Part shown: piece by piece, positions 1 through 64,000 of the stretch
How the letters are laid out: every line of letters starts with the position of its first letter
How positions within the stretch are numbered: the stretch's first letter is position 1
DNA from: Saksenaea vasiformis B4078
Taxonomy: Eukaryota > Mucoromycota > Mucoromycetes > Mucorales > Saksenaeaceae
Assembly (NCBI GenBank): GCA_000697055.1
Contig: JNDT01001594.1
Span: 27,543-91,542 of the forward strand
DNA: 64,000 bases
Direction of reading: 5' to 3'
Notes under the pieces: model-generated
What the model saw: only the letters and a program-made list of their open reading frames with translations
Told to the model about the DNA's origin: nothing
The model's database searches: none
Program-made: the position numbers and the translations under genes

Positions 1-1487
1 ATCATACTCCAAGTTCTCTTCTAATTCGGTGAAATCAGGTGCAAATGCACTCCAGTTTTCCTCTTGTTTTGTTGTCCAAATATAAATATTGCCATAACTA
101 CTGACAGATCCGATCACGGGCCGTACAGGGTGCCACTTTGGAAGTAGTTAATCATTTCTCTCCGTCAGCTTAACTTAGTCCTGCCTACCGCTAGATCGTC
201 CAAAGGCTCCTTTGGCCCCTCCAGGATTTTAACCAAGTTTCCCAGTTTCTTATCCCAAATATAAATATTATGTTCGGCCTTATGTCCCGAGCCTTTGTCA
301 AACTTTCCTTGTTAGAAAACACCCGAGCTGGTCCCTGTCTTCTTTACCTCCAATAACAAACTCGCCATCACCACTGAAACAGACCTGGTTCCATTGCACA
401 CGGTTGACCAAATCCTGGAACTTGTTCTGTAATGTAGGTATACCATCGTAATCGCTCAGCCGATAAAGCCGGATTAATCGGTCATTCGCATTGATCAACA
501 AGTCTCTAAAGATACGCGCCAGTGAACAAAAGATTGGGGACGAATGGTGCAATCCCCCACCTGCCGTTACGACTCCATTGGATTCCTTTAATGGTGGTTG
601 TTGTGATTCTCGTGGTATGTACAATCTAAATCAAGCTAGTTGTCAATAATTTTTTTCTTCTTTCTGCGCATGATATATACCTGGCACGTTTCAGCACGGA
701 TGATATTAAGATAGCCTCTTGATGTACCCGTGTAGATCATATTTCCCGTTTTGTTCCATGCAATCGCAGTAACGTTGGATGACGGCCTTCACAATATAAA
801 ATTAAAAAAAAATCCAAAAAAAATGAAAACATACGTCTTCTCGCTCCGTTGGTCGTCATTCTCTATAGGCAACACTGTTTTTATAATGTCTCCGTCGATT
901 AGATCCACAATCACCGGATTTTCATGCGTTAATGCCGCAATAAACCGAAAACTGGTAACACAATAAGCATTCCACACGATTTGCTTTGATCGTTCTTACT
1001 TATTTGTGGGGTGCATTTGCGCCATGACCAGCGGCGTGTCAAACCTGATCTTCGTATGTTTCGTTCCAGACACAAGATCCCAGAGGATACATGTCCAGTC
1101 TTTCGAAGAAGATAATAGATACCGCCCGTTCCGTGACCAACTAGTTTTTTTTTTTTGCTTACTTGGTTAAGGATAGATCTCATACGTTTCATCGGTAAGT
1201 GTACCTAATGCTGGCGACGGGCTTGACATGGCCCGATAGATCACGCGCTACACCTTTGGTATCGAAATCCCACACGACGCAACGTCCATCCAAACATCCA
1301 GCAGCAAGTAATGTGCCTCGCCGATTGAATTTGCAATTAAGCACATAACCATCCTCCAGTGTGTTCTCAATGATCTGAGGATATTCTTGTTCCCAAGGAT
1401 CTAGACAATAGCGCAAACGATCCGTTAGTTATTGACATGTCGACAATGGTGTGTCTTGATTCGTGTACCCAGTAACTCTAAATTCAT
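1..1487 (-). CDS. swd1: Swd1/RBBP5-like WD40 subunit of COMPASS (3' end outside window)
   Basis: WD40 scaffold subunit of the Set1/COMPASS histone H3K4 methyltransferase, expected in the nucleus. Proposed exons on the minus strand: 1487-1469, 1400-1205, 1140-1000, 951-835, 786-681, 625-561, 505-348, 307-189 and 135-1 (continuing off the window). Every junction keeps frame with GT..AG borders. The short first exon gives MNLELL, as in animal RBBP5, followed by DPWEQEYPQ. Later diagnostic pieces are [77 protein letters not shown] and [10 protein letters not shown], in the same order as in RBBP5/Swd1. Eight introns of 40-68 nt. The assignment is firm. The C-terminal acidic tail lies outside the window. 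Confidence 0.93.
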
Positions 1488-2074
1488 GAAGAAAGGAGCG
1501 ATTAGGAAATAGGTAGACTCCCGCACCTTCAGAACAGCACTACATGCACGCGGAGAAAAAAATAGCCATCGGTGTTTGAACCCATCCACAACGTGCGAAA
1601 TGTCCACGAAATGTGCAGGGTGTACCTAAGCGTCAAAGAGCAGCTGATTATCAGTTACGGTATCGCAACGAATCTGTAGGATACAGCGACGACCTGTAAT
1701 AGGGTAGGGACCGGGGAAAGAAGAAAAAGATAACGTAATGGAAGACGATCGCATACAGCATGCAATATTCCTTAAGGGCACAGAAAGGAACATAATCTCT
1801 GCTTCCTGTACGTACAGAGTCAACGATACTAATTTTGTGAGATATCAATCATGTGCCGGACAGGTAAAAATATATTGCCATGAAAAGAAAAAAAAAAGAA
1901 GTAAATTCTGTTGATATCAATGTTTTTTGTTGTTGTGATGTACAAAGCGAAGGGATGTTTTTTTTTGTTTCTATGACGAGCGAATTGACTCGTTCTATCT
2001 TAGAAAGAAGATAAAAAGCAAAAGGTCTAGCCCACTTGTCTCTAAATATTCGCCAAAGTGTTTTGAAAATGCGT
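1488..2074. other. Intergenic region between swd1 and arb1
   Basis: 587 bases between two minus-strand genes. It should hold the swd1 promoter (next to 1487) and the arb1 3' untranslated region (next to 2075). It is AT-rich with A and T runs around 1880-1970. I see no coding signal and no repeat. Confidence 0.5.
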
Positions 2075-4017
2075 TTACAACTTGACGTTCTTTCTGAGCG
2101 ACTCCTTGTACTCGGCGATGGAACCTTCAAATGGCATGACCTGACCATTCTCGCAACGCCAGATCTGCTTGGCGACTTGAGAGATCAGTCGGAAGTCGTG
2201 AGAAACAAGCACAACACCACCAGAGAAGTTGTTGATAGCATCCGCAAGTGAATCAATAGACTCCATATCCAAATGGTTAGTAGGTTCGTCAAGAAGAATA
2301 ATATGAGGACGCATAACAGCCAATTCAGCGAACACGAGGCGGGACTTGAGACCATCGGAAAGGTGAGCAATGGGCGAGGTCTGATGGGCACCAGTCAAAC
2401 CATAGCGACCTGGATAGATAGAGTCAGTCAGCACCGCTTCTATTTTTTTTTCCTTCACACATTCTCTTAACTTACCAATTTGTCTACGCCAGAAGTCGGT
2501 TTCAGTGCTTTCTTCAGGGAACTTCTTCTTCATGTAGTCAATGGGAGAGAGGTCCATGTCGAGCTGATCAGCAGAATGCTGGTTGTACTTGCCCAACTTC
2601 AAAGAGGTATGACGCTGAACACGACCACCGGTAGGCACGAGCTCACCACTCATGAGTTTCAAAAGAGTAGATTTACCAGCACCGTTGGGACCGACAAGGG
2701 CAACACGCGAGTCCATATCCACACCCAACTCGATATCTCTGTAAAGAGCCTTATCCAACTGGCCGCTGTAGGAGAAGGTGACTTCCTGGAAAGCAAGGAC
2801 AGGTGGGGGCAACTTGGGAACATCAGTGAAGCTGAATTTGAAGGCGTGGGGCTTTTCGACCTTCTCGACCAAACCAGCAGCCTCCATTTTGTCAATGATC
2901 TTCTGCTTGGACTTGGCCTGTCGCACCAAGTTAGCATAAGTACCAGCAGATGCAATGAACTTCTTGATGTGAGCAATTTCTTCTTGCTGCTTCTCATAAG
3001 CCTTGGCCTGGTTGATCTCGTTTTCTTCCTTGATCTTGACAAACATATCGTAGTTACCACCATAGTAGTTCAACTTGCGCTTATGGTTCAAGTTCATCAT
3101 GTTGGTACAGACACCGTTCAAGAAATCCTGGGAATGGGACACAACGACAAGAATACGGTTGTAGGTCTTGAGGTATTCTTCCAACCACACACAGGCTTCG
3201 AGATCCAAATGGTTTGTGGGTTCGTCCAAAAGCAACAACGTAGGTCGAACGAAAAGAGCACGAGCCAAGGCGACTCTCATACGCCAACCACCAGACATGT
3301 CCTTGGTCATCTTAAGCATCTGCTGGGAGGTGAAACCAAGACCGGAAAGAAGCGAACAAGCGCGTGCTTCAAAGGTTGAGGGATCCATACCCTCAATACG
3401 CTCGTAGATATCGTCCAACAGTGGGTTATCCGCACCATCCTCTTGGCTGAGAATTTCCTCCACCTGTCTCTCAAGACGAGCAACTTCCTTTTGAGCGTGG
3501 TCAATGACAGCCTCAACGGCATTCATGTCCGAAGGTTCGGCTTCTTGATTCAGGAGGTATGTCTATATGTAAAAAATAAAAAATTTATAAGCATCATCCG
3601 TTTACGGTGTGGCATTCCCTGGTAACATACATCAATGTGATCAGGAATCTCGATATCTCTCTCGGCAAGCGAAGCCAAGAAAGTCGACTTGCCGGAACCG
3701 TTGGCACCAATGAGACCATAACGTCGACCAAAGTTAAGTTCAATGGTGGCATTGTCGATCAAGACACGACCATGGTAGTTGAGAGAGTACGATTCAATCT
3801 TGATATCACGGCTTCTCTCCTGCGAGGTGTAAACACCAGTAGCAGTACGATCCACCTTGATCTTCAATCTGTCCATGCTAAGATCCTCCGCAGAAGTGTT
3901 GTTGGAAGGAATAGGGGTACTCTTTGCTGAGCTCTTAGCGCTCTTGATACCTTTGGCTTCGGCTTTGGCAGCCTTAGCCGCAAGACGCTTTGCTTTGGAT
4001 GCTGAGATGCCGCTCAT
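2075..4017 (-). CDS. arb1: ABCF-type ATPase, Arb1/ABCF2-like ribosome-biogenesis factor
   Basis: Soluble twin-cassette ABC ATPase with no membrane segments, acting in ribosome biogenesis in yeast. Exons on the minus strand are 4017-3631, 3562-2476 and 2409-2075, giving about 602 residues, the usual family length. The N-terminus is Lys/Ala-rich. Cassette 1 has Walker A GANGSGKS (residues about 104-111), signature MSGGWRMR and Walker B LLLLDEPTNHLD. Cassette 2 has GPNGAGKS, signature LSDGLKSR and IILLDEPTNHLD. A Lys/Glu-rich linker with AYEKQQEEIAHIKKFI lies between them, as in ABCF proteins. The second intron (2410-2475, 66 nt) is a multiple of three without a stop, so the frame runs straight through it. 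Conservation (RQIG|RYGLTG) shows it is spliced. All nucleotide-binding motifs are intact. Confidence 0.95.
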
Positions 4018-4476
4018 GGTCGTTCAGGAGAAAGGGGATAGGAGAGAGAGAGCAAAGGAAAAGAAGGGAAGGAGTTCTAGCTTAAAAACTTTTTCTTCGC
4101 AATTCACCACTTAGGTGGCTGAAACCATGGCGGCGATTGGAGCGTTAGTTTAAATTTAGGCGCTTACAGGTTTTCGGACCTCCTTTTCAACTGCGGAACA
4201 TCGAGCCATTTCATTTGATATGATCCACTGGATCAGATACGATGAAACTTTCTAAGCCTATCAACCATTTTGGGGGAAAAATAGATCGTTCATTTCCATA
4301 TGAGCACCCATTTGTGCGTCAGTTTGTACTTCTTTGTGGGCGTAAGGCATCAGAAAAAGATCACCTGGCAGAAAGCAGAATGGCGTCGCCAGTGACCGTA
4401 GCAAACAAGGGCTTCATTTGAATTCCCGATAAAAGAGTGGCAGTATGCTTATGCATAACAAACGTCCGTTTTTCCC
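4018..4476. promoter_or_regulatory. Divergent intergenic region, arb1 / first P450
   Basis: 459 bases separate the arb1 start codon (minus) from the first P450 start (plus), so both promoters must lie here. A purine-rich stretch (4023-4070, GGAGAAAGGGG/GAGAGAGAG type) sits immediately upstream of the arb1 ATG. No clear TATA box was seen. No repeat was recognised. Confidence 0.45.
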
Positions 4477-5968
4477 ATGATCGTCCATGTTGCAACAACG
4501 TTAGCCATTGTCGTGCCTTCAATACTGGTTCTTCCAATAGCTTATCAGTTATATTCTTCGCGAGGCCTCAAAGATGAGAAAACCGGCGAAAAAATGCCGG
4601 GTTCATCTCCTACTTACCAGCTCTTGGACAAGTTTATGTAAATCTTTGCACGGTTGCTTCAATCTTATTGATGACTTGTGAAAAAGGCTAGAAAACACAT
4701 TGGGAAGTGTGGCAAAGACACTAAGTTGCCCCAGACGAACTTGGTTTCGCTACCTCTTCTATACACCTATCTTGTCTACAAGCGTACCAGCTGAAGTCAG
4801 ACGTATCTTAGTGACAGAGACGCAGAAGGAGCTGAGACGGGAGACATTTTTTGTAGGGGACAGTATTGAAGCGGCCCAAACATCAACCACACATGTGCAA
4901 CACAAGCGTATCTTATTAAAAGCGTTTTCCGTAAAGCACACGAGTAAGGTGGAGCCTATAATCCTGCAGGAGCTACGAAAGCGTTTCATCGTCGGCGATG
5001 GCGAAGAAGCTGAAATCAATTTGTACCCTTTGGTACTTGATGTAGTGCAGCAAACGCTTACAAGATTTTTCTATGGAAATGGAATGGGTATGTCTGACTG
5101 TGAGATGGCGCAAGCATCAAAGGCTTTGCGGACGTTCCTCGAAAGCTTGTCTTCGATAGGTCTCATCGTGCTGTATTGTAAACCGGTAGCAAGAATTCTC
5201 CAGTATTTTTCATCATCCATTGCTGCCATACTGGCTGCATCTGACCATCTGATGTCTCTTCGGCACCGGGTGTTTCAGACATGGGAAGAGGCTGAGGACA
5301 AAAGCAAATTAGATGGCTTGCTTCACAAGATCCTGACAGCAAACGCAGCTGAGACGGAACGAGCTTTATCAAGAAAAGCAGTGATGGACAACTGCTTCAC
5401 GCTATCACTGGAAGGGATCGATTCGACGACATCAGCTATCTTGTTTACACTTGTCTGTCTAGGAACCCACTTGGAATGGCAAAGCAAGCTACGCAAAGAA
5501 CTGAATGAGACTACCTCTGAAAACCTTGCGTCGTTGCCCATATTGAACGCGGTCATCTCCGAGTCTCTTCGTCTCTTTCCTCCTTTCCCAGAAACATTCC
5601 CTCGTATAGTCCAAACGGACGACTATGTAATGGCTGGCTACCACATCCCTCGCGGTACCATGATAGCAGGACACCTGATGGCTCTGCATCGAGATCCTAT
5701 CTATTGGTTATTCCCTGATCAGTTTGACCCGTCGCGCTTTATGGAGAATGCATCACATTCGCAATGGTACCTGCCTTTCGGGGCAGGACCAGAAGCATGC
5801 ATCGGTAAGAAACTTGCCATGAGTATGATTCGCACCGCCGTTTCCGAGTTTGTGCGATTATACAACTTCCATGTGTCGAAACCCGTTGAACCTGGGGAAT
5901 GGTACGTAGGTTTAACTCCACGTAATAAGGAAGCATGCATACTTGTATCTCGTTGCAAGGAACTCTGA
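4477..5968 (+). CDS. Cytochrome P450 monooxygenase, tandem copy 1
   Basis: Membrane-anchored haem-thiolate monooxygenase; substrate unknown. Exons 4477-4637 and 4687-5968 give about 480 residues. The N-terminal anchor starts MIVHVATTLAIVVPSILVLP, followed by a short linker. The intron acceptor is taken as AAAAAG|GCTAG because only this one keeps frame (giving LENTLGSVAKTLS), and the paralogue at 7.1 kb needs exactly the same site. The I-helix has EGIDSTTSA, the K-helix ExxR is ESLR, the PERF-like region is FDPSRF, and the haem loop is FGAGPEACIG with its cysteine. All catalytic motifs are present. The family was not assigned; tandem CYP509-type genes in Mucoromycota would be a reasonable comparison. 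Confidence 0.93.
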
Positions 5969-7098
5969 CCAATAAATATTATTCTATGATTCGTGAAAGA
6001 AAGTAGCAATCATAGTAAGCTGATTTTAACATTGTCCCCCTTCCCTTGTGTACGTATGCCCATAGAAACCTTAAACACCTTCTTGTTTCCATACCATCTA
6101 CAGAAGGAGCTGTCATTGATATACTATATAATGGGGGCTCATGTAGTTCATCCTTCAAATGTCAGCCGATCAATACGGGGTTTGAAATCATTGAGTGTGT
6201 CATTGTGATAGGAGTAGATCAGAGTTCATCCAACGTAAAGATGCTATCGTATCAAAACAAACAAGAAGTCCACTTCTATGCTCTCGCTAAGGTCGTAATT
6301 ATTACCAATTAGGGAAGTTGTATTTCACATTTTTCTCTCAATTGATTCTGTATATCTACTTGTTCCTGGCATAGATCGTACCCAATTGCTCTGTGAGATA
6401 CGAAACCATGTTTCAGTACCTGATTCATTACTATGGATAGAAGCATGTACTGCAAAATGGATGTCATGAAGTGAAACTTCAGGGACATAGTGGAGATTGT
6501 CTGATACATAATGCACTGCAGGCGACGTGAAATCCTGACAACGTGACGTTGGTCTGTCTCTGATTAGATCGACTTGCTGCATTGCACATGCAGTCTCCTG
6601 CGCTTTAGATGACGCTGCCTTAAAGCCGCCCGAAATACAACGATTTCCTCATTTAGGTGCCTGAGTACATCCTCACATAGTATTGGAAGAGACCACATTT
6701 CTTAATCCTTTGCCTCCAGGAACTTTCACGGTGAAAGCCGTTACTTTATCTTTGAAGACGTTTCGTGTTTAATGGACATACTCCTTCTAAACGCGACACG
6801 GCCTCTAGTAAGACATAAAAAGTTTGATTTTTGCGGATCGGACGATCTGGGAAAGTGTGGTAGCAGATCTTGAAGAAACTATTGTTCTTGAGATCGACAT
6901 GGGGCCTGGCTTTTTTCTTCAATCGGAGGCAGTATCGTCGTATTAACCGCTCGGCGCCTATTTACCCGCATGAATTTCGCGTGGTAACTGCGCCATTGAT
7001 TCGGTACAAAAGCCCCCGAATCCGAGAAAGCTAAGCTGTTGTGATTGCGATAAAAGAGGCACCGCGCCACTCATGTTTCGCCTACACTTACTCTTCTC
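5969..7098. other. Spacer between the two P450 genes
   Basis: 1.13 kb holding the 3' end of copy 1 (AATAAATATTATT just after the stop) and the promoter of copy 2. Short open frames at 6046-6312 (plus) and 6325-6582 (minus) have no recognisable domain, no start context and no intron support, so I do not call them genes. Confidence 0.4.
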
Positions 7099-8583
7099 AT
7101 GGTTGCCCAAATGGCAACTGTTTTGACCATCGCATTCCCATCATTGCTGGTCTTACCAATAGCGTACCAATTGTACTCTGCACGAAGTCTCAAAGATGAA
7201 GAAACCGGAAAGCAAATGCCAGGCCAGTCTCCTGCTTACAAGATGTTTACTACATTCAGGTAAACAATAAGGTTGTCATTCTTTGCTATTGACAGCGTGT
7301 GAAAAAGACTAGCAAATACTTTGGAGGTAACAGCTACGACGTTGAGCTATCCAAAACGCATCTGGTTTCGCTACATCCTTTATAAACCTTTCTTAACGAC
7401 AAGTCTTCCAGGCGAAGTAAGGCGGATCCTGGTGACAGACACGCAGAAACAATTAAGGCGAGAGACATTTATACAACTTGACAGTATTGAGGCAGCACAA
7501 ACGACCCATGAACATCTGCAACATAAACGTGTTCTATTAAAGGCCTTTTCCGTAAAACATGCGAACATGGTGGAGCCCATTGTGCTGAAGGAATTACGCC
7601 AGCGTTGTATCGTCGATGATGGTGACGCGGAAGTAGAGATCAATTTGTATCCTTTGATGCTGGATTTAGTTCAGCAAACGTCTACTCGATTCCTTTACGG
7701 AAATGGTATGGGCATGTCTGACGCAGAAATGGTGCAAGCATCAAAGGCCACACGTACATTTATCGAGGGGCTGAGTTTAGCAACTGTCCTGGCAATGTAC
7801 AGTAAACCGTTCGCAAGAGTTCTCCGATGCATTTCATCGAGTGGTGCTCGTATGTTAGACGCCCTTGATCATTTGACGGCCCTTCGGGAACGCGCATTTC
7901 AGACATGGGAGGAGGCTGAGAATAAAGATGCACTGGATGGTTTGTTTCACCAGATCATGACAGCAAATGCAGCCGAAACAGAAAAGCCTTTGTCAAGACA
8001 GACCGTGATGGATAACTGTTTCTCAATGACCCTGGAGGGCGTCGACTCGGCCGCAGCAGCTATCCTGTTTACACTTGTCTGCTTAGGAAATCATACAGAA
8101 TGGCAGGACAGACTACGCGAAGAGCTCAACGAGAACCCGTCCGCTACCCTCGCGTCTTTACCTACATTGAACGCTGTCATCTCTGAAACGCTCCGTCTCT
8201 ATCCTCCTTTTCCAGAGACGTTTCCACGTATCGTTCAAACAGACAACTATGTGATGGCTGGCTATCACATTCCTCGAGGCACTATGATAACAGGACACCT
8301 AATGGCTTTGCATCGAGATCCCACTTATTGGACAAATCCAGACGAATTTGATCCGTCGCGCTTTATGGAGAAGGTATCGCATTCACAATGGTATCTACCC
8401 TTTGGCGCGGGACCGGAAGCATGCATCGGTAAGAAAGTTGCTTTGAACATGATTCGCACCGCTGTCTCCGAATTCGTGCGATTGTACACGTTCCAAGTAT
8501 CAAGACCTGTTGGACTCGGAGATTGGGCTATAGGCTTAACTCCGCGCAACAAAGAAGCGTATTTCCTCGTATCACGTAATTAG
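7099..8583 (+). CDS. Cytochrome P450 monooxygenase, tandem copy 2
   Basis: Paralogue of the gene at 4477. Exons 7099-7259 and 7308-8583 give about 478 residues. The first exons of both genes are exactly 161 nt and the intron falls at the same codon. The anchor is MVAQMATVLTIAFPSLLVLP, the I-helix LEGVDSAAAA, ExxR is ETLR, the haem loop FGAGPEACIG. The proteins align without large gaps, for example FYGNGMGMSD versus LYGNGMGMSD and GYHIPRGTMI in both. The I-helix threonine region differs: copy 1 has IDSTTSA and copy 2 VDSAAAA, which lacks the usual acid-threonine pair. That could alter oxygen activation. Substrate unknown. Confidence 0.93.
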
Positions 8584-8649
8584 AAACATGAACAATGATT
8601 ATATATGTTATAACAAGGTTATGGGATAGAATTCTATAACTGAATAATA

Positions 8650-11337
8650 TCAAGTTTTTTTTGGTCTGCAAAATGCAGTTGGTCGTTTATCGCTCTGATC
8701 CTTCATATGTTGGAAAACGTGAAGGATGTTTGAGGCTGCCATGTTGTCACGATTCCAATACATCACCGTACATGATTTTTTACAGCATGTCAGTACAGCG
8801 TAAATCTTCGCGCCTTCATTTCCTCGTGCATCTTTTGTTTCAGTTGCGTTCTTTAGATTTCGGGTCTGGCAGGCGGGACATATTTGTGAGGTTAGATATT
8901 CATCTATCATAATCACAAATGTCGGTGCCTTTTAAAATGTAAGGTTATTCGTATAGATGTAAATAGACACAACACAGTAACTTCCGTTGTTTAGCTTTTA
9001 GCTTCAGTTCTTTGAGAATGGCCTTGGTTGGTGCTGCCTTTTTTCCCTTCATACTACCACTAAATGCCGCATTTCCGTACGCAATGATAATGGGCTTATT
9101 TTTTTTCGTCGCTCCGATCGTTGGCAGAGACTGGCACCCATTTGGAATCACTAGACTTGCATATGTTTTGTTTGCTGTTTTCATTGTACTTGCTGCTTCC
9201 ATAAAGCAACCTCTTTGCAATTTCACTTCTTCCCTTTTGTTTTTTGATATAGCTCTTAAATCGCAGTATGCTGTGCCTGTAAAAGAAACTCAGATACAGT
9301 AAAAAAAAGGCTATCAATACCTTCGATCTCGAGAAAAAAAATCCGGAAATAACGTCATAATGCTGAATGCGGTAACGAATAGCGGTGATCAGCTTGTCAA
9401 GATGGGCCGTTTTCAAAGAAGCAGCCTTGTCAATGAGCTCTTTTGTGGTTGGTCCGTGCTTGATATAGCGTTGTCTGACGTTTGAAGCGCATGATTAAAC
9501 CCACACAAGGAATAATACTCGTCAGTTGTTGCGGAACGGATGCGATGCTATGAGGTGCCTGTTCCATCCGCAGCAACGAAAATGCTAGATACTCCGGGGT
9601 CAACACCCCAAACGACGGCATCTTCAAACCTTCCCTTCATGTCTGCAGGTGTCAACGGCTTCTTTTTCGGGTCGTAGGGAGCTTTATACTTTTTGAAAAT
9701 AAACTCGACATCTGTGCCATCCGCTCGTATTTTGTTCCTGAAATTTATCTTAATAAATCAATCAAAATGAAATATACTTACAGAACATGACTCTCTCGGT
9801 TTCAAGGCTATCCAGGGTTTTATACCCAATCTTGGCCATATCAAACAACCGGAAATATTCCTCTCTCGCCTTGGAAGCATCAATTAGTGACATCGAATTA
9901 CGAAGTCCGGCCTTGCACATTAAACGCCCAAGCGCTTGGTTATCAATCGTAATGTGGCGTAGCTGAGTACTGTAAAGAGGCAGTATGGTGAACCATCTTG
10001 CCTCTCGTGGGTCGGTGTACTTCTCAGGTCTAAACGTTTTTGCATCTATGGCAGTACCTGTCTTGTCGATGAACTTTTGTAACTTGGTCGTTGCAGCATC
10101 TGATAGACGACTCAGTTTCTTTGGGAGAACAATATTTTCTCGTTTGCGGATGGCTATCCGGACAGCTACTTCGAGACTCTTTTGTAATCGTTTTGGTAAC
10201 TTCTCCGTATCCAGAATCTATGACTTGATTAGATCATATATATATAATAACCGTTGTTATACCTTATCTACCATCCTATGTACATACGCAGTGGATACGT
10301 ACTTTTGAGGTGTTGGCTCTGTGATAAAAACCTTTTCCTCAAGTCGCCTGAGCACCTGAAAAAACCACGGAAGAAATAGATGTAGTTCCGCACTGAGCCT
10401 TGGGCTGTCAAACTTTGTGTGACCTATCGATTTCTATAGGTACTCCACGCAGGACTTGATGTAGTCACGATGTTTCTTGTCGTCCGGAATGGATGAAGGC
10501 CACGTTGGTTCCTCTCCACAGGACTGCTTATACATAAAAGTCGCTAATACCTTTTGTTCATTTACCGTCGACTCCCACCAAAAGGTGCCGTCGGTCTGAT
10601 CGGACATACAGACTAATAGATATTGTATCGTTTTTGGTTCGAATTTTGCTGTCAAATGGTTGCGGATTCCTTCCTCGTACTCTTTTGCCGCAATTGAAAC
10701 AACAGTCATATATCCGGTAGATCGGAAGTTGGCTTGATCGAATTCAGGAATGGATGCTTTGAAGCATGAATATGCCTTTTGTAGGGCATTATCAGCGTGC
10801 TTGCCTTCACCGGCAATCAACGAAAAACATACTGTAGCATAGTTCATGTGTGATTTGAGGAATTGGGAGGTTATCCGAGAGCAACTGAGCGAAAAAGTAG
10901 TTGGCGAATAGTGATCCTACGTAAGTGACATCGCGTATATGTTTGACAAGTTCTTCAACTGCTTTCACGAATTCAGAGGAACGACATGTGTTTTGCAACG
11001 AAGCTTTGATGATACTTGTTCTCTTGAAATCCTTTGGTGGTTTTCTCTTTTTCGTGTAATAAGTACACAGTTTGTTCGAACTGCGTTGATGGTCTGTTTT
11101 TCCACATGCAGTACAGCGCATCGACTTTCCTGATGCAATGTTCTCTTCCTTCTTTTTTTCCTGAATTGCTGCCTTGACTTTGTATTTCTCATCCCGCGTG
11201 GCGTACGCTGCTTCAGCTTTAATTAAAGCCTTTGGCTTTTTGCCAGTGATAGGACGCGGAACGGAATCTGTGCACGTACTTGGTGCATTTGACGGACCTG
11301 TATTAATGTAAGTAACTACTGGATTTCGAATACCCAT
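8650..11337 (-). pseudogene. Decayed Fanzor (eukaryotic TnpB-like RNA-guided nuclease) gene
   Basis: Minus-strand remnant of a Fanzor protein, the eukaryotic relative of transposon TnpB. In order: N-terminal MGIRNPVVTYINTG, a zinc-knuckle-like CTACGKTDHQRSSNKLC (near 11100), a middle helical region (10434-10860), a region with WFTILPLYSTQLRHITIDNQ (near 9980), the RuvC-I segment VVWGVDPGVSS (Asp codon 9599-9601), a TDEYYSLCGFNHA block, RFKSYIKKQKG, AYGNAAFSGSMKG, then DEYLTSQICPAC (Glu codon 8899-8901) and the zinc ribbon ending YWNRDNMAASNI (Asp codon 8746-8748). All three expected catalytic acids remain. The frame is broken by a 1-base excess in a T5 run (10823-10827 on plus), TAG at 10434-10436, TAG at 9548-9550 and a damaged splice junction near 9775. 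At least three introns appear to be present. Confidence 0.85.
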
Positions 11338-11499
11338 TTGCGTCTATTCGAAGATATTTGACGTTACTTCCAGATAAACTCTGCGTCTTGGAGCACGTAT
11401 TTTTACGTTTATCCGATGCTGTGATTTTCGTATCATACTCTTCCATGTTACGTTTGTGTCATTGATAGCTTTCCATTATCTAAGGCAGAGACAGGAATT
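11338..11499. other. Upstream flank of the Fanzor remnant
   Basis: Short non-coding flank. The stretch at 11337-11380 (TTTGCGTCTATTC, then ACTTCCAGAT) resembles 42172-42215, which lies about 1.4 kb left of a second TnpB-like fragment. It may be part of a shared element end. This is suggestive only. Confidence 0.3.
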
Positions 11500-11845
11500 C
11501 ATTGTCTCGTGCAAATGACGTGATAAAGATAGGGCTCGATATCTGGTGTTCGAGATAGGATACCATCGTCTCGTGCAAACAATCAATCAGTGATCGATTC
11601 TTTTTATTTCATGCAAAGGGTGTGTGGAAGGTACGGGCTCTTCTTTATCTCGCGCAAAAGGCGTGTCGGTGATAGGGTACATCGTGTCATGCAAAGGGGT
11701 GAATCAGTGATCAGGTTCTTTTGACTCATAAAAACGGTGTCTCAGAAACAGGATTCCGTCGTCTCATGCAAAAACTGTGTTGAAGATAGGTTCCTTTTAT
11801 CTCACACAAAAAGGATGTCTCAGATAACGGAAAGTGATGCATATT
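11500..11845 (+). repeat. Imperfect tandem repeat, roughly 45-bp units
   Basis: About seven degenerate units built around TCTCRTGCAAA followed by GGTGTGTC and GTGATAGG-like words. Examples start near 11500, 11560, 11606, 11657, 11687, 11761 and 11800. The array sits directly upstream of the TATTTAAAG box of R1 copy 1, where other R1 copies carry different short tandem repeats. No coding potential. Confidence 0.7.
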
Positions 11846-12310
11846 TAAAGCGAGCACTTCTTTTTCTTTTTTTCTTTTTTTCCTTTGGCTCTGTTGGTAC
11901 AAACATCCCCGGTACGGATGTCAACTTTTTATTACATATCCAGGATCACTCATTTTTTTGTATGCCGTTTAGGCTGCATGACCGCTGTCCCGAACCGTCT
12001 TGGCCGTGTTGGTGCTTTATGCCCACACTCAAAGTACGTAAACGTTATCACACACACACACAGAGTATCGTTCATCTTCCGCAATAGATTGCCAGACGAT
12101 GTATCGCTTCAATTCCTCTGCACGCCGTTTAAAAATGGTCGCTCCCAAGCCATCGGGTCCCCCCACCTCTCGTCGCCCCCACCGCTCCAGGTGCGGGGCT
12201 CTGGCCTCCGTCAATGGGCGGAAATACCCTTCGGGGTTAAGTGAAATGGCATCCAAAGTATTATCCATTTACTAACCATGAATTATTTTTTATGCAGCCC
12301 GAATAAATTT
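11846..12310 (+). repeat. Dispersed repeat family R1, copy 1
   Basis: Shares ordered sequence blocks with five other places in the window: TATTTAAAG box, CTTTGGCTCTGTT, CCCCGGTAMGGATGTC, CTGTCCCGAACCGTC, a GC-rich hairpin-like block with GTGCGGGG, CCCTTCGGGG, then TTAAGTGAAAT...ACTAACCATGAATTATTT and AATAAATTTTGCG. The last part resembles a short intron followed by a polyadenylation signal. In this copy an AG precedes AATAAA (TTATGCAG); other copies have CTG or TTG there. Short open frames on either strand do not agree between copies, so it is probably non-coding. Contains a (CA)n run near 12048-12062. Confidence 0.85.
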
Positions 12311-12674
12311 TGCGTCCACTGGAGAGACCAAGTTCATGTAAGTTGATTAATCCTCAGACGAAACATTGATGTACTAATGGCCACATATTCGATTCTTCTT
12401 TAGCGCAAATTGTCTCTTCAGAGGCGCAAGATTTATTCAGTGTAGCGTAAAAGATAATTCAATAAACAGTACACTAGCATTGGCAGTGACCAATTAGTGC
12501 TGGGATATGCAGTCAGAAATTCATTTTTGGGAAGCACTTTAAGAAGTACCGAGATCGTTGATCTCAACCTTAGTTCTCATTGTTCCAAATATGCTATTCT
12601 TTTCCCGACTTCAGTAAAGAGGTTGACCTTATCTGAGAATCAGGCCAATATATCCTCGATCTGCCTTCTTACAG
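12311..12674. other. Non-coding spacer
   Basis: 364 bases between R1 copy 1 and the foldback element. An open frame at 12497-12727 has no recognisable features and runs into the foldback. Nothing else seen. Confidence 0.4.
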
Positions 12675-12815
12675 TCACTATGGAAAATGGGTTCCTGATT
12701 GACTACTTTTCCTTAAGAGAAAAATAACCCATCAGGGTCCCATACTACCTCAGTTCTCGATAGACTATTTCTTTTAAGGAATAATAGTCAAGCAGGAACC
12801 CATTTTCCATAGTGA
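12675..12815. repeat. 141-bp foldback (near-perfect inverted repeat)
   Basis: Left arm 12675-12722 begins TCACTATGGAAAATGGGTTC. The right arm 12768-12815 is its reverse complement with only a few mismatches over 48 bases, leaving a loop of about 45 bases. Such a structure fits a foldback-type MITE or a transcript hairpin. I found no clear target-site duplication (flanks CTTACAG / GTGTTAG). The right arm ends 45 bases before the start codon proposed for the small gene at 12861. Confidence 0.85.
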
Positions 12816-12860
12816 GTGTTAGAATTAGGAAAGTGTTCGAAATACGACAACAGAGCAATC

Positions 12861-13206
12861 ATGACACCATTATTCATCCGACCACGGCACCGGCTTCGCC
12901 CTATGCCCACAATTCTTCTGCAGCGTCACCTGAAGGGAGCACGTCAGTTGCACCGACAACAACGATTGCTGGAGAGCCTTCTCCGGCGCTGGCCAAAAGA
13001 AAAAGATGAGTCGTAAGTAGGATAATCATGGAAAGGTACGCGCTGATAATGCGACTGACTTGTTTTTATTCAGATGGGTTCAATATATTGAGCATGCAAA
13101 GGAAGATCCCGATCTTGAAATTAATTACTTGGAAGAACGACTGATTTTATTGGAAGAAAAGCGTCGAAAAATTGATCACACGAATAAAACTTGCCCAACA
13201 AAGTGA
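12861..13206 (+). CDS. Small hypothetical protein, possibly a gene remnant
   Basis: Exons 12861-13012 and 13074-13206 (donor TC|GTAAGT, acceptor TTCAG) would give about 94 residues. Exon 2 is convincing: WVQYIEHAKEDPDLEINYLE continues as a charged amphipathic helix or coiled coil (EERLILLEEKRRK). Exon 1 is doubtful. The frame that joins exon 2 is Arg-rich and odd, while the neighbouring frame reads PTTAPASPYAHNSSAASPEG and ends AKRKR-stop just before the donor, which looks more like real protein. A single frameshift in exon 1 of an older gene would explain this. Function unknown. Confidence 0.35.
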
Positions 13207-13584
13207 ATGAACTTAACTGAATTTCCGTAACAGCCAATTTGTCCTGCAAAATGTTGTCAAAATAAATGGTCCAGATACACTAAGATGATTTCACGAAAGC
13301 ATGAGGGAGATACGCCTTTTTCCCTCCAGCTTCGTAATACCGAATCATTTGGGTGCTCCTTTTTTAGCCAACCTGCCACTTAGTTTCCGCAACTGCATGC
13401 CCAAAGACACGGTAAGCAATAACTGGATCTCGATGGAAAATAATCACTTTTCGTTCTTTCGCTTCCCGCACATAGCATAGCTAGGTTTGTGTAAAATATC
13501 TTCCAAATATAGAGATAGCAAGGGATCCTGTCCAATCAATCCAGTTCAACTTTGTTCAATCTATTCGTTCCAAAACTAAGTTGC
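13207..13584. other. Non-coding spacer
   Basis: No domain, repeat or structured element recognised. Probably the 3' flank of the small gene at 12861. Confidence 0.35.
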
Positions 13585-13884
13585 GACTTTCGCTTCGCTC
13601 AATAGTAATTGTTGTATGGGAAAGAATTGGAAAAGGCACAGAAGGAGATGGTGAATAATATACCTTCTAATTGATAATGCTTGATCTAGTGTCTTTCGGT
13701 ATTGAGGAAAGTACACTTCGGAAAGTGCTTGTGTGACTTTCGCTTCGCTCAATAGTAATCATTATATGAAAAACAATTAGAAAAAGACAGAGAAGGAGAT
13801 GGTGAATAATACACTTTCTAATTGGTAATGCTTGGCCTAGTGTCTTTCGGTGCTGAGGAAAGTTCACTCCAAAAAGTGCTTGTG
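13585..13884 (+). repeat. Two-copy tandem repeat, 150-bp period
   Basis: The segment from GACTTTCGCTTCGCTCAATA (13585) recurs at 13735. Both units continue through AAGGAGATGGTGAATAATA, a TAATGCTT block and TAGTGTCTTTCGGT to AAAGTGCTTGTG, with roughly 85 percent identity by eye. No coding potential. Confidence 0.9.
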
Positions 13885-13885
13885 A

Positions 13886-14160
13886 TGGCGGATGTCCAGA
13901 GGTTCTGTAGATGAGACTGTTTTCCAAATTAAAAGATGACGAATAAGCATGCAACGTCTGAGCAGCCGCCGATGTTCTAAGAAATATGATTGATTGAAAT
14001 GATCGCTGCTGTACGATAGCATAAACACTTCTAAAGAGGACGCACTGATTCTATTTAGAAGGGTTCATTTGAAAGGGATGACGTGTGAAGTGCGAACACG
14101 CAGCATTCACTAAACTTTCGGACGTTTCGATGAGACATGACCATCCTCCGTAGACGGCTG
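13886..14160 (+). repeat. Dispersed repeat family R2, copy 1
   Basis: About 275 bases that recur in the same orientation at 35238-35510, roughly 75-80 percent identical by eye. Shared words include AAAGATGACGAATAA, GATGTTCTAAGAAATATG, TGAAATGATCGCTGCT, AGAGGACGCACT and GCGAACACGCAGC-like sequence. Non-coding in both places. Confidence 0.85.
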
Positions 14161-14913
14161 TCGCTAGGTGAACCAGGGGTAATCACAGGGCTGTCAAAAA
14201 GATCATTAAGTGTCTTGAGTACATCCTACAGCATATACTTGGTGGTCAGTACTGCTTTCTCATCTCTCCAAGTTAGAGCTGTCATGGCAATTTAATACCT
14301 TTGAAAGAAGCTCCAATAATTGTGTTGCCTTACCTCTCACAGTTTTCTTCATGAGCTGCAACTTCTGAATGCTTTCCAAATGGCTTCGTAATCTCCCAAC
14401 AAATACACCTTTGGAAGAACTAGGATCAACTTGTGATACCTTTGTGGCCAGAGATATAATATCCCAATTAGAGGGTGGTACGCTGAAAAGTATTGCTCGA
14501 TGCACTTTTTGTATTGCCATTGTAAAGCGAGGTCAAAGAATGGAGGAGTAAATTGTGTATGCAAGGAGAATGAAAAACGGCGAACAGCCAATTCTTTTGA
14601 GTGATTATCACGATTCCTCTGTATCTCGGACTAGATCATTTCTGGGAAATATGGAGTGCGCCAAAGGGGTGCGCGTAGTCGGTTCGATCAAAAAAAAAAA
14701 AAAAAAGCCCATCGAGACCTTTAGCATGATGCTGACGCAATCATGTTCTTTTTTTTTTTGGCACCGCATTACAAGACTTTTTCAGGTGGACTTTCTTTTC
14801 TTTTCACTCTCACACCCAGTACTGCCCCCTTCTTATTTAGGTGTGCCCATCGTCCAATCTCAGACTTATCTGTCTTCTCCTTTCTAACCTAGGTACTATA
14901 GAATCAGATCTGC
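14161..14913. promoter_or_regulatory. Upstream region of hog1
   Basis: 753 bases. An open frame at 14260-14591 (minus) has no recognisable domain. Poly-A (14690-14706) and poly-T (14748-14758) runs, then a pyrimidine-rich stretch (14790-14885) just before the hog1 ATG, as expected for a fungal core promoter. Confidence 0.45.
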
Positions 14914-16613
<1,700 letters not shown>

Positions 16614-17184
16614 ACTAAAGACTAAATGCAGTGTAGTAATGACATTACATTGCAACTAGTAAAATCTGTATCTCCCACTGTGTGCCTGACTGCATGACAG
16701 GCACCACGTATTTGAAACAAGACAAGACAGAGTTTTTCTTTTTGTTTCTTCTTTTTTTCCGGTCTCATGCCATTGCACTACGGTGTTCAACAAAAAGAGG
16801 GTCACCAGACGTTTATGACACCAAAATAGTGACCTGACTGTACCGCAAGGGACACCGAATGAGCACTATTATGGTATTTCGCTCAGGATTTTAGGCAAAA
16901 GTGTACGGCGGCGATTTTTGAAATTTCTACTGCCGTCACAAAAAAATGGAATAATTGTTGCGATGGGCATCAAGCCGCTTGGTGCTACGATTTCTAACAC
17001 TCAGCGAAAGATTCCGAGTAACCAAAATGAAAGCAAACACTAGATTTGGAATCGACGTTTGCGTCAGACAAATATTATGAGACATTCAAGCCAAATAGTT
17101 TTAGCCCTGGAGAGTGATGCTTCTTGGCGTGAAGAAGTTGTTCATTTGCATTAATCCAAGAATAGTTCGCGCCTGGATAACATC
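16614..17184. other. 3' flank of hog1 and spacer
   Basis: 571 bases, AT-rich with a T run near 16736-16760. No gene or repeat recognised apart from the right end, which leads into R1 copy 2. Confidence 0.4.
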
Positions 17185-17830
17185 AGTTTTGCATTAAAGT
17201 GCTTCAGCGATGGTTTTTTGGTATTCTTCCAGAAGCATTAAAAATGTCTCAAGGCAAGAACGTTATCTTTGCATTGAGGTACTTCAGTGATCGATTTCCC
17301 AATATTCTGTCGGAAAGCGGTAAAAATGTCTCAAGATAAGAGATGGTTTCATCCAAAAATGATCCGTATTTGAAGGTTCGCAAGAACCATTTTTAAATTC
17401 TTTGGCTCTGTTTTTCAAAAAGGCATCCCCGGTAAGGATGTCAATTTATATACGTACAGGATTATTCATGTTTTTATGTCTATGCTCTAGCCTGCATGAC
17501 CTCTGTCCCGAACCATCTCGCCTGTGGTGTAGCCCCTTGTTCACCACCAGGTAAGTAAATGTTGTCACACGCAGCCTCACTCCAACTTCCACGACAGAAC
17601 CTTGCCAGACGTTGCATCGCTTCAAGTCCTCTGCACGGTGTTAAAACCCAAACTGGCAGTGTTGTCAGTATAATCTCCTCTGCCGCCCCCATCCCGCCAG
17701 ATGCGGGGCAGGCTGCCGTCATTGGGCGGCTATGCCCTTCGGGGGTAAGTGAAAGTATTTTCCATTTACTAACCGCGAATGAATTTTTATGCTGCTCAAA
17801 TAAATTTTGCGTCTATGAGGAAACACTTTT
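17185..17830 (+). repeat. Dispersed repeat family R1, copy 2
   Basis: Begins with two roughly 92-bp tandem units (ATTAAAGTGCTTCAGCGATG type, then AAAAATGTCTCAAG) also found at the start of copy 6. Then a TATTTGAAGG box, TTTGGCTCTGTT, CATCCCCGGTAAGGATGTC, CCTCTGTCCCGAACCATC, GATGCGGGGC, CCCTTCGGGGGTAAGTG, TTTACTAACC and AATAAATTTTGCG. Intron-like donor and branch point are present, but the acceptor position has CTG instead of AG. Confidence 0.88.
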
Positions 17831-17904
17831 ACGCTAAGAAAAGAATCAAGTATGCGTTCGTTAATACATAAGTTGGCGACAAATTCATACACTACTTACA
17901 TCAA

Positions 17905-18370
17905 CGCAGCCCTCGATGGATGCAAAATTTATATGAACAACATAAAAAATTATTCATGGTTAGCAAATGGAAAAATACTTGGATGTCATTTTACTTACCC
18001 CGAAGGATAATTCCGTGATTTCACGGTGGCCGCACCCCACACCGTGATGGGTGGTAGTGGGAGAGGGAGGAAACACGGCAGATGACGGCTGAAACCCACT
18101 GCAGAGAACTTGAAGCGATACAACGTCCAGCGATCTATTGTACAAGATGGGTGATGCTGAGTGCGAAAACATTGGTTTTACCTATCTAAGTGATGGGTAA
18201 AAACGCCACCACAGCCGAGACGGTTCGGGACAGAGGCCATAAAGGCTAAAGAATACATCAAAAGACATGAGCGATTCTGGATGTGTATTCCATTAAAAGT
18301 TACATACCGGAGATGTAAAATGAACAGAACCAAAGAAAAAAAAGAATTCATGCGTTCCTTTAAATATGGT
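17905..18370 (-). repeat. Dispersed repeat family R1, copy 3, inverted to copy 2
   Basis: Same blocks as copy 2 in reverse complement: TATTTAAAGGAACGCATGAA near 18358, CTTTGGCTCTGTTC, CTCTGTCCCGAACCGTCTCG, CCTTCGGGGTAAGTAAAAT and TTTGCTAACCATG. The 3' ends of copies 2 and 3 face each other about 75-100 bases apart, making a large imperfect inverted repeat from 17.4 to 18.4 kb. Confidence 0.85.
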
Positions 18371-20086
18371 CACTTTACGCGTTCCGATTGGTGCTTTGGG
18401 CAACCTATTACAATGGACCAGCGAAATGCACCTTTGATCCAGAAGTAAAGGTACCTGTCTTTCTGCGCAAAGATCTACTGCTTCTCACCGCTGGATTGAG
18501 TTGGTGTCAACACAAAGTAATATTTGGATGACGTAAATGTGTGCACAGAATCAAGTAAGATCATAAAGTTTAGATGGAACGGTAGGCATCTTCTTTTTTT
18601 TTTTTGACGCACGACACCCCCATCAACTTGCCCTAAAAGCCTTTATAATAATCAAATCAACCGACAATACATCTTATCGAACTCTATCGCTAGGAATCCA
18701 TATGGTATTTCGTTTTAATCATCTTGAATAGGTTGAGATTCTGAGACGATATGGCAGGCGGTACGTGTCTGCAACTGCTCAACCTGCCTGCCTGTATCTC
18801 AAGACTATGTGTATGTGTGAACTGGGATAGTGCGGTTTCATCCCGAAGTTATTAGCAAATATTTATGGTGACCTTTTCTGGAGAACATGACGCAGCATGT
18901 AAAAAATGCATGTTGTCGTGTGGGTACCCAGTTCTCCTCTTTCAAGCTGTGCGAGTACCACTTCATTTGCCAAGCTGTCTTTTAATATGTTTAGTCTGAC
19001 GTATTTATGGCCGACCTTCTATACTTGTTGTAAGCGATGTCATTCCGAGTGTAATACAAGCATAAGTACTGATGCATTTGTATTTGAAACACAGACAAGC
19101 TGCGACTGGGCTGATATACAAGGAAAGCCAACTTTTAGTTTTGTCGGATTCGCACGCGAAGGAAATCATGTTATATCTCGCCTGTAAAGTCAACATTAAA
19201 GCAGGATCAACAAATGACATTCGGTAAGGGTTTTCTTATATTCCGTCTATTATAGCAACTTTGAGCTTTTCCACGAAGAAACAAAATGTGCAATTTAGAT
19301 TATTATTACAAACGCTGCCACAATGACAGTCTACGGAATTGCTACAGGCGCTCAGAAACATCACTTAGGTACGCTTATGTAGGAGTTATTTAGGCGAATG
19401 CCTTGCAAATACTTAATGCATAGAGTCCCCTGTTTGTGCGTGAGAGGATGTGTGTATAAACCTAGCGTCTGTAAGGCGAATGTCTATGATCTGAGTGTCC
19501 AGTAAATTCAACGCCCATTGAGCATCTATTAAACATATATCATCATGTTCACTTATCTAAGCCTAACAATCAATCAACTTGCGAACACTCAAGGATTCGT
19601 AATATTCGTATACTATCGGACTTCATTGGAAAATTCCAAGGCACCTACTCAATAGCCCTCTGAATGATGTTACATGAGTGTCTGTAACAGGCAGACCCTA
19701 AGTGCCCATAGCAGTTTCCATAGCCAAAAATCTGAGATGTCTGACAACCTATCGTTGTGTATACATTATCCTCTTTATACCACTAGTGGAAATTCATACG
19801 AGATAATGCTTTTGGACCGCAAACGTAAACCAACGCCCAGGAAAAAAATGTATGTATTAGATAATGTCCAGTGGAAGGATAGATTTAGGCCAAGAACCGA
19901 GGACTCGCCAAGTCTTTTGCCGATTACTTAAACGATCCTGCCTTCCTACAAACTCACCTCCTGTCAAGTACAACACAATCGCATATCCTGAGATTCCCCC
20001 AACAACTAATGCAAGTATACTCCTCCCTTTACATGAGAGTTGGGATTGTTAATATTCTGTTACAGATCACATACCCTCATGTTCCC
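18371..20086. other. Long spacer upstream of the RabGAP gene
   Basis: 1.7 kb without a recognisable gene. Open frames at 18906-19187 (plus) and 19674-19931 (plus) lack domains and splice support. The right end must hold the promoter of the gene at 20087. Confidence 0.4.
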
Positions 20087-22772
20087 ATGTCGTCCTATCA
20101 ACCAGCACCACACCCATCACAGCCGTCTCGAAGCGAGTCTGTTTATCCAGCTCCGCCACCTCCTCTACCACCTGTTCCTGCTGCTTACAGTCGTTTTCGC
20201 ACGGAACCAGCGAGTACTCCGCCGGAAACTACTCTGCATAAACTACGTCTGATTTATGCCAAGTCTGGATTTTATCTTTGGCCAATCCAACCTGCCGGTC
20301 CTCCTATTCATGGATTTTTAGCTGTTGTATCAAGCCATATGGTAAATGTCGGAGGACCATCATCAACGACAATGTCTGATTGTCTAATTGTATTAGATCA
20401 ACGTCAATATTGTCATTGCATGGATTCCAGAATATTTGATTGAGCCAGAAGATCTGGAGCGATTTATACAACTTGATGGCATGGTAGCTTCAGATCAAGG
20501 CTTTCCCACCATACAGCTGAACATGGGAGAGCAAGAAACAACTGTGATCGAGTTACATAATATTTACTCGTTATATGTTTGTCCTCCCACTGCTGATCAA
20601 AAAGGCTCCATTGTAATTACAACGCGTGAAGGCGATGTCTTAAGACCTATATGGTACAATGCGCCTAATCACACACCAGCATGGCCAGGGCATGACATTC
20701 TCGATATTCTTGGCGCTTTCGCGCAGTTGGAGAGGTAACAGCACCATCATTCATCGTTGTGGTATTTTGTGTTCTTATCCATTTGACAGCACACCTGGAG
20801 ATCCTTGCGAATACAGAGTCCTTCGACGGGGAGAGGCATCCGAGCAGGAAACATCAAATCAGCCCGAGTCGTCAATACCGGACGCATCTACAGACCCTAT
20901 CGCTCAAGCTCTAAGAGATGCACGATGGAATATCCTTGAACGCTTTTCAAGGGTGACCAAGCTTTCAAGAGATACTGCAGGTACACGAAAGACCAAATTA
21001 AACCAGGATTTATCATGCTTAACCCTCGGAAATGAGCAGTACAGTTACTAGATCATCCACTCGCACGATCGATTATTCCCCTGCTACCACCATCTGTACA
21101 AGCGATGAGCCGAGATACAACAGTCCGTGAAACCATGAACGACTATAGCATGGCATCTCATTATCTAACGCGATGGTAAGCCATCTTTAGGCTGTGGCGA
21201 AAGTAATAACATTTTACAAAGGGCAGACGATGGGTCTGGCAAAAGAAAAGCTAATAATGACTGGTGGCGTATCGAAGACGCTGACGGGTTACTCAGCAGC
21301 ATGCCCGAGTTAAACGAAGTAATGACGGGCACGAAATGAGACCTCTACTGACTTTTACCCCTTATCTATAGCCTATACCAAGACATACTCGTGGCGAAGA
21401 AATTATGCCCGAAAAATGGATTGGGTTATTTGACGATGACGGCAAGTTAAACGTCACAGTTGCCGTTGTGAACGAGCTTATTTTCCGTGCTGGACTGCAT
21501 CCTGATGTACGAATCGAAGCCTGGAAATTTTTGCTGGGAATTTATCCCTGGGATTCCACTTTTGACGAACGCGAGGCCATTCGAAGGAGCAAAGCGTAGG
21601 TATTAGGCGACGTTTGAGACCTTTGTTTAATACGCCTTCAGTGAAGAATATTACGAAATTAAGGCCAGGTGGTTCAATGCCATGGAGGTCAGAGATACCA
21701 AAGAATTTAAGGAGGAAAAACACAGGATCGGTAATTGAGATAGCCTCTGTCAGGTGGTTGATGACTGAGTTATCAATAGATAAGGACGTCCATCGTACGG
21801 ACCGATCCATCGATTTTTTTGCCGGAGAAGATTTACCTAACCCAGATCCTGACATGTCTGTCGGGACGAACGCGAATTTGGAAATCATGAAAGATATCCT
21901 TGTTACGTACAACTTTCATAATACAGAGCTTGGTTATGTCCAGGGCATGTCAGATCTTTTGGCACCATTGTTTGTTGCCATGGGTGACGAAGCGATGGCT
22001 TTCTGGGGCTTTGTTCGATTCATGGACAGAGTGGTATGTACCTATAGACCGAACAACAATCCTTAAACGTATCTCTTGTATTTGTAGCAATCCAATTTCT
22101 TTACTGATCAATCGGGCATGCACAATCAGCTCAAAACCTTGGACGCACTTATCCAGTTCATGGATCCACCTCTATACAAACATTTTGAGAAGACAGAAAC
22201 AACAAATCTTTTCTTCTGTTTCCGGTGGCTCTTAGTGTGGTTCAAACGAGAATTTCCGTGGGAAGATGTTATCCGACTTTGGGAGGTTTGGCTTCAAATG
22301 AAACGAGAAAAGAAATATTTACTGATTACGTGGTTTAGGTTCTTTGGACGGATCATTTATCCAATCAAATGCTCATGTTCATCGCCTTGGCGGTCCTCGA
22401 CCAACATCGCGACACGATTTTGAACGAGCTAAATCAATTTGACGAATTGCTGAAGGTACCTTTCATATGATAAATACCATAGTTATTCCTAACCATATTA
22501 TCTAGTATATCAATGATTTGTCGGGAAAAATACCGTTAAATGAGACGTTGGAACGCGCGGAAACCTTATTCTATCAGTTTGAACGACGAGTCCGAGCGAT
22601 GGATCGAAGAAAAGCCGATCTAGAGAACCACCTTCAGAAGAGGGCTGTATGGAACGATAATGAGCAGCGCTCACAGACTCAGAATGCCATACAAAAACTG
22701 ACCTTGAATGAGAAATTGAGAAATCTCCTAGACAGGTCCGAAGGAAACCAGAGGAGACTATGGAACGAATAA
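20087..22772 (+). CDS. gyp7: TBC-domain Rab GTPase-activating protein, Gyp7/TBC1D15-like
   Basis: GAP for Rab GTPases of the endosome/vacuole pathway (Ypt7/Rab7 for yeast Gyp7). Exons: 20087-20341, 20397-20734, 20790-20980, 21040-21175, 21222-21318, 21372-21595, 21642-21730, 21780-22033, 22088-22285, 22339-22455, 22506-22772; 721 residues. An N-terminal Pro/Ser-rich stretch is followed by the Gyp7-type N-terminal lipid/Rab-binding region (IVIAWIPEYLIEPEDLERF). The TBC domain runs from about residue 380. Both catalytic fingers are present: IDKDVHR (IxxDxxR) and GYVQGMSD (YxQ). The C-terminus is a charged coiled coil (MDRRKADLENHLQKR). Complete and intact. Every exon junction was placed by frame and homology. 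Confidence 0.93.
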
Positions 22773-24604
22773 TGGGCTCGAATTGTTGATTAAGCCTAAC
22801 GTGTATGAAATAAACCAATAGCATTCTTGTATAGTTCACCGTCTAGCATACTTTAGACAATGTCTTTGGATGGTCGTCAGCAACTAAGGGAAAGAGATAG
22901 CCGGCCATACTGTAGCGCTGCTTCTCATATTTTTACCAAAACGCCTCGACTAGCGCTTAAAAAAGAGCACCGAAAGAAATATACGCAGACTAAAATCGGA
23001 ACAACCTTTACGTGAAGATGGAAGCCGCCAACTATATTTGCCCAAAGTCAAGAAGCGGATGTTTCACTGGAGACACTTTGGTTGGAGCGCATAAATGACA
23101 ACTGTTTATGTGGAAAAGCAGTGCACATCACGATCGTAGTAGTATATAACGAAAGAGCATCACGGCAGTCAAGACGGTTCGGGACAGGGGCCTTATATGC
23201 TAAACGATGGACAACCCTGAATGTGCAATCATCAAAAGGCATACCAGGGGCATTATAGAAAACAGAGCCGAAAAAGAAAGAAAGGTTTACACGTCTCTTT
23301 AATTACCCATCTTAGTTTCTGAGACGGATGTTGCAATTAGACGTCGGAACCAATAATAAGCCAGCGAAGTGCACTTCGACTTGATGCGCAAAAGTCTGTT
23401 CCCATGCAAAGACTCAACAGTACAACATGCAAAAGGAACACATCCAGCGCGACTTTTTTCTGGATCTGATGTCAAACAGTTGCAGAACAACAGGAAAAAA
23501 TCTCATATTGAAACAGCAAGATTTGTGGATTTGGTCAAATGAGTAATCCAAAGGCGCAAATACCTAGATTATCGCTAATTGTCGTTCCTTGCTGACTGTC
23601 GGAGGTATAGTGTTCTACATGCCCTTCTTTCTTTGCAGTGGCAATCAGGTCGCTTAAGCTGTTCGTCCAAATGCAGATATCACAGCTAGGTTTTATTTGC
23701 TAACAATTGTTGTTGGTCTCCATTACAGAAAAATGGCTGTTTCTTCCCTGATATGATCCTCGATGACTCAACTTTTGAAAAACTAAGGAACTCTATTTAC
23801 CAAACCAAAACGAATTATATTTAAAGGGAATTTTAGGTTGCTGAACAAATGCATTGTAGTAATTGTTGAAGAAGATAGAAAGTTGAAGTTTGTGATTCAT
23901 AGATCATACCTTTACGTTCTCTTGGAAACAATGTCTTTTCAGCTTCAGGTTTTTATTTTTATTTTTACAAGAATGACTTATTTGTGATAGGTTATTTTAT
24001 CGTATGATGAAGTAAAAGGAGGAATAAAAATGCATCAATCGTTCACGTTATATATGGTTGCAACAGTAAATGGTCCTTACACATATACTCTATTCCAGAA
24101 TTAACCCTGTTACACTACGAGTTAGTGTTGAAGTTGCTATTCTACCGGATCTTAGTTTGTGTTATTTTACGAGAAAAAAAGAGTGTAATGGAGTGAATAT
24201 ATTTCATCCATTCCAAACCCAAAAAGATTATTCTCAATTACAGAGGGGAAGATATCGTCCCTGTACCTTGGGTTAAATATATTCCTAATCGGCGTGTATC
24301 TGTCATAGCACAATAGGCTTTTATAAGATCTGATGAATGCCAAATAAGGAGGGCATAAATCTCTGAAATTCTCTTGAAATAGATAAAGTCTATCGGTTTC
24401 CATAATAAGCGTGGACACTCTAATGCTATCGTCTAACATCTTTTACAATACGCAATTTTGTCAGTGACATTTTGGAGGGCTCAGCGGAGAATAAAAATAT
24501 TCTTTCTTCGCAACTTTTTTTTTCTTGTGCTCGGCCACAAGCCCACCGCACACGCATACCCTGTATCTTCCTCTTTCTCGCTTCTTTTCCCTGTATAAAC
24601 CGCT
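22773..24604. other. Long spacer between RabGAP and J-domain genes
   Basis: 1.8 kb, AT-rich, without recognisable genes. It contains a partial R1 copy (see 23110-23300). A pyrimidine-rich stretch (24505-24600) precedes the J-domain ATG. Confidence 0.45.
23110..23300 (-). repeat. Dispersed repeat family R1, copy 4 (partial, 5' part)
   Basis: In reverse complement: TTAAAGAGACG, TTTCGGCTCTGTTTT, GTATGCCTTTTGATG, TTTAGCATATAAGGCCC, CTGTCCCGAACCGTCTTGAC. It matches the promoter-proximal half of R1 and then stops. More diverged than the other copies. Confidence 0.7.
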
Positions 24605-26122
24605 ATGGACCGTAACACCACCGGTCTCTATGATGTCTTGGGTATCCAAAAATCGGCCACACCGGAAGAAATTAAAAAGGTAGATAACGACATGACAAGT
24701 ACCAGACTGGTTTGACACAACGCCATTCTTAGGCATACAGAAGACTGGCGCTTCGGTACCATCCTGATAAAAATCCAGACAGTGCTGATCAGGTACATCA
24801 AGAACAAATCGCAGGGTGGAATAAAGCAATTAACTTCGTCATAGTTCAAAGCTATTAGCCATGCATACGAGGTAAAATAAGGGGAAACTCGGAACTCTCA
24901 TTCGAGCATTGTAACGAACCAGGCACATTTTACAATAGGTTCTCAGCGATGAACAGAAACGACGTGTATATGATCGGTATGGCGAATTGGGTCTTCAAAT
25001 GATGGGTACAGTGGCTAGCCCATTATTCGATCCCGAAATCGAGTCCATGCTGTGTTCCATGATGCTCCTTGTTTCTTTGGTGATTGCACTATTGATTATA
25101 TTCTTCGCTTTCTTGACCGTCCGAATCGACGGGATTACTCAGTGGAGCTGGGCTGTTGTTTGGATCCCACTGTGGATTATCGATGTTGTGTGCTGCTATG
25201 CTGCATTCCAACATGTGTTAAAGGCTTTGACAGGCGACGACGAAAAAGAGGATGAAGAAGAAGATGATGGCGAAGGACGTACGAGCGAAGGTGTTCGGGC
25301 GGCGAGGCGACGTATGCGACTGTTACGAAGACTTCTGTACCTTTTTTACTGGGTGCTGCTTGTCCTCTTCCAGATCTTCATCGTGTTGCGACTTGACGAT
25401 ATCGTATCATGGTCTGCTGCTATCGTATTTGCACCTTACTTTGCTCTCGAGGGTCTCCACTTTTTACTTGGCGTAATCAGCTATATTATGGCAATGATGG
25501 TCATAACCCGTCAGATGAAGGCTGATGAAGAGTATAAAGGAAGACTTGGCGTGCAAGTGTTGAAACTGACCTTCCATGAATTCTGGTTCTTTGTGCTGCG
25601 AATCGTTCTATTTATTCTGATAGTACTCAGGATTGATCGTATCATTGAATGCTCGTGGGGCATCGTGTTTATCCCGCTTTACCTGGTCGGGGTCAAATAT
25701 GCTATTCAATTGATCCTGAGCTACCGGATGTACAGTCGTCTGCCCCAACCTGAAATTGCGCAACAAGGCAAGATCACCGTGATGTTAGGCGCTGTGGCTT
25801 TTGTCGTTGGTGGGGCGCTGTTCTATGCACTTGTCGGGCTTCTCGCTAGACGACTGGATGGGATTGTGTTTATTCAAATGTCGCACGTCTTTGTCCCCAT
25901 TTTCATCGTTTTGGTAAGTTCCAAACCGGAGGTCTTCATATTTTTTTAATCATTCCTTTATAGTCACTTTTAATTTGTTGTTCTGGATGTTGTTTACCGT
26001 GCATGTTAATGGCTTCATCCGTAGGCGATCTAGACGATCCAGAACAGCAACAAAATTTGGTAGATCCAAATAGGCGTATTACTCAAGCCGGCGAAACGCC
26101 GACATCTTCCATTCTTACATAG
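24605..26122 (+). CDS. J-domain protein fused to a TMEM185-like multi-pass membrane region
   Basis: Exons 24605-24679, 24733-24792, 24845-24871, 24939-25913, 25964-26122; 431 residues. Residues 1 to about 70 form a canonical J domain: GLYDVLGIQKSATPEEIKK, LALRYHPDKNP with the HPD motif, and YEVLSDEQKRRVYDRYG. The rest is a polytopic membrane region with four internal repeats (VRIDGITQWSW, LRLDDIVSWSA, LRIDRIIECSW, RRLDGIVFIQM), each next to hydrophobic helices, as in the TMEM185/fragile-X-F family. An acidic loop (DDEKEDEEEDDGE) lies after the first pair. The C-tail has a cysteine cluster (CCSGCCLPC), possibly acylated. Likely an endomembrane Hsp40 recruiting Hsp70 to a membrane; the exact role is unknown. 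Confidence 0.88.
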
Positions 26123-26458
26123 ACAAACATGTTTTGTACTAGCTAACTTCTCCTTTCCCTTTTTTCTGTACTTTTACTTCAATTTATCGTTTAATGGCAT
26201 AGCAATACAAAAAATATAACCTTTTTCTTTTTTGGCTTCTTCTTTTGTTGATTGGTCAAGGTGCCGTATAGCCGTGCCAAAGAGGATTCTCGGCAAAATG
26301 GATCCAATGTGGCTGGTTCGGCAGGTGGCGGTGGAAACAGTTATGACCGCCGCTACAATATTGCAGACAACAGACGGAGATTTGAAAATGCGGAGTACCT
26401 CTTTGTTACCGTTCTTGTTCTTTCACACATTCATTATTCGAGAAATTTTGACATAACC
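26123..26458. other. Intergenic region with an in-frame open stretch before the PAP2 gene
   Basis: 336 bases. From about 26252 the frame of the next gene is open (AKEDSRQNGSNVAGSAGG, NSYDRRYNIADNRRRFENAE) but has no ATG before 26459. It may be an upstream coding exon with an unseen start exon, or chance. Left part: 3' end of the J-domain gene. Confidence 0.4.
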
Positions 26459-27798
26459 ATGGCGGGTCTAGACTGGAGAAATCCTCATAAACGCAGGCTT
26501 ATTATCTCATATATGACTGACTGGCTAATGGTCGTTATGATGACGGCTGTATTCTTTGCCATTGACATCATACCGCCATTCCATCGCGATTTTTCCTTGA
26601 CGGACAAGACTATCATGTTTCCATATACTGAAAAAGAAGCAGTGCCTATATGGTCGCTTGCTGTAAGTTTCAAACCAGATATCTGGAAAAGCACACCTTG
26701 ATTAACTCGAGAATAGTTTATTGCATTTTTGGGACCTATTATCATTATGGGGATTGTCTCTTGGGGTATCCAGCGCAGCCCACATGATTTCCACGTAGCT
26801 GTTCTTGGTAAAAACCGCGGCTGAGCAAAACTGAATACTGAGTTTATTATAGGCCTTTGCCTGGGATTATCTATGACGGTTATGCTGACGGACGTAATCA
26901 AGGTCCGTATAGTCCATTTCTAAATTCGCTGTACGTTAATAAGTTGGATGATCAGATTACTGCCGGAAGAGCTCGTCCTGATATGCTATCACGGTGTAAG
27001 CCGCCGTTGGATGCAGCTGACCCGCCACTAGGTCTATCCAACTATACCATTTGCACAACCCCCGCCGACACACATATGATGAAGGATGGTTTCAAGAGTT
27101 TTCCAAGCGGGCATTCGTCATGTGAGTGCCTCTTTTCTGGGGGGAAAGGGAGAGTACAGAAATCAGAAATTAGGAACTCACTATAAAAAATGCATACATA
27201 CAGTTTCTTTTGCTGGATTAGGATATCTTGCTCTTTACATTGCTGGAAAGATGCGCATGTTTGACGAACGAGGGGTAAGTCATTATCGTAATAGGATGAT
27301 ACTAATTTTACATTCTCAATAGTATACGTACAAAGGATTTATTTTCTCGTTCCCTGTCATTGGTGCACTTTTGATAGCTATCTCTCGTACCCGGGATTAC
27401 CGACATCACTGGCAGGATGTGTTTATCGGATCCCTTCTAGGTACAAAAAAAAAGGAAGAGCGACGTAATGCGTTTCTGATCTTTCTAAATCTGGCTTACT
27501 AGGTTCTGCATGTGCTTATTTTGCGTATCGCCAGTACTTCCCATCTTTATCCCACAGGCATTGTCACAACGCTTTTGAAGCACGACTTTCACCAGGTGAC
27601 TACAGCGACATTCCTAGTATTCGGGATGAAGGTGCAGTGCATTCTCGTATTGGCCGGCCAGCGGCAGATAGTACCACTGGGGACAGCGCGGAATCGGCGT
27701 ACAGGTTGCAGGATACTGCACGGTATCAAATAGATCTCGGAAACAGCACAGAGTTGGGAACTGCGCCCACTGATGTATTCCAACACCATAACAAGTAG
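26459..27798 (+). CDS. PAP2-family lipid phosphatase, Dpp1/LPP-like
   Basis: Integral membrane phosphatase removing phosphate from diacylglycerol pyrophosphate or phosphatidate. Exons 26459-26662, 26717-26807, 26853-26902, 26956-27121, 27204-27274, 27323-27440, 27503-27798; 331 residues. The three PAP2 signature motifs are complete: KITAGRARP (KxxxxxxRP), SFPSGHSS (PSGH), and [12 protein letters not shown] (SRxxxxxHxxxD). Hydrophobic segments surround them ([36 protein letters not shown]). DMLSRC and [11 protein letters not shown] match the fungal Dpp1 group. The C-tail is soluble and low in hydrophobicity. The ATG at 26459 matches the usual family start, but the open frame upstream leaves some doubt. 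Confidence 0.92.
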
Positions 27799-29664
27799 CG
27801 AAAATGGCTGAACAGATTCCATCATTGCATGCGGTTGATGATTGCACTTAAATTTTTATAGTGCACTAAACATTGTATTCCCCCAATCCACGTTTAACGT
27901 TGTTTAACATTAAACTAAAAGTGTGGCTGATGTAGCAATTGGTGAGGCGGAAGTAATATTAGCGCAAGGGGAAATGGTAGACAGTAACACAAATTGCTAT
28001 TGTTGTCGGAATACATCGTGAACCAGCTGAGCCCAATGACAGAGGTGCTTGGTGCTTGGTCCCTGGTATCCGAGGAATAATGGGATATCATACACTACCA
28101 TAGTGTTTGGGTCACTTGAAACTTGTCCCATTCATATCCGAACCATGCGAACCTTCCCATACATGTACATATTCAATCGTATCAAAGCAAAAGCATCTAG
28201 GTTACGTAAAACGCATACTCACGCTTTGACCGTCGTCCCACCAGTAGGTTGCTACCTGCGGTTATGAAGCGGAGAGCAAATGTCAGTCGCAAGTATCGTC
28301 GCAAAGTAAATGTGCAGAAGCCTATGTTGCATTGTCAGCGTTCGGATGAGACAGAACGGGTACGTTAGTCAGAAGTTCGATGAAGTTATTGGAAAAAGCG
28401 GTGGAAACAGAGCAGTAAGTATTCATTCATAAAGGATATATGAGTCAAAAGGAGAGTGCTGAAAGGCGTATGCGCCATAGGCGCGCCAGATGACAAAGAC
28501 AGTAATATGTTCCGTACGAAGTAGAAATGATGGCGGTTCTTGAATGAGAATGCAGGGCTGCTTCAGGGAGTTCGGGGGTTGTCTGGCAGATGGCGGTGGC
28601 CAGCGCCAGACGTGGGACTAGCTGGAAACAATTCTTAGGCGACCGACAAAAAGATTTGGCTGATCTTTATAAAAGGGCGCTTGATATAGCTGACAGAGAG
28701 GTGAGGACATTTGTTAACGCAATCATCGTGTCGATCATCTGCTTCCTTTTGGTTTTTATTCTTTTTGGTAGAGCACAGGACTGCTTGGACAGCACAAGCT
28801 TATCTGTCACCTCCTGGAGTATCTAGATGACGCATACTGAGGAGCGTCAGAAAATTAACATGTATCAGCATGCTTTCGGACTAGGCTCAATGTATTTCTA
28901 TTGTTAATGACTTCATTACTTCGTCAAGGGATAGAACTCTTACCGTATTACGATATATTTATATTTGTGATCCCTTACGCATGACCTTTCATTGCATGTA
29001 CTGGTGGAAGCACATGGGAATATATTCCGAGGCTCGCAGATTATTTGACTCTTCTCATACATACACCTGATATCTACCTGTGCGATGATGGAAAGACTCT
29101 AGAACACCAGAACAGTGTGCTTGTTGGAAAGCCACGGAAACCGAATCGTCGTGGATCAACTAGAGAAGCAGGTGCGGCGTGAGGTTGAAAAGAACCGGAG
29201 AGGTGAGCCTCCGCCATTGGTGAGTATAAATTTGAGGCTTCATTGAGATTAATCTGGATTTGGGAGCGGAAGGACGATTGCGTGATGTTGTCGATCATAG
29301 TGGGCAAGACTATACTGGATCAAAGCATGTAGTACATAGCACAAGCGCGCAAGATCGTGGGCTTCTTAAAGAAACGAAGAACACTACTAATGCTAGCTGA
29401 CCAGTTCCATCATGATGCTGGTGAACTGACCATTCTCAATGGCGAAACCGTTTGAAAGGATCCTGTACGAACTGGTACTCGGAAACTGACGTTGGATTGG
29501 GAATGTCCGTTATTTTGCGATCCCTGAGCAACATCTAATCATGACAAGCCTTATTTAGCATCCTTGTACTACAGTCTCTTTGAAAATGTATTTTGACCCT
29601 CTCAGATTATTTGTCCTCTCTTCTCATATTATCTGATATTACGGGAACAAAAGGAATTCCAAGT
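27799..29664. other. Long spacer downstream of the PAP2 gene
   Basis: 1.87 kb. No convincing gene. A 78-residue open frame at 28590-28826 has one hydrophobic segment (IIVSIICFLLVFILFG) but no homology I recognise. The stretch 28270-28410 vaguely recalls the RNase H end of a Ty1/copia element (AEAYVALS) but is interrupted by stops. Frame remnants at 29074-29307 are not recognisable. Confidence 0.4.
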
Positions 29665-29995
29665 TGGTTTGACCGTTGCTATCTACCTGATTCCCATGGT
29701 TATTAGTTTTGCCATTGGTATCTACCGAACTTCCATGCTATTAGTTGCGCCATGGGCATATACCAATTTCGTCGATTTCTGTATGACTTTCTACAGAGAT
29801 CGCGTGGTTATTAATCCCGCCATCAACCTATTCGCACGTTTGTTGGGTTTCGCCATGGTATCTATTAATTATGCATGGTTATTGGTTTCTGTGCGGGCAT
29901 CCTTCTATTTCGCATGGCGATTGAGCTTTTTATGGGTTTCTACCGGTTTTGCATGGTTACTAGTTTCGCCATTTGATATCTATTGATTCGCATGA
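29665..29995 (+). repeat. Degenerate minisatellite, about 40-50 bp units
   Basis: Repeated words GGTTATTAGTTTYGCCAT, GGTATCTAYY and TTTCGCATGG recur six or seven times with varying spacing. The same motif is found at 33415-33545, at the matching position upstream of the second peroxiredoxin-like gene. The open frame across it is a by-product of the repeat. Confidence 0.75.
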
Positions 29996-30570
29996 CTATC
30001 GGTTTTGTCGCAGATATTCATTGGCTTCGTAAATTATACGCCTTCGCACTCATTGTAAAGCAATTAAAGCAATTCACGCGATATAAGGATTGAGCAATCA
30101 AGGTCATGTACGAAAATTCAGGTCAAGGTATCAGTGTACCTCTGTAGGCAGCTCCTATCGGTTTTACATCTCCTTAGACCGAAAGCCTCGACGTAACAAA
30201 TCGCGCTTCCTCCGATGGTCATGCCGCTTTTACTAGGTTATTGAAGTCTAGCGGTTTACCTGGAAGTGTCTGATTCTAGACCATTTCGTTCCTATTTTAT
30301 TGAAGAAAAACTCTTGCTCATCTCACGCACGAGTATTGAATCAGTTTCCGATCATGTTACATGGCAGCTTTTAGCCATCCAATATGCGATGACATTGCTC
30401 CCCATGGAAATTGGCATTAATTTGTATCTGACAGGTACAGTATTTTGTCCGATTGTTATCAAACATGGGTTTCAAAGCGCATCCAAGATAACAGGTTCTG
30501 CAGGAAAGAGAGCGGTTTGAGATTTTTGTAGTGCCGTCACTGCACCAATCAATCTTCCAGAAGTAATTGA

Positions 30571-30580
30571 AGATATAAAA
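30571..30580 (+). promoter_or_regulatory. TATA box of the first peroxiredoxin-like gene
   Basis: AGATATAAAA lies 52-61 bases before the proposed start codon at 30632. The same GATTGAAGATATAAAA-type block lies at the matching distance before the second gene. Confidence 0.65.
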
Positions 30581-30631
30581 GTCGATTCTGTCAAACCTTC
30601 GTGTGCATCCTCCTTGCAAGTAAAAAGAAGA

Positions 30632-31342
30632 ATGCGTAAGTATTCCGAAAACACATTGAGAGACAATAATCTGTATGCTTATCGTTGCTCGTAGTCAGAA
30701 TCAACGAAACCGCCCCCGACCTTAAGGCCCGCGCTGTTTATGATAGCAGGACTGTCAAGGATTTCTCGCTCAATGACTATCGCAAGCAGATGCAGAATAA
30801 GTACATCGTGTTACTCTGGTACCCTATGGACACCACTTTTATTGATTACGGAGAATTCATGGAATTCTCCGACCGCATGAAGGAATTCGAGGATATGCAT
30901 GCCACCGTCGTCGCTGCCAACACTGAATCTGGTGAGTGGATGGAACCACTTTTTTTTTCCCTTTTAAAAGACAAATTGTCTATCATTAACTTGCCGTTGT
31001 GTAGCGGAGGATCATGAGGACTGGTTGAGACAATATAAAGACAGAGTTAGATTCCCTCTTTTGTCCGTTGACAAAGAAACTGCCAAACGTTATGGTATCT
31101 ACTGTGAAGATAAATCCTGTGCTCTTCCTAGTTATTTCGTCATCAGTCCCGACAACGAGATCCGTCACATAATCGTCGACGACCCTAGGATGCATCGCCC
31201 TGTTCACAAGGCCTATAGCTCCGTTAACAGAATCCTCGATGTCCTTGCGGAACTACAGGGAATAACTCGGAAGCCCCACGCGGATACTTCCACCCTGTCC
31301 GGTTTTGTGGGAAACGTTTCTCGTCTCGTCTCTGGCGTTTGA
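30632..31342 (+). CDS. Peroxiredoxin-fold protein lacking the peroxidatic cysteine, copy 1
   Basis: AhpC/TSA-fold protein of 192 residues. Exons 30632-30635, 30695-30931, 31005-31342. The first exon is only four coding bases (ATGC), mirrored in the paralogue at 34181. The fold is clear: APDLKARAVYDSRTVKDFSL, YIVLLWYPMDTTFIDYGEFM, EFSDRMKEFEDMHATVV, RFPLLSVDKETAKRYGI, ALPSYFVISPDNEIRHIIV. In active enzymes the centre reads PxxxTxxCP. Here it is PMDTTFIDY, so the peroxidatic Cys is Asp and the next Pro is Tyr. Cys residues elsewhere (YCEDKSCA) are not in the resolving position. Peroxidase activity is therefore not expected. The frame, splice sites and promoter are intact. Confidence 0.88.
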
Positions 31343-32528
31343 ATGTGGGACCACAGATTTGAAGCAAACAGCAGTAGGATAGTCGAATGGTATTGTACAT
31401 ACCCTGCGATATTTAGTGAATTTGGTGAACATAAAGCGCAGTTTGTAACAACAAATGACAAATGAGAGTATCTAACAGAAGAGGAAAAGAAATATAGCAA
31501 ACATCCAACAACGGAGAGCCCGAAAGCGAGAGCGCAAACTAACCGCACAACAGGCTAGATGGTCCCAACCCAAGTCTTCTTTTTTCTTTCTACATCTAAT
31601 CAATCTATTATTTTCTTCTATCCTTATCTTTTGGGACGGACCTCTAGATGAAGACATCCATGTCGATAAGCCAATACGAAGAAACTACCGATGTTTCTAC
31701 TCTACACTCTTACTGTACTGTCTAAATACCTAATATATTCTGTAAAATGCCATGAGAGCTTCGCAGCTCTGTCGTGGAAGGGATAACGATCTAAGCAATA
31801 TAAAATAAAAAATTCGAAAGCCTCTCGGTTAATGAGTCAGACGCCAACCATACAGTGTCTTCTGGCTTACTTCCGTCAACTCTTTCGTTGTGACCTTTTT
31901 CTTTTGTTTTGCTAGAAGAAGACTCTGAGATTATTGCAGCGCTCTATTGGTGCCGATTAGGTTAGAACCGCTCAATTATCTTCTCTTCAGTGATTACCCA
32001 GTCTCTATTAAGAATAGTTCGATAAATATGACCTCCATGTAACTAAAATAAGATAGATATTTTTTATGGTTATGCAGAGAGCTGCACTGTCTTTAGAAAA
32101 TCTCCAAAAAGTCTTCATTTCCCTTATATCAATCGAGAATCCACTGAATCTCCGCAAAGTCCAAACGACTCCAAATCATCCAAAATATCTAGCTATGTAG
32201 AAAAAATTCAGATATCGTAATAAATATTACGAAGATGATTTGGAAGATTTTTAAGGAGATTTTCTTCTTATAGTGTGCCTACTTATGCCACAGATATCTG
32301 AGACTTGGCATTGTTAGTTTCTGTATAGATATTTCCCGGCTTCGCATGGCTACAATCGTCCCTCGATTAGGTCGTCCCTAATAGGGTCAACTCTCAATAA
32401 GATTAACCTACTTCCATACTCTTCTATCTTAATAGCAGGGAAATTGTCAACTTCTACCTAATTTCCATTTCAATCCGTCTTGACGGGTTGAAATTTTTAA
32501 TGACTTGGTATTAGAAAAATATTTTTAT
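31343..32528. other. Spacer, 3' flank of the first peroxiredoxin-like gene
   Basis: 1.19 kb, AT-rich, no gene recognised. Short motifs of the minisatellite (TTCGCATGGCTA near 32340) appear once. Confidence 0.4.
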
Positions 32529-33015
32529 TTATATACGTTCTGGAAGACTGAAATAAAAAGCGATTTTTGATTGCTTACAGTTTAGCATTGCCTGATAGGT
32601 GTCCCGTAAGCTTTGCAACCCGGGAAATGTCATGATAATCTTAGGATCCAAATCATCTTTGTTGTCTAATATACCGAACAGCGTGTTGAAACGGTAGACC
32701 TTCTCAGCAGCCATTAGAGGGATTCTATCAGGCGTCGTGGGATATTCTGCTTCTATCCCGTCGTCATTATTTCCATCATCATTATTTCCATCGTCATTAT
32801 CCGCTCCTCTTCCAACACCACATCTACAATCTGATCATCTTTATATATGATTCCAAATGATACGTGAAACAACAATGGTAACATTCCTTGCACCAATTAT
32901 ATCTCCCGAGATTTTTCCCGGTTCTATCTAATGATTCCATTGGTACAATGGCAGAATTGGGACGAATCACAAGCTGATGGTGACCTGGATGATCGATAGT
33001 GAAATTCAGGAACAA
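32529..33015 (-). pseudogene. Unrecognised minus-strand coding remnant
   Basis: Two adjacent minus-strand open stretches. 33015-32824 reads IDHPGHHQLVIRPNSAIVPM and then a cysteine cluster (CKECYHCC). 32834-32529 reads an Asp/Asn/Gly repeat (DDGNNDDGNNDDG), then EAEYPTTPDRIPLMAAEKVY and FNTLFGILDNKDDLDPKI. They are in different frames with no usable intron between them. Composition looks protein-like, so this may be a broken gene of a mobile element. No function assigned. Confidence 0.3.
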
Positions 33016-33414
33016 CAGTTAAGAGACCGAATGTCGGAAACGGGAGATCGTGAAGCTAGTGTAACAATAAAGTCTCTTACAACTGATACATTGATGAGTC
33101 AGTGCATTTGTAGCATCCTATCGTGCAAAGTCATCTACATAAAGAAAACAAAGAATAGATCTCATCACCAGCGAGATACGTCTGCTGACGTGTTCTAAAA
33201 ACCATCAGAATAGGAGCTGTTTATTTTAAAGTAATGTGTCGAAACTGGACATACTAGAAGCTTGGAGGAATCTCATAGGTAATGAACCGTGTCAAGCGAG
33301 TTCAACCCTTGCCCTCCCGGATAATCGTTGAACCTCCTCACCAATATTCAACTCTCAGTAAGGTCAACCTCCAGCAACCCCCAAGGGTTGATCTTATTGG
33401 GTGACGACTGTATT
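33016..33414. other. Non-coding spacer
   Basis: About 400 bases; an open frame at 32977-33198 has no recognisable features. Nothing else seen. Confidence 0.35.
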
Positions 33415-33545
33415 GATTTATGTATGTATCTATTGGCATCCACAGGATTTGTACGGCTGTTAGTTTCGTCATAATGTCTACCAACTTTGCATGGTTATTG
33501 GTTTCGCCATGGGTACATACTGACTCCGCATGGCTATGCCCCAGA
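33415..33545 (+). repeat. Degenerate minisatellite, second block
   Basis: Same motif as 29665-29995 (GGTTATTGGTTTCGCCATGG, TTTGCATGG, GGTACATAC), about three units. It lies at the equivalent place in the duplicated peroxiredoxin unit. Confidence 0.7.
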
Positions 33546-34110
33546 TTATTAGTAGCTGAGCAAATTACGTATATTTCTCCAGAGGCCATTCTAAAGACAG
33601 TATCTTCGTCAGCAATCGGAACATGTATAGGTCTTTGTTGCAGTACTGAGTAACCGAGATCATGCACTACATTTCAGGCCGCGATACCCAAGTCCTCTGT
33701 AGCTATTTCCTGGTAGTCTCTATCTTCTTTGCCTAAACTGATATGAAAGCCCATGGGTATTACTTCTGAACGAAAGTCTCGACGGAACGGATCGTATTTC
33801 TTCCGACAGTCATGCCGCTTTCGCTAGGCTATTAAAGTTTAGCGCTTCATCTTGGAAGGGCCTGATCCTAGACTGCTGTATTCCGATTTTGTTAAAGAAA
33901 TAGTTATTAGTCATATTCCACAATAGCATTGTATTGGTTTTCAGGAAGTTTATATAGTAGATCTCAGTAGCCTCATACATGACGGTTTTACCTCCCATAA
34001 CAAATTGATATCACTTAAAATCTGATCTGGTTTTTATTAATCATGGGTTTCAAAGAGCTTATTTGATTTTAGTGTAATCACTCCGCTGGATCTGTCTGCC
34101 AGAAGTGATT

Positions 34111-34123
34111 GAAGATATAAAAA
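34111..34123 (+). promoter_or_regulatory. TATA box of the second peroxiredoxin-like gene
   Basis: GAAGATATAAAAA lies about 60-70 bases before the ATG at 34181. It sits inside a block (CAGAAGTGATTGAAGATATA) shared with the region before 30632. Confidence 0.65.
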
Positions 34124-34180
34124 GTCTAATCCACCGGGACCTTCTTGCGCTGTCCATCTTCCTCGGAAATACAAAGAAGA

Positions 34181-34841
34181 ATGAGTAACTATTCGAATAC
34201 ACTTTGACAGACAGTACCTGTAAGCTTACTTATTGTGCATAGCTGCCCAAGTTCTACAGCGTGCTCCTGAGATCCCCCAGTATGGCTATGATGAGAATGG
34301 CAACAAGGCGAACTACTCGTTGAGTACGTTCTTTAGTACACCCAAATACGCCAAGTACCAGTACCTAGTGCTCGTCTGGTGCCCGCGGTACACTGGTAAT
34401 AACAAACAGTATTGCGAGCAAGTCTGGGACATCTCTAACAACGTAGACAAATTTGAGAATGTGGGCGCCAAGGTTGTCATTGCCACCGGTGAAGAAAGTG
34501 AGTACATAAGAGGTGCTTTTCTTTTCTTGAAAAACAGAGGTTGAAGGACAAGAACTGTTTACTTATTTATTTTCTGTTGTGCAGTGAGTACCCTGAACCT
34601 TTCGATGCATAATCCACCTCCAAATGGTTTCCGAGGGTTAAGCGTACCTTTCTTGGGTAGTGGTAAGGACGAAGCAGAGAAGTACGGTGTTGGGATGCCC
34701 CATGGGGATGTTTGCCCTAGCTATTTCATCATCGACCGCGATCTTAATATCCGTCAAATAACCATGGAAGAATCTAAAATATGTCGCTCCGTCGATGAAG
34801 TCTGCGAACTTATTCAGGAACTACAGCCTAGACAGCAGTAA
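34181..34841 (+). CDS. Peroxiredoxin-fold protein with a rearranged active site, copy 2
   Basis: Diverged tandem paralogue of the gene at 30632; 171 residues. Exons 34181-34184 (ATGA, four bases), 34243-34497, 34585-34841. The same architecture is seen: YQYLVLVWCPRYTGNNKQYC at the active-site strand, then NNVDKFENVGAKVVIATGEE, VPFLGSGKDEAEKYGVG, CPSYFIIDRDLNIRQITMEE and RSVDEVCELIQELQ. The C-terminal part is close to typical 2-Cys peroxiredoxins. The PxxxTxxC motif is lost: a Cys precedes the Pro (WCP) and another lies ten residues after it, neither at the canonical spot. No C-terminal resolving-Cys segment is present. Residual thiol chemistry is possible but unproven. Confidence 0.85.
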
Positions 34842-35237
34842 CTGCTAGAAATGGTTGAAGCTTTTTTCAGAGGTTTACTCAAGTAAAAGCGGTGAAAGCA
34901 TGACGTGGAATGTATACTATTTGTTGTGTACATATCTGACAAAAAAGTTTGGCAATAAACCTCGAAATTAACAATGGTGAAAAGGCTTACATGTAATCAG
35001 CATATATACGTTCCTGCCAACGTTTGACATCATATCGCCATAACATGTTACGAGTCTGAAAAGCGAGCATGCTATGCAGTGTACTCCTCTTTCTTTAGTC
35101 ATACGCTTATAATGTTCCTCTGCAGACATTCCAAGTATATGTGAAGCATGGTAAACAGTTCTTAAATACATCAAGATTTTACTGTTGTCGTGTCCGAATC
35201 CTTTGTCATACATAATATTACGGCAAATAGGTTGGTT
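34842..35237. other. Spacer before R2 copy 2
   Basis: About 400 bases; 3' flank of the second peroxiredoxin-like gene. No gene recognised; the minus-strand open frame is not protein-like. Confidence 0.35.
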
Positions 35238-35510
35238 GAGGCGGACGTCCAGAAGTTTTGTATATATGAAATCGTTTCCCGAATTGAAAGATGACGAATA
35301 AATATGCAACATCTGAGCGGTCTCTGATGTTCTAAGAAATATGGTTTATTGAAATGATCGCTGCTATACGATAGTGTAGACATTTCTAAAAGAGGACGCA
35401 CTCATTTTATTTAGAAAGGGTCTTTTGAAAGAGCTGATGTGTGATGTACGAACACGCAGCGTTCGCTCGACTTTCGGATGTTCTGAGAGACACAACCATC
35501 CTCCTCTGCA
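35238..35510 (+). repeat. Dispersed repeat family R2, copy 2
   Basis: Matches 13886-14160 in the same orientation (AAAGATGACGAATAAATATG, GATGTTCTAAGAAATATGG, TGAAATGATCGCTGCTATAC, AGAGGACGCACTC, GAACACGCAGCGTTCG). It forms the left border of the subtilase array. Confidence 0.85.
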
Positions 35511-35514
35511 GTGC

Positions 35515-36200
35515 CACCTCAAGAAGAGTGCAACATCCCAACAAAGGAAACAAAGTGATATAGCAACTGTCAAGAGCTCCAGCGGCCTGTCGGTGGCGGC
35601 AATAGTCGCACAGTTGCAATTTGACGTCCATGTCTCAACTATTTTACTAACTGCACCCTTGATGGCTACGGTTCCAGCTTCCGTTGCAGCAGATATTTGT
35701 CAAATCTGAAGAGAGATCAATAGGAAGGATTGAAGGTATCGAAGAAAAGCGAGTGTAATGTTGTCATCCTACATTCGTTAGTTCCAACTTGATCGACTTA
35801 TCTGTAAACCCAGTACACGATGGAGCCAAATGGCTATATTGGTTATCAAAATAACGGGTGTAATACTCTGAGAAGCTTCGTCGGAATCGCATTTTGTATT
35901 TCGAAATTCGTATATTTATCAAAGCCGTCTAGCCTGTCAGATATTGGTGGTCGACTTGCTGATGTCTTTTCTTCCTCCCTGATTACCCTGCTGGACCCAA
36001 TCAAAGAATTTTTCTCGGAACTAAAGTTGGCGGTAAGAATGGTTGTTTTCCATCCCTTCCCCATGCCTGTCAGAACAAGCTTATTCACGGTGTTGGGGCA
36101 TGTGACAATACCTCTCCAGGATAATATACTGAAAGGGACAAGATACCTGATAACGTGTCTGTTACATGTTTACGAGTGAGATTAAGTGTTTAATTGGCCG
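35515..36200. repeat. Subtilase-array upstream block, unit A
   Basis: Related blocks precede the other array units at 41280-41580 (B), 48230-48990 (C) and 56600-57330 (D). Shared landmarks are ATCTGAAGAGAGATC (35702 and 56828), a segment ending in TCAAAGAATTTTTCTCGGAAC-type sequence, and GGGAC...GATACCTGATAACRTGT. On the minus strand a short peptide pattern (N-x-x-DKLL-like, then a Ser/Phe-rich stretch) recurs, as if an old exon was duplicated and then decayed. No intact gene. Confidence 0.7.
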
Positions 36201-37319
36201 AATATCAATAGCAATCGACGATTCGACAAATCCGTAGCACTGTTAATGATCAGCCTTTTCCAACAGGAAGGGGCGGCAGGTGTAAACTTGCGCCTCTGAA
36301 TTTCGCAAAGGATCTATCTGCAAAACGTATTTATTCAACTGCAGTAGGCATAAAATTAATTCTTGGTGACAACGCAAATTACTATCCAAAGCCAATGCTC
36401 AAGTACTCGGATTCATACAAAAATTGTTGCTAACGTCAGTATATTGCATGGAAATAACCCCATTAAATGCACCAAAGGTACGATCATGATATTGTTTCTT
36501 TGACCGACAGGATTTAACTAAGTCCAAGGGAAAATATGTGCCAAACTTCATTAGGGTTAATCAAATTGTGCTGTATCTATTGACTTGCACTTTCTTTCTC
36601 GTAGACGCCTCATGCGTGAATATGCATAATGAACATATTCTTAGGCTGTTACGGTTTCGTATGATACTACGAGAAATTGTTTAAGTCAATTTGAAGACTG
36701 TAAGCGATATTCGGATGATATAAAAAAAAAGTGAGAAGGGAACAACATCAAGAAATTTTCAAAGATTTAGGTTAACGCGACTTTAAGACTCTTTAGAAAC
36801 CTTTTTCTGTAGTGTGACCAACAATGTTTCGAGCAGCACGTTCTCAGCAGAAACTGATTATGTGCACCGCAAATGCGCCCTTGAAAATTGCAGCAGCAGC
36901 ATGTACACTAACGTTAAATAAAAGAAAAGATAGAGTCAGTCTGTATGCAGAAATTTAGTCTGTTATCTCAAGGATGGAATGGACATTTTGGATCATTTTT
37001 TCAATTGAGTATCATCAATTTATTGCTCTTAAATGGGATCCAAGCGCCGTTGCAATATAATGAAAGAATCGCTTGATATTAAGCTGTAATAACAGGCCAC
37101 ATTCCTTTCTCTTTCTTATTTGTTTTTTAGGAAATACACGGCATGACGTTAACAATCTAGTTAACAACGGATAGCCTTACATTGCAAGGCTAGACAACAG
37201 TTACGCTAACCACAGCTGTAATAGACGTCTGCCTAGTTACTAACTCAAGCTCCCACGTCAGATTTGAGAATGTACACCACATCCAACTAGTGTGAATGTA
37301 TTTCACAGTCCTGAAAGAG
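36201..37319. promoter_or_regulatory. Distal upstream region of subtilase A
   Basis: 1.1 kb containing blocks shared with the other units: a stretch around 36330-36690 related to 41690-42015 and 49080-49890, TTCTCAGCAGAAACTGATTA (36842) also at 44036 and 50041, and CACTAACCACAGYTGTAA (37207) also at 44418 and 50436. The conserved small open frame seen in units B and C is broken by stops here. Confidence 0.65.
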
Positions 37320-37350
37320 TATATAAGCGTACTCTGCATTAGTACATAAA
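37320..37350 (+). promoter_or_regulatory. TATA elements of subtilase A
   Basis: TATATAAG at 37320-37327 and TACATAAA at 37343-37350, 141-164 bases before the ATG. The second aligns with TATATAAA in the promoters of B (44561) and C (50579). All three are followed by a sequence like CAGCTGTCAACATATCC and a pyrimidine-rich leader. Confidence 0.6.
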
Positions 37351-37483
37351 CGAAGTCCTGATTCAGCTGTCAACATATCCTACTTCTGTTTTTATTTCTT
37401 TCTTTTAATATTAGTTGTGAAAGCTCTCTCTCTCTTTCTCTCTATCGCGTTTTCATTGTCTATATACTGTTGTCCTCGCCACG

Positions 37484-40400
37484 ATGATAGCCATATTATC
37501 ATTCTCCGCAGCCGCCATTAGCTTATTACTAAGTGGATCGTTTAGTGATGCGTTTGAGCATCCCAAATTGAAAACATTAAATCCCGACATTCGTCCTGGT
37601 GATCGATACATTGTGGAGTTTACTGCAGAGAAAGAACCTAGAAGGGTCTTTGACGAGATTGAAAACCAATTTAAGCAAGCAGGTGTCTCTGTCGCCCATA
37701 TCTACAACCATACATTGTTTGTTGGCGCGTCTTTCCAATTCAATGGCGCAGATCATGGGCTAGCTTTAGCATCGCTTCTGAATAGGAGCAGCGTCGAGTC
37801 TGTCCATTCGGTAGTTTCGATCCCCCGTTCTAAAGTCGAAATCACGCATAGCTTGCCGAATGTACTACCTGAATTTGTACCTACAATTCTTCCCCACAAC
37901 ATGACACAGGTGGATCGGGTACATAAAGAGCTCAATGCAAAAGGCAACGGAGTTGTCGTTGGACTTCTGGGTACAGGTAATTCAAGACAAACTTTGGAAC
38001 GCATATGGTGCTAAAAATGGAACATGACTATAACCTTAGGTGTCGACTACTACCATCCAGCGTTGGGCGGAGGATTTGGTAGAGGTCACAGAATTCGATT
38101 TGGGCGCGACTTGGTTGGTGATCGTTATAATGCAGACGACCCAGATCCAATTATCGTTCAGGGCTCTACACCTTTCGACAGCTGTAGCTACAGCGAATTC
38201 GCTACGGCAGAGGCCACAGGTTCACTATACACATCCATGTGCATTCGCTCCTTCTAACAGAAAATATAGGTCATGGGACGAGCGCTGCTGGTATCATAGT
38301 TGGCTATGATCCTGAAGCGGTCAGTAGAGAGTAAAAACAAAAAAAGAAACAAAAAACAAAAAAAAGAGGGTGTCAATGTAGCAATTGAAACTCATACCGC
38401 AGGTTCTCCTGTTTTAGAACTTTACTGGTGTCGCTCCAAGGGCGAAACTCGGCGTATGGCGGATCTTTGGTTGTCAAGGAACTACTGGAACAGATATCGT
38501 CGTCAAAGCGATGCTTGAAGCATTTGACGTTGGTGTCGACGTTATCGCTGTAACTACTAGTAGTCTAAATTCCTGGAAATCCAGTCCTGACGTTATTGTT
38601 ACCGAACGTATTATCAGGAGTGGAATCCCAGGTAAAAATATGGGAGAGAGCACCTCTGAACTTAAGCACGAGCAATGTAAATAGTCTTATTCCCAGCTGG
38701 AAACGATGGTGAGCATGGTATGTTCACGTTGAATCAGGACAGTACGGCTGATGGTGCCGTTTCTGTTGCCTCTTTTGAAAACGAGTATACTATTGGAAGC
38801 TCATTCACGGTTACGAATATCAATTCGACATTAAGTAGGAGATCATTTCAACGCTTATTTCTTCATTATCTCACAATCTAACATAGTTTATTATCCGGCG
38901 CGTCATGGCATCGTACCGCCTGCTGCAGAACTTGCAGCTGGCGATGTGTATCTTGGAGGTTTGCAGGACGGATGCGATGCATATACTGTCCCTAGTAATC
39001 TGCACGGAAAGATTGCCCTATTGAAACGTGGCGCATGCTCGATCGACCAGCAGGCCATCAATGTCGCCCGTGCCGGTGCAATCGGCCTTATTATCTATAA
39101 TGCCTTATCAGATTGTGCCATTTTTCCAGTTACCAACAGCTCGCTCCCCGTGGTTAGCGTGTCTTTCAGCACAGGCGAAATCCTTGTTGATGCCATACAG
39201 AGAAATGGGACCATGATTGTTCGGTTCAATATGGACAACTCGATTCAGAAGATTGTAAGAGGGAATACACCCTCTTGCTTCAGTTCTATTGGCCCGACTT
39301 ATGATTTGTTTCTCAAACCAAACCTTGCTGGCCCTGGTGGTAATGTGTATACGACGATTCCTCGCTCTCTTGGCAGCTGGGGCATCGTGCATAGTACGGC
39401 TATGGCCACAGCTTATGTTACTGCTACAATCGCGCTCTATCTTAGAGCAGATCAGCAAATGAATCGAACATCTCTGTTTATTATGGAACGGTTTCAAAAC
39501 TATGGCTACGTTGCACCTCAGTTAAACGATCAACCAGGAATAGCTTCTCCTTTACAGCAAGGTGCGGGCCTTGTCCAGGTCTATGATACGGTCAAAGGCG
39601 ACGTTCATGTTTTCCCCGCGCAGATCAGCTTCAACGATACCTCATCCTCCACGTTCCAAAACCATACACTCAATATCACGAACTATGGTCAGGAGGATGT
39701 CACTTACAATGTTGTCAACAACGTCTCGTTAACGCTTATACCCTTTCCAAACCTCGGGTATGGGCCCAACCCTACAGAACCTGCAATATTCAGCACCAGA
39801 AGCAATGCCACTGCCAATTTAGACTTTAGCCGAACAGAGATACTCATTAGGCCAGGAGAGTCGGAGACCATTAATGTAACTGTAACTCCGCCAAGCAACG
39901 GTCAAAGTTTGTATTTGATATATGGTGGTTACATTCAAATGAAGGCTGTCGGCAGTGCGACAGATATCAGTATTCCGTACGTTGGTACTGCTGGACGTAT
40001 GAGTGATTGGCCTGTTCTAGGCGATTACCTCTTTCCGGTCCACATCACTGACCAAAATGACACATTGTACTCTTCCTACTGTGGGTATGTGTATGACCGT
40101 AGCCAAGAATACTCTGAGCCTGTCTTGAATTTTCACCTGAGTGTCGGTACACCTGAGCTCCAAGTTGAACTTCTCAGGACCACACCGGAAGATATTCAGG
40201 GTTGTGCTCTTAATGACACACCGGAAGAAGCACTGGGTTATGCCCCGAACGCCATCTCAGAAGAGGTTCAGGGTTGTACTCCTAATTCAACCACATCAGA
40301 AGAGGTTCTGGGATATGCTTTCCCCACCATGAGAGACTTACCTCGCAATTATTTTGACTATGACTTGGCATACACTCGACTTGTTTGGGCGGGTACATAC

Positions 40401-40577
40401 TCGCAGACTGCACAATCAGATACGAATTTTACAACGGAAGTCGAAGATGGTGTATATAGACTTCGTGTCAAGGCCCTGAAAATTTTTGGCGATCCAAACA
40501 ATATATGCGATTGGGACATTCAAGTAACAGTTCCCATTAATGTTACAACCCAGGAAAATCGGTTGCCACAGCCGTAA
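37484..40577 (+). CDS. Secreted subtilisin-like (S8) pseudoprotease A
   Basis: Subtilase with PA domain and Fn3-like C-terminal region; 925 residues. Exons 37484-37976, 38040-38219, 38270-38319, 38418-38631, 38685-38834, 38887-40577. Signal peptide MIAILSFSAAAISLLLSGS. An I9-type propeptide region follows (DRYIVEFTAEKEPRRVF). Catalytic motifs: Asp loop reads GLLGTGVDYYHP (Asp163 to Gly), His loop GHGTSAAGI (His226 kept), oxyanion PAGNDGEHG (Asn319 kept), Ser loop STAMATAYV (Ser534 to Ala). PA domain: KIALLKRGACSIDQQAINVA. The glycine-rich SGPGGN-type region precedes the Ser loop (AGPGGNVYTTIPRSLGSWG). A repeat insertion at 40187-40320, absent from B and C, adds about 50 residues. Triad lost, yet frame and splice sites are intact, so a non-proteolytic secreted role is likely. 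Confidence 0.93.
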
Positions 40578-41279
40578 CTGGCAAAAAAAGCTCGTCCTTA
40601 AAAAATAAAAATAAAAACTTAATCACGACGTCGTTTCTTGCTGTTTTATCCATACTTCCTTGGCATACGTTTACCACTACAAAAGTATACTCAGCATCAC
40701 TCCGTCAGTTCGGTTAATAGGATAGCAAATTATAATTCAGTCCCCTGTTCTAACAGAATAAAAATATCCCTGACCGAGTCTCACGCATTCCAACGCCAGA
40801 TTCTCGACATAGCATCTAAGCGACACTTCACTTGCGAAGTATATCCTTGATGTGTCACTTTTAGCATGATTCATCTTGTCATACGGTGTATGCTTTGCAC
40901 CAGATCTTACCGTAATGATTTCCTTTTGACGTATCACCTTGCACATTACTGTTCGTGTTTCTTCATTTCTATCCGTCTTCTTGCGTTATCCCAGAAACCA
41001 TAATCTTTATAAGTGTCCCAAAGATCAAAAATGAGGAACATTGGTGCTGCACGAAATTCATCTTTTGACTTCCTACAGTATGTCCTAATATGTGAGACGA
41101 AATGAGACAACAAGACGAGATACGGTATAGCGCCATCGTTGGTTCCGATTTAAGTGATTTATTTATGAAGGCAGTGTTTTACGGGATCAACCAAAGCATG
41201 GAGTATTAGAGTGACAGACGTGTTGCTTTGGGGGACCTTGTACGGATCACATTTTATAATTAAAAGGTCATCTGCTAAT
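40578..41279. other. Spacer between array units A and B
   Basis: About 700 bases. The left edge has A-rich sequence with AATAAAAATAAAA near 40600, a likely polyadenylation zone for gene A. No gene recognised. Confidence 0.4.
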
Positions 41280-42030
41280 ACGTTGAAGGTCGAGGTCATT
41301 GCTGCGTTTTTCTCCCTTGAGGATCGGGATTCTCGAACGCAATCAAAGGATTTTTTTCAAAATTAAAGCTGATGGTAATATTTGTTGTTTCCTACCGCTT
41401 TCCGCTCTCTGCATGTCAGATAGGAGCTTATCCATGATGCTGCGAAATGTAACAATATCATCGCCGGGATATTATCCTGAAATAGATAAAACATTCACTA
41501 ACATGCTAATCACATGTTTACGAGTCGGATTAAGCAATATATTAACTGGCTGTCAATAACAATCGACATCTAGAGATGTCGCTAACACTACTAACGATCT
41601 GCTTTTGTCAAAAAGAAGGACCAGCAGATGCAGACTCGCGCCACTGGATTTGTCCGCGAGATCTATTTGACCACGGTAAACATAAAAGCTAGATTTTGAT
41701 GGTGACTCAAATTACTGTGCAAAACTAGTACTTAAGTGTTCAAATTCATATACAAAATTGTTGTTATCGTAAATAGATTTATATGGAAATAAGCCTACTG
41801 GATACACCAGAGGTAAATCCATTGTATTCATTCCTTGGCAGACAATATTTAGCCGAGGAAAATAATGTGCCAGACCGCATCAGGATAAATAAAATTGTAA
41901 CAGCCGCATTGACTGACACTGTCATCCCCATAGACGACTCATGCGCGAACATGCATAGTAAACGTGATCTTAGATTATTATGTTTTCATATGGTACCGCA
42001 GGAAATTATTTAAGCCGCGTTGGATAGTAC
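41280..42030. repeat. Subtilase-array upstream block, unit B, with a small conserved open frame
   Basis: Continues the block family of 35515-36200 (AATCAAAGGATTTTTTTCAA, TAGGAGCTTATCCATGATG, AATCACATGTTTACGAGTCG). At 41783-42013 a 76-codon plus-strand frame (YSFLGRQYLAEENNVPDRI, RINKIV, DDSCANMHSKRDLR) resembles one at 49687-49893 in unit C (YSFLGGQYLADGNYVPELI, DTSCVNMHSKSDLR). Resemblance at the amino-acid level suggests it was once coding, perhaps an exon fragment. Confidence 0.6.
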
Positions 42031-42429
42031 AACTGATCTTCGAATGATAAAGAATTTGTCAAAGGTTTGGTTAACAGGGTTTTAACGCTCTTCGGAGATG
42101 TTCTCCTGTAGTGTGGTCCAAGATGCTCTCAAGTAGTCCGTTCTTTTTACAGGTTTTTTCCCATGGTTTTGCGTCTATTTGAAATTATTCGGCGCTACTT
42201 CCAGATTGCTACCGACTACTGATTATGATCTACTAGACGATATGGGTTGGGATCCAATTCAGGGTCAGAGGTGATGCAGCTGAAAAAGATTGTTCTTTAT
42301 TCTCTGGCTCAGTCTGCCTTAAGTAACCGGCACTGAAATCAGAGTCAAAATACAGCTAAACTTTTCTAGGTCTATAACACAGATAAGTTCTGCGCTTTAA
42401 AGTACGTACTTTCACGTTCATGCTTATAT

Positions 42430-43105
42430 AGCTGGAGTTTGCACTTTGAAGTAGTTCCATTTTTACAATGATGGACTTCTTAGTATCCTATTTGAAAGCG
42501 TAAAATGTCTTCAGAAAGGAAACTGTTTCATCGAAAGCAGTACGTCCTTTTGACGTTGAGATGATCCATTGTATGAGTGGCAGGTTTCTCTGTGCCTTGT
42601 CACAAGGCACAGACATGTTTCAAGATGGAGTATCCACCAGAATGATCCATATTTAAAGAGACGCATGTTTTTTTATTCTTTGGCTCTGTTTGACTTTAAC
42701 GTCCACGGTAAGGGTGTCAGTTTTTCGTTACACCAGAAAAATTGTTCATGTTTTCTTCCTGTTGTGTAGGCTGCATGAGCTCTGTCCCGAACCGTCTTGG
42801 CTCTGTGTATAACTTTGCTCATCACTTCAGTAGGTAAACGTTGTCATACTCAGCATCACGGACTCTTTCGTGATAGATGACCAGACGCTGCATCGCTTCA
42901 AGTCCTTTGCAACCATTAAACTATCTGCCAATCCCAGCTATCGACCGCCCTCATTCACCTGCCCCACCGCTTCAGGTGCGGGGTTGGTACCTGCATAACC
43001 GCGGGATTATCCCTTCGCGGGGTTAAGTAAAAGACATCAAAGCATCTTTCATTTACTAACCATGAATTATTTTTTATGCTGCTTGAATAAATTTTCGCGT
43101 GTGCG
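42430..43105 (+). repeat. Dispersed repeat family R1, copy 5
   Basis: Upstream repeats (AAGTAGTTCCATTTTTACAA, GTAAAATGTCTTCAG), then CCATATTTAAAGAGACGCAT, CTTTGGCTCTGTTTGAC, CCACGGTAAGGGTGTCAG, CTCTGTCCCGAACCGTCTTG, GTGCGGGGTTGG, CCCTTCGCGGGGTTAAGTAA, TTTACTAACCATGAATTATT, GAATAAATTTTCGCG. Inside the upstream part, 42590-42612 is a palindrome with 10-base arms CTGTGCCTTG / CAAGGCACAG. Confidence 0.87.
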
Positions 43106-43578
43106 TTACATGGAGGAAAAATGATGATGGTGCAATATTTGTTTGTGGATTTTGTTTGTTTCATCGTCAGCGATACACAGCAAGTCGTATGAGTCTTTTC
43201 TATATTTAACTGAGAAAGTGAGAGATGGTGTTATATTTGTGCGTGTGTATGCCCTTGTGATGTTCTGTTCATTGAGTTGTCCCAGGGCAGTAGAATGATT
43301 GCCTTGTTGTTTTACAAATGGTCTTAATTTTGAATGTTATTCCATTTTAAGGTATGGACCTATGTCCCCGTATGCGATGTACGACATCGCCAGCACGTGC
43401 AAAATTAGAAATTTTGAGAACATAGAAGTGGCTAGATAGAACCTGGGTACGATAGAGCGACGATACCCTGTGTGGTCAACATGTTTCGAGTGTTGAGATG
43501 TCACAACATGAAGTACCACGATAAAAACTAGATACGACATAGCTCCACTTTCCAAAAGTATCTAAAGGCTGTCTTTCA
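43106..43578. other. Spacer right of R1 copy 5
   Basis: 470 bases, no gene recognised. A minus-strand open frame (43337-43555) has no recognisable domain. Confidence 0.35.
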
Positions 43579-43850
43579 ATGCTTATCACACTGGATCATT
43601 CACGGTTACAAGGAAACGCAAGTAAGAGTTATCATTGGTGTCTGAAGCCGACGCAATTACGGAAGTACAGAACGCCAGAGGGTAGAATCCAGAAAAGCAA
43701 CGGAGCGGCGTGTTGCGTCAATCCAGAGCATCCTAGTCTATCTAGAGGTTACACTACCATGGGCCGAGACCTCAATGCTTCACGAGAAATCGCCTTGAAA
43801 GGAATCTTTATGGTCGTTTCCCCCCGATGGAAGTCCTTTGGCTCTCTTTC
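43579..43850 (+). pseudogene. Fragment resembling the C-terminal zinc ribbon/RuvC-III end of a TnpB/Fanzor protein
   Basis: The plus-strand frame reads LRKYRTPEGRIQKSNGAACC, VNPEHPSLSRGYTTMGRDLN, then ASREIALKGIF. The pattern of a CC-containing zinc-ribbon half followed by G-x-TT-x-x-RD-x-NAS-x-x-I matches the end of TnpB-like proteins, where the RD Asp is the third catalytic acid. It differs clearly from the Fanzor remnant at 8650, so it would be a second lineage. No upstream RuvC-I part could be found. A splice-like GTAAGAG at 43621 may start an intron. Moderate support only. Confidence 0.45.
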
Positions 43851-44560
43851 AGTTCTCGGTACACGAGCACTTTCCAGCTCGATAACCTTTTTGCTGGTCA
43901 ACCAACCCAGATTCGACAGGTGCAAGGCCCAGAAGGGCAATTACTGTAGTAAGTTATTCGGCTTTTTACGTATTTTATCGGTTCTTAAATTTGAGTGTAG
44001 ATACCTCCTCAGTATCAAGGCGGAAGACCATACTTTCTCAGCAGAACCTGATTATGCGTAGAGCGAACGCGCCCCTGAAAATGCAGCATATACATTAATG
44101 TCTAGAAAAAGAGCATAGGCAGGCTGAATGTATAAATTTGGTCGGTCATTTCAACCATGGAATGGGTGTTTCGAAAACGGCTTTTCGGTCGAGAACCATC
44201 ACATTTGTGCTCTTCAATAAGATTTGATTACTCACGTGTTATATCGAAAGAGAAGTCTTCATATCCACAACAAATGGGATTAAGCTGTAATAATTAACTC
44301 CCTTTCCTTTTTCTTTCTTTCTCTCTTTTTTTTTATTCTTTTTCAAAAACGCATTGTAGGATGATAGATTACATAGTTAAACCGAATTGCCTCACATTGA
44401 AATTAGATTAATGATTGCACTAACCACAGTTGTAAAATGCGTCGGTCCAGTTACCGGCTTGGGTACCTATATCCTGCGTTTGAGAATGTAAACTACAGAT
44501 AACTAGTATAGATTTTCTTCATAGAGCTCTGAGGTAGAATATAGCCACGCTTCGCATTAA
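43851..44560. promoter_or_regulatory. Upstream region of subtilase B
   Basis: About 700 bases. Contains the array-wide blocks TTCTCAGCAGAACCTGATTA (44036), a T-rich stretch (44305-44345) and CACTAACCACAGTTGTAA (44418). Confidence 0.55.
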
Positions 44561-44568
44561 TATATAAA
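44561..44568 (+). promoter_or_regulatory. TATA box of subtilase B
   Basis: TATATAAA, 128-135 bases before the ATG at 44696, followed by CAGCTGTCAACATATCCTG as in gene A. Confidence 0.6.
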
Positions 44569-44695
44569 CAGAAGTCTAGCACTCAGCTGTCAACATATCC
44601 TGTTCCCGTTTTTTTATATTCTTTTTTTTTTCTCTACCGGCTGCGAACGCTCTCTCTCACAGTTCCACTGCTTATCTACTGCTGATTTCTTTACC

Positions 44696-47605
44696 ATGAT
44701 AACCATCTTACCATCCTTCGCAGTCGTTATTAGTATATTACAAAGTGGTTCCTTTAGCGAAGCATTTGAACATGCAAAGTTGAAAACTTCGGATCCCAAC
44801 ATCCACCCTGGTGATCGATACATGGTAGAGTTTGCTACAGCAGAGGAGCCTAGAAGGGTCTTTGACGAGATTGAAGATCAATTTAAGCAAGCAGGCGTCT
44901 ATATCGCCCATATCTACAACCACAAATTGTTCTATGGCGCCTCTTTCCAATTTAATGGCGCAGATCATGAGCTAGCTTTAGCGTCGCTTTTGAACAGGAG
45001 CAACGTTGAGTCTGTCCATTCGGTCATTTCGATCCCCCGTCCTAAGGTCGAGATCACGCATAGCTTGCCGAATGTACCACCTGAATTTGTCCCTACAATC
45101 CTTCCTCACCATATGACACAGGTGGATCGTGCGCATAGAGAGCTCAACGCGGAAGGCAATGGAGCTTTGATTGGGCTTCTCGATACAGGTTATTTATCTA
45201 TCTCAGTGTTTGGAATGCCTACTGAAAGGGGGAGCGCAATTGGGACCTTAGGTGTTGATTACTATCATCCAGCGCTTGGCGGCGGATTCGGTAGGGGCCA
45301 CAAGATTCGGTTCGGTAGAGACTTGGTCGGTGACCTTTTTAATGCGGACGACCCACGACCAGTCGTTATACCGGGCCCTACGCCTCTCGACAACTGTAGC
45401 CACAACGAGTTTGCCACGGTGGATCCTGCAGGTTTACTTCACATATTCACGCGTGTGTGCTTCTTCTAATAATGAATATAGGCTATGGGACGAGCGTTGC
45501 GGGAATCATAGTTGGGTACGATCCTGCGATGGTCAGTGGAGAAAGAGAAAACGAGAAAGCCAATGTGGCAGTTTTGGCTCACGCAGCATGTACCTCTATT
45601 TTAGAACTTTACTGGTGTAGCTCCCAGAGCAAAACTCGGTGTGTGGCGTATCTTTGGCTGCCAAGGAACCACTTCAACAGATATCGTCGTTAAAGCAATG
45701 CTTGAAGCGTATGACGTTGGTGTTGACGTTATCGCTGTCACTACGGGTCGTCTAAACTCTTGGAAATCCAGTCCCGATGTTGTTGTTACCGAACGTATTA
45801 TCAGGAGTGGTATCCCAGGTAAGAAAATGGTAGAGAACGCGTTTGATATTAAGAACAAGCAATGTAAATAGTTTTGCTCCCGGCTGGAGACGATGGCGAG
45901 CATGGTATGTTCACGTTGAATCAGAACAGTACAGCTGATGGTGCTGTGTCTGCTGCCTCCTTTTACAATGAATATACTATCGGACATGTATTCAGTGCCA
46001 CTGGGATTAACTCAACGTTAAGTAAGAGTTTACGTTCAAGTTTATTTGTTCATTATCTCACAATCTAAATTAGTTTACTATCCTGCGCAGTATGGTATTG
46101 TACCATCCGATGGAGAACTCGCGGCTGGAGATAGGTATCTTGGAAGTTCACTCGACGGATGCACTATGGCCACCGTCGCCAGTAATCTGACTGGAAAGGT
46201 CGCGCTCTTGGGACGTGGCGTCTGCTCTGTCGACCAGCAGGCCGCCAATGTTGCTCACGCTGGTGCAATTGGTCTTATTGTCTATACTTCCAGATCAGAT
46301 TGCGTCCTTTTCCCTACTACCAGTAGAACGTTCCCTGTGGTTAGTGTATCCTTCAATACTGGCCAAACTCTTCTTGATGCCCTGCGGCGGAATGGCAGCT
46401 TGATGGTCTGGTTCGACTTGGAGAGCTCAGTTCAGGAGACGTTAATGGGGACTAAACCTTCGTGCTCCAGCTCTATCGGTCCGACGTATGACTTATTTCT
46501 CAATCCGAATCTTTCTGGTCCTGGCGGCAATATTTATACGACTATTCCTCGCTCCCTCGGTAGCTGGGGCATCGCGCATGGCACGGCAATGGCCACAGCT
46601 TATATTACTGGCGCCATTGCGCTCTACCTCAGAGCAGCTCTACAAACGAACCGAAGCCCTTTGTTTATTTTGGAGCACTTTCAAAACTATGGCTACCTTG
46701 CGCCTAGGTATGGCGACCCACTAGGATTAGCATCTCCTTTGCAGCAAGGTGCAGGTCTTATCCAGGTTTATGATGCAATCAAAGGGAGTGTTCACGTCTC
46801 TCCTGCGCAGATCAGTTTCAATGACACTTCGTCCTCCACTTATCATACATATACCCTCAATGTCACTAACTATGGACAGGAGAACGCTGCCTACAAGTTT
46901 GTCAACAATGTCTCATTAACGCTTCAGCCCTTTCCCATTGTGGGGTACAGACCCAATCCTACAGAACCTGCACAGTTTGTCGATCGTAGCGACAGCACTG
47001 CCAGCTTAAACTTTGGTCAAACGCATCTGGTCATTCGGCCAGGAGAGTCAGAAACCGTCAACGTAACCGTAATTCCGCCAAGAAACGGTCAAAGTTTGCA
47101 TTGGATGTACGGTGGCTACATCCAACTGAAGGCTGTCAGTGGTGCGACAGACATCAATATTCCTTATGTTGGCTCTGCTGGACGTATGCGTGATTGGCCT
47201 GTTCTGGGGAGAAGGCTATTCCCGATTCATCTCACCAGTCAGAATCAGTCATGGTACAACTATAATCGTGGCAGAGAGAACACTGAGCCTATCTTGAATT
47301 TTCACCTGATTATCGGTACACCTCAGCTGGAAGTACAACTTATTCGAGACCCAGAGGAAACCGTTCTGGGTTATGCTTTCCCTACAATGTATAACCTGCC
47401 TCGCAATTATCTCCCCAATGACTTGCGATTCACTCGTCTCGTTTGGAGAGGTACATATTCGCAGAATCCCCATACAAATTTCACACTAGTGGTCAGAGGT
47501 GGCACATACAAGCTCCGCGTTAGGGCTCTTAGAGTCTTTGGTAATCCAAACAATTCAAGAGACTGGGACATTCAAACGACAGTTCCCATTTTAGTGAGCA
47601 ACTAG
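44696..47605 (+). CDS. Secreted subtilisin-like (S8) pseudoprotease B
   Basis: Array paralogue of A; 872 residues. Exons 44696-45188, 45252-45431, 45482-45531, 45605-45818, 45872-46021, 46074-47605. The first five exons have exactly the same lengths as in A and C (493, 180, 50, 214, 150). Signal peptide, propeptide region (DRYMVEFATAEEPRRVF), catalytic region, PA domain (KVALLGRGVCSVDQQAANVA) and a C-terminal Fn3-like part are intact. Asp loop GLLDTGVDYYHP keeps Asp163. His loop is GYGTSVAGI (His226 to Tyr). Oxyanion position is PAGDDGEHG (Asn319 to Asp). Ser loop HGTAMATAYITG (Ser534 to Ala). Many N-x-S/T sites in the C-terminal half suggest glycosylation. Proteolysis is not expected; binding or decoy functions are open. 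Confidence 0.93.
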
Positions 47606-50578
47606 GAAAATCAGTTGTCATTTTCATATCTGACAAGAAATGCTTATCTGTAAATTAAATGAAGTACGCTTATGACCAGATGACAAGGTCTTCCAGTCAT
47701 TGTCATCCGACTATGTTGGACGCCATGACATTGGAAAACGCTTTTCTATGCTGTGGGTCATCTAAAGAAAGTTCTTCTCCATGGAAATCAATCAGAATTG
47801 GATATGGAAGTTGCCAGAGATAGACGGCATCGCTAGCCAAACTCGACCAAAGGAGATAAAAGAGGAATATATCCACATGTGTACCCCTAAAGACATGTGC
47901 GCTTCACATAGACATCGCTTATTTAAGCGCACTCCTTTTATATGAGCGTATGTGCACAGCGTGCAAATATGCAAGATATTGAGTACGACTGTCGTCCCTA
48001 TCTAGACCGTCGCCAGGTACTGGCTAGTCCGCACACAAGACCATGAAGATCTGTCTTTATCACAGTTACACAAAAGTACGGGGAGAAGCTCTATTATAAA
48101 AGTATCAAGAGAAAGATAAGATAGTCGAAATAATAGAATGTTAATACAATATGTCCGAGGATGACTATATGTGCCACCAGCGAAGAAGGTCATATTAAGG
48201 CTTGCTAAGACACCTTAATGAACACTGCGATGCTATTCTGGCCGAAATAAAGGTAGGTCCGTGTGCATAATTCCAGCTGCAAGAGTATCTATTGCTACTC
48301 TGGACTACGACTCCAGGAAGGATGCAAAATCGCAACAAACAAAGCGGAGAGATGTTGCAATTATCGAGATGCTCTGGCCACCTGTCAATGGCGACAAGAA
48401 GTTATGCCACCGCGGTTGGAAGACTTAGATAACACTATTTGCCCGAATCTGATGAGAAATAATCCAGAAAGGTCTGAAAACACTAGAGGAACGTGTATGT
48501 GATGCTGTCATTCTTGTAGGCGCCGTTCTTTTTGGCTTAATCAACTTCTCTGTAGAAGTAGTACCTGGAAGAGCTAAACGATGGAGCGGATTTTCAAACT
48601 GGCGGATCCACCACATCAGGAATTTTTGTAGGAATCGCATTTCGTACCTGAAAACCGATCAGTTTCGTGAATTATCAAAGCTGATAAGGCACTGAAGGTC
48701 GCTACTACCGATACGTTTTCCTTTCTTCAGGATTACCACTCCTGGACCCAGTCGAAGAATTTTCTCAAAACTAAAGATAGTAATGAGACGTGTTTCGTCC
48801 CTTTTTTCTTTCTTTGAGCTTGTCAAGGACGAATTTATCCAAAAGGTTGTGGAATGTGGCAACACTATTGCCCAGAGCAATACCTGAAATGGAATAACAG
48901 CATTGAAGGGCGCGTTTTTGCTCATACGCAAGGGGATTTCAAGAGTTTAATTAATTGTTTGTCAAATCTGCGCTCATGACAATTTGGAATTAGAAAATCC
49001 AGTATCGCATTAGATGCTCGAATTTCATATATAGTTGATGCTGTAATGCGCCAAACCTTTTAATTCGCGGTTTTCCAATAGATGTCAAGTTTCTACAACG
49101 CCGACACAATATATGGAAATAACCGGTCGTCTTTGTCCAATCTGCGATGAGAGGTAAACACGAATGAATCTTTTGTGTCCTTCCTCACCCACAGCCCTGG
49201 CATGCATGCCCATACTCTACGCCTCTATATATCAAGTACAGAAATTGCATTACCTCCATATGTTTTAGGTAGCTGTGTGGGAATGAACCGTCGCCCAAAG
49301 CGACGGTCACGCGTCGCCGCAAACCACCCGGACCGCTATCCTCAGCAAACGTCTGGGAGTGTGTAGCAAACGACCGTTCTATCACGTCAGCGGATATAGC
49401 TGGACACGCAGCCACCTTTTGCTTGCTAAGACAATAATCCAAATCTTCAGTCTCTACGCGAAGGTCCAGATAAATTTCGCAAGCTTTAAATATCTATAAA
49501 TTTTTTAAAACCAAAATCAACTATATTCAGATTACTACACAATGCTCTATATAATGTAATCCAGTTACCTCTAGACGGCTGATGTTCCTCCTGTCGCTAT
49601 AAACTTCCCAATGTTTACTAAAAGAAATTCGTAGATTACAAATTTGACGCACTGCATCGTCAATATATTGCACGGAAGTAACCATAGTGAATACGTCAGA
49701 GGTAGGTCCAGGATATTCATTCCTTGGTGGACAATATCTAGCCGACGGAAACTATGTACCAGAACTCATCAGGATAAATCAAACTGTATTGCCTGCATTG
49801 ACTAAAACTGCCTTCCCCGTAGACACTTCATGTGTGAATATGCATAGTAAATCTGACCTTAGGTCTCTAAGTCATGTTGGATACTGTAACTGAGGAGAAC
49901 GTAAAAAGGGAATGCCATCAAAGATTTCCCAACTTTTAGGTTATGACATCCCATAAGCGTTTTTGAATACTAGTCTCCATAATGTGGTCCAAGGTGTTTT
50001 CAAGCTGCACGTTTTCTTTTGTCAGGTTTGAAAACATATGTTCTCAGCAGAATCTGATTATGCGTACCGCACATGCGTCCCTGAAAAAAGATGCAGCATG
50101 TACATTAATGTTAAAAAAAGTAAAGGCGGGCTGCATGTAGAAACTTAATCTGTCATTCCGAGAACGGAATGGGCATTTGAAGCATGTTCACGATCGAGAT
50201 ACCATCAAAAACTTGACAACTGTAATAAATAGTACTAAGTCGTAATAATCCAATTCTCTTTCTGTTCTGTTCTGTTCTGTTCTATTCTATTCTATTCTAT
50301 ATGTTTCCTTTTCTTGCATTTCCTTTGGCTTTTTTTCCTTTTCTTTCGTTTCTATTTTTTTAAAGCACGTTGCATCACGTAAAATTATCTAATTAAAACA
50401 AATTGCCTTACACTGCAAAATTAGACAACGATTGCACTAACCACAGTTGTGTTATATGTCTACTCAGTTATTGACTTAAGCCTCTAGATCATATGTTTGA
50501 GAATGCAAACCATATCGGACTAGTGTGGATTTGCCTCATAGAATCTTGAAGGAGAATATAACCAGTGTTTTGCACTAT
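47606..50578. repeat. Array spacer and upstream block, unit C
   Basis: Nearly 3 kb. 47640-47890 (AAATGAAGTACGCTTATGAC, TGTTGGACGCCATGACATTGG) is a 3' flank block also found after C (53640-53880) and D (58710-58870). 48230-48990 is the upstream block family (AAAGAATTTTCTCAAAACTA type). 49687-49893 holds the conserved small open frame also seen at 41783. 50041 has TTCTCAGCAGAATCTGATTA. A pentanucleotide microsatellite (TTCTG then TTCTA) lies at 50261-50300. No complete gene. Confidence 0.65.
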
Positions 50579-50586
50579 TATATAAA
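50579..50586 (+). promoter_or_regulatory. TATA box of subtilase C
   Basis: TATATAAA, about 102-109 bases before the ATG at 50688, at the position matching the boxes of A and B. Confidence 0.6.
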
Positions 50587-50687
50587 CAAAGATCTTGTCC
50601 TCCGCTGTCGGCACGTCTTGTCTCCGGAGCTTATTTTCCTCTTTTTCCCTACCGGCTACGAACACTGTATACTGCATTTTCTTTATG

Positions 50688-53590
50688 ATGATAGCCATCT
50701 TACCATTCTTCGCAGTCATTGCTGGCATATCACTGCGTGGCTCGTTTAGCGAAGCATTTGAACATCCAAAATTGAAAACCTCAGACCCTGACATCCATCC
50801 CGGTGACCGATTCATCGTAGAGTTTACTACAGCAGAGGAGCCTAGAAGGGTCTTTGACGAGATTGAAGATCAATTTAAGCAAGCAGGTGTCTATATCGCC
50901 CATATCTACAACCACACATTGTTCTATGGCGCCTCTTTCCAATTTAATGGCGCAGATCATGAGCTAGCTTTAGTGTCGCTTTTGAACAGGAGCAACGTCG
51001 GGTCTGTTCACTCTGTGCTTTCGATCCCCCGTCCTAAGGTCGAAATCACTCGTAGCTTTCTAGATGTACCACCTGGCATTGTCCCTACAATTCTTCCTCA
51101 CAACATGACGCAGGTGGATCGCGCACATAGAGAGCTCAATGCGAGGGGTAATGGGGCTCTTATTGGACTTCTGGATACAGGTAAATCAACTCAGTGTTTG
51201 CATGCATACTAAAGAAAGCGGAATTGGTACCTTAGGCGTCGATTACTACCACCCAGCGCTGGGCGGTGGATTCGGTATAGGTCATAAGATTCGGTTCGGC
51301 CAAGACTTGGTTGGTGATCTTTTTAATGCGGATGACCCGCATCCAATCATTATGCCGGGTCCCACACCTCTCGACAACTGTAGCTATAACCAATTCGCCA
51401 TAGCAGAGCCTGCAGGTCTATTTTACACATTCACGCGTCTTTTACACCTTCTAACGGTTAGTATAGGATACGGGACAAGTGTCGCAGGAATCATAGTTGG
51501 TTACGATCCTGTTATGGTCAGTACAGAAAAAGAAAACGACAAAGCCAACATAGCAGTTCTGGCTCACGCAGCATGTACCTCTACTTTAGAACTTTGTTGG
51601 TGTCGCGCCCAGAGCAAAACTCGGCGTGTGGCGTATCTTCGGTTGTCAAGGAACCACTTCAACAGATATCGTCGTTAAAGCAATGCTTGAAGCGTATGAC
51701 GTTGGTGTTGACGTTATCGCTGTCACTACGGGTCGTCTAAACTCTTGGAAATCCAGTCCCGATGTTGTTGTTACCGAACGTATTATAAGGAGTGGTATTC
51801 CAGGTAGGAAGATGGTAGAGAACGCGTTTGATATTAAGGACAAGCAATGTAAATAGTTTTGTTCCCGGCTGGAGACGATGGCGAGCATGGTATGTTCACG
51901 TTGAATCAGAACAGTACAGCTGATGGTGCTGTGTCTGCTGCCTCCTTTTACAACGAGTACACTGTCGGACGCTTATTCAGAGCTACTGGTGTTAATTCAA
52001 CGTTAAGTAAGGATCTATTTTCATGCCTATTTGTTCATCGTCTCACAATCTGCCTTAGTTTACTATCCAGCACACTACGGTATTGTGCCACCAGCAGCAC
52101 AGCTTGCGTTTGGTGATAGATATCCTGGGAGTGTACTCGACGGATGCGGTATGGCCACCATCGCCAGTAATCTGACTGGAAAGATCGCGCTCTTGAGACG
52201 TGGTATCTGCTCTGTCGACCAGCAGGCCACCAATGTCGCTCGTGCTGGTGCAATTGGACTTATTATTTATAATTCCATAGCAGATTGTTACCTTTTTCCT
52301 AATACTAATAGCACGTTCCCCATCGTTAGTATAACTTTCGGCACTGGCCAAATCCTCATCAATGCCCTGCGAAGTAACCATAGTGTAACCGTCCAGTTCG
52401 ACGTGAGCACCTCAGTTCAGGAGACGCCAATGGGGAGTAAACCTACATGCTCCAGTTCTATCGGTCCGACGTATGGCTTATTTCTCAACCCAAATCTTTC
52501 TGGCCCTGGCGGCAACATTTATACGACCATTCCTCGCTCCCTCGGTAGCTGGGGCATCGCGCATGGCACGGCAATGGCCACAGCTTATATCACTGGCACC
52601 GTTGCGCTCTACCTCAGAGCAGCTCAACAAGCCAACCGAAGCCCTTTGTTTATTTTGGAGCACTTCCAAAACTATGGCTACCTTGCGGCTCGGTACGGCG
52701 ACCCACTAGGATTAGCATCTCCTTTGCAGCAAGGCGCAGGTCTTATCCAGATCTATGATGCAATCAGAGGCAATGTTCATGTCTCTCCCGCGCAGATCAG
52801 TTTCAACGATACGTCAACCTCTGCTTACCATACACACACCCTCAATGTCACCAACTATGGACAGCAAAATGTCACCTACAATGTTGTCAATAACGTCTCA
52901 TTAACACTCGAGCCTTATCCGATTGTCGGGACCAGACCCAACCCTACAGAGCCTGCCCGATTTGTCAACCGTAGCGATAGTACCGCCAACTTAATCTTTA
53001 GTCAGACACATCTATTCCTTGGGCCTGGAGAGTCAGAGATTATCAATGTAACCGTAGTTCCGCCAAGAAACGAACAAGGTTTACATTGGATGTACGGTGG
53101 TTACATCCAACTGAAGGCTACCAGTGGCACGACAGACATCAATATCCCTTATGCTGGTTCCGCTGGAAGCATGCGTGATTGGCCCGTTCTAGACAACTAC
53201 TTCTTCCCGGTCCATATCAATAATCAGAATAGGTCCTGGTACAGCTACGACCGTAGCAGACCAAACACTGAACCTGTCTTGAACGTTCACCTGACTATCG
53301 GTACACCTCAGCTCGAAGTGCGTGTTATTCGAGACCCAGAGGAAACCGTTATGGGTTACGCTTTCCCGATCATGAAAAGCCTGCCTCGCAACTATCTTCC
53401 TGATGACTTGCGCTACACTACTCTTGTTTGGAGGGGTAATTACTCGCAAAATGCATATACAAATTTCACAGCGGTGGTCAGACCTGGCACGTATAGGCTT
53501 CGTGTCAGAGCCCTCAGGATCTTTGGCAATCCGAACAATTCAAGCAATTGGGACACTCAGACAACAGTCCCCATTTTAGTAATGCACTAG
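50688..53590 (+). CDS. Secreted subtilisin-like (S8) pseudoprotease C
   Basis: Closest paralogue of B; 872 residues with exon lengths identical to B. Exons 50688-51180, 51236-51415, 51467-51516, 51590-51803, 51857-52006, 52059-53590. An ATG three bases upstream (50685) is also in frame; 50688 matches the paralogues. Signal peptide MIAILPFFAVIAGISLRGS. Catalytic positions: GLLDTGVDYYHP (Asp163 kept), GYGTSVAGI (His226 to Tyr), PAGDDGEHG (Asn319 to Asp), HGTAMATAYITG (Ser534 to Ala). PA domain KIALLRRGICSVDQQATNVA. C-terminus ends TTVPILVMH. Exons 4-5 and the intron between them are almost identical to B, well above the flanking identity. Same pseudoprotease reasoning as for B. Confidence 0.93.
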
Positions 53591-56500
53591 AAAGCATGTT
53601 TGCCATTGTTATAGTTGACACTAAATTTTTCTCAATAAATTAAATGAAGCACCCTTGTGACCAAACAGTAAATTCTTCCAACCATTGCTATTCAATCATG
53701 TTAGACGCCATAATATTGAAGTGGTCTCTTTTCTGCTATGGTTCGTCTAAAGGGAGTTCTCTTCCATGTCACTCAATGGGAACTCTGGTTATGAAAGTTG
53801 TTACAAGATTGCACCGCTAACCAAACTTGATCCAGGGGTTGAAGGAGGTATATATCCAACTGTATACCCGTAAGGACATGTGTGATTTACATAGCAACGA
53901 TAAGCAGACAGGACACCAGAAGGATAGGGATAGGAGTACCATTGCGGTATTACGCGATAGACGCAGCCTATTAAGTACTCTTCTCCTTTGGAAGGCTATT
54001 TACAGCAACCTTAGGATGAGCAAGCCTGCCACGCTTTGTCAAACTCTACATACGTTGTTATGGTAAGCAGTACATTTTATTCACCTATACTTCCTGCTGC
54101 TGTTGATTTAACAAAGAAGGATAATATAGGCGAGCATGGAGACATAGATAAAGCATTCCTCATCAACAAGGATAAGGACTGGCTCCTCAATAATATGCCT
54201 TGTCCGCTTCGTCGGCTGTCATACTTCCCATCTGGAGACATGGGAAGCACATAATTTGCAGCGCAATTTAATGCTGATATTCTACAACCTAATCTTCCAA
54301 GTAACAAATGTGGTGCTTAGAATATATGGCGATGGACATTTTATTATGCAACAGATACGAGCTGATGCCCAGACTTATATCAAGCATTTTCGCACGCGAA
54401 GCACATCAAGCGACTTGCCTATACACCGGATCCAGACCTTTTGCAGCTGATGGAGCCTACTGGAGAGAAGTAGTAACCAAATGGACCTATCTGAGCGACA
54501 TGTTTTGGTATCCTTTTCATTTAACACCAGATAAACTTATCCAATTTTTCTTCTTCATTTGAAACCTGTGGTTAACTCAAGCGCTATCTCTGAGTTTTTC
54601 TACGGATCGACCACGACTATCACTTCCATGAATTGCACCGTTGGCATCTTTCGATATGATTGGACAAAAGTTTACTCCCGTATTTGCTGTTTTATAAGAT
54701 GTCTTACTATCAAAGCCGTAATCATACTTCGGAAATCCATAAAAGGGATCCCTTTGAAGAACAAGACTTCGCAAACTCACTGAATCATTCCGTACCGATC
54801 TTGTGGAAAACCTCCTTGATTCTTCACCAAGACTCTTGCAACGAAAACAGCCTTTTTCGCGCTCTAAGGAATGCTGTAAGAGAAATATGGAACGCAACGT
54901 TCTCCTAAAGACACGAATGTTACAATATTAAAGCTGTTTGGCCGAGATGTGCATAGATCTAGACTCGATTAATGTGACTAATATAATCAGCAAAGCTGCC
55001 ATGGTTCCAGTGTTTAGTTTTGCAAAAAGCATCGTTTAGGATCTCCAGGATCATTACTGGAAACCTTGTCGGTCGCGCATGTTGTATGGCAATAAATGAA
55101 AAGTACTCGCCGGGAAGTGCTGTCTCTGGGCTCTCGACAACATGTGTATCCGCATGGTTGATATACCGAGTTGATTCATCTTTGTAAGAGCATCTTCGTA
55201 TCTTTATCTGTCCATGCATGCATGCTACGTAGCTATAAAGAACACTGTTTATTGGCCTTATATGCGATAAATGCTTATCTCTGTGAAACAACAATGTTCA
55301 CAGAAAAAGGGCATTTATTTCTCGGCATGCCTGCGCGTAATGCTCTTACAAGAGCAATGCGCACCTCTGGACAAATATTGGGAAGGAAAGAAGAAAGAAG
55401 AGACTTTGTTGTCCCGAGACGATAAATTATTGGAACCGATACGCCAAACCAAGGATATCATGTAAGAAGCCGTCAGACAATTATCGCCTCAGCGTTCCAT
55501 TCATATGAACTAACTGTGTAATTGATGGTTCGAACTGGTTGAGGCGAACTTGCACCTCTGCAGTCCTCCCACCTATTCCTTCTTTATTTCCGCTTTTTTG
55601 TAGGTACTGTAAACCCTTCAATAGTTATCGAATGCTAACTTTATCCCACAGAGACACCGACCGTTCGTTTTCTTCTTCACTGTTCCATTTTTTTCCCTTT
55701 CTTTTCCCGCCTTTTTTTCTTTTGAAGCACTATAGTTCTTTCAATGTTCGTCATACACTGACTTCAACCTGCGCAACTTTTTATTTTCTCTCTTCCTTTT
55801 ACCCCTGGGGAGCACGGGTCCCTTCTAATGGATTGGTATGCACTGGATGGGGATTCAGTACCAGTAAGTGCTTATCTTTGTGTTGAGTGATGGATTTCTT
55901 ACCGAGCTCTTTTTCTATTTGTAGCGTCTGGCGGCTTTGGTTTTACCAGATTTTGAGCTTTTTTTTTATAAAACTTGTAATCATACCTTGTGGCAATCCG
56001 ACGGGATGCGCCGCGGCCCCCGCCTCACGTGGTGGGAGATGGATTTCTGTCTACGTAGATCTGGATATCCGTCATTACACGTTCTTGTTCTAAACACTTT
56101 TTTTATTATTTCTTATGTCTCCGTTGGCTTCCCTCATCACTGCTAAGCTTTTAGGCCATTGTTGTATGGGTAAGTTAATTGGGACAGTAGACGGATAGAA
56201 TCCTTTGAGACTGTTGGATGTCTTTATTTCAGTTAGATTGTCTGCCTATTTATATGATTCAGTCTTTTAGCGGAAATAAGAATTAGTGAACGTTCTTCTC
56301 GGTATTAGGTGTGGATTATAGAATGGATCAATTACTGTGATGACACAGTGCTACCTTGTTGTACTGAACTCGGTGATAAGTCTAAGTTATAGATGATAAG
56401 GTTCAGTTGGTGTTCCAGTGGAGAAGTTCACTGTATATGGAAACACGATTAATCCCCGATCTTTCCTGTTATGGAACACAATTCTATAGGATGGGCATTA

Positions 56501-56599
56501 CGACGGTCAACATATACCACAGCCATTGATACCGACTCAAAAATACCACGTATCTGTTACATCTTCCCGTTTTACCAAACCAGTGCCGGCACCAGCACT
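53591..56599. other. Long spacer between C and the D remnant
   Basis: 3 kb. The first 300 bases are the shared 3' flank block. Beyond about 53950 I see no recognisable gene; open frames at 54308-54562, 54577-54897 and 55171-55425 have no known domain. A pyrimidine-rich stretch lies at 55660-55810. An intron-like segment (GTAAGTGCTTA at 55865 to TTGTAG at 55924) sits in non-coding sequence, possibly an untranslated or decayed transcript. Confidence 0.4.
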
Positions 56600-57330
56600 G
56601 TCATTGTACACCTCGATGCCGAAGCCAGCAGTCAGATGACAATCTTATGGCTCCGAGAGAGTATTTCACCCGGGAAACAAAGAAATGTAGATCATCCAGA
56701 CGCTCTGGAATTTATCATAGGCGACAAGAAGTTACGTTATCGCGGCTGGAATCCTATATTTCAGCTGTCTAAACTGCATCTTTGACTGATATCTTTTACG
56801 CGTTCATTGGTGCCAGTTATTTGCTGGATCTGAAGAGAGATCGGCAATGCAGAATCAAAGATACCGGAGGAAAATGAAGATAACGTTATCATCTTTGCAA
56901 CCACTATTAGTTCCTTTTAATCAATTTAACTATGAGGGAGAAATTGCAGGCGCCGAATGGCGGTATTAATTGTCAATGTCACGGATGTACTACACCGGGG
57001 AATTTTGTACGGACGATATTTTGCACTTGAATATGGAGAGGTTACCAAAACCGTCAAACCCTCCAAAAGATTAAAGTTCGAGACTATCAGTGTATCATTG
57101 TTGCCATTCCTGGACACAGCCAAGGAAATTTTCTTAAAACTAGATACGGTGATGGGACATACCTCTACCCCTTCTCTTTGCTCTCCTGGACTTTCAGAGA
57201 GGAGCTTATCGACAAGGTTGTGGGATGTGGCAAAATCGTCACCGGGGACAGTGTCCTGAAATGGACAAGGCATCCAATAGCATGTTTTTATTCATGTGTA
57301 TGAGAGAAACAAACATTTACCTAATTGGAT
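56600..57330. repeat. Subtilase-array upstream block, unit D
   Basis: Related to the blocks at 35515, 41280 and 48230: GGATCTGAAGAGAGATCGG (56826), AAATTTTCTTAAAACTAGA, AGAGAGGAGCTTATCGACAA, GTTGTGGGATGTGGCAA. Here both strands have longer open frames (57273-56926 minus; 56957-57259 plus), so this may be the least decayed version of whatever was duplicated. The minus peptide includes DDFATSHNLVDKLLSE. Not recognised. Confidence 0.6.
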
Positions 57331-57439
57331 GTCAAACCCAAGTCAATAGAAATTGACAGCCGAAGAGAACCAGTACCTTACAGCACTGGCTGAATCCTTG
57401 TTGATGTGCCGCAGAGTAGTAGCAGCATAAGCGTTCAGT

Positions 57440-58670
57440 TTAGTATGACAGCTCGACTCAGGAGGTCATGAGGGAAATACACTCTCCTGTTTCGGTTCCA
57501 TTGGTCCGACTTATGATTGGTGATAACGTCTATACGACTATTCCTCGGTCACTTGGAAGTTGGGGCATTGCGCGTGGCACAGCGTTGGCTACGGGTTATG
57601 TTGCTGGTTCCATTGCACTCTATCTTATGGCACCTCAACGAGTGGATCGAAGTTCTCTTTATATCATGGAGTAACTCCAAAACTATGGTCAACCCGCGCT
57701 CCAGTATGCCGACCAACTGGGATTGGCATCATCTTTACAGCAAGGTGCAGGTCTTATCCAGGTCTATGATGCGATCAAGGGCGCAGATTAGTTTCAACGA
57801 TTTCTCGTCTTTTACCTACCATGCATACACCTTCAATGTCAGCAACTATGGGCAGCAAAATGTCACCTACAATGTTGTCAATAACGTCTCATTAACGCCT
57901 GCACCATTTGGCAATCTCGCACTCGAAGTCAACCCCGTAGATCCCCTTCCCCTTTCCCCAACCCGTGGGCCAATCGGACCCTACGGGACCCGCTCAATTC
58001 AGCAACTGTAGTAATACCGCTGCTACTTTAAACTTTAGTAATACCACACTGCCAATATAAACCTCAGCCAAACGTGCCTACTCATCAGGCCTGGAGAGTT
58101 AAAAACAGTTAATGTAACCGTAACTCCACCAAGCAACGGCGAACATCTACATTGAATGTACGGCGGTTACATCCAGCTGAAGAATATTAGCGGCCCGGCA
58201 GATATCAATATTCCCTATATTGGTGCTGCTGGAAGCATCCGTAATTGGTAATTTCTAGGGAGTTTTTCCAATCCACATCAACAATCAGACAGTCCGATCG
58301 TACCGCTATCATCTTTAAGAATCCACTCTCTGATCCTGTCGTAAACTTTCACTTGTCCATTGCTGCGCCTCAGCTCGAAGTAGACCTCATTCTAGGCAGC
58401 GGTGATGGGTTTGTGGGTCATGCTTCCCCACTATGGATTATCTGCCTCGTAACTATCGCCCCAAGGCCTCACGATACATTAGTCTCGTTTGGAGGGGTAC
58501 ATATTCGCAGAATGCGTATACAAACTTTACAAATGAAATCGACAGCGCTATTTATAGAGTTCGTATTAGGGCCCTCAGCACCTTTGGTGATCCAAGCAAT
58601 TCAAGCCATTAGGATACCCAAACAACAGTTCAGATTGAAGTGCCCAATGCGTAAGATCAGTCAGCGCTGT
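57440..58670 (+). pseudogene. Subtilase D, truncated and broken array member
   Basis: Only the region after the PA domain remains. It starts near the glycine-rich loop (VYTTIPRSLGSWGIARGTAL) and continues through ATGYVAGSIALYL. The Ser-loop position is again Ala (RGTALATGY). A stop (TAA) follows SLYIME at 57672-57674. A small deletion removes the segment between IKG and AQISFND (57780), and further frame changes occur near 57960-58010 and 58240. Late pieces match the C-terminal Fn3-like part of A-C (NYGQQNVTYNVVNNVSLT, APQLEVDLI). Signal peptide, propeptide, Asp and His regions are missing. No functional product expected. Confidence 0.9.
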
Positions 58671-58679
58671 TATAGCTGA

Positions 58680-59119
58680 TAACAAATGTCTACCGGCAAT
58701 TAAGTACAATAAAACATGGGAGATGACACGTCTTCCGACCCTCGCCATTCAACAATGTTGGACGCCACAACATTGGAGGACGTTTATTATTTTTGAAAGC
58801 CATCCAAAGAAAGTTCCTCACCATGATAATCCAGCGAGAACCTTGACCATACAAGTCCTTAAAGTAGAAAGGACTACAACGCACAGATTGTACCATTGAA
58901 GAACGTAAAAGGACATCTTTCAAAGTGCAAAATTCATCTGCAAGTAACACCAAATATTTTTCAAATGGATTCAAAGCCATGGGAGAACCCCACTAATAGA
59001 TCATGAATGAAGCAATCTGGCGTCGCCTGATGAACCAACCCGACTTTTAAAGACAGCGCAGCACATGCTTTTCAACTCGCGAAAGCACATGATAATTTTT
59101 ACTTTATCTTTCGTTTAGC
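58680..59119. other. Right border of the array and promoter of the oxidoreductase gene
   Basis: 440 bases. 58710-58870 is the shared 3' flank block (CAATGTTGGACGCCACAACA, AAAGAAAGTTCCTC). The rest is the short promoter region of the gene at 59120. Confidence 0.5.
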
Positions 59120-60681
59120 ATGACCTCAAGAAAGTACGATTTGGGTAAACAGCCATGAACGATTGAAACTATGTACATTGAACTGTGCTTTTTGCTCAGT
59201 GGTCTTTGGCGCGTCTGGTTTTACCGGTGCGTTGACCTGCGAATATCTAGTGGAAATAGCAGACAAGGTACCTTTTAATTCAGTCTGCCATGCCATGACC
59301 CTTCACATTTAACAATAGTCCTTGAAATGGGCACTTGCTGGTCGCAGCCTTAGCAAACTGGAAAAAGTGAAGGAATCCTTGGTGCAAAAGGATTCGTCTG
59401 TTGGGGTACCTCTAATAGAAGAGAAATTAGTATGATGCTAACGTACTTCTTTATAGTCACTTGATATCCTTATTGCTGACTCAAATAATCCTGAATCCCT
59501 CGATGCTGTTGTTAGCAGTACCCACGTGGTTCTTAGCACGGTGGGTCCGTTTTTAAAATACGGCACACCTTTGGTGGAAGCTTGCTTACGTCAAAAAACG
59601 CATTACGTGGATATTACGGGCGAATATGCTTGGATGAAACAAATAATCGATCAATACCACGAGCAGGCGAAACAAAATCAGGTGTTAATCGTTCCTGGGT
59701 GCGGTTTTGATTCCGTGCCGAGCGATCTCGGTACATTCATGTAAGAGTTCAATAGAAAAAAGTAGAACAAACAAGGATTAAATGTAAGCCAAGGGTTGTT
59801 GATTACGTGAGATCCAAGCATAAATTAAGCGTGGCGGATGTAAAACTATCGCTTGTTGACGTTCAAGGAGGAATATCAGGTGGTACGGCACATTCAGCTC
59901 TGAATGCTCTGGCTGGTCGAAGTCTGCGCCCAAAGCAGTCCATGGATCCTTATCTGCTTGCCCCACGACGCGGTATTGACAAACCAAGTTTACCTCTGAT
60001 GCACAGAGACCGTGATTTTAATAATCGCAGATGGCAAGCATTTTTCATTATGGCTATATGTAATGAAAAGGTCGTTCAGCGTAGTTGGGCTCTCGCGACA
60101 GAGAGAGGGCAAGGATATGGCTCGCTCTTTCGATATAAGTAAGTCAAAATCCTTCAGAAACAACGATGTATTTATCTTTGTTTTAGGGAGTCCATGACAA
60201 TGCCATTCATTCCAGCTTTCCTACTTACTGCTGCGCTACTAACTGTAGTGCCCTTGGCGTCTTTGCTTCTCAGAATCCCATTATTCTACCGATTTGCTGA
60301 GAAACTTATTCCCGCATCTGGATCTGGCCCTACAGCCGAACAAAGAGCCAAGGGAAGATTTGAGATGCGTATTGTAGCCAATGCAGAGACTGAACCCTAT
60401 GATGAACCGGTGCGGGTGCGTGGTATCGTCAGAGGTAAAAAGGAACCAGCAACCATTTCTGGCGCGTTGTTAAGCTAGTCACTTTAGGATTCCGAGATCC
60501 TGGTTATGGAGACACTTGTAGGATGGTTGCAGAATCCGCTTTGAGCATCATCAAGAGCTTCGAGGAGATACCTGGGAAAGAAGGCGGTGTTCTCACCCCT
60601 TCAACTGCCTTTGGCCATGTACTTTTGCAAAGATTGAGAAGAAACAACGGCATGATCTTTGAAGTGGAGGACTTGGAATAA
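59120..60681 (+). CDS. Saccharopine dehydrogenase-like oxidoreductase (trans-acting enoyl reductase type)
   Basis: NAD(P)-binding oxidoreductase of the saccharopine-dehydrogenase-like family; substrate unknown, possibly lipid-linked. Exons 59120-59144, 59200-59267, 59319-59405, 59457-59740, 59794-60138, 60187-60434, 60488-60681; 416 residues. N-terminal Rossmann motif LVVFGASGFTG (GxxGxxG-like). Then WALAGRSLSKLEKV, VVLSTVGPFLKYG, LVEACLRQKTHYVDITGEY and IVPGCGFDSVPSDLG, all typical of the family. A hydrophobic segment (FLLTAALLTVVPLASLLLRI) lies in the C-terminal third, as in membrane- or lipid-droplet-associated relatives. C-terminus GFRDPGYGDTCRMVAESAL and GGVLTPSTAFG is also typical. The third intron donor could alternatively lie at 59429; 59406 leaves an intron of normal size. 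Confidence 0.9.
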
Positions 60682-62066
60682 AAAGAAATTCTGTGTTGAA
60701 TGACGAGAGCTGTCTTTTCGTCAGGATATAATAACGACGGTCGTGCGATTGAGACGCAACAGTAGAGAAGATTTAAACATTTTTTACCATCCACTAACTG
60801 AACCAATCCTATTTTCTCGTCCTGTCCCTGAAATGTTATATACGGACCTGATTCTGCAGTTCTTCTCGATGGATATATTCGTTGGAAGTGTATATCAACC
60901 GTTCCTGTTCTTGCATTAGTTATGGTAATTGACAGGTTCGAAAGCGCAATTATTGAATTTTTTACAACAAATAATAGTTGCAGATCCGTAGAATTCAGGA
61001 TAAGTTTGCATGCAGCAACAAGGATGATCAAGAACTAGTTGATGTATCAAGTAAATGTTTGCAAAGTATTTTCTCATGTAGCCTGTTGTATGACAATACT
61101 TTCAAATTTTGAATGAACATGATAGCATAAGTTGAGCTGCTTTTCTACATTAACACCTGTAAAAATGAGAAGGTGAGATATGCAGGTCTACTGTTTGCTA
61201 TGACTCTCTTTTCTTTCTGATAACTCTCTCGACAATAGTATCTATTTGATTATAGAGACATTACTAATCTAAAACTATACAAGCTTGGGTTGTCACGTAG
61301 ATTCCCTTATCTTTATATTTATTTCAAAGCAGACAGCCATCTCGAGAATGGTTAGCGTCGCCAATTTACGTGTAATGTATACACTCTATTTGTCTCTCAT
61401 CAACCGCAAATCTGCTATTAGATTAGTATTTGATTAGTGAGAAATGGTAACATCACATTTTAACACCGTTTCAGAGCGTTCTGGAACAGTTGCTGTCGCA
61501 ATTTTGGAGGCACCAATAATTAATTGTGTCTTGATGTATACATTTTAGATAAAAGACACTGCATGAAGGCAGTTGATCTAGATTGGCCTTCTCTTTATAT
61601 AATTACTGAAGTCATGAGGATACGAGTATGTAGATCCGTTGTAATACATTGAATGCACAGAATAAAGAAGAAATAAGGAATCACGACAACATAAGCCGCA
61701 TTTGCAATAGAGCGGGCAAAAATTTCAAACGAAAAAAAAATTGATTAACGAAATGTCACGTACTCCCTGTGATGGTCGAAGTTCCTCTTTCTTGCGATAG
61801 TAACGATGGATATTTCCCTGTGAACAGTTGCTTGATAACAGATAATGGCTGAATTGCGTCTATGCCAATGTGATGGAAGTAACAAATAAAGAGAAGAAAG
61901 TAAGGGCAGCATACATTGGTATCTAGGTTGTTATCTACTGAGGGAAAGGCAGCGAGAGATTTGTTGGTTTATAAGAAAGAATATTCAGTTGATTTAAAAA
62001 GATATTTGAGGAATTACAACCTGGTCGTTATGTAACGCGCACCAACGACCTCACGCCCGATCGATA
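60682..62066. other. AT-rich spacer
   Basis: 1.4 kb of AT-rich sequence with no recognisable gene. Minus-strand open frame 60504-61031 overlaps the last exon of the oxidoreductase and has no domain. Confidence 0.4.
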
Positions 62067-62104
62067 CGTGAAAGTACATTCTTTCACGGTCGCAATTATA
62101 TAAG
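62067..62104 (+). promoter_or_regulatory. Inverted repeat and TATA box upstream of the secreted-protein gene
   Basis: Perfect 8-base inverted repeat CGTGAAAG (62067-62074) and CTTTCACG (62081-62088) with a 6-base spacer, directly followed by TATATAAG (62097-62104). The ATG is at 62192. The palindrome could bind a dimeric regulator; this is inference. Confidence 0.55.
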
Positions 62105-62191
62105 TAGACGTTTTTTTGCGGTTATGCAGCGGTCAACTGTTGGAACTTTGCAAAGAGCCCGTAAAGACCTCTGCCCTAAAAGACGAGGATC

Positions 62192-63292
62192 ATGAAGATT
62201 TCCGTCCTTACAACCAGTTTCTTCCTTCTCCCTCTGGCATTAGCCGCTCCCGCTTCTGAATCTGCAGACGTAGATGTCGTACATGGGCCATCTGTGTCTG
62301 CAGCAATAGTGCCTACGGTATTTGTTCTTTATCTCGTTTTTCCATAACGCTAAACGGAAACAATTTAGTATGTCCCCACACCTGCAGACGCGCTCTCTGG
62401 TGAGGATATTGCGCGAAAGTTACGTGCCCACGTCAGACCGCTTGAGGAAGACGAACCGCAAGATACTGACGAAACAGAATTGTTGACAACTGAAAATGAG
62501 ATGTACCAAGCTGCACAGGCAGCAGCTCCTGGTAATCTCCGTACTGTCTTTGATGCGTTCTTCGAAGCTTTGCGCTCCCTGTTTTCCGATGTTAGTCCGT
62601 TGATTCTACAGATAAACGGCGCTCTGAACATATTTGTGGACTCGCAACCGTTTGCCTCCATCTTCGGTCCACTAGGTTCAGCCTTTGATATGCTGCTTCG
62701 AAGCATTGTAACAATTTTTGAGAATCTACTTGTCGCCGCCGATACCACGTTTAACGACATCGCGCTTTCAATCATTAATGTTGCCCAAGGAATCGTAGAC
62801 GCTATCTTGAATCCCATATTCCCCGCACCAGCCGGTGGAGGAGGAGGTGGAGGAGGTGGCACTACCGGAGGAGGTGGTACTGGAGGCGGCGCTCGGTTCA
62901 GCGGCGTCCGTCGTCAACGAGAACTTGTCCGTGCGGCTTTTCTTAGCGCCAAACCTTACGTTAAACCCGTGGCAAAGGTGGCAATGAAGGTCGCCCAAAA
63001 GGTTGCAACCAAGATTCGAAAGATGGCAACTCCGGAACGCCTAATGAAGCTGAGCACTGCCAGCGCCAAAGCTAAGCATATGATGTCGTCTATCCTTTCT
63101 CAAGCCAACGATGCCGCATACAGCCTCCAACCAATCCTGGAATCTATTTTATCAACTGGTCAAAGAATCTTTTCCAATTTATTGGTCCAAGATCCTCAGC
63201 TCTTTGACCTCGTTCTCCATCCCAGCGTCGCAGGATTCCAAAAGGCTGTTGAGGCACTTTTCCATGTGCTCACTCAGCGTGTCGCAATGTGA
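62192..63292 (+). CDS. Secreted protein with Gly-rich linker and cationic helix, unknown function
   Basis: Exons 62192-62317 and 62369-63292; 349 residues. Signal peptide MKISVLTTSFFLLPLALA with a likely cleavage before APA. An acidic pro-like segment follows (EEDEPQDTDETE). The middle (residues about 95-195) has alternating hydrophobic helices (IFGPLGSAFDMLLRSIVTIF). A Gly/Thr-only linker covers about residues 198-216. Next comes a basic site VRRQRE (about 222-227), then a lysine-rich amphipathic stretch (KPVAKVAMKVAQKVATKIRK, about 240-262), then a C-terminal helical region. I do not recognise the family. Possible roles include a cell-surface or membrane-active secreted protein; no toxin family signature was seen. 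Confidence 0.82.
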
Positions 63293-64000
63293 TAATTTAA
63301 GTTTAGAATGGTAGTAAATAAGGTTGACGTTGAATAAAATTTTTGCATCAACTCGATGTCCTTTTACGTTCAAGCCGAAGTGTATTTTGCGCTGGAAAGT
63401 GATGCGTCTTGGCGCTGAGAAGCGGTACGCTAATACAAAGAATAGATCGCTCCTAGGTAACCCCAATGTTGCGTTAAAGTGCTTCAGTGATGGTTTTTCC
63501 GTATCCTTTCCGAAGCAGCAAAAATGTCAAGATAAGAAAAATGTCCCATTGAAACAAGAAATCATTTTTTCATTGAGACGCTTTAGTGGTAGATTTCCCA
63601 GTATCCCATCGGAAAGCAGTAAAAATGTTTAACAATAAGCACAGATTCCACCCAAGATAATCCATACTTAAAGGAACGCACGAATTTCCTTTTTTTTTCT
63701 TTGGCTCTGTTCTTTTTAACATCCCCGGTAAGGATGTCAATTTATATACGTACACAATTATTCATGTTTTTTTTGTCTATCGTTTAGCCTGCATGACCTC
63801 TGTCCCGAACAGTCCTGGCTATAGTGTGGCCTCTTGTTCACCAACAGGTAAGCAAGCGTCATCGCACACTGCCTTATCCAACTTCCACAACAGAACCTCG
63901 CCAGACGTTGCATCGCTCCAAGTCCTCTGCATGGCGTAACCTTTCACCACTGGCCGTCGTCGCCAGGGAACCCCCCCCACGCCGGTCCCACCAATCAAGG
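63293..64000 (+). repeat. Dispersed repeat family R1, copy 6 (runs off the window), with 3' flank of the secreted-protein gene
   Basis: From about 63400: two degenerate tandem units (GTTAAAGTGCTTCAGTGATG, then CCGTATC..., AAAAATGT) as in copy 2, then CCATACTTAAAGGAACGCAC, CTTTGGCTCTGTTC, CATCCCCGGTAAGGATGTCA, GCATGACCTCTGTCCCGAAC and AACAGGTAAGCAAGCG. The 3' part lies outside the window. It begins about 100 bases after the stop codon of the preceding gene. Confidence 0.85.

What the first reader, a model, noticed from the sequence alone, without database searches (positions are those of the whole stretch)
37484..58670. Tandem family of secreted subtilases in which every copy has lost the catalytic serine
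Three full-length genes and one remnant form an array. At the S8 serine loop, normally GTSMA, they read STAMA (A), GTAMA (B, C) and GTALA (D). Ser534 is Ala in A, B and C at exactly the same codon position. The three long genes keep frames, identical exon lengths, signal peptides, PA domains and C-terminal regions. A shared Ser-to-Ala change that predates the duplications, with the proteins still maintained, argues for a secreted pseudoprotease family with a non-catalytic role (binding, inhibition, decoy or wall structure).
Basis: partly seen in the sequence, partly recalled or inferred. Interest (0 to 1): 0.88.

Follow-up and report, generated by a model that had tools for sequence, protein, structure and literature searches.

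The report
Fungal array of dead secreted proteases
A fungus related to Apophysomyces carries a family of apparently secreted protein-cutting enzymes that have lost their cutting machinery but are still preserved by selection, which suggests that they now do a different, non-cutting job outside the cell.

Summary
Genes A, B and C are intact six-exon S8 genes with leader, N-terminal prodomain-like region, S8, PA, fn3_5 and C-terminal parts. At the Asp/His/Asn/Ser positions A reads G/H/N/A; B and C read D/Y/D/A. A broken copy on another contig reads D/R/D/A, and remnant D also has Ala for Ser. The same genome holds an active close relative (C456) with a matching exon layout and nine further relatives, all D/H/N/S. 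None of 138 database relatives checked lost Ser. The dead copies form one clade, sister to C456, on a long stem. Since the loss, dN/dS among A, B and C is 0.27-0.31 (p 6e-29 or less against 1). Losses of conserved residues concentrate in active-site motifs (11 of 19 against 4 of 60 elsewhere). Lysines number 12-18 against 73 in C456; N-glycosylation sequons 16-22 against 7. Best reading: maintained secreted pseudoproteases, probably binding proteins. Partner, expression and species are unknown. S8 pseudoproteases are known elsewhere; three fungal surveys, seen in passages, removed sequences of this sort.

The parts
37484..40577 (+). Gene A: intact dead subtilase, exons 37484-37976, 38040-38219, 38270-38319, 38418-38631, 38685-38834, 38887-40577 (925 aa)
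   Evidence: gene model; Pfam S8, PA, fn3_5
44696..47605 (+). Gene B: intact dead subtilase, exons 44696-45188, 45252-45431, 45482-45531, 45605-45818, 45872-46021, 46074-47605 (872 aa)
50685..53590 (+). Gene C: intact dead subtilase, exons 50685-51180, 51236-51415, 51467-51516, 51590-51803, 51857-52006, 52059-53590 (873 aa)
57373..58648 (+). Remnant D: only exon-6 sequence, with stops and shifted pieces; Ser loop reads GTALA
37970..37972 (+). A: Gly codon at the catalytic Asp position (163)
39399..39401 (+). A: Ala codon at the catalytic Ser position (534)
45484..45486 (+). B: Tyr codon at the catalytic His position (226)
45889..45891 (+). B: Asp codon at the oxyanion Asn position (319)
46586..46588 (+). 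B: Ala codon at the catalytic Ser position (534)
51469..51471 (+). C: Tyr codon at the catalytic His position
51874..51876 (+). C: Asp codon at the oxyanion Asn position
52571..52573 (+). C: Ala codon at the catalytic Ser position
57582..57584 (+). D: Ala codon at the catalytic Ser position
44029..47911 (+). Duplicated unit around B (79.6% identical to 50035-53894 around C; 36838-40208 around A matches 44032-47377 at 73%), with about 650 bases upstream of each gene

Best explanation
A, B and C are maintained pseudoproteases of subtilase family S8 with secretion leaders. After the lineage split from Apophysomyces, a copy of an active S8 gene (its sister, C456, survives) lost the nucleophile and changed quickly (shown by tree and rates). 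Catalytic and groove motifs changed, most lysines went, and N-glycosylation sequons were added (shown on sequence). Purifying selection then held the new protein while it was duplicated (shown). Most likely mechanism (inferred): without catalysis the N-terminal prodomain-like region is not cut off in cis, so the protein stays a zymogen-like, glycosylated, protease-resistant scaffold. It works by binding through its PA and C-terminal faces, the parts that differ most between copies, rather than by cutting. Likely partners are extracellular proteins handled by the active secreted proteases. About 0.9 that these are maintained dead subtilases; about 0.4 for the binding-scaffold mechanism as worded (lowered from 0.45 because the prodomain has no Pfam match of its own).
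For: D/H/N/S losses in each copy. 10 of 10 other same-family genes here are D/H/N/S, and 138 of 138 database relatives checked keep Ser. Dead clade 100/100, sister to C456 100/99, also with 25 motif residues left out of the tree. dN/dS B-C 0.281 (p 6e-29 against 1), A-B 0.274 (2e-38), A-C 0.313 (1e-31); by part for B-C / A-B: first S8 part 0.122/0.161, prodomain-like part 0.279/0.254, PA 0.508/0.386, C-terminal 0.283/0.410. Point-mutation simulation: 0 of 2000 neutral runs stay free of stops at the B-C distance. Columns conserved in at least 90% of 55 active rows: lost in A, B or C in 11 of 19 cases in active-site motifs against 4 of 60 elsewhere, Fisher p 7e-6; control C456 0 of 79. Lys 18/15/12 in A/B/C against 73 in C456, 60 and 55 in P0001 and P0002, at equal GC. 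Sequons 19/16/22 against 7; ten shared by A, B and C, of which eight are absent from the nine active rows compared. Four cysteines invariant in the 35-row alignment of relatives are kept in A, B, C and C560. Precedent: CspC keeps its prodomain uncut (passages of PMC6636752).
Against: No expression, secretion or protein data. Two of five dead copies (D, C560) are broken. B and C show 50-codon windows of 92-98% identity beside windows of 74-85%, suggesting gene conversion, so B and C are not fully independent. In A-C560 the first S8 part is not the best kept by dN/dS (0.24, prodomain-like part 0.12). With only the 14 nearest active rows as reference, invariant columns are also lost outside the S8 part (fn3 4 of 25, C-terminal 2 of 11, PA 1 of 14). 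Low lysine and negative charge are not unique to dead copies: an active paralogue here has 2.2% Lys and charge -34, and the database median charge is -14. The rows winC and winB, winC and C560 have a letter make-up that the tree model does not assume. No Pfam prodomain (I9) match at E up to 1. No structure could be predicted, so groove blockage and surface exposure of sequons are inferred.
Confidence: 0.6

Rival explanations
1. Decoy for protease inhibitors: the dead protease soaks up inhibitors (of plant, animal or bacterial origin) and so protects the active secreted proteases.
For: Secretion leader, multi-copy, fold-defining residues kept, with an active relative in the same genome.
Against: Residues of substrate-groove motifs conserved in active members are altered: Ser and Gly of the S-L-G strand, the Ser before G-T-S and the Pro after it (the role of these motifs is recalled). 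If the prodomain-like region stays bound, the groove is filled. A groove-directed inhibitor decoy should keep these.
Confidence: 0.15
2. Regulator of the active sister C456 or its paralogues: the dead copies pair with the active enzyme, help it fold, or hold it inactive.
For: C456 is intact and the nearest active relative, on a short branch. The prodomain-like region and the first S8 part are well kept in the dead copies.
Against: The genes lie on different contigs, although the assembly is fragmentary and linkage is not excluded. Lysine, sequon and charge changes are larger than a mere partner would seem to need. No interaction data.
Confidence: 0.2
3. Relic family: the genes lost their use with the Ser and are merely decaying, with A, B and C the best preserved remains.
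For: D and the C560 copy are broken. The stem shows a rough dN/dS near 0.8.
Against: dN/dS 0.27-0.31 among A, B and C, which all share the loss; 0 of 2000 neutral runs stay open; 15 of 15 introns keep GT..AG.
Confidence: 0.05
4. The Ser to Ala change did not predate the duplications but spread among the copies by gene conversion.
For: B and C share near-identical windows, among them codons 501-600 over the Ser loop (94 and 92%).
Against: A and the C560 copy, on another contig, have Ala with other codons (GCT and GCG against GCA), and A and B are only 82% identical over codons 501-550; the clade and its long stem are supported with the motif columns left out.
Confidence: 0.08

Closest known systems
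CspC and CspA of Clostridioides difficile (S8 pseudoproteases; passages of PMC6636752 seen)
   Same: Subtilase fold, two of three catalytic residues replaced, maintained, with an active relative (CspB) in the genome; CspC keeps its prodomain uncut.
   Different: Bacterial spore proteins with a jelly-roll insert; here a fungal protein with a secretion leader, PA and fn3_5 domains, many sequons and few lysines.
PIMMS2 of Plasmodium (subtilisin-like potential pseudoenzyme; passages of PMC5520436 seen)
   Same: Subtilisin-like protein with a signal peptide whose orthologues lose different catalytic residues while the protein is kept.
   Different: Has a transmembrane domain and sits at one syntenic locus across Plasmodium species; here a tandem family so far seen in one fungal genome.
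C456 gene of the same genome and Apophysomyces P0001/P0002 (Vpr/C5a-peptidase-like S8 with PA and fn3_5)
   Same: C456 fitted with C as template has six exons, exons 3-5 of equal length (50, 214, 150; a fit to P0001 merged exons 2 and 3; scores of different templates cannot be compared). P0001/P0002 have the same Pfam domains. Identity to A, B and C is 54-56% (C456) and 48-50% (P0001, P0002).
   Different: Complete D/H/N/S, 55-73 lysines, positive net charge, 7-11 sequons.

Membership tests
Peptidase family S8 fold (Pfam PF00082, with PF02225 and PF06280) | Significant match to the domain models over the cut-off | tested here: met
   all three proteins match S8, PA and fn3_5 (B: 68.4, 42.6, 49.7 bits, cut-offs 21.8, 23.9, 27.6; for A and C only the member counts and best E-values were shown)
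Active S8 peptidase | Asp, His and Ser triad plus oxyanion Asn | tested here: not met
   A lacks Asp and Ser; B and C lack His, Asn and Ser
Pseudoprotease | Homology to an active protease family with essential residues lost | tested here: met
Pseudoprotease | Maintained as a protein-coding gene after the loss | tested here: met
   dN/dS 0.27-0.31 among A, B and C; simulation
Pseudoprotease | Stable protein without proteolytic activity | not testable with these tools
   needs expression and assay
Pseudogene | Broken reading frame or neutral substitution | tested here: not met
   not met for A, B and C; met for D and for the C560 copy, which has two frameshifts and one stop in the assembly
CspC-type S8 pseudoprotease | Prodomain present | tested here: inconclusive
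   residues 23-140 are aligned without gaps in A, B and C, have a counterpart in active relatives and dN/dS 0.25-0.28, but no Pfam I9 match at E up to 1; called prodomain-like by position
CspC-type S8 pseudoprotease | Jelly-roll insert in the S8 domain | tested here: not met
   the insert matches a PA domain (PF02225)
CspC-type S8 pseudoprotease | Prodomain left uncut in the mature protein | not testable with these tools
   needs N-terminal analysis of the secreted protein

The most novel reading that the evidence does not exclude
A lineage-specific class of 'armoured' secreted pseudoproteases. Loss of catalysis was followed by remodelling well beyond the active site (about 80% fewer lysines than the active sister, eight sequons in all three intact copies that none of nine active rows has, charge reversed relative to the sister), which would make a long-lived, protease-resistant protein. 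It would compete with active secreted proteases for substrates or partners through its PA and C-terminal faces, against rival microbes, a host, or the fungus's own enzymes. If so, inactive subtilases removed from fungal surveys as pseudogenes hide a functional class.
Probability: 0.3. Interest if true: 0.8.

Novelty: new variant of a known kind. Interest (0 to 1): 0.58.

Why it matters
Three fungal surveys whose passages I saw removed sequences of this sort: PMC5567314 excluded proteins with 2 of 3 catalytic residues replaced, PMC5371821 treated genes with ambiguously aligned catalytic regions as pseudogenes, and PMC6169396 excluded incomplete triads while noting that some may be neofunctionalised. 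This array gives a tractable case in which that possibility can be tested: three intact dead copies, an active sister in the same genome, and purifying selection after the loss. In nine answered searches (open-licence library only) the listings showed no described fungal S8 pseudoprotease family; one paper counts a single putatively inactive serine protease in Aspergillus niger without its family in the passages seen (PMC7804941).

Tried and rejected
Alternative nucleophile: judged unlikely. The Ser loop aligns without a gap, and each copy has also lost either the Asp (A) or the His and the oxyanion Asn (B, C), so no S8-type charge relay remains. Sequencing error: rejected, since five copies on two contigs share the Ala. 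Composition bias as the cause of lysine loss: rejected, GC is 0.47-0.49 in dead and active genes, and Asn and Ile, also with AT-rich codons, are not depleted; Arg is higher in A, B and C (38-46 against 33 in C456), so part of the loss is replacement. Order of losses inside the dead clade: AU does not reject B+C+C560 (p 0.054) or A+C560 (p 0.162) as clades, though the later tree favours A with B and C at 96/93, so how often His and Asn were lost is open. Upstream repeated element of each unit: pieces have no Pfam match; one 81-residue piece matched only this array in the genome; not identified. Species: not identified; a neighbouring ABCF-type protein piece is 92% identical to one of Apophysomyces ossiformis. 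Rows dropped: P0047-P0065 (19 of 157 listed S8 hits) were left out of the 138-row triad count, two of them short and the rest mostly distant; only the best 120 of 1712 matches were listed. The C441 locus fitted badly (score 191) and was dropped. L049 was fetched and not used. Other S8 subfamilies of this genome were not examined. Pairwise omegas assume one rate over sites; the stem value near 0.8 is rough arithmetic under an equal synonymous clock.
Full report
What is there. The window is part of contig C289 of a 38.7 Mb genome in 666 contigs. Genes A (37484-40577), B (44696-47605) and C (50685-53590) were modelled by hand, and the model of B was recovered by a spliced-alignment script with C as template. 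All have six exons, GT..AG introns and one open frame. They match S8 (PF00082), PA (PF02225) and fn3_5 (PF06280); for B, whose table was shown in full, above the curated cut-offs. They begin with a hydrophobic leader, judged by eye since no signal-peptide program was at hand, and an N-terminal region that I call prodomain-like by its position; it has no Pfam I9 match. D (57373-58648) is a broken piece of exon 6. The B and C units are 79.6% identical over 3.9 kb including about 650 bases upstream of the start codons.

Catalytic residues. At the four positions (Asp, His, oxyanion Asn, Ser) A reads G, H, N, A; B and C read D, Y, D, A. The genome search found one more dead copy on contig C560 (D, R, D, A; two frameshifts and one stop in the assembly) and one close active copy on C456 (D, H, N, S); fitted with C as template, C456 has six exons of 493, 174, 50, 214, 150 and 1559 bases, while a fit to P0001 merged the second and third. 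Nine further same-family genes on C422 (3), C303 (2), C427, C623, C523 and C472 are all D, H, N, S. Of 138 database relatives checked, all keep Ser, one (P0040) has Asp for the Asn and one (P0149) has a gap at the His. The PF00082 exon-by-exon scan listed 34 matches in this genome but none in the array; that scan scores only its best candidates, so routine scans of this kind may overlook such genes. S8 genes of other subfamilies among those 34 matches were not checked for their triads.

History. In the protein tree the dead copies form one clade (100/100), sister to C456 (100/99), after the split from Apophysomyces P0001/P0002. A tree with C456 tied to P0001 and P0002 is rejected (AU p 0.0085; p 0.0063 with 25 motif residues left out). 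The rows winC and winB, winC and C560 differ in letter make-up from what the model assumes. The stem of the dead clade is 0.50 changes per column against 0.13 for C456 since the same duplication. Rough arithmetic under an equal synonymous clock gives dN/dS near 0.8 on the stem and 0.07 on C456; this is approximate and partly saturated (dS about 1.4). Ala at the Ser position, Ser at the fourth position of HGTH, and Ala for the Pro after GTSMAT are shared by A, B, C and C560, while Asp, His and Asn losses differ. The simplest order is Ser first, then erosion of the rest in each lineage.

Selection after the loss. Codon-model dN/dS is 0.281 (B-C), 0.274 (A-B), 0.313 (A-C), 0.298 (A-C560) and 0.322 (B-C560), each far from 1 (p from 6e-29 down to 2e-38). 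By part (B-C / A-B): prodomain-like 0.279/0.254, first S8 part 0.122/0.161, PA 0.508/0.386, second S8 part 0.251/0.211, fn3 0.231/0.260, C-terminal 0.283/0.410. In these two pairs the first S8 part is the best kept, and PA with the C-terminal region the least; in A-C560 by the simpler NG86 count the prodomain-like part is lower (0.12) than the first S8 part (0.24). In a simulation of point mutations in one lineage, 0 of 2000 runs kept the frame free of stops at the B-C or at the A-B distance; at a tenth of the B-C distance 465 of 2000 did. A caution: in windows of 50 codons B and C are 92-98% identical at codons 51-100, 251-350 and 501-600 and 74-85% in the others, a sign of gene conversion.

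What changed. Columns at least 90% conserved among 55 active rows (C456 left out) were lost in A, B or C in 11 of 19 cases inside motif windows that I set around the catalytic and S-L-G residues, and in 4 of 60 elsewhere (Fisher p 7e-6); at 80% it is 11 of 19 against 9 of 105, at 95% 10 of 14 against 2 of 33. For the control C456 it was 0 of 79 at 90%. I set the windows after seeing a first list of losses. In that list, with 56 active rows at 90%, conserved columns of PA (2 of 2), fn3 (8 of 8) and C-terminal region (4 of 4) were all kept, against 35 of 43 and 15 of 22 in the two S8 parts. With only the 14 nearest active rows (all identical), losses also fall outside the S8 domain: kept are 6 of 6 prodomain-like, 53 of 65 and 19 of 27 S8, 13 of 14 PA, 21 of 25 fn3, 9 of 11 C-terminal. 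Lysines: 73 in C456, 60 and 55 in P0001 and P0002, 18, 15 and 12 in A, B and C, 13 in C560; of 40 columns that are Lys in both C456 and P0001, 4 are still Lys in A, B and C. Sequons: 19, 16 and 22 in A, B and C against 7 in C456; shuffled sequences average 7-8, with 0, 5 and 0 of 2000 shuffles reaching the observed number; C560 has 12 (119 of 2000). Ten sequons are shared by A, B and C. One is present in all nine active rows compared, one in five of them, and eight in none; three of those eight are also in C560, and in three the Asn stands where C456 has Lys. The 138 database rows have a median of 8 sequons (maximum 21) and 5.3% Lys (minimum 1.6), so single rows come close; their net charge has a median of -14, so the negative charge of the dead copies (-8 to -40) is a change against C456 (+25), P0001 (+11) and P0002 (+8), not against the whole family.

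How it most likely works. Shown on sequence: genes with leaders, loss of the catalytic machinery, retention of most conserved residues outside the active-site motifs, purifying selection, and loss of lysines with gain of sequons. Inferred: in active subtilases the prodomain is removed by the enzyme itself, so a dead copy should keep it, as CspC does (passages of PMC6636752). The groove would then be filled and the working surfaces would be elsewhere, most plausibly PA and the C-terminal region. Few lysines and many glycans would resist secreted proteases. I therefore favour a zymogen-like extracellular binding protein; whether it binds substrates, inhibitors, the active sister or cell-wall material is open.

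Compared with what is known. S8 pseudoproteases are documented in C. difficile (CspA, CspC) and proposed for Plasmodium PIMMS2 (passages seen). By sequence the best-scoring solved chains are an S8 family serine peptidase (8jmw) and C5a-peptidase and cell-envelope proteases. Three fungal surveys excluded sequences with damaged catalytic regions (passages). I found no report of a fungal S8 pseudoprotease family in nine answered searches of an open-licence library; subscription papers were not searched. I call it a new variant of a known kind.

Limits. No structure prediction (queue full at ten tries), no expression, no second strain, no species name; the nearest named relative by a neighbouring gene is Apophysomyces (92%).

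Noticed in passing
window 35501-36720, 41337-42115, 48295-49862, 56681-57284: Pieces of a repeated, decayed element of unknown identity lie upstream of each subtilase unit; pieces have no Pfam match and one (49648-49890) matches only this array in the genome.
   Followed up: partly
B 44696-47605 and C 50685-53590: Windows of 92-98% identity beside windows of 74-85% between B and C, suggesting gene conversion.
   Followed up: partly
window 40182-40325: A's extra C-terminal residues look like an imperfect short repeat (EE..LGYA / EEVQGC) absent from B and C.
   Followed up: no
window 4516-5953 and 7138-8577: Tandem pair of cytochrome P450 genes, 72% identical DNA.
   Followed up: no
window 11872-12460, 17082-18376, 42623-43100, 63366-63937: Dispersed repeat family in both orientations, aligned pieces of roughly 180-1080 bases, 65-75% identical.
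   Followed up: no
G000:C422:29706-42300 and C303:35541-41820: Two other groups of same-family S8 genes (three and two genes) with complete catalytic positions; one active member on C303 has only 2.2% lysine.
   Followed up: partly
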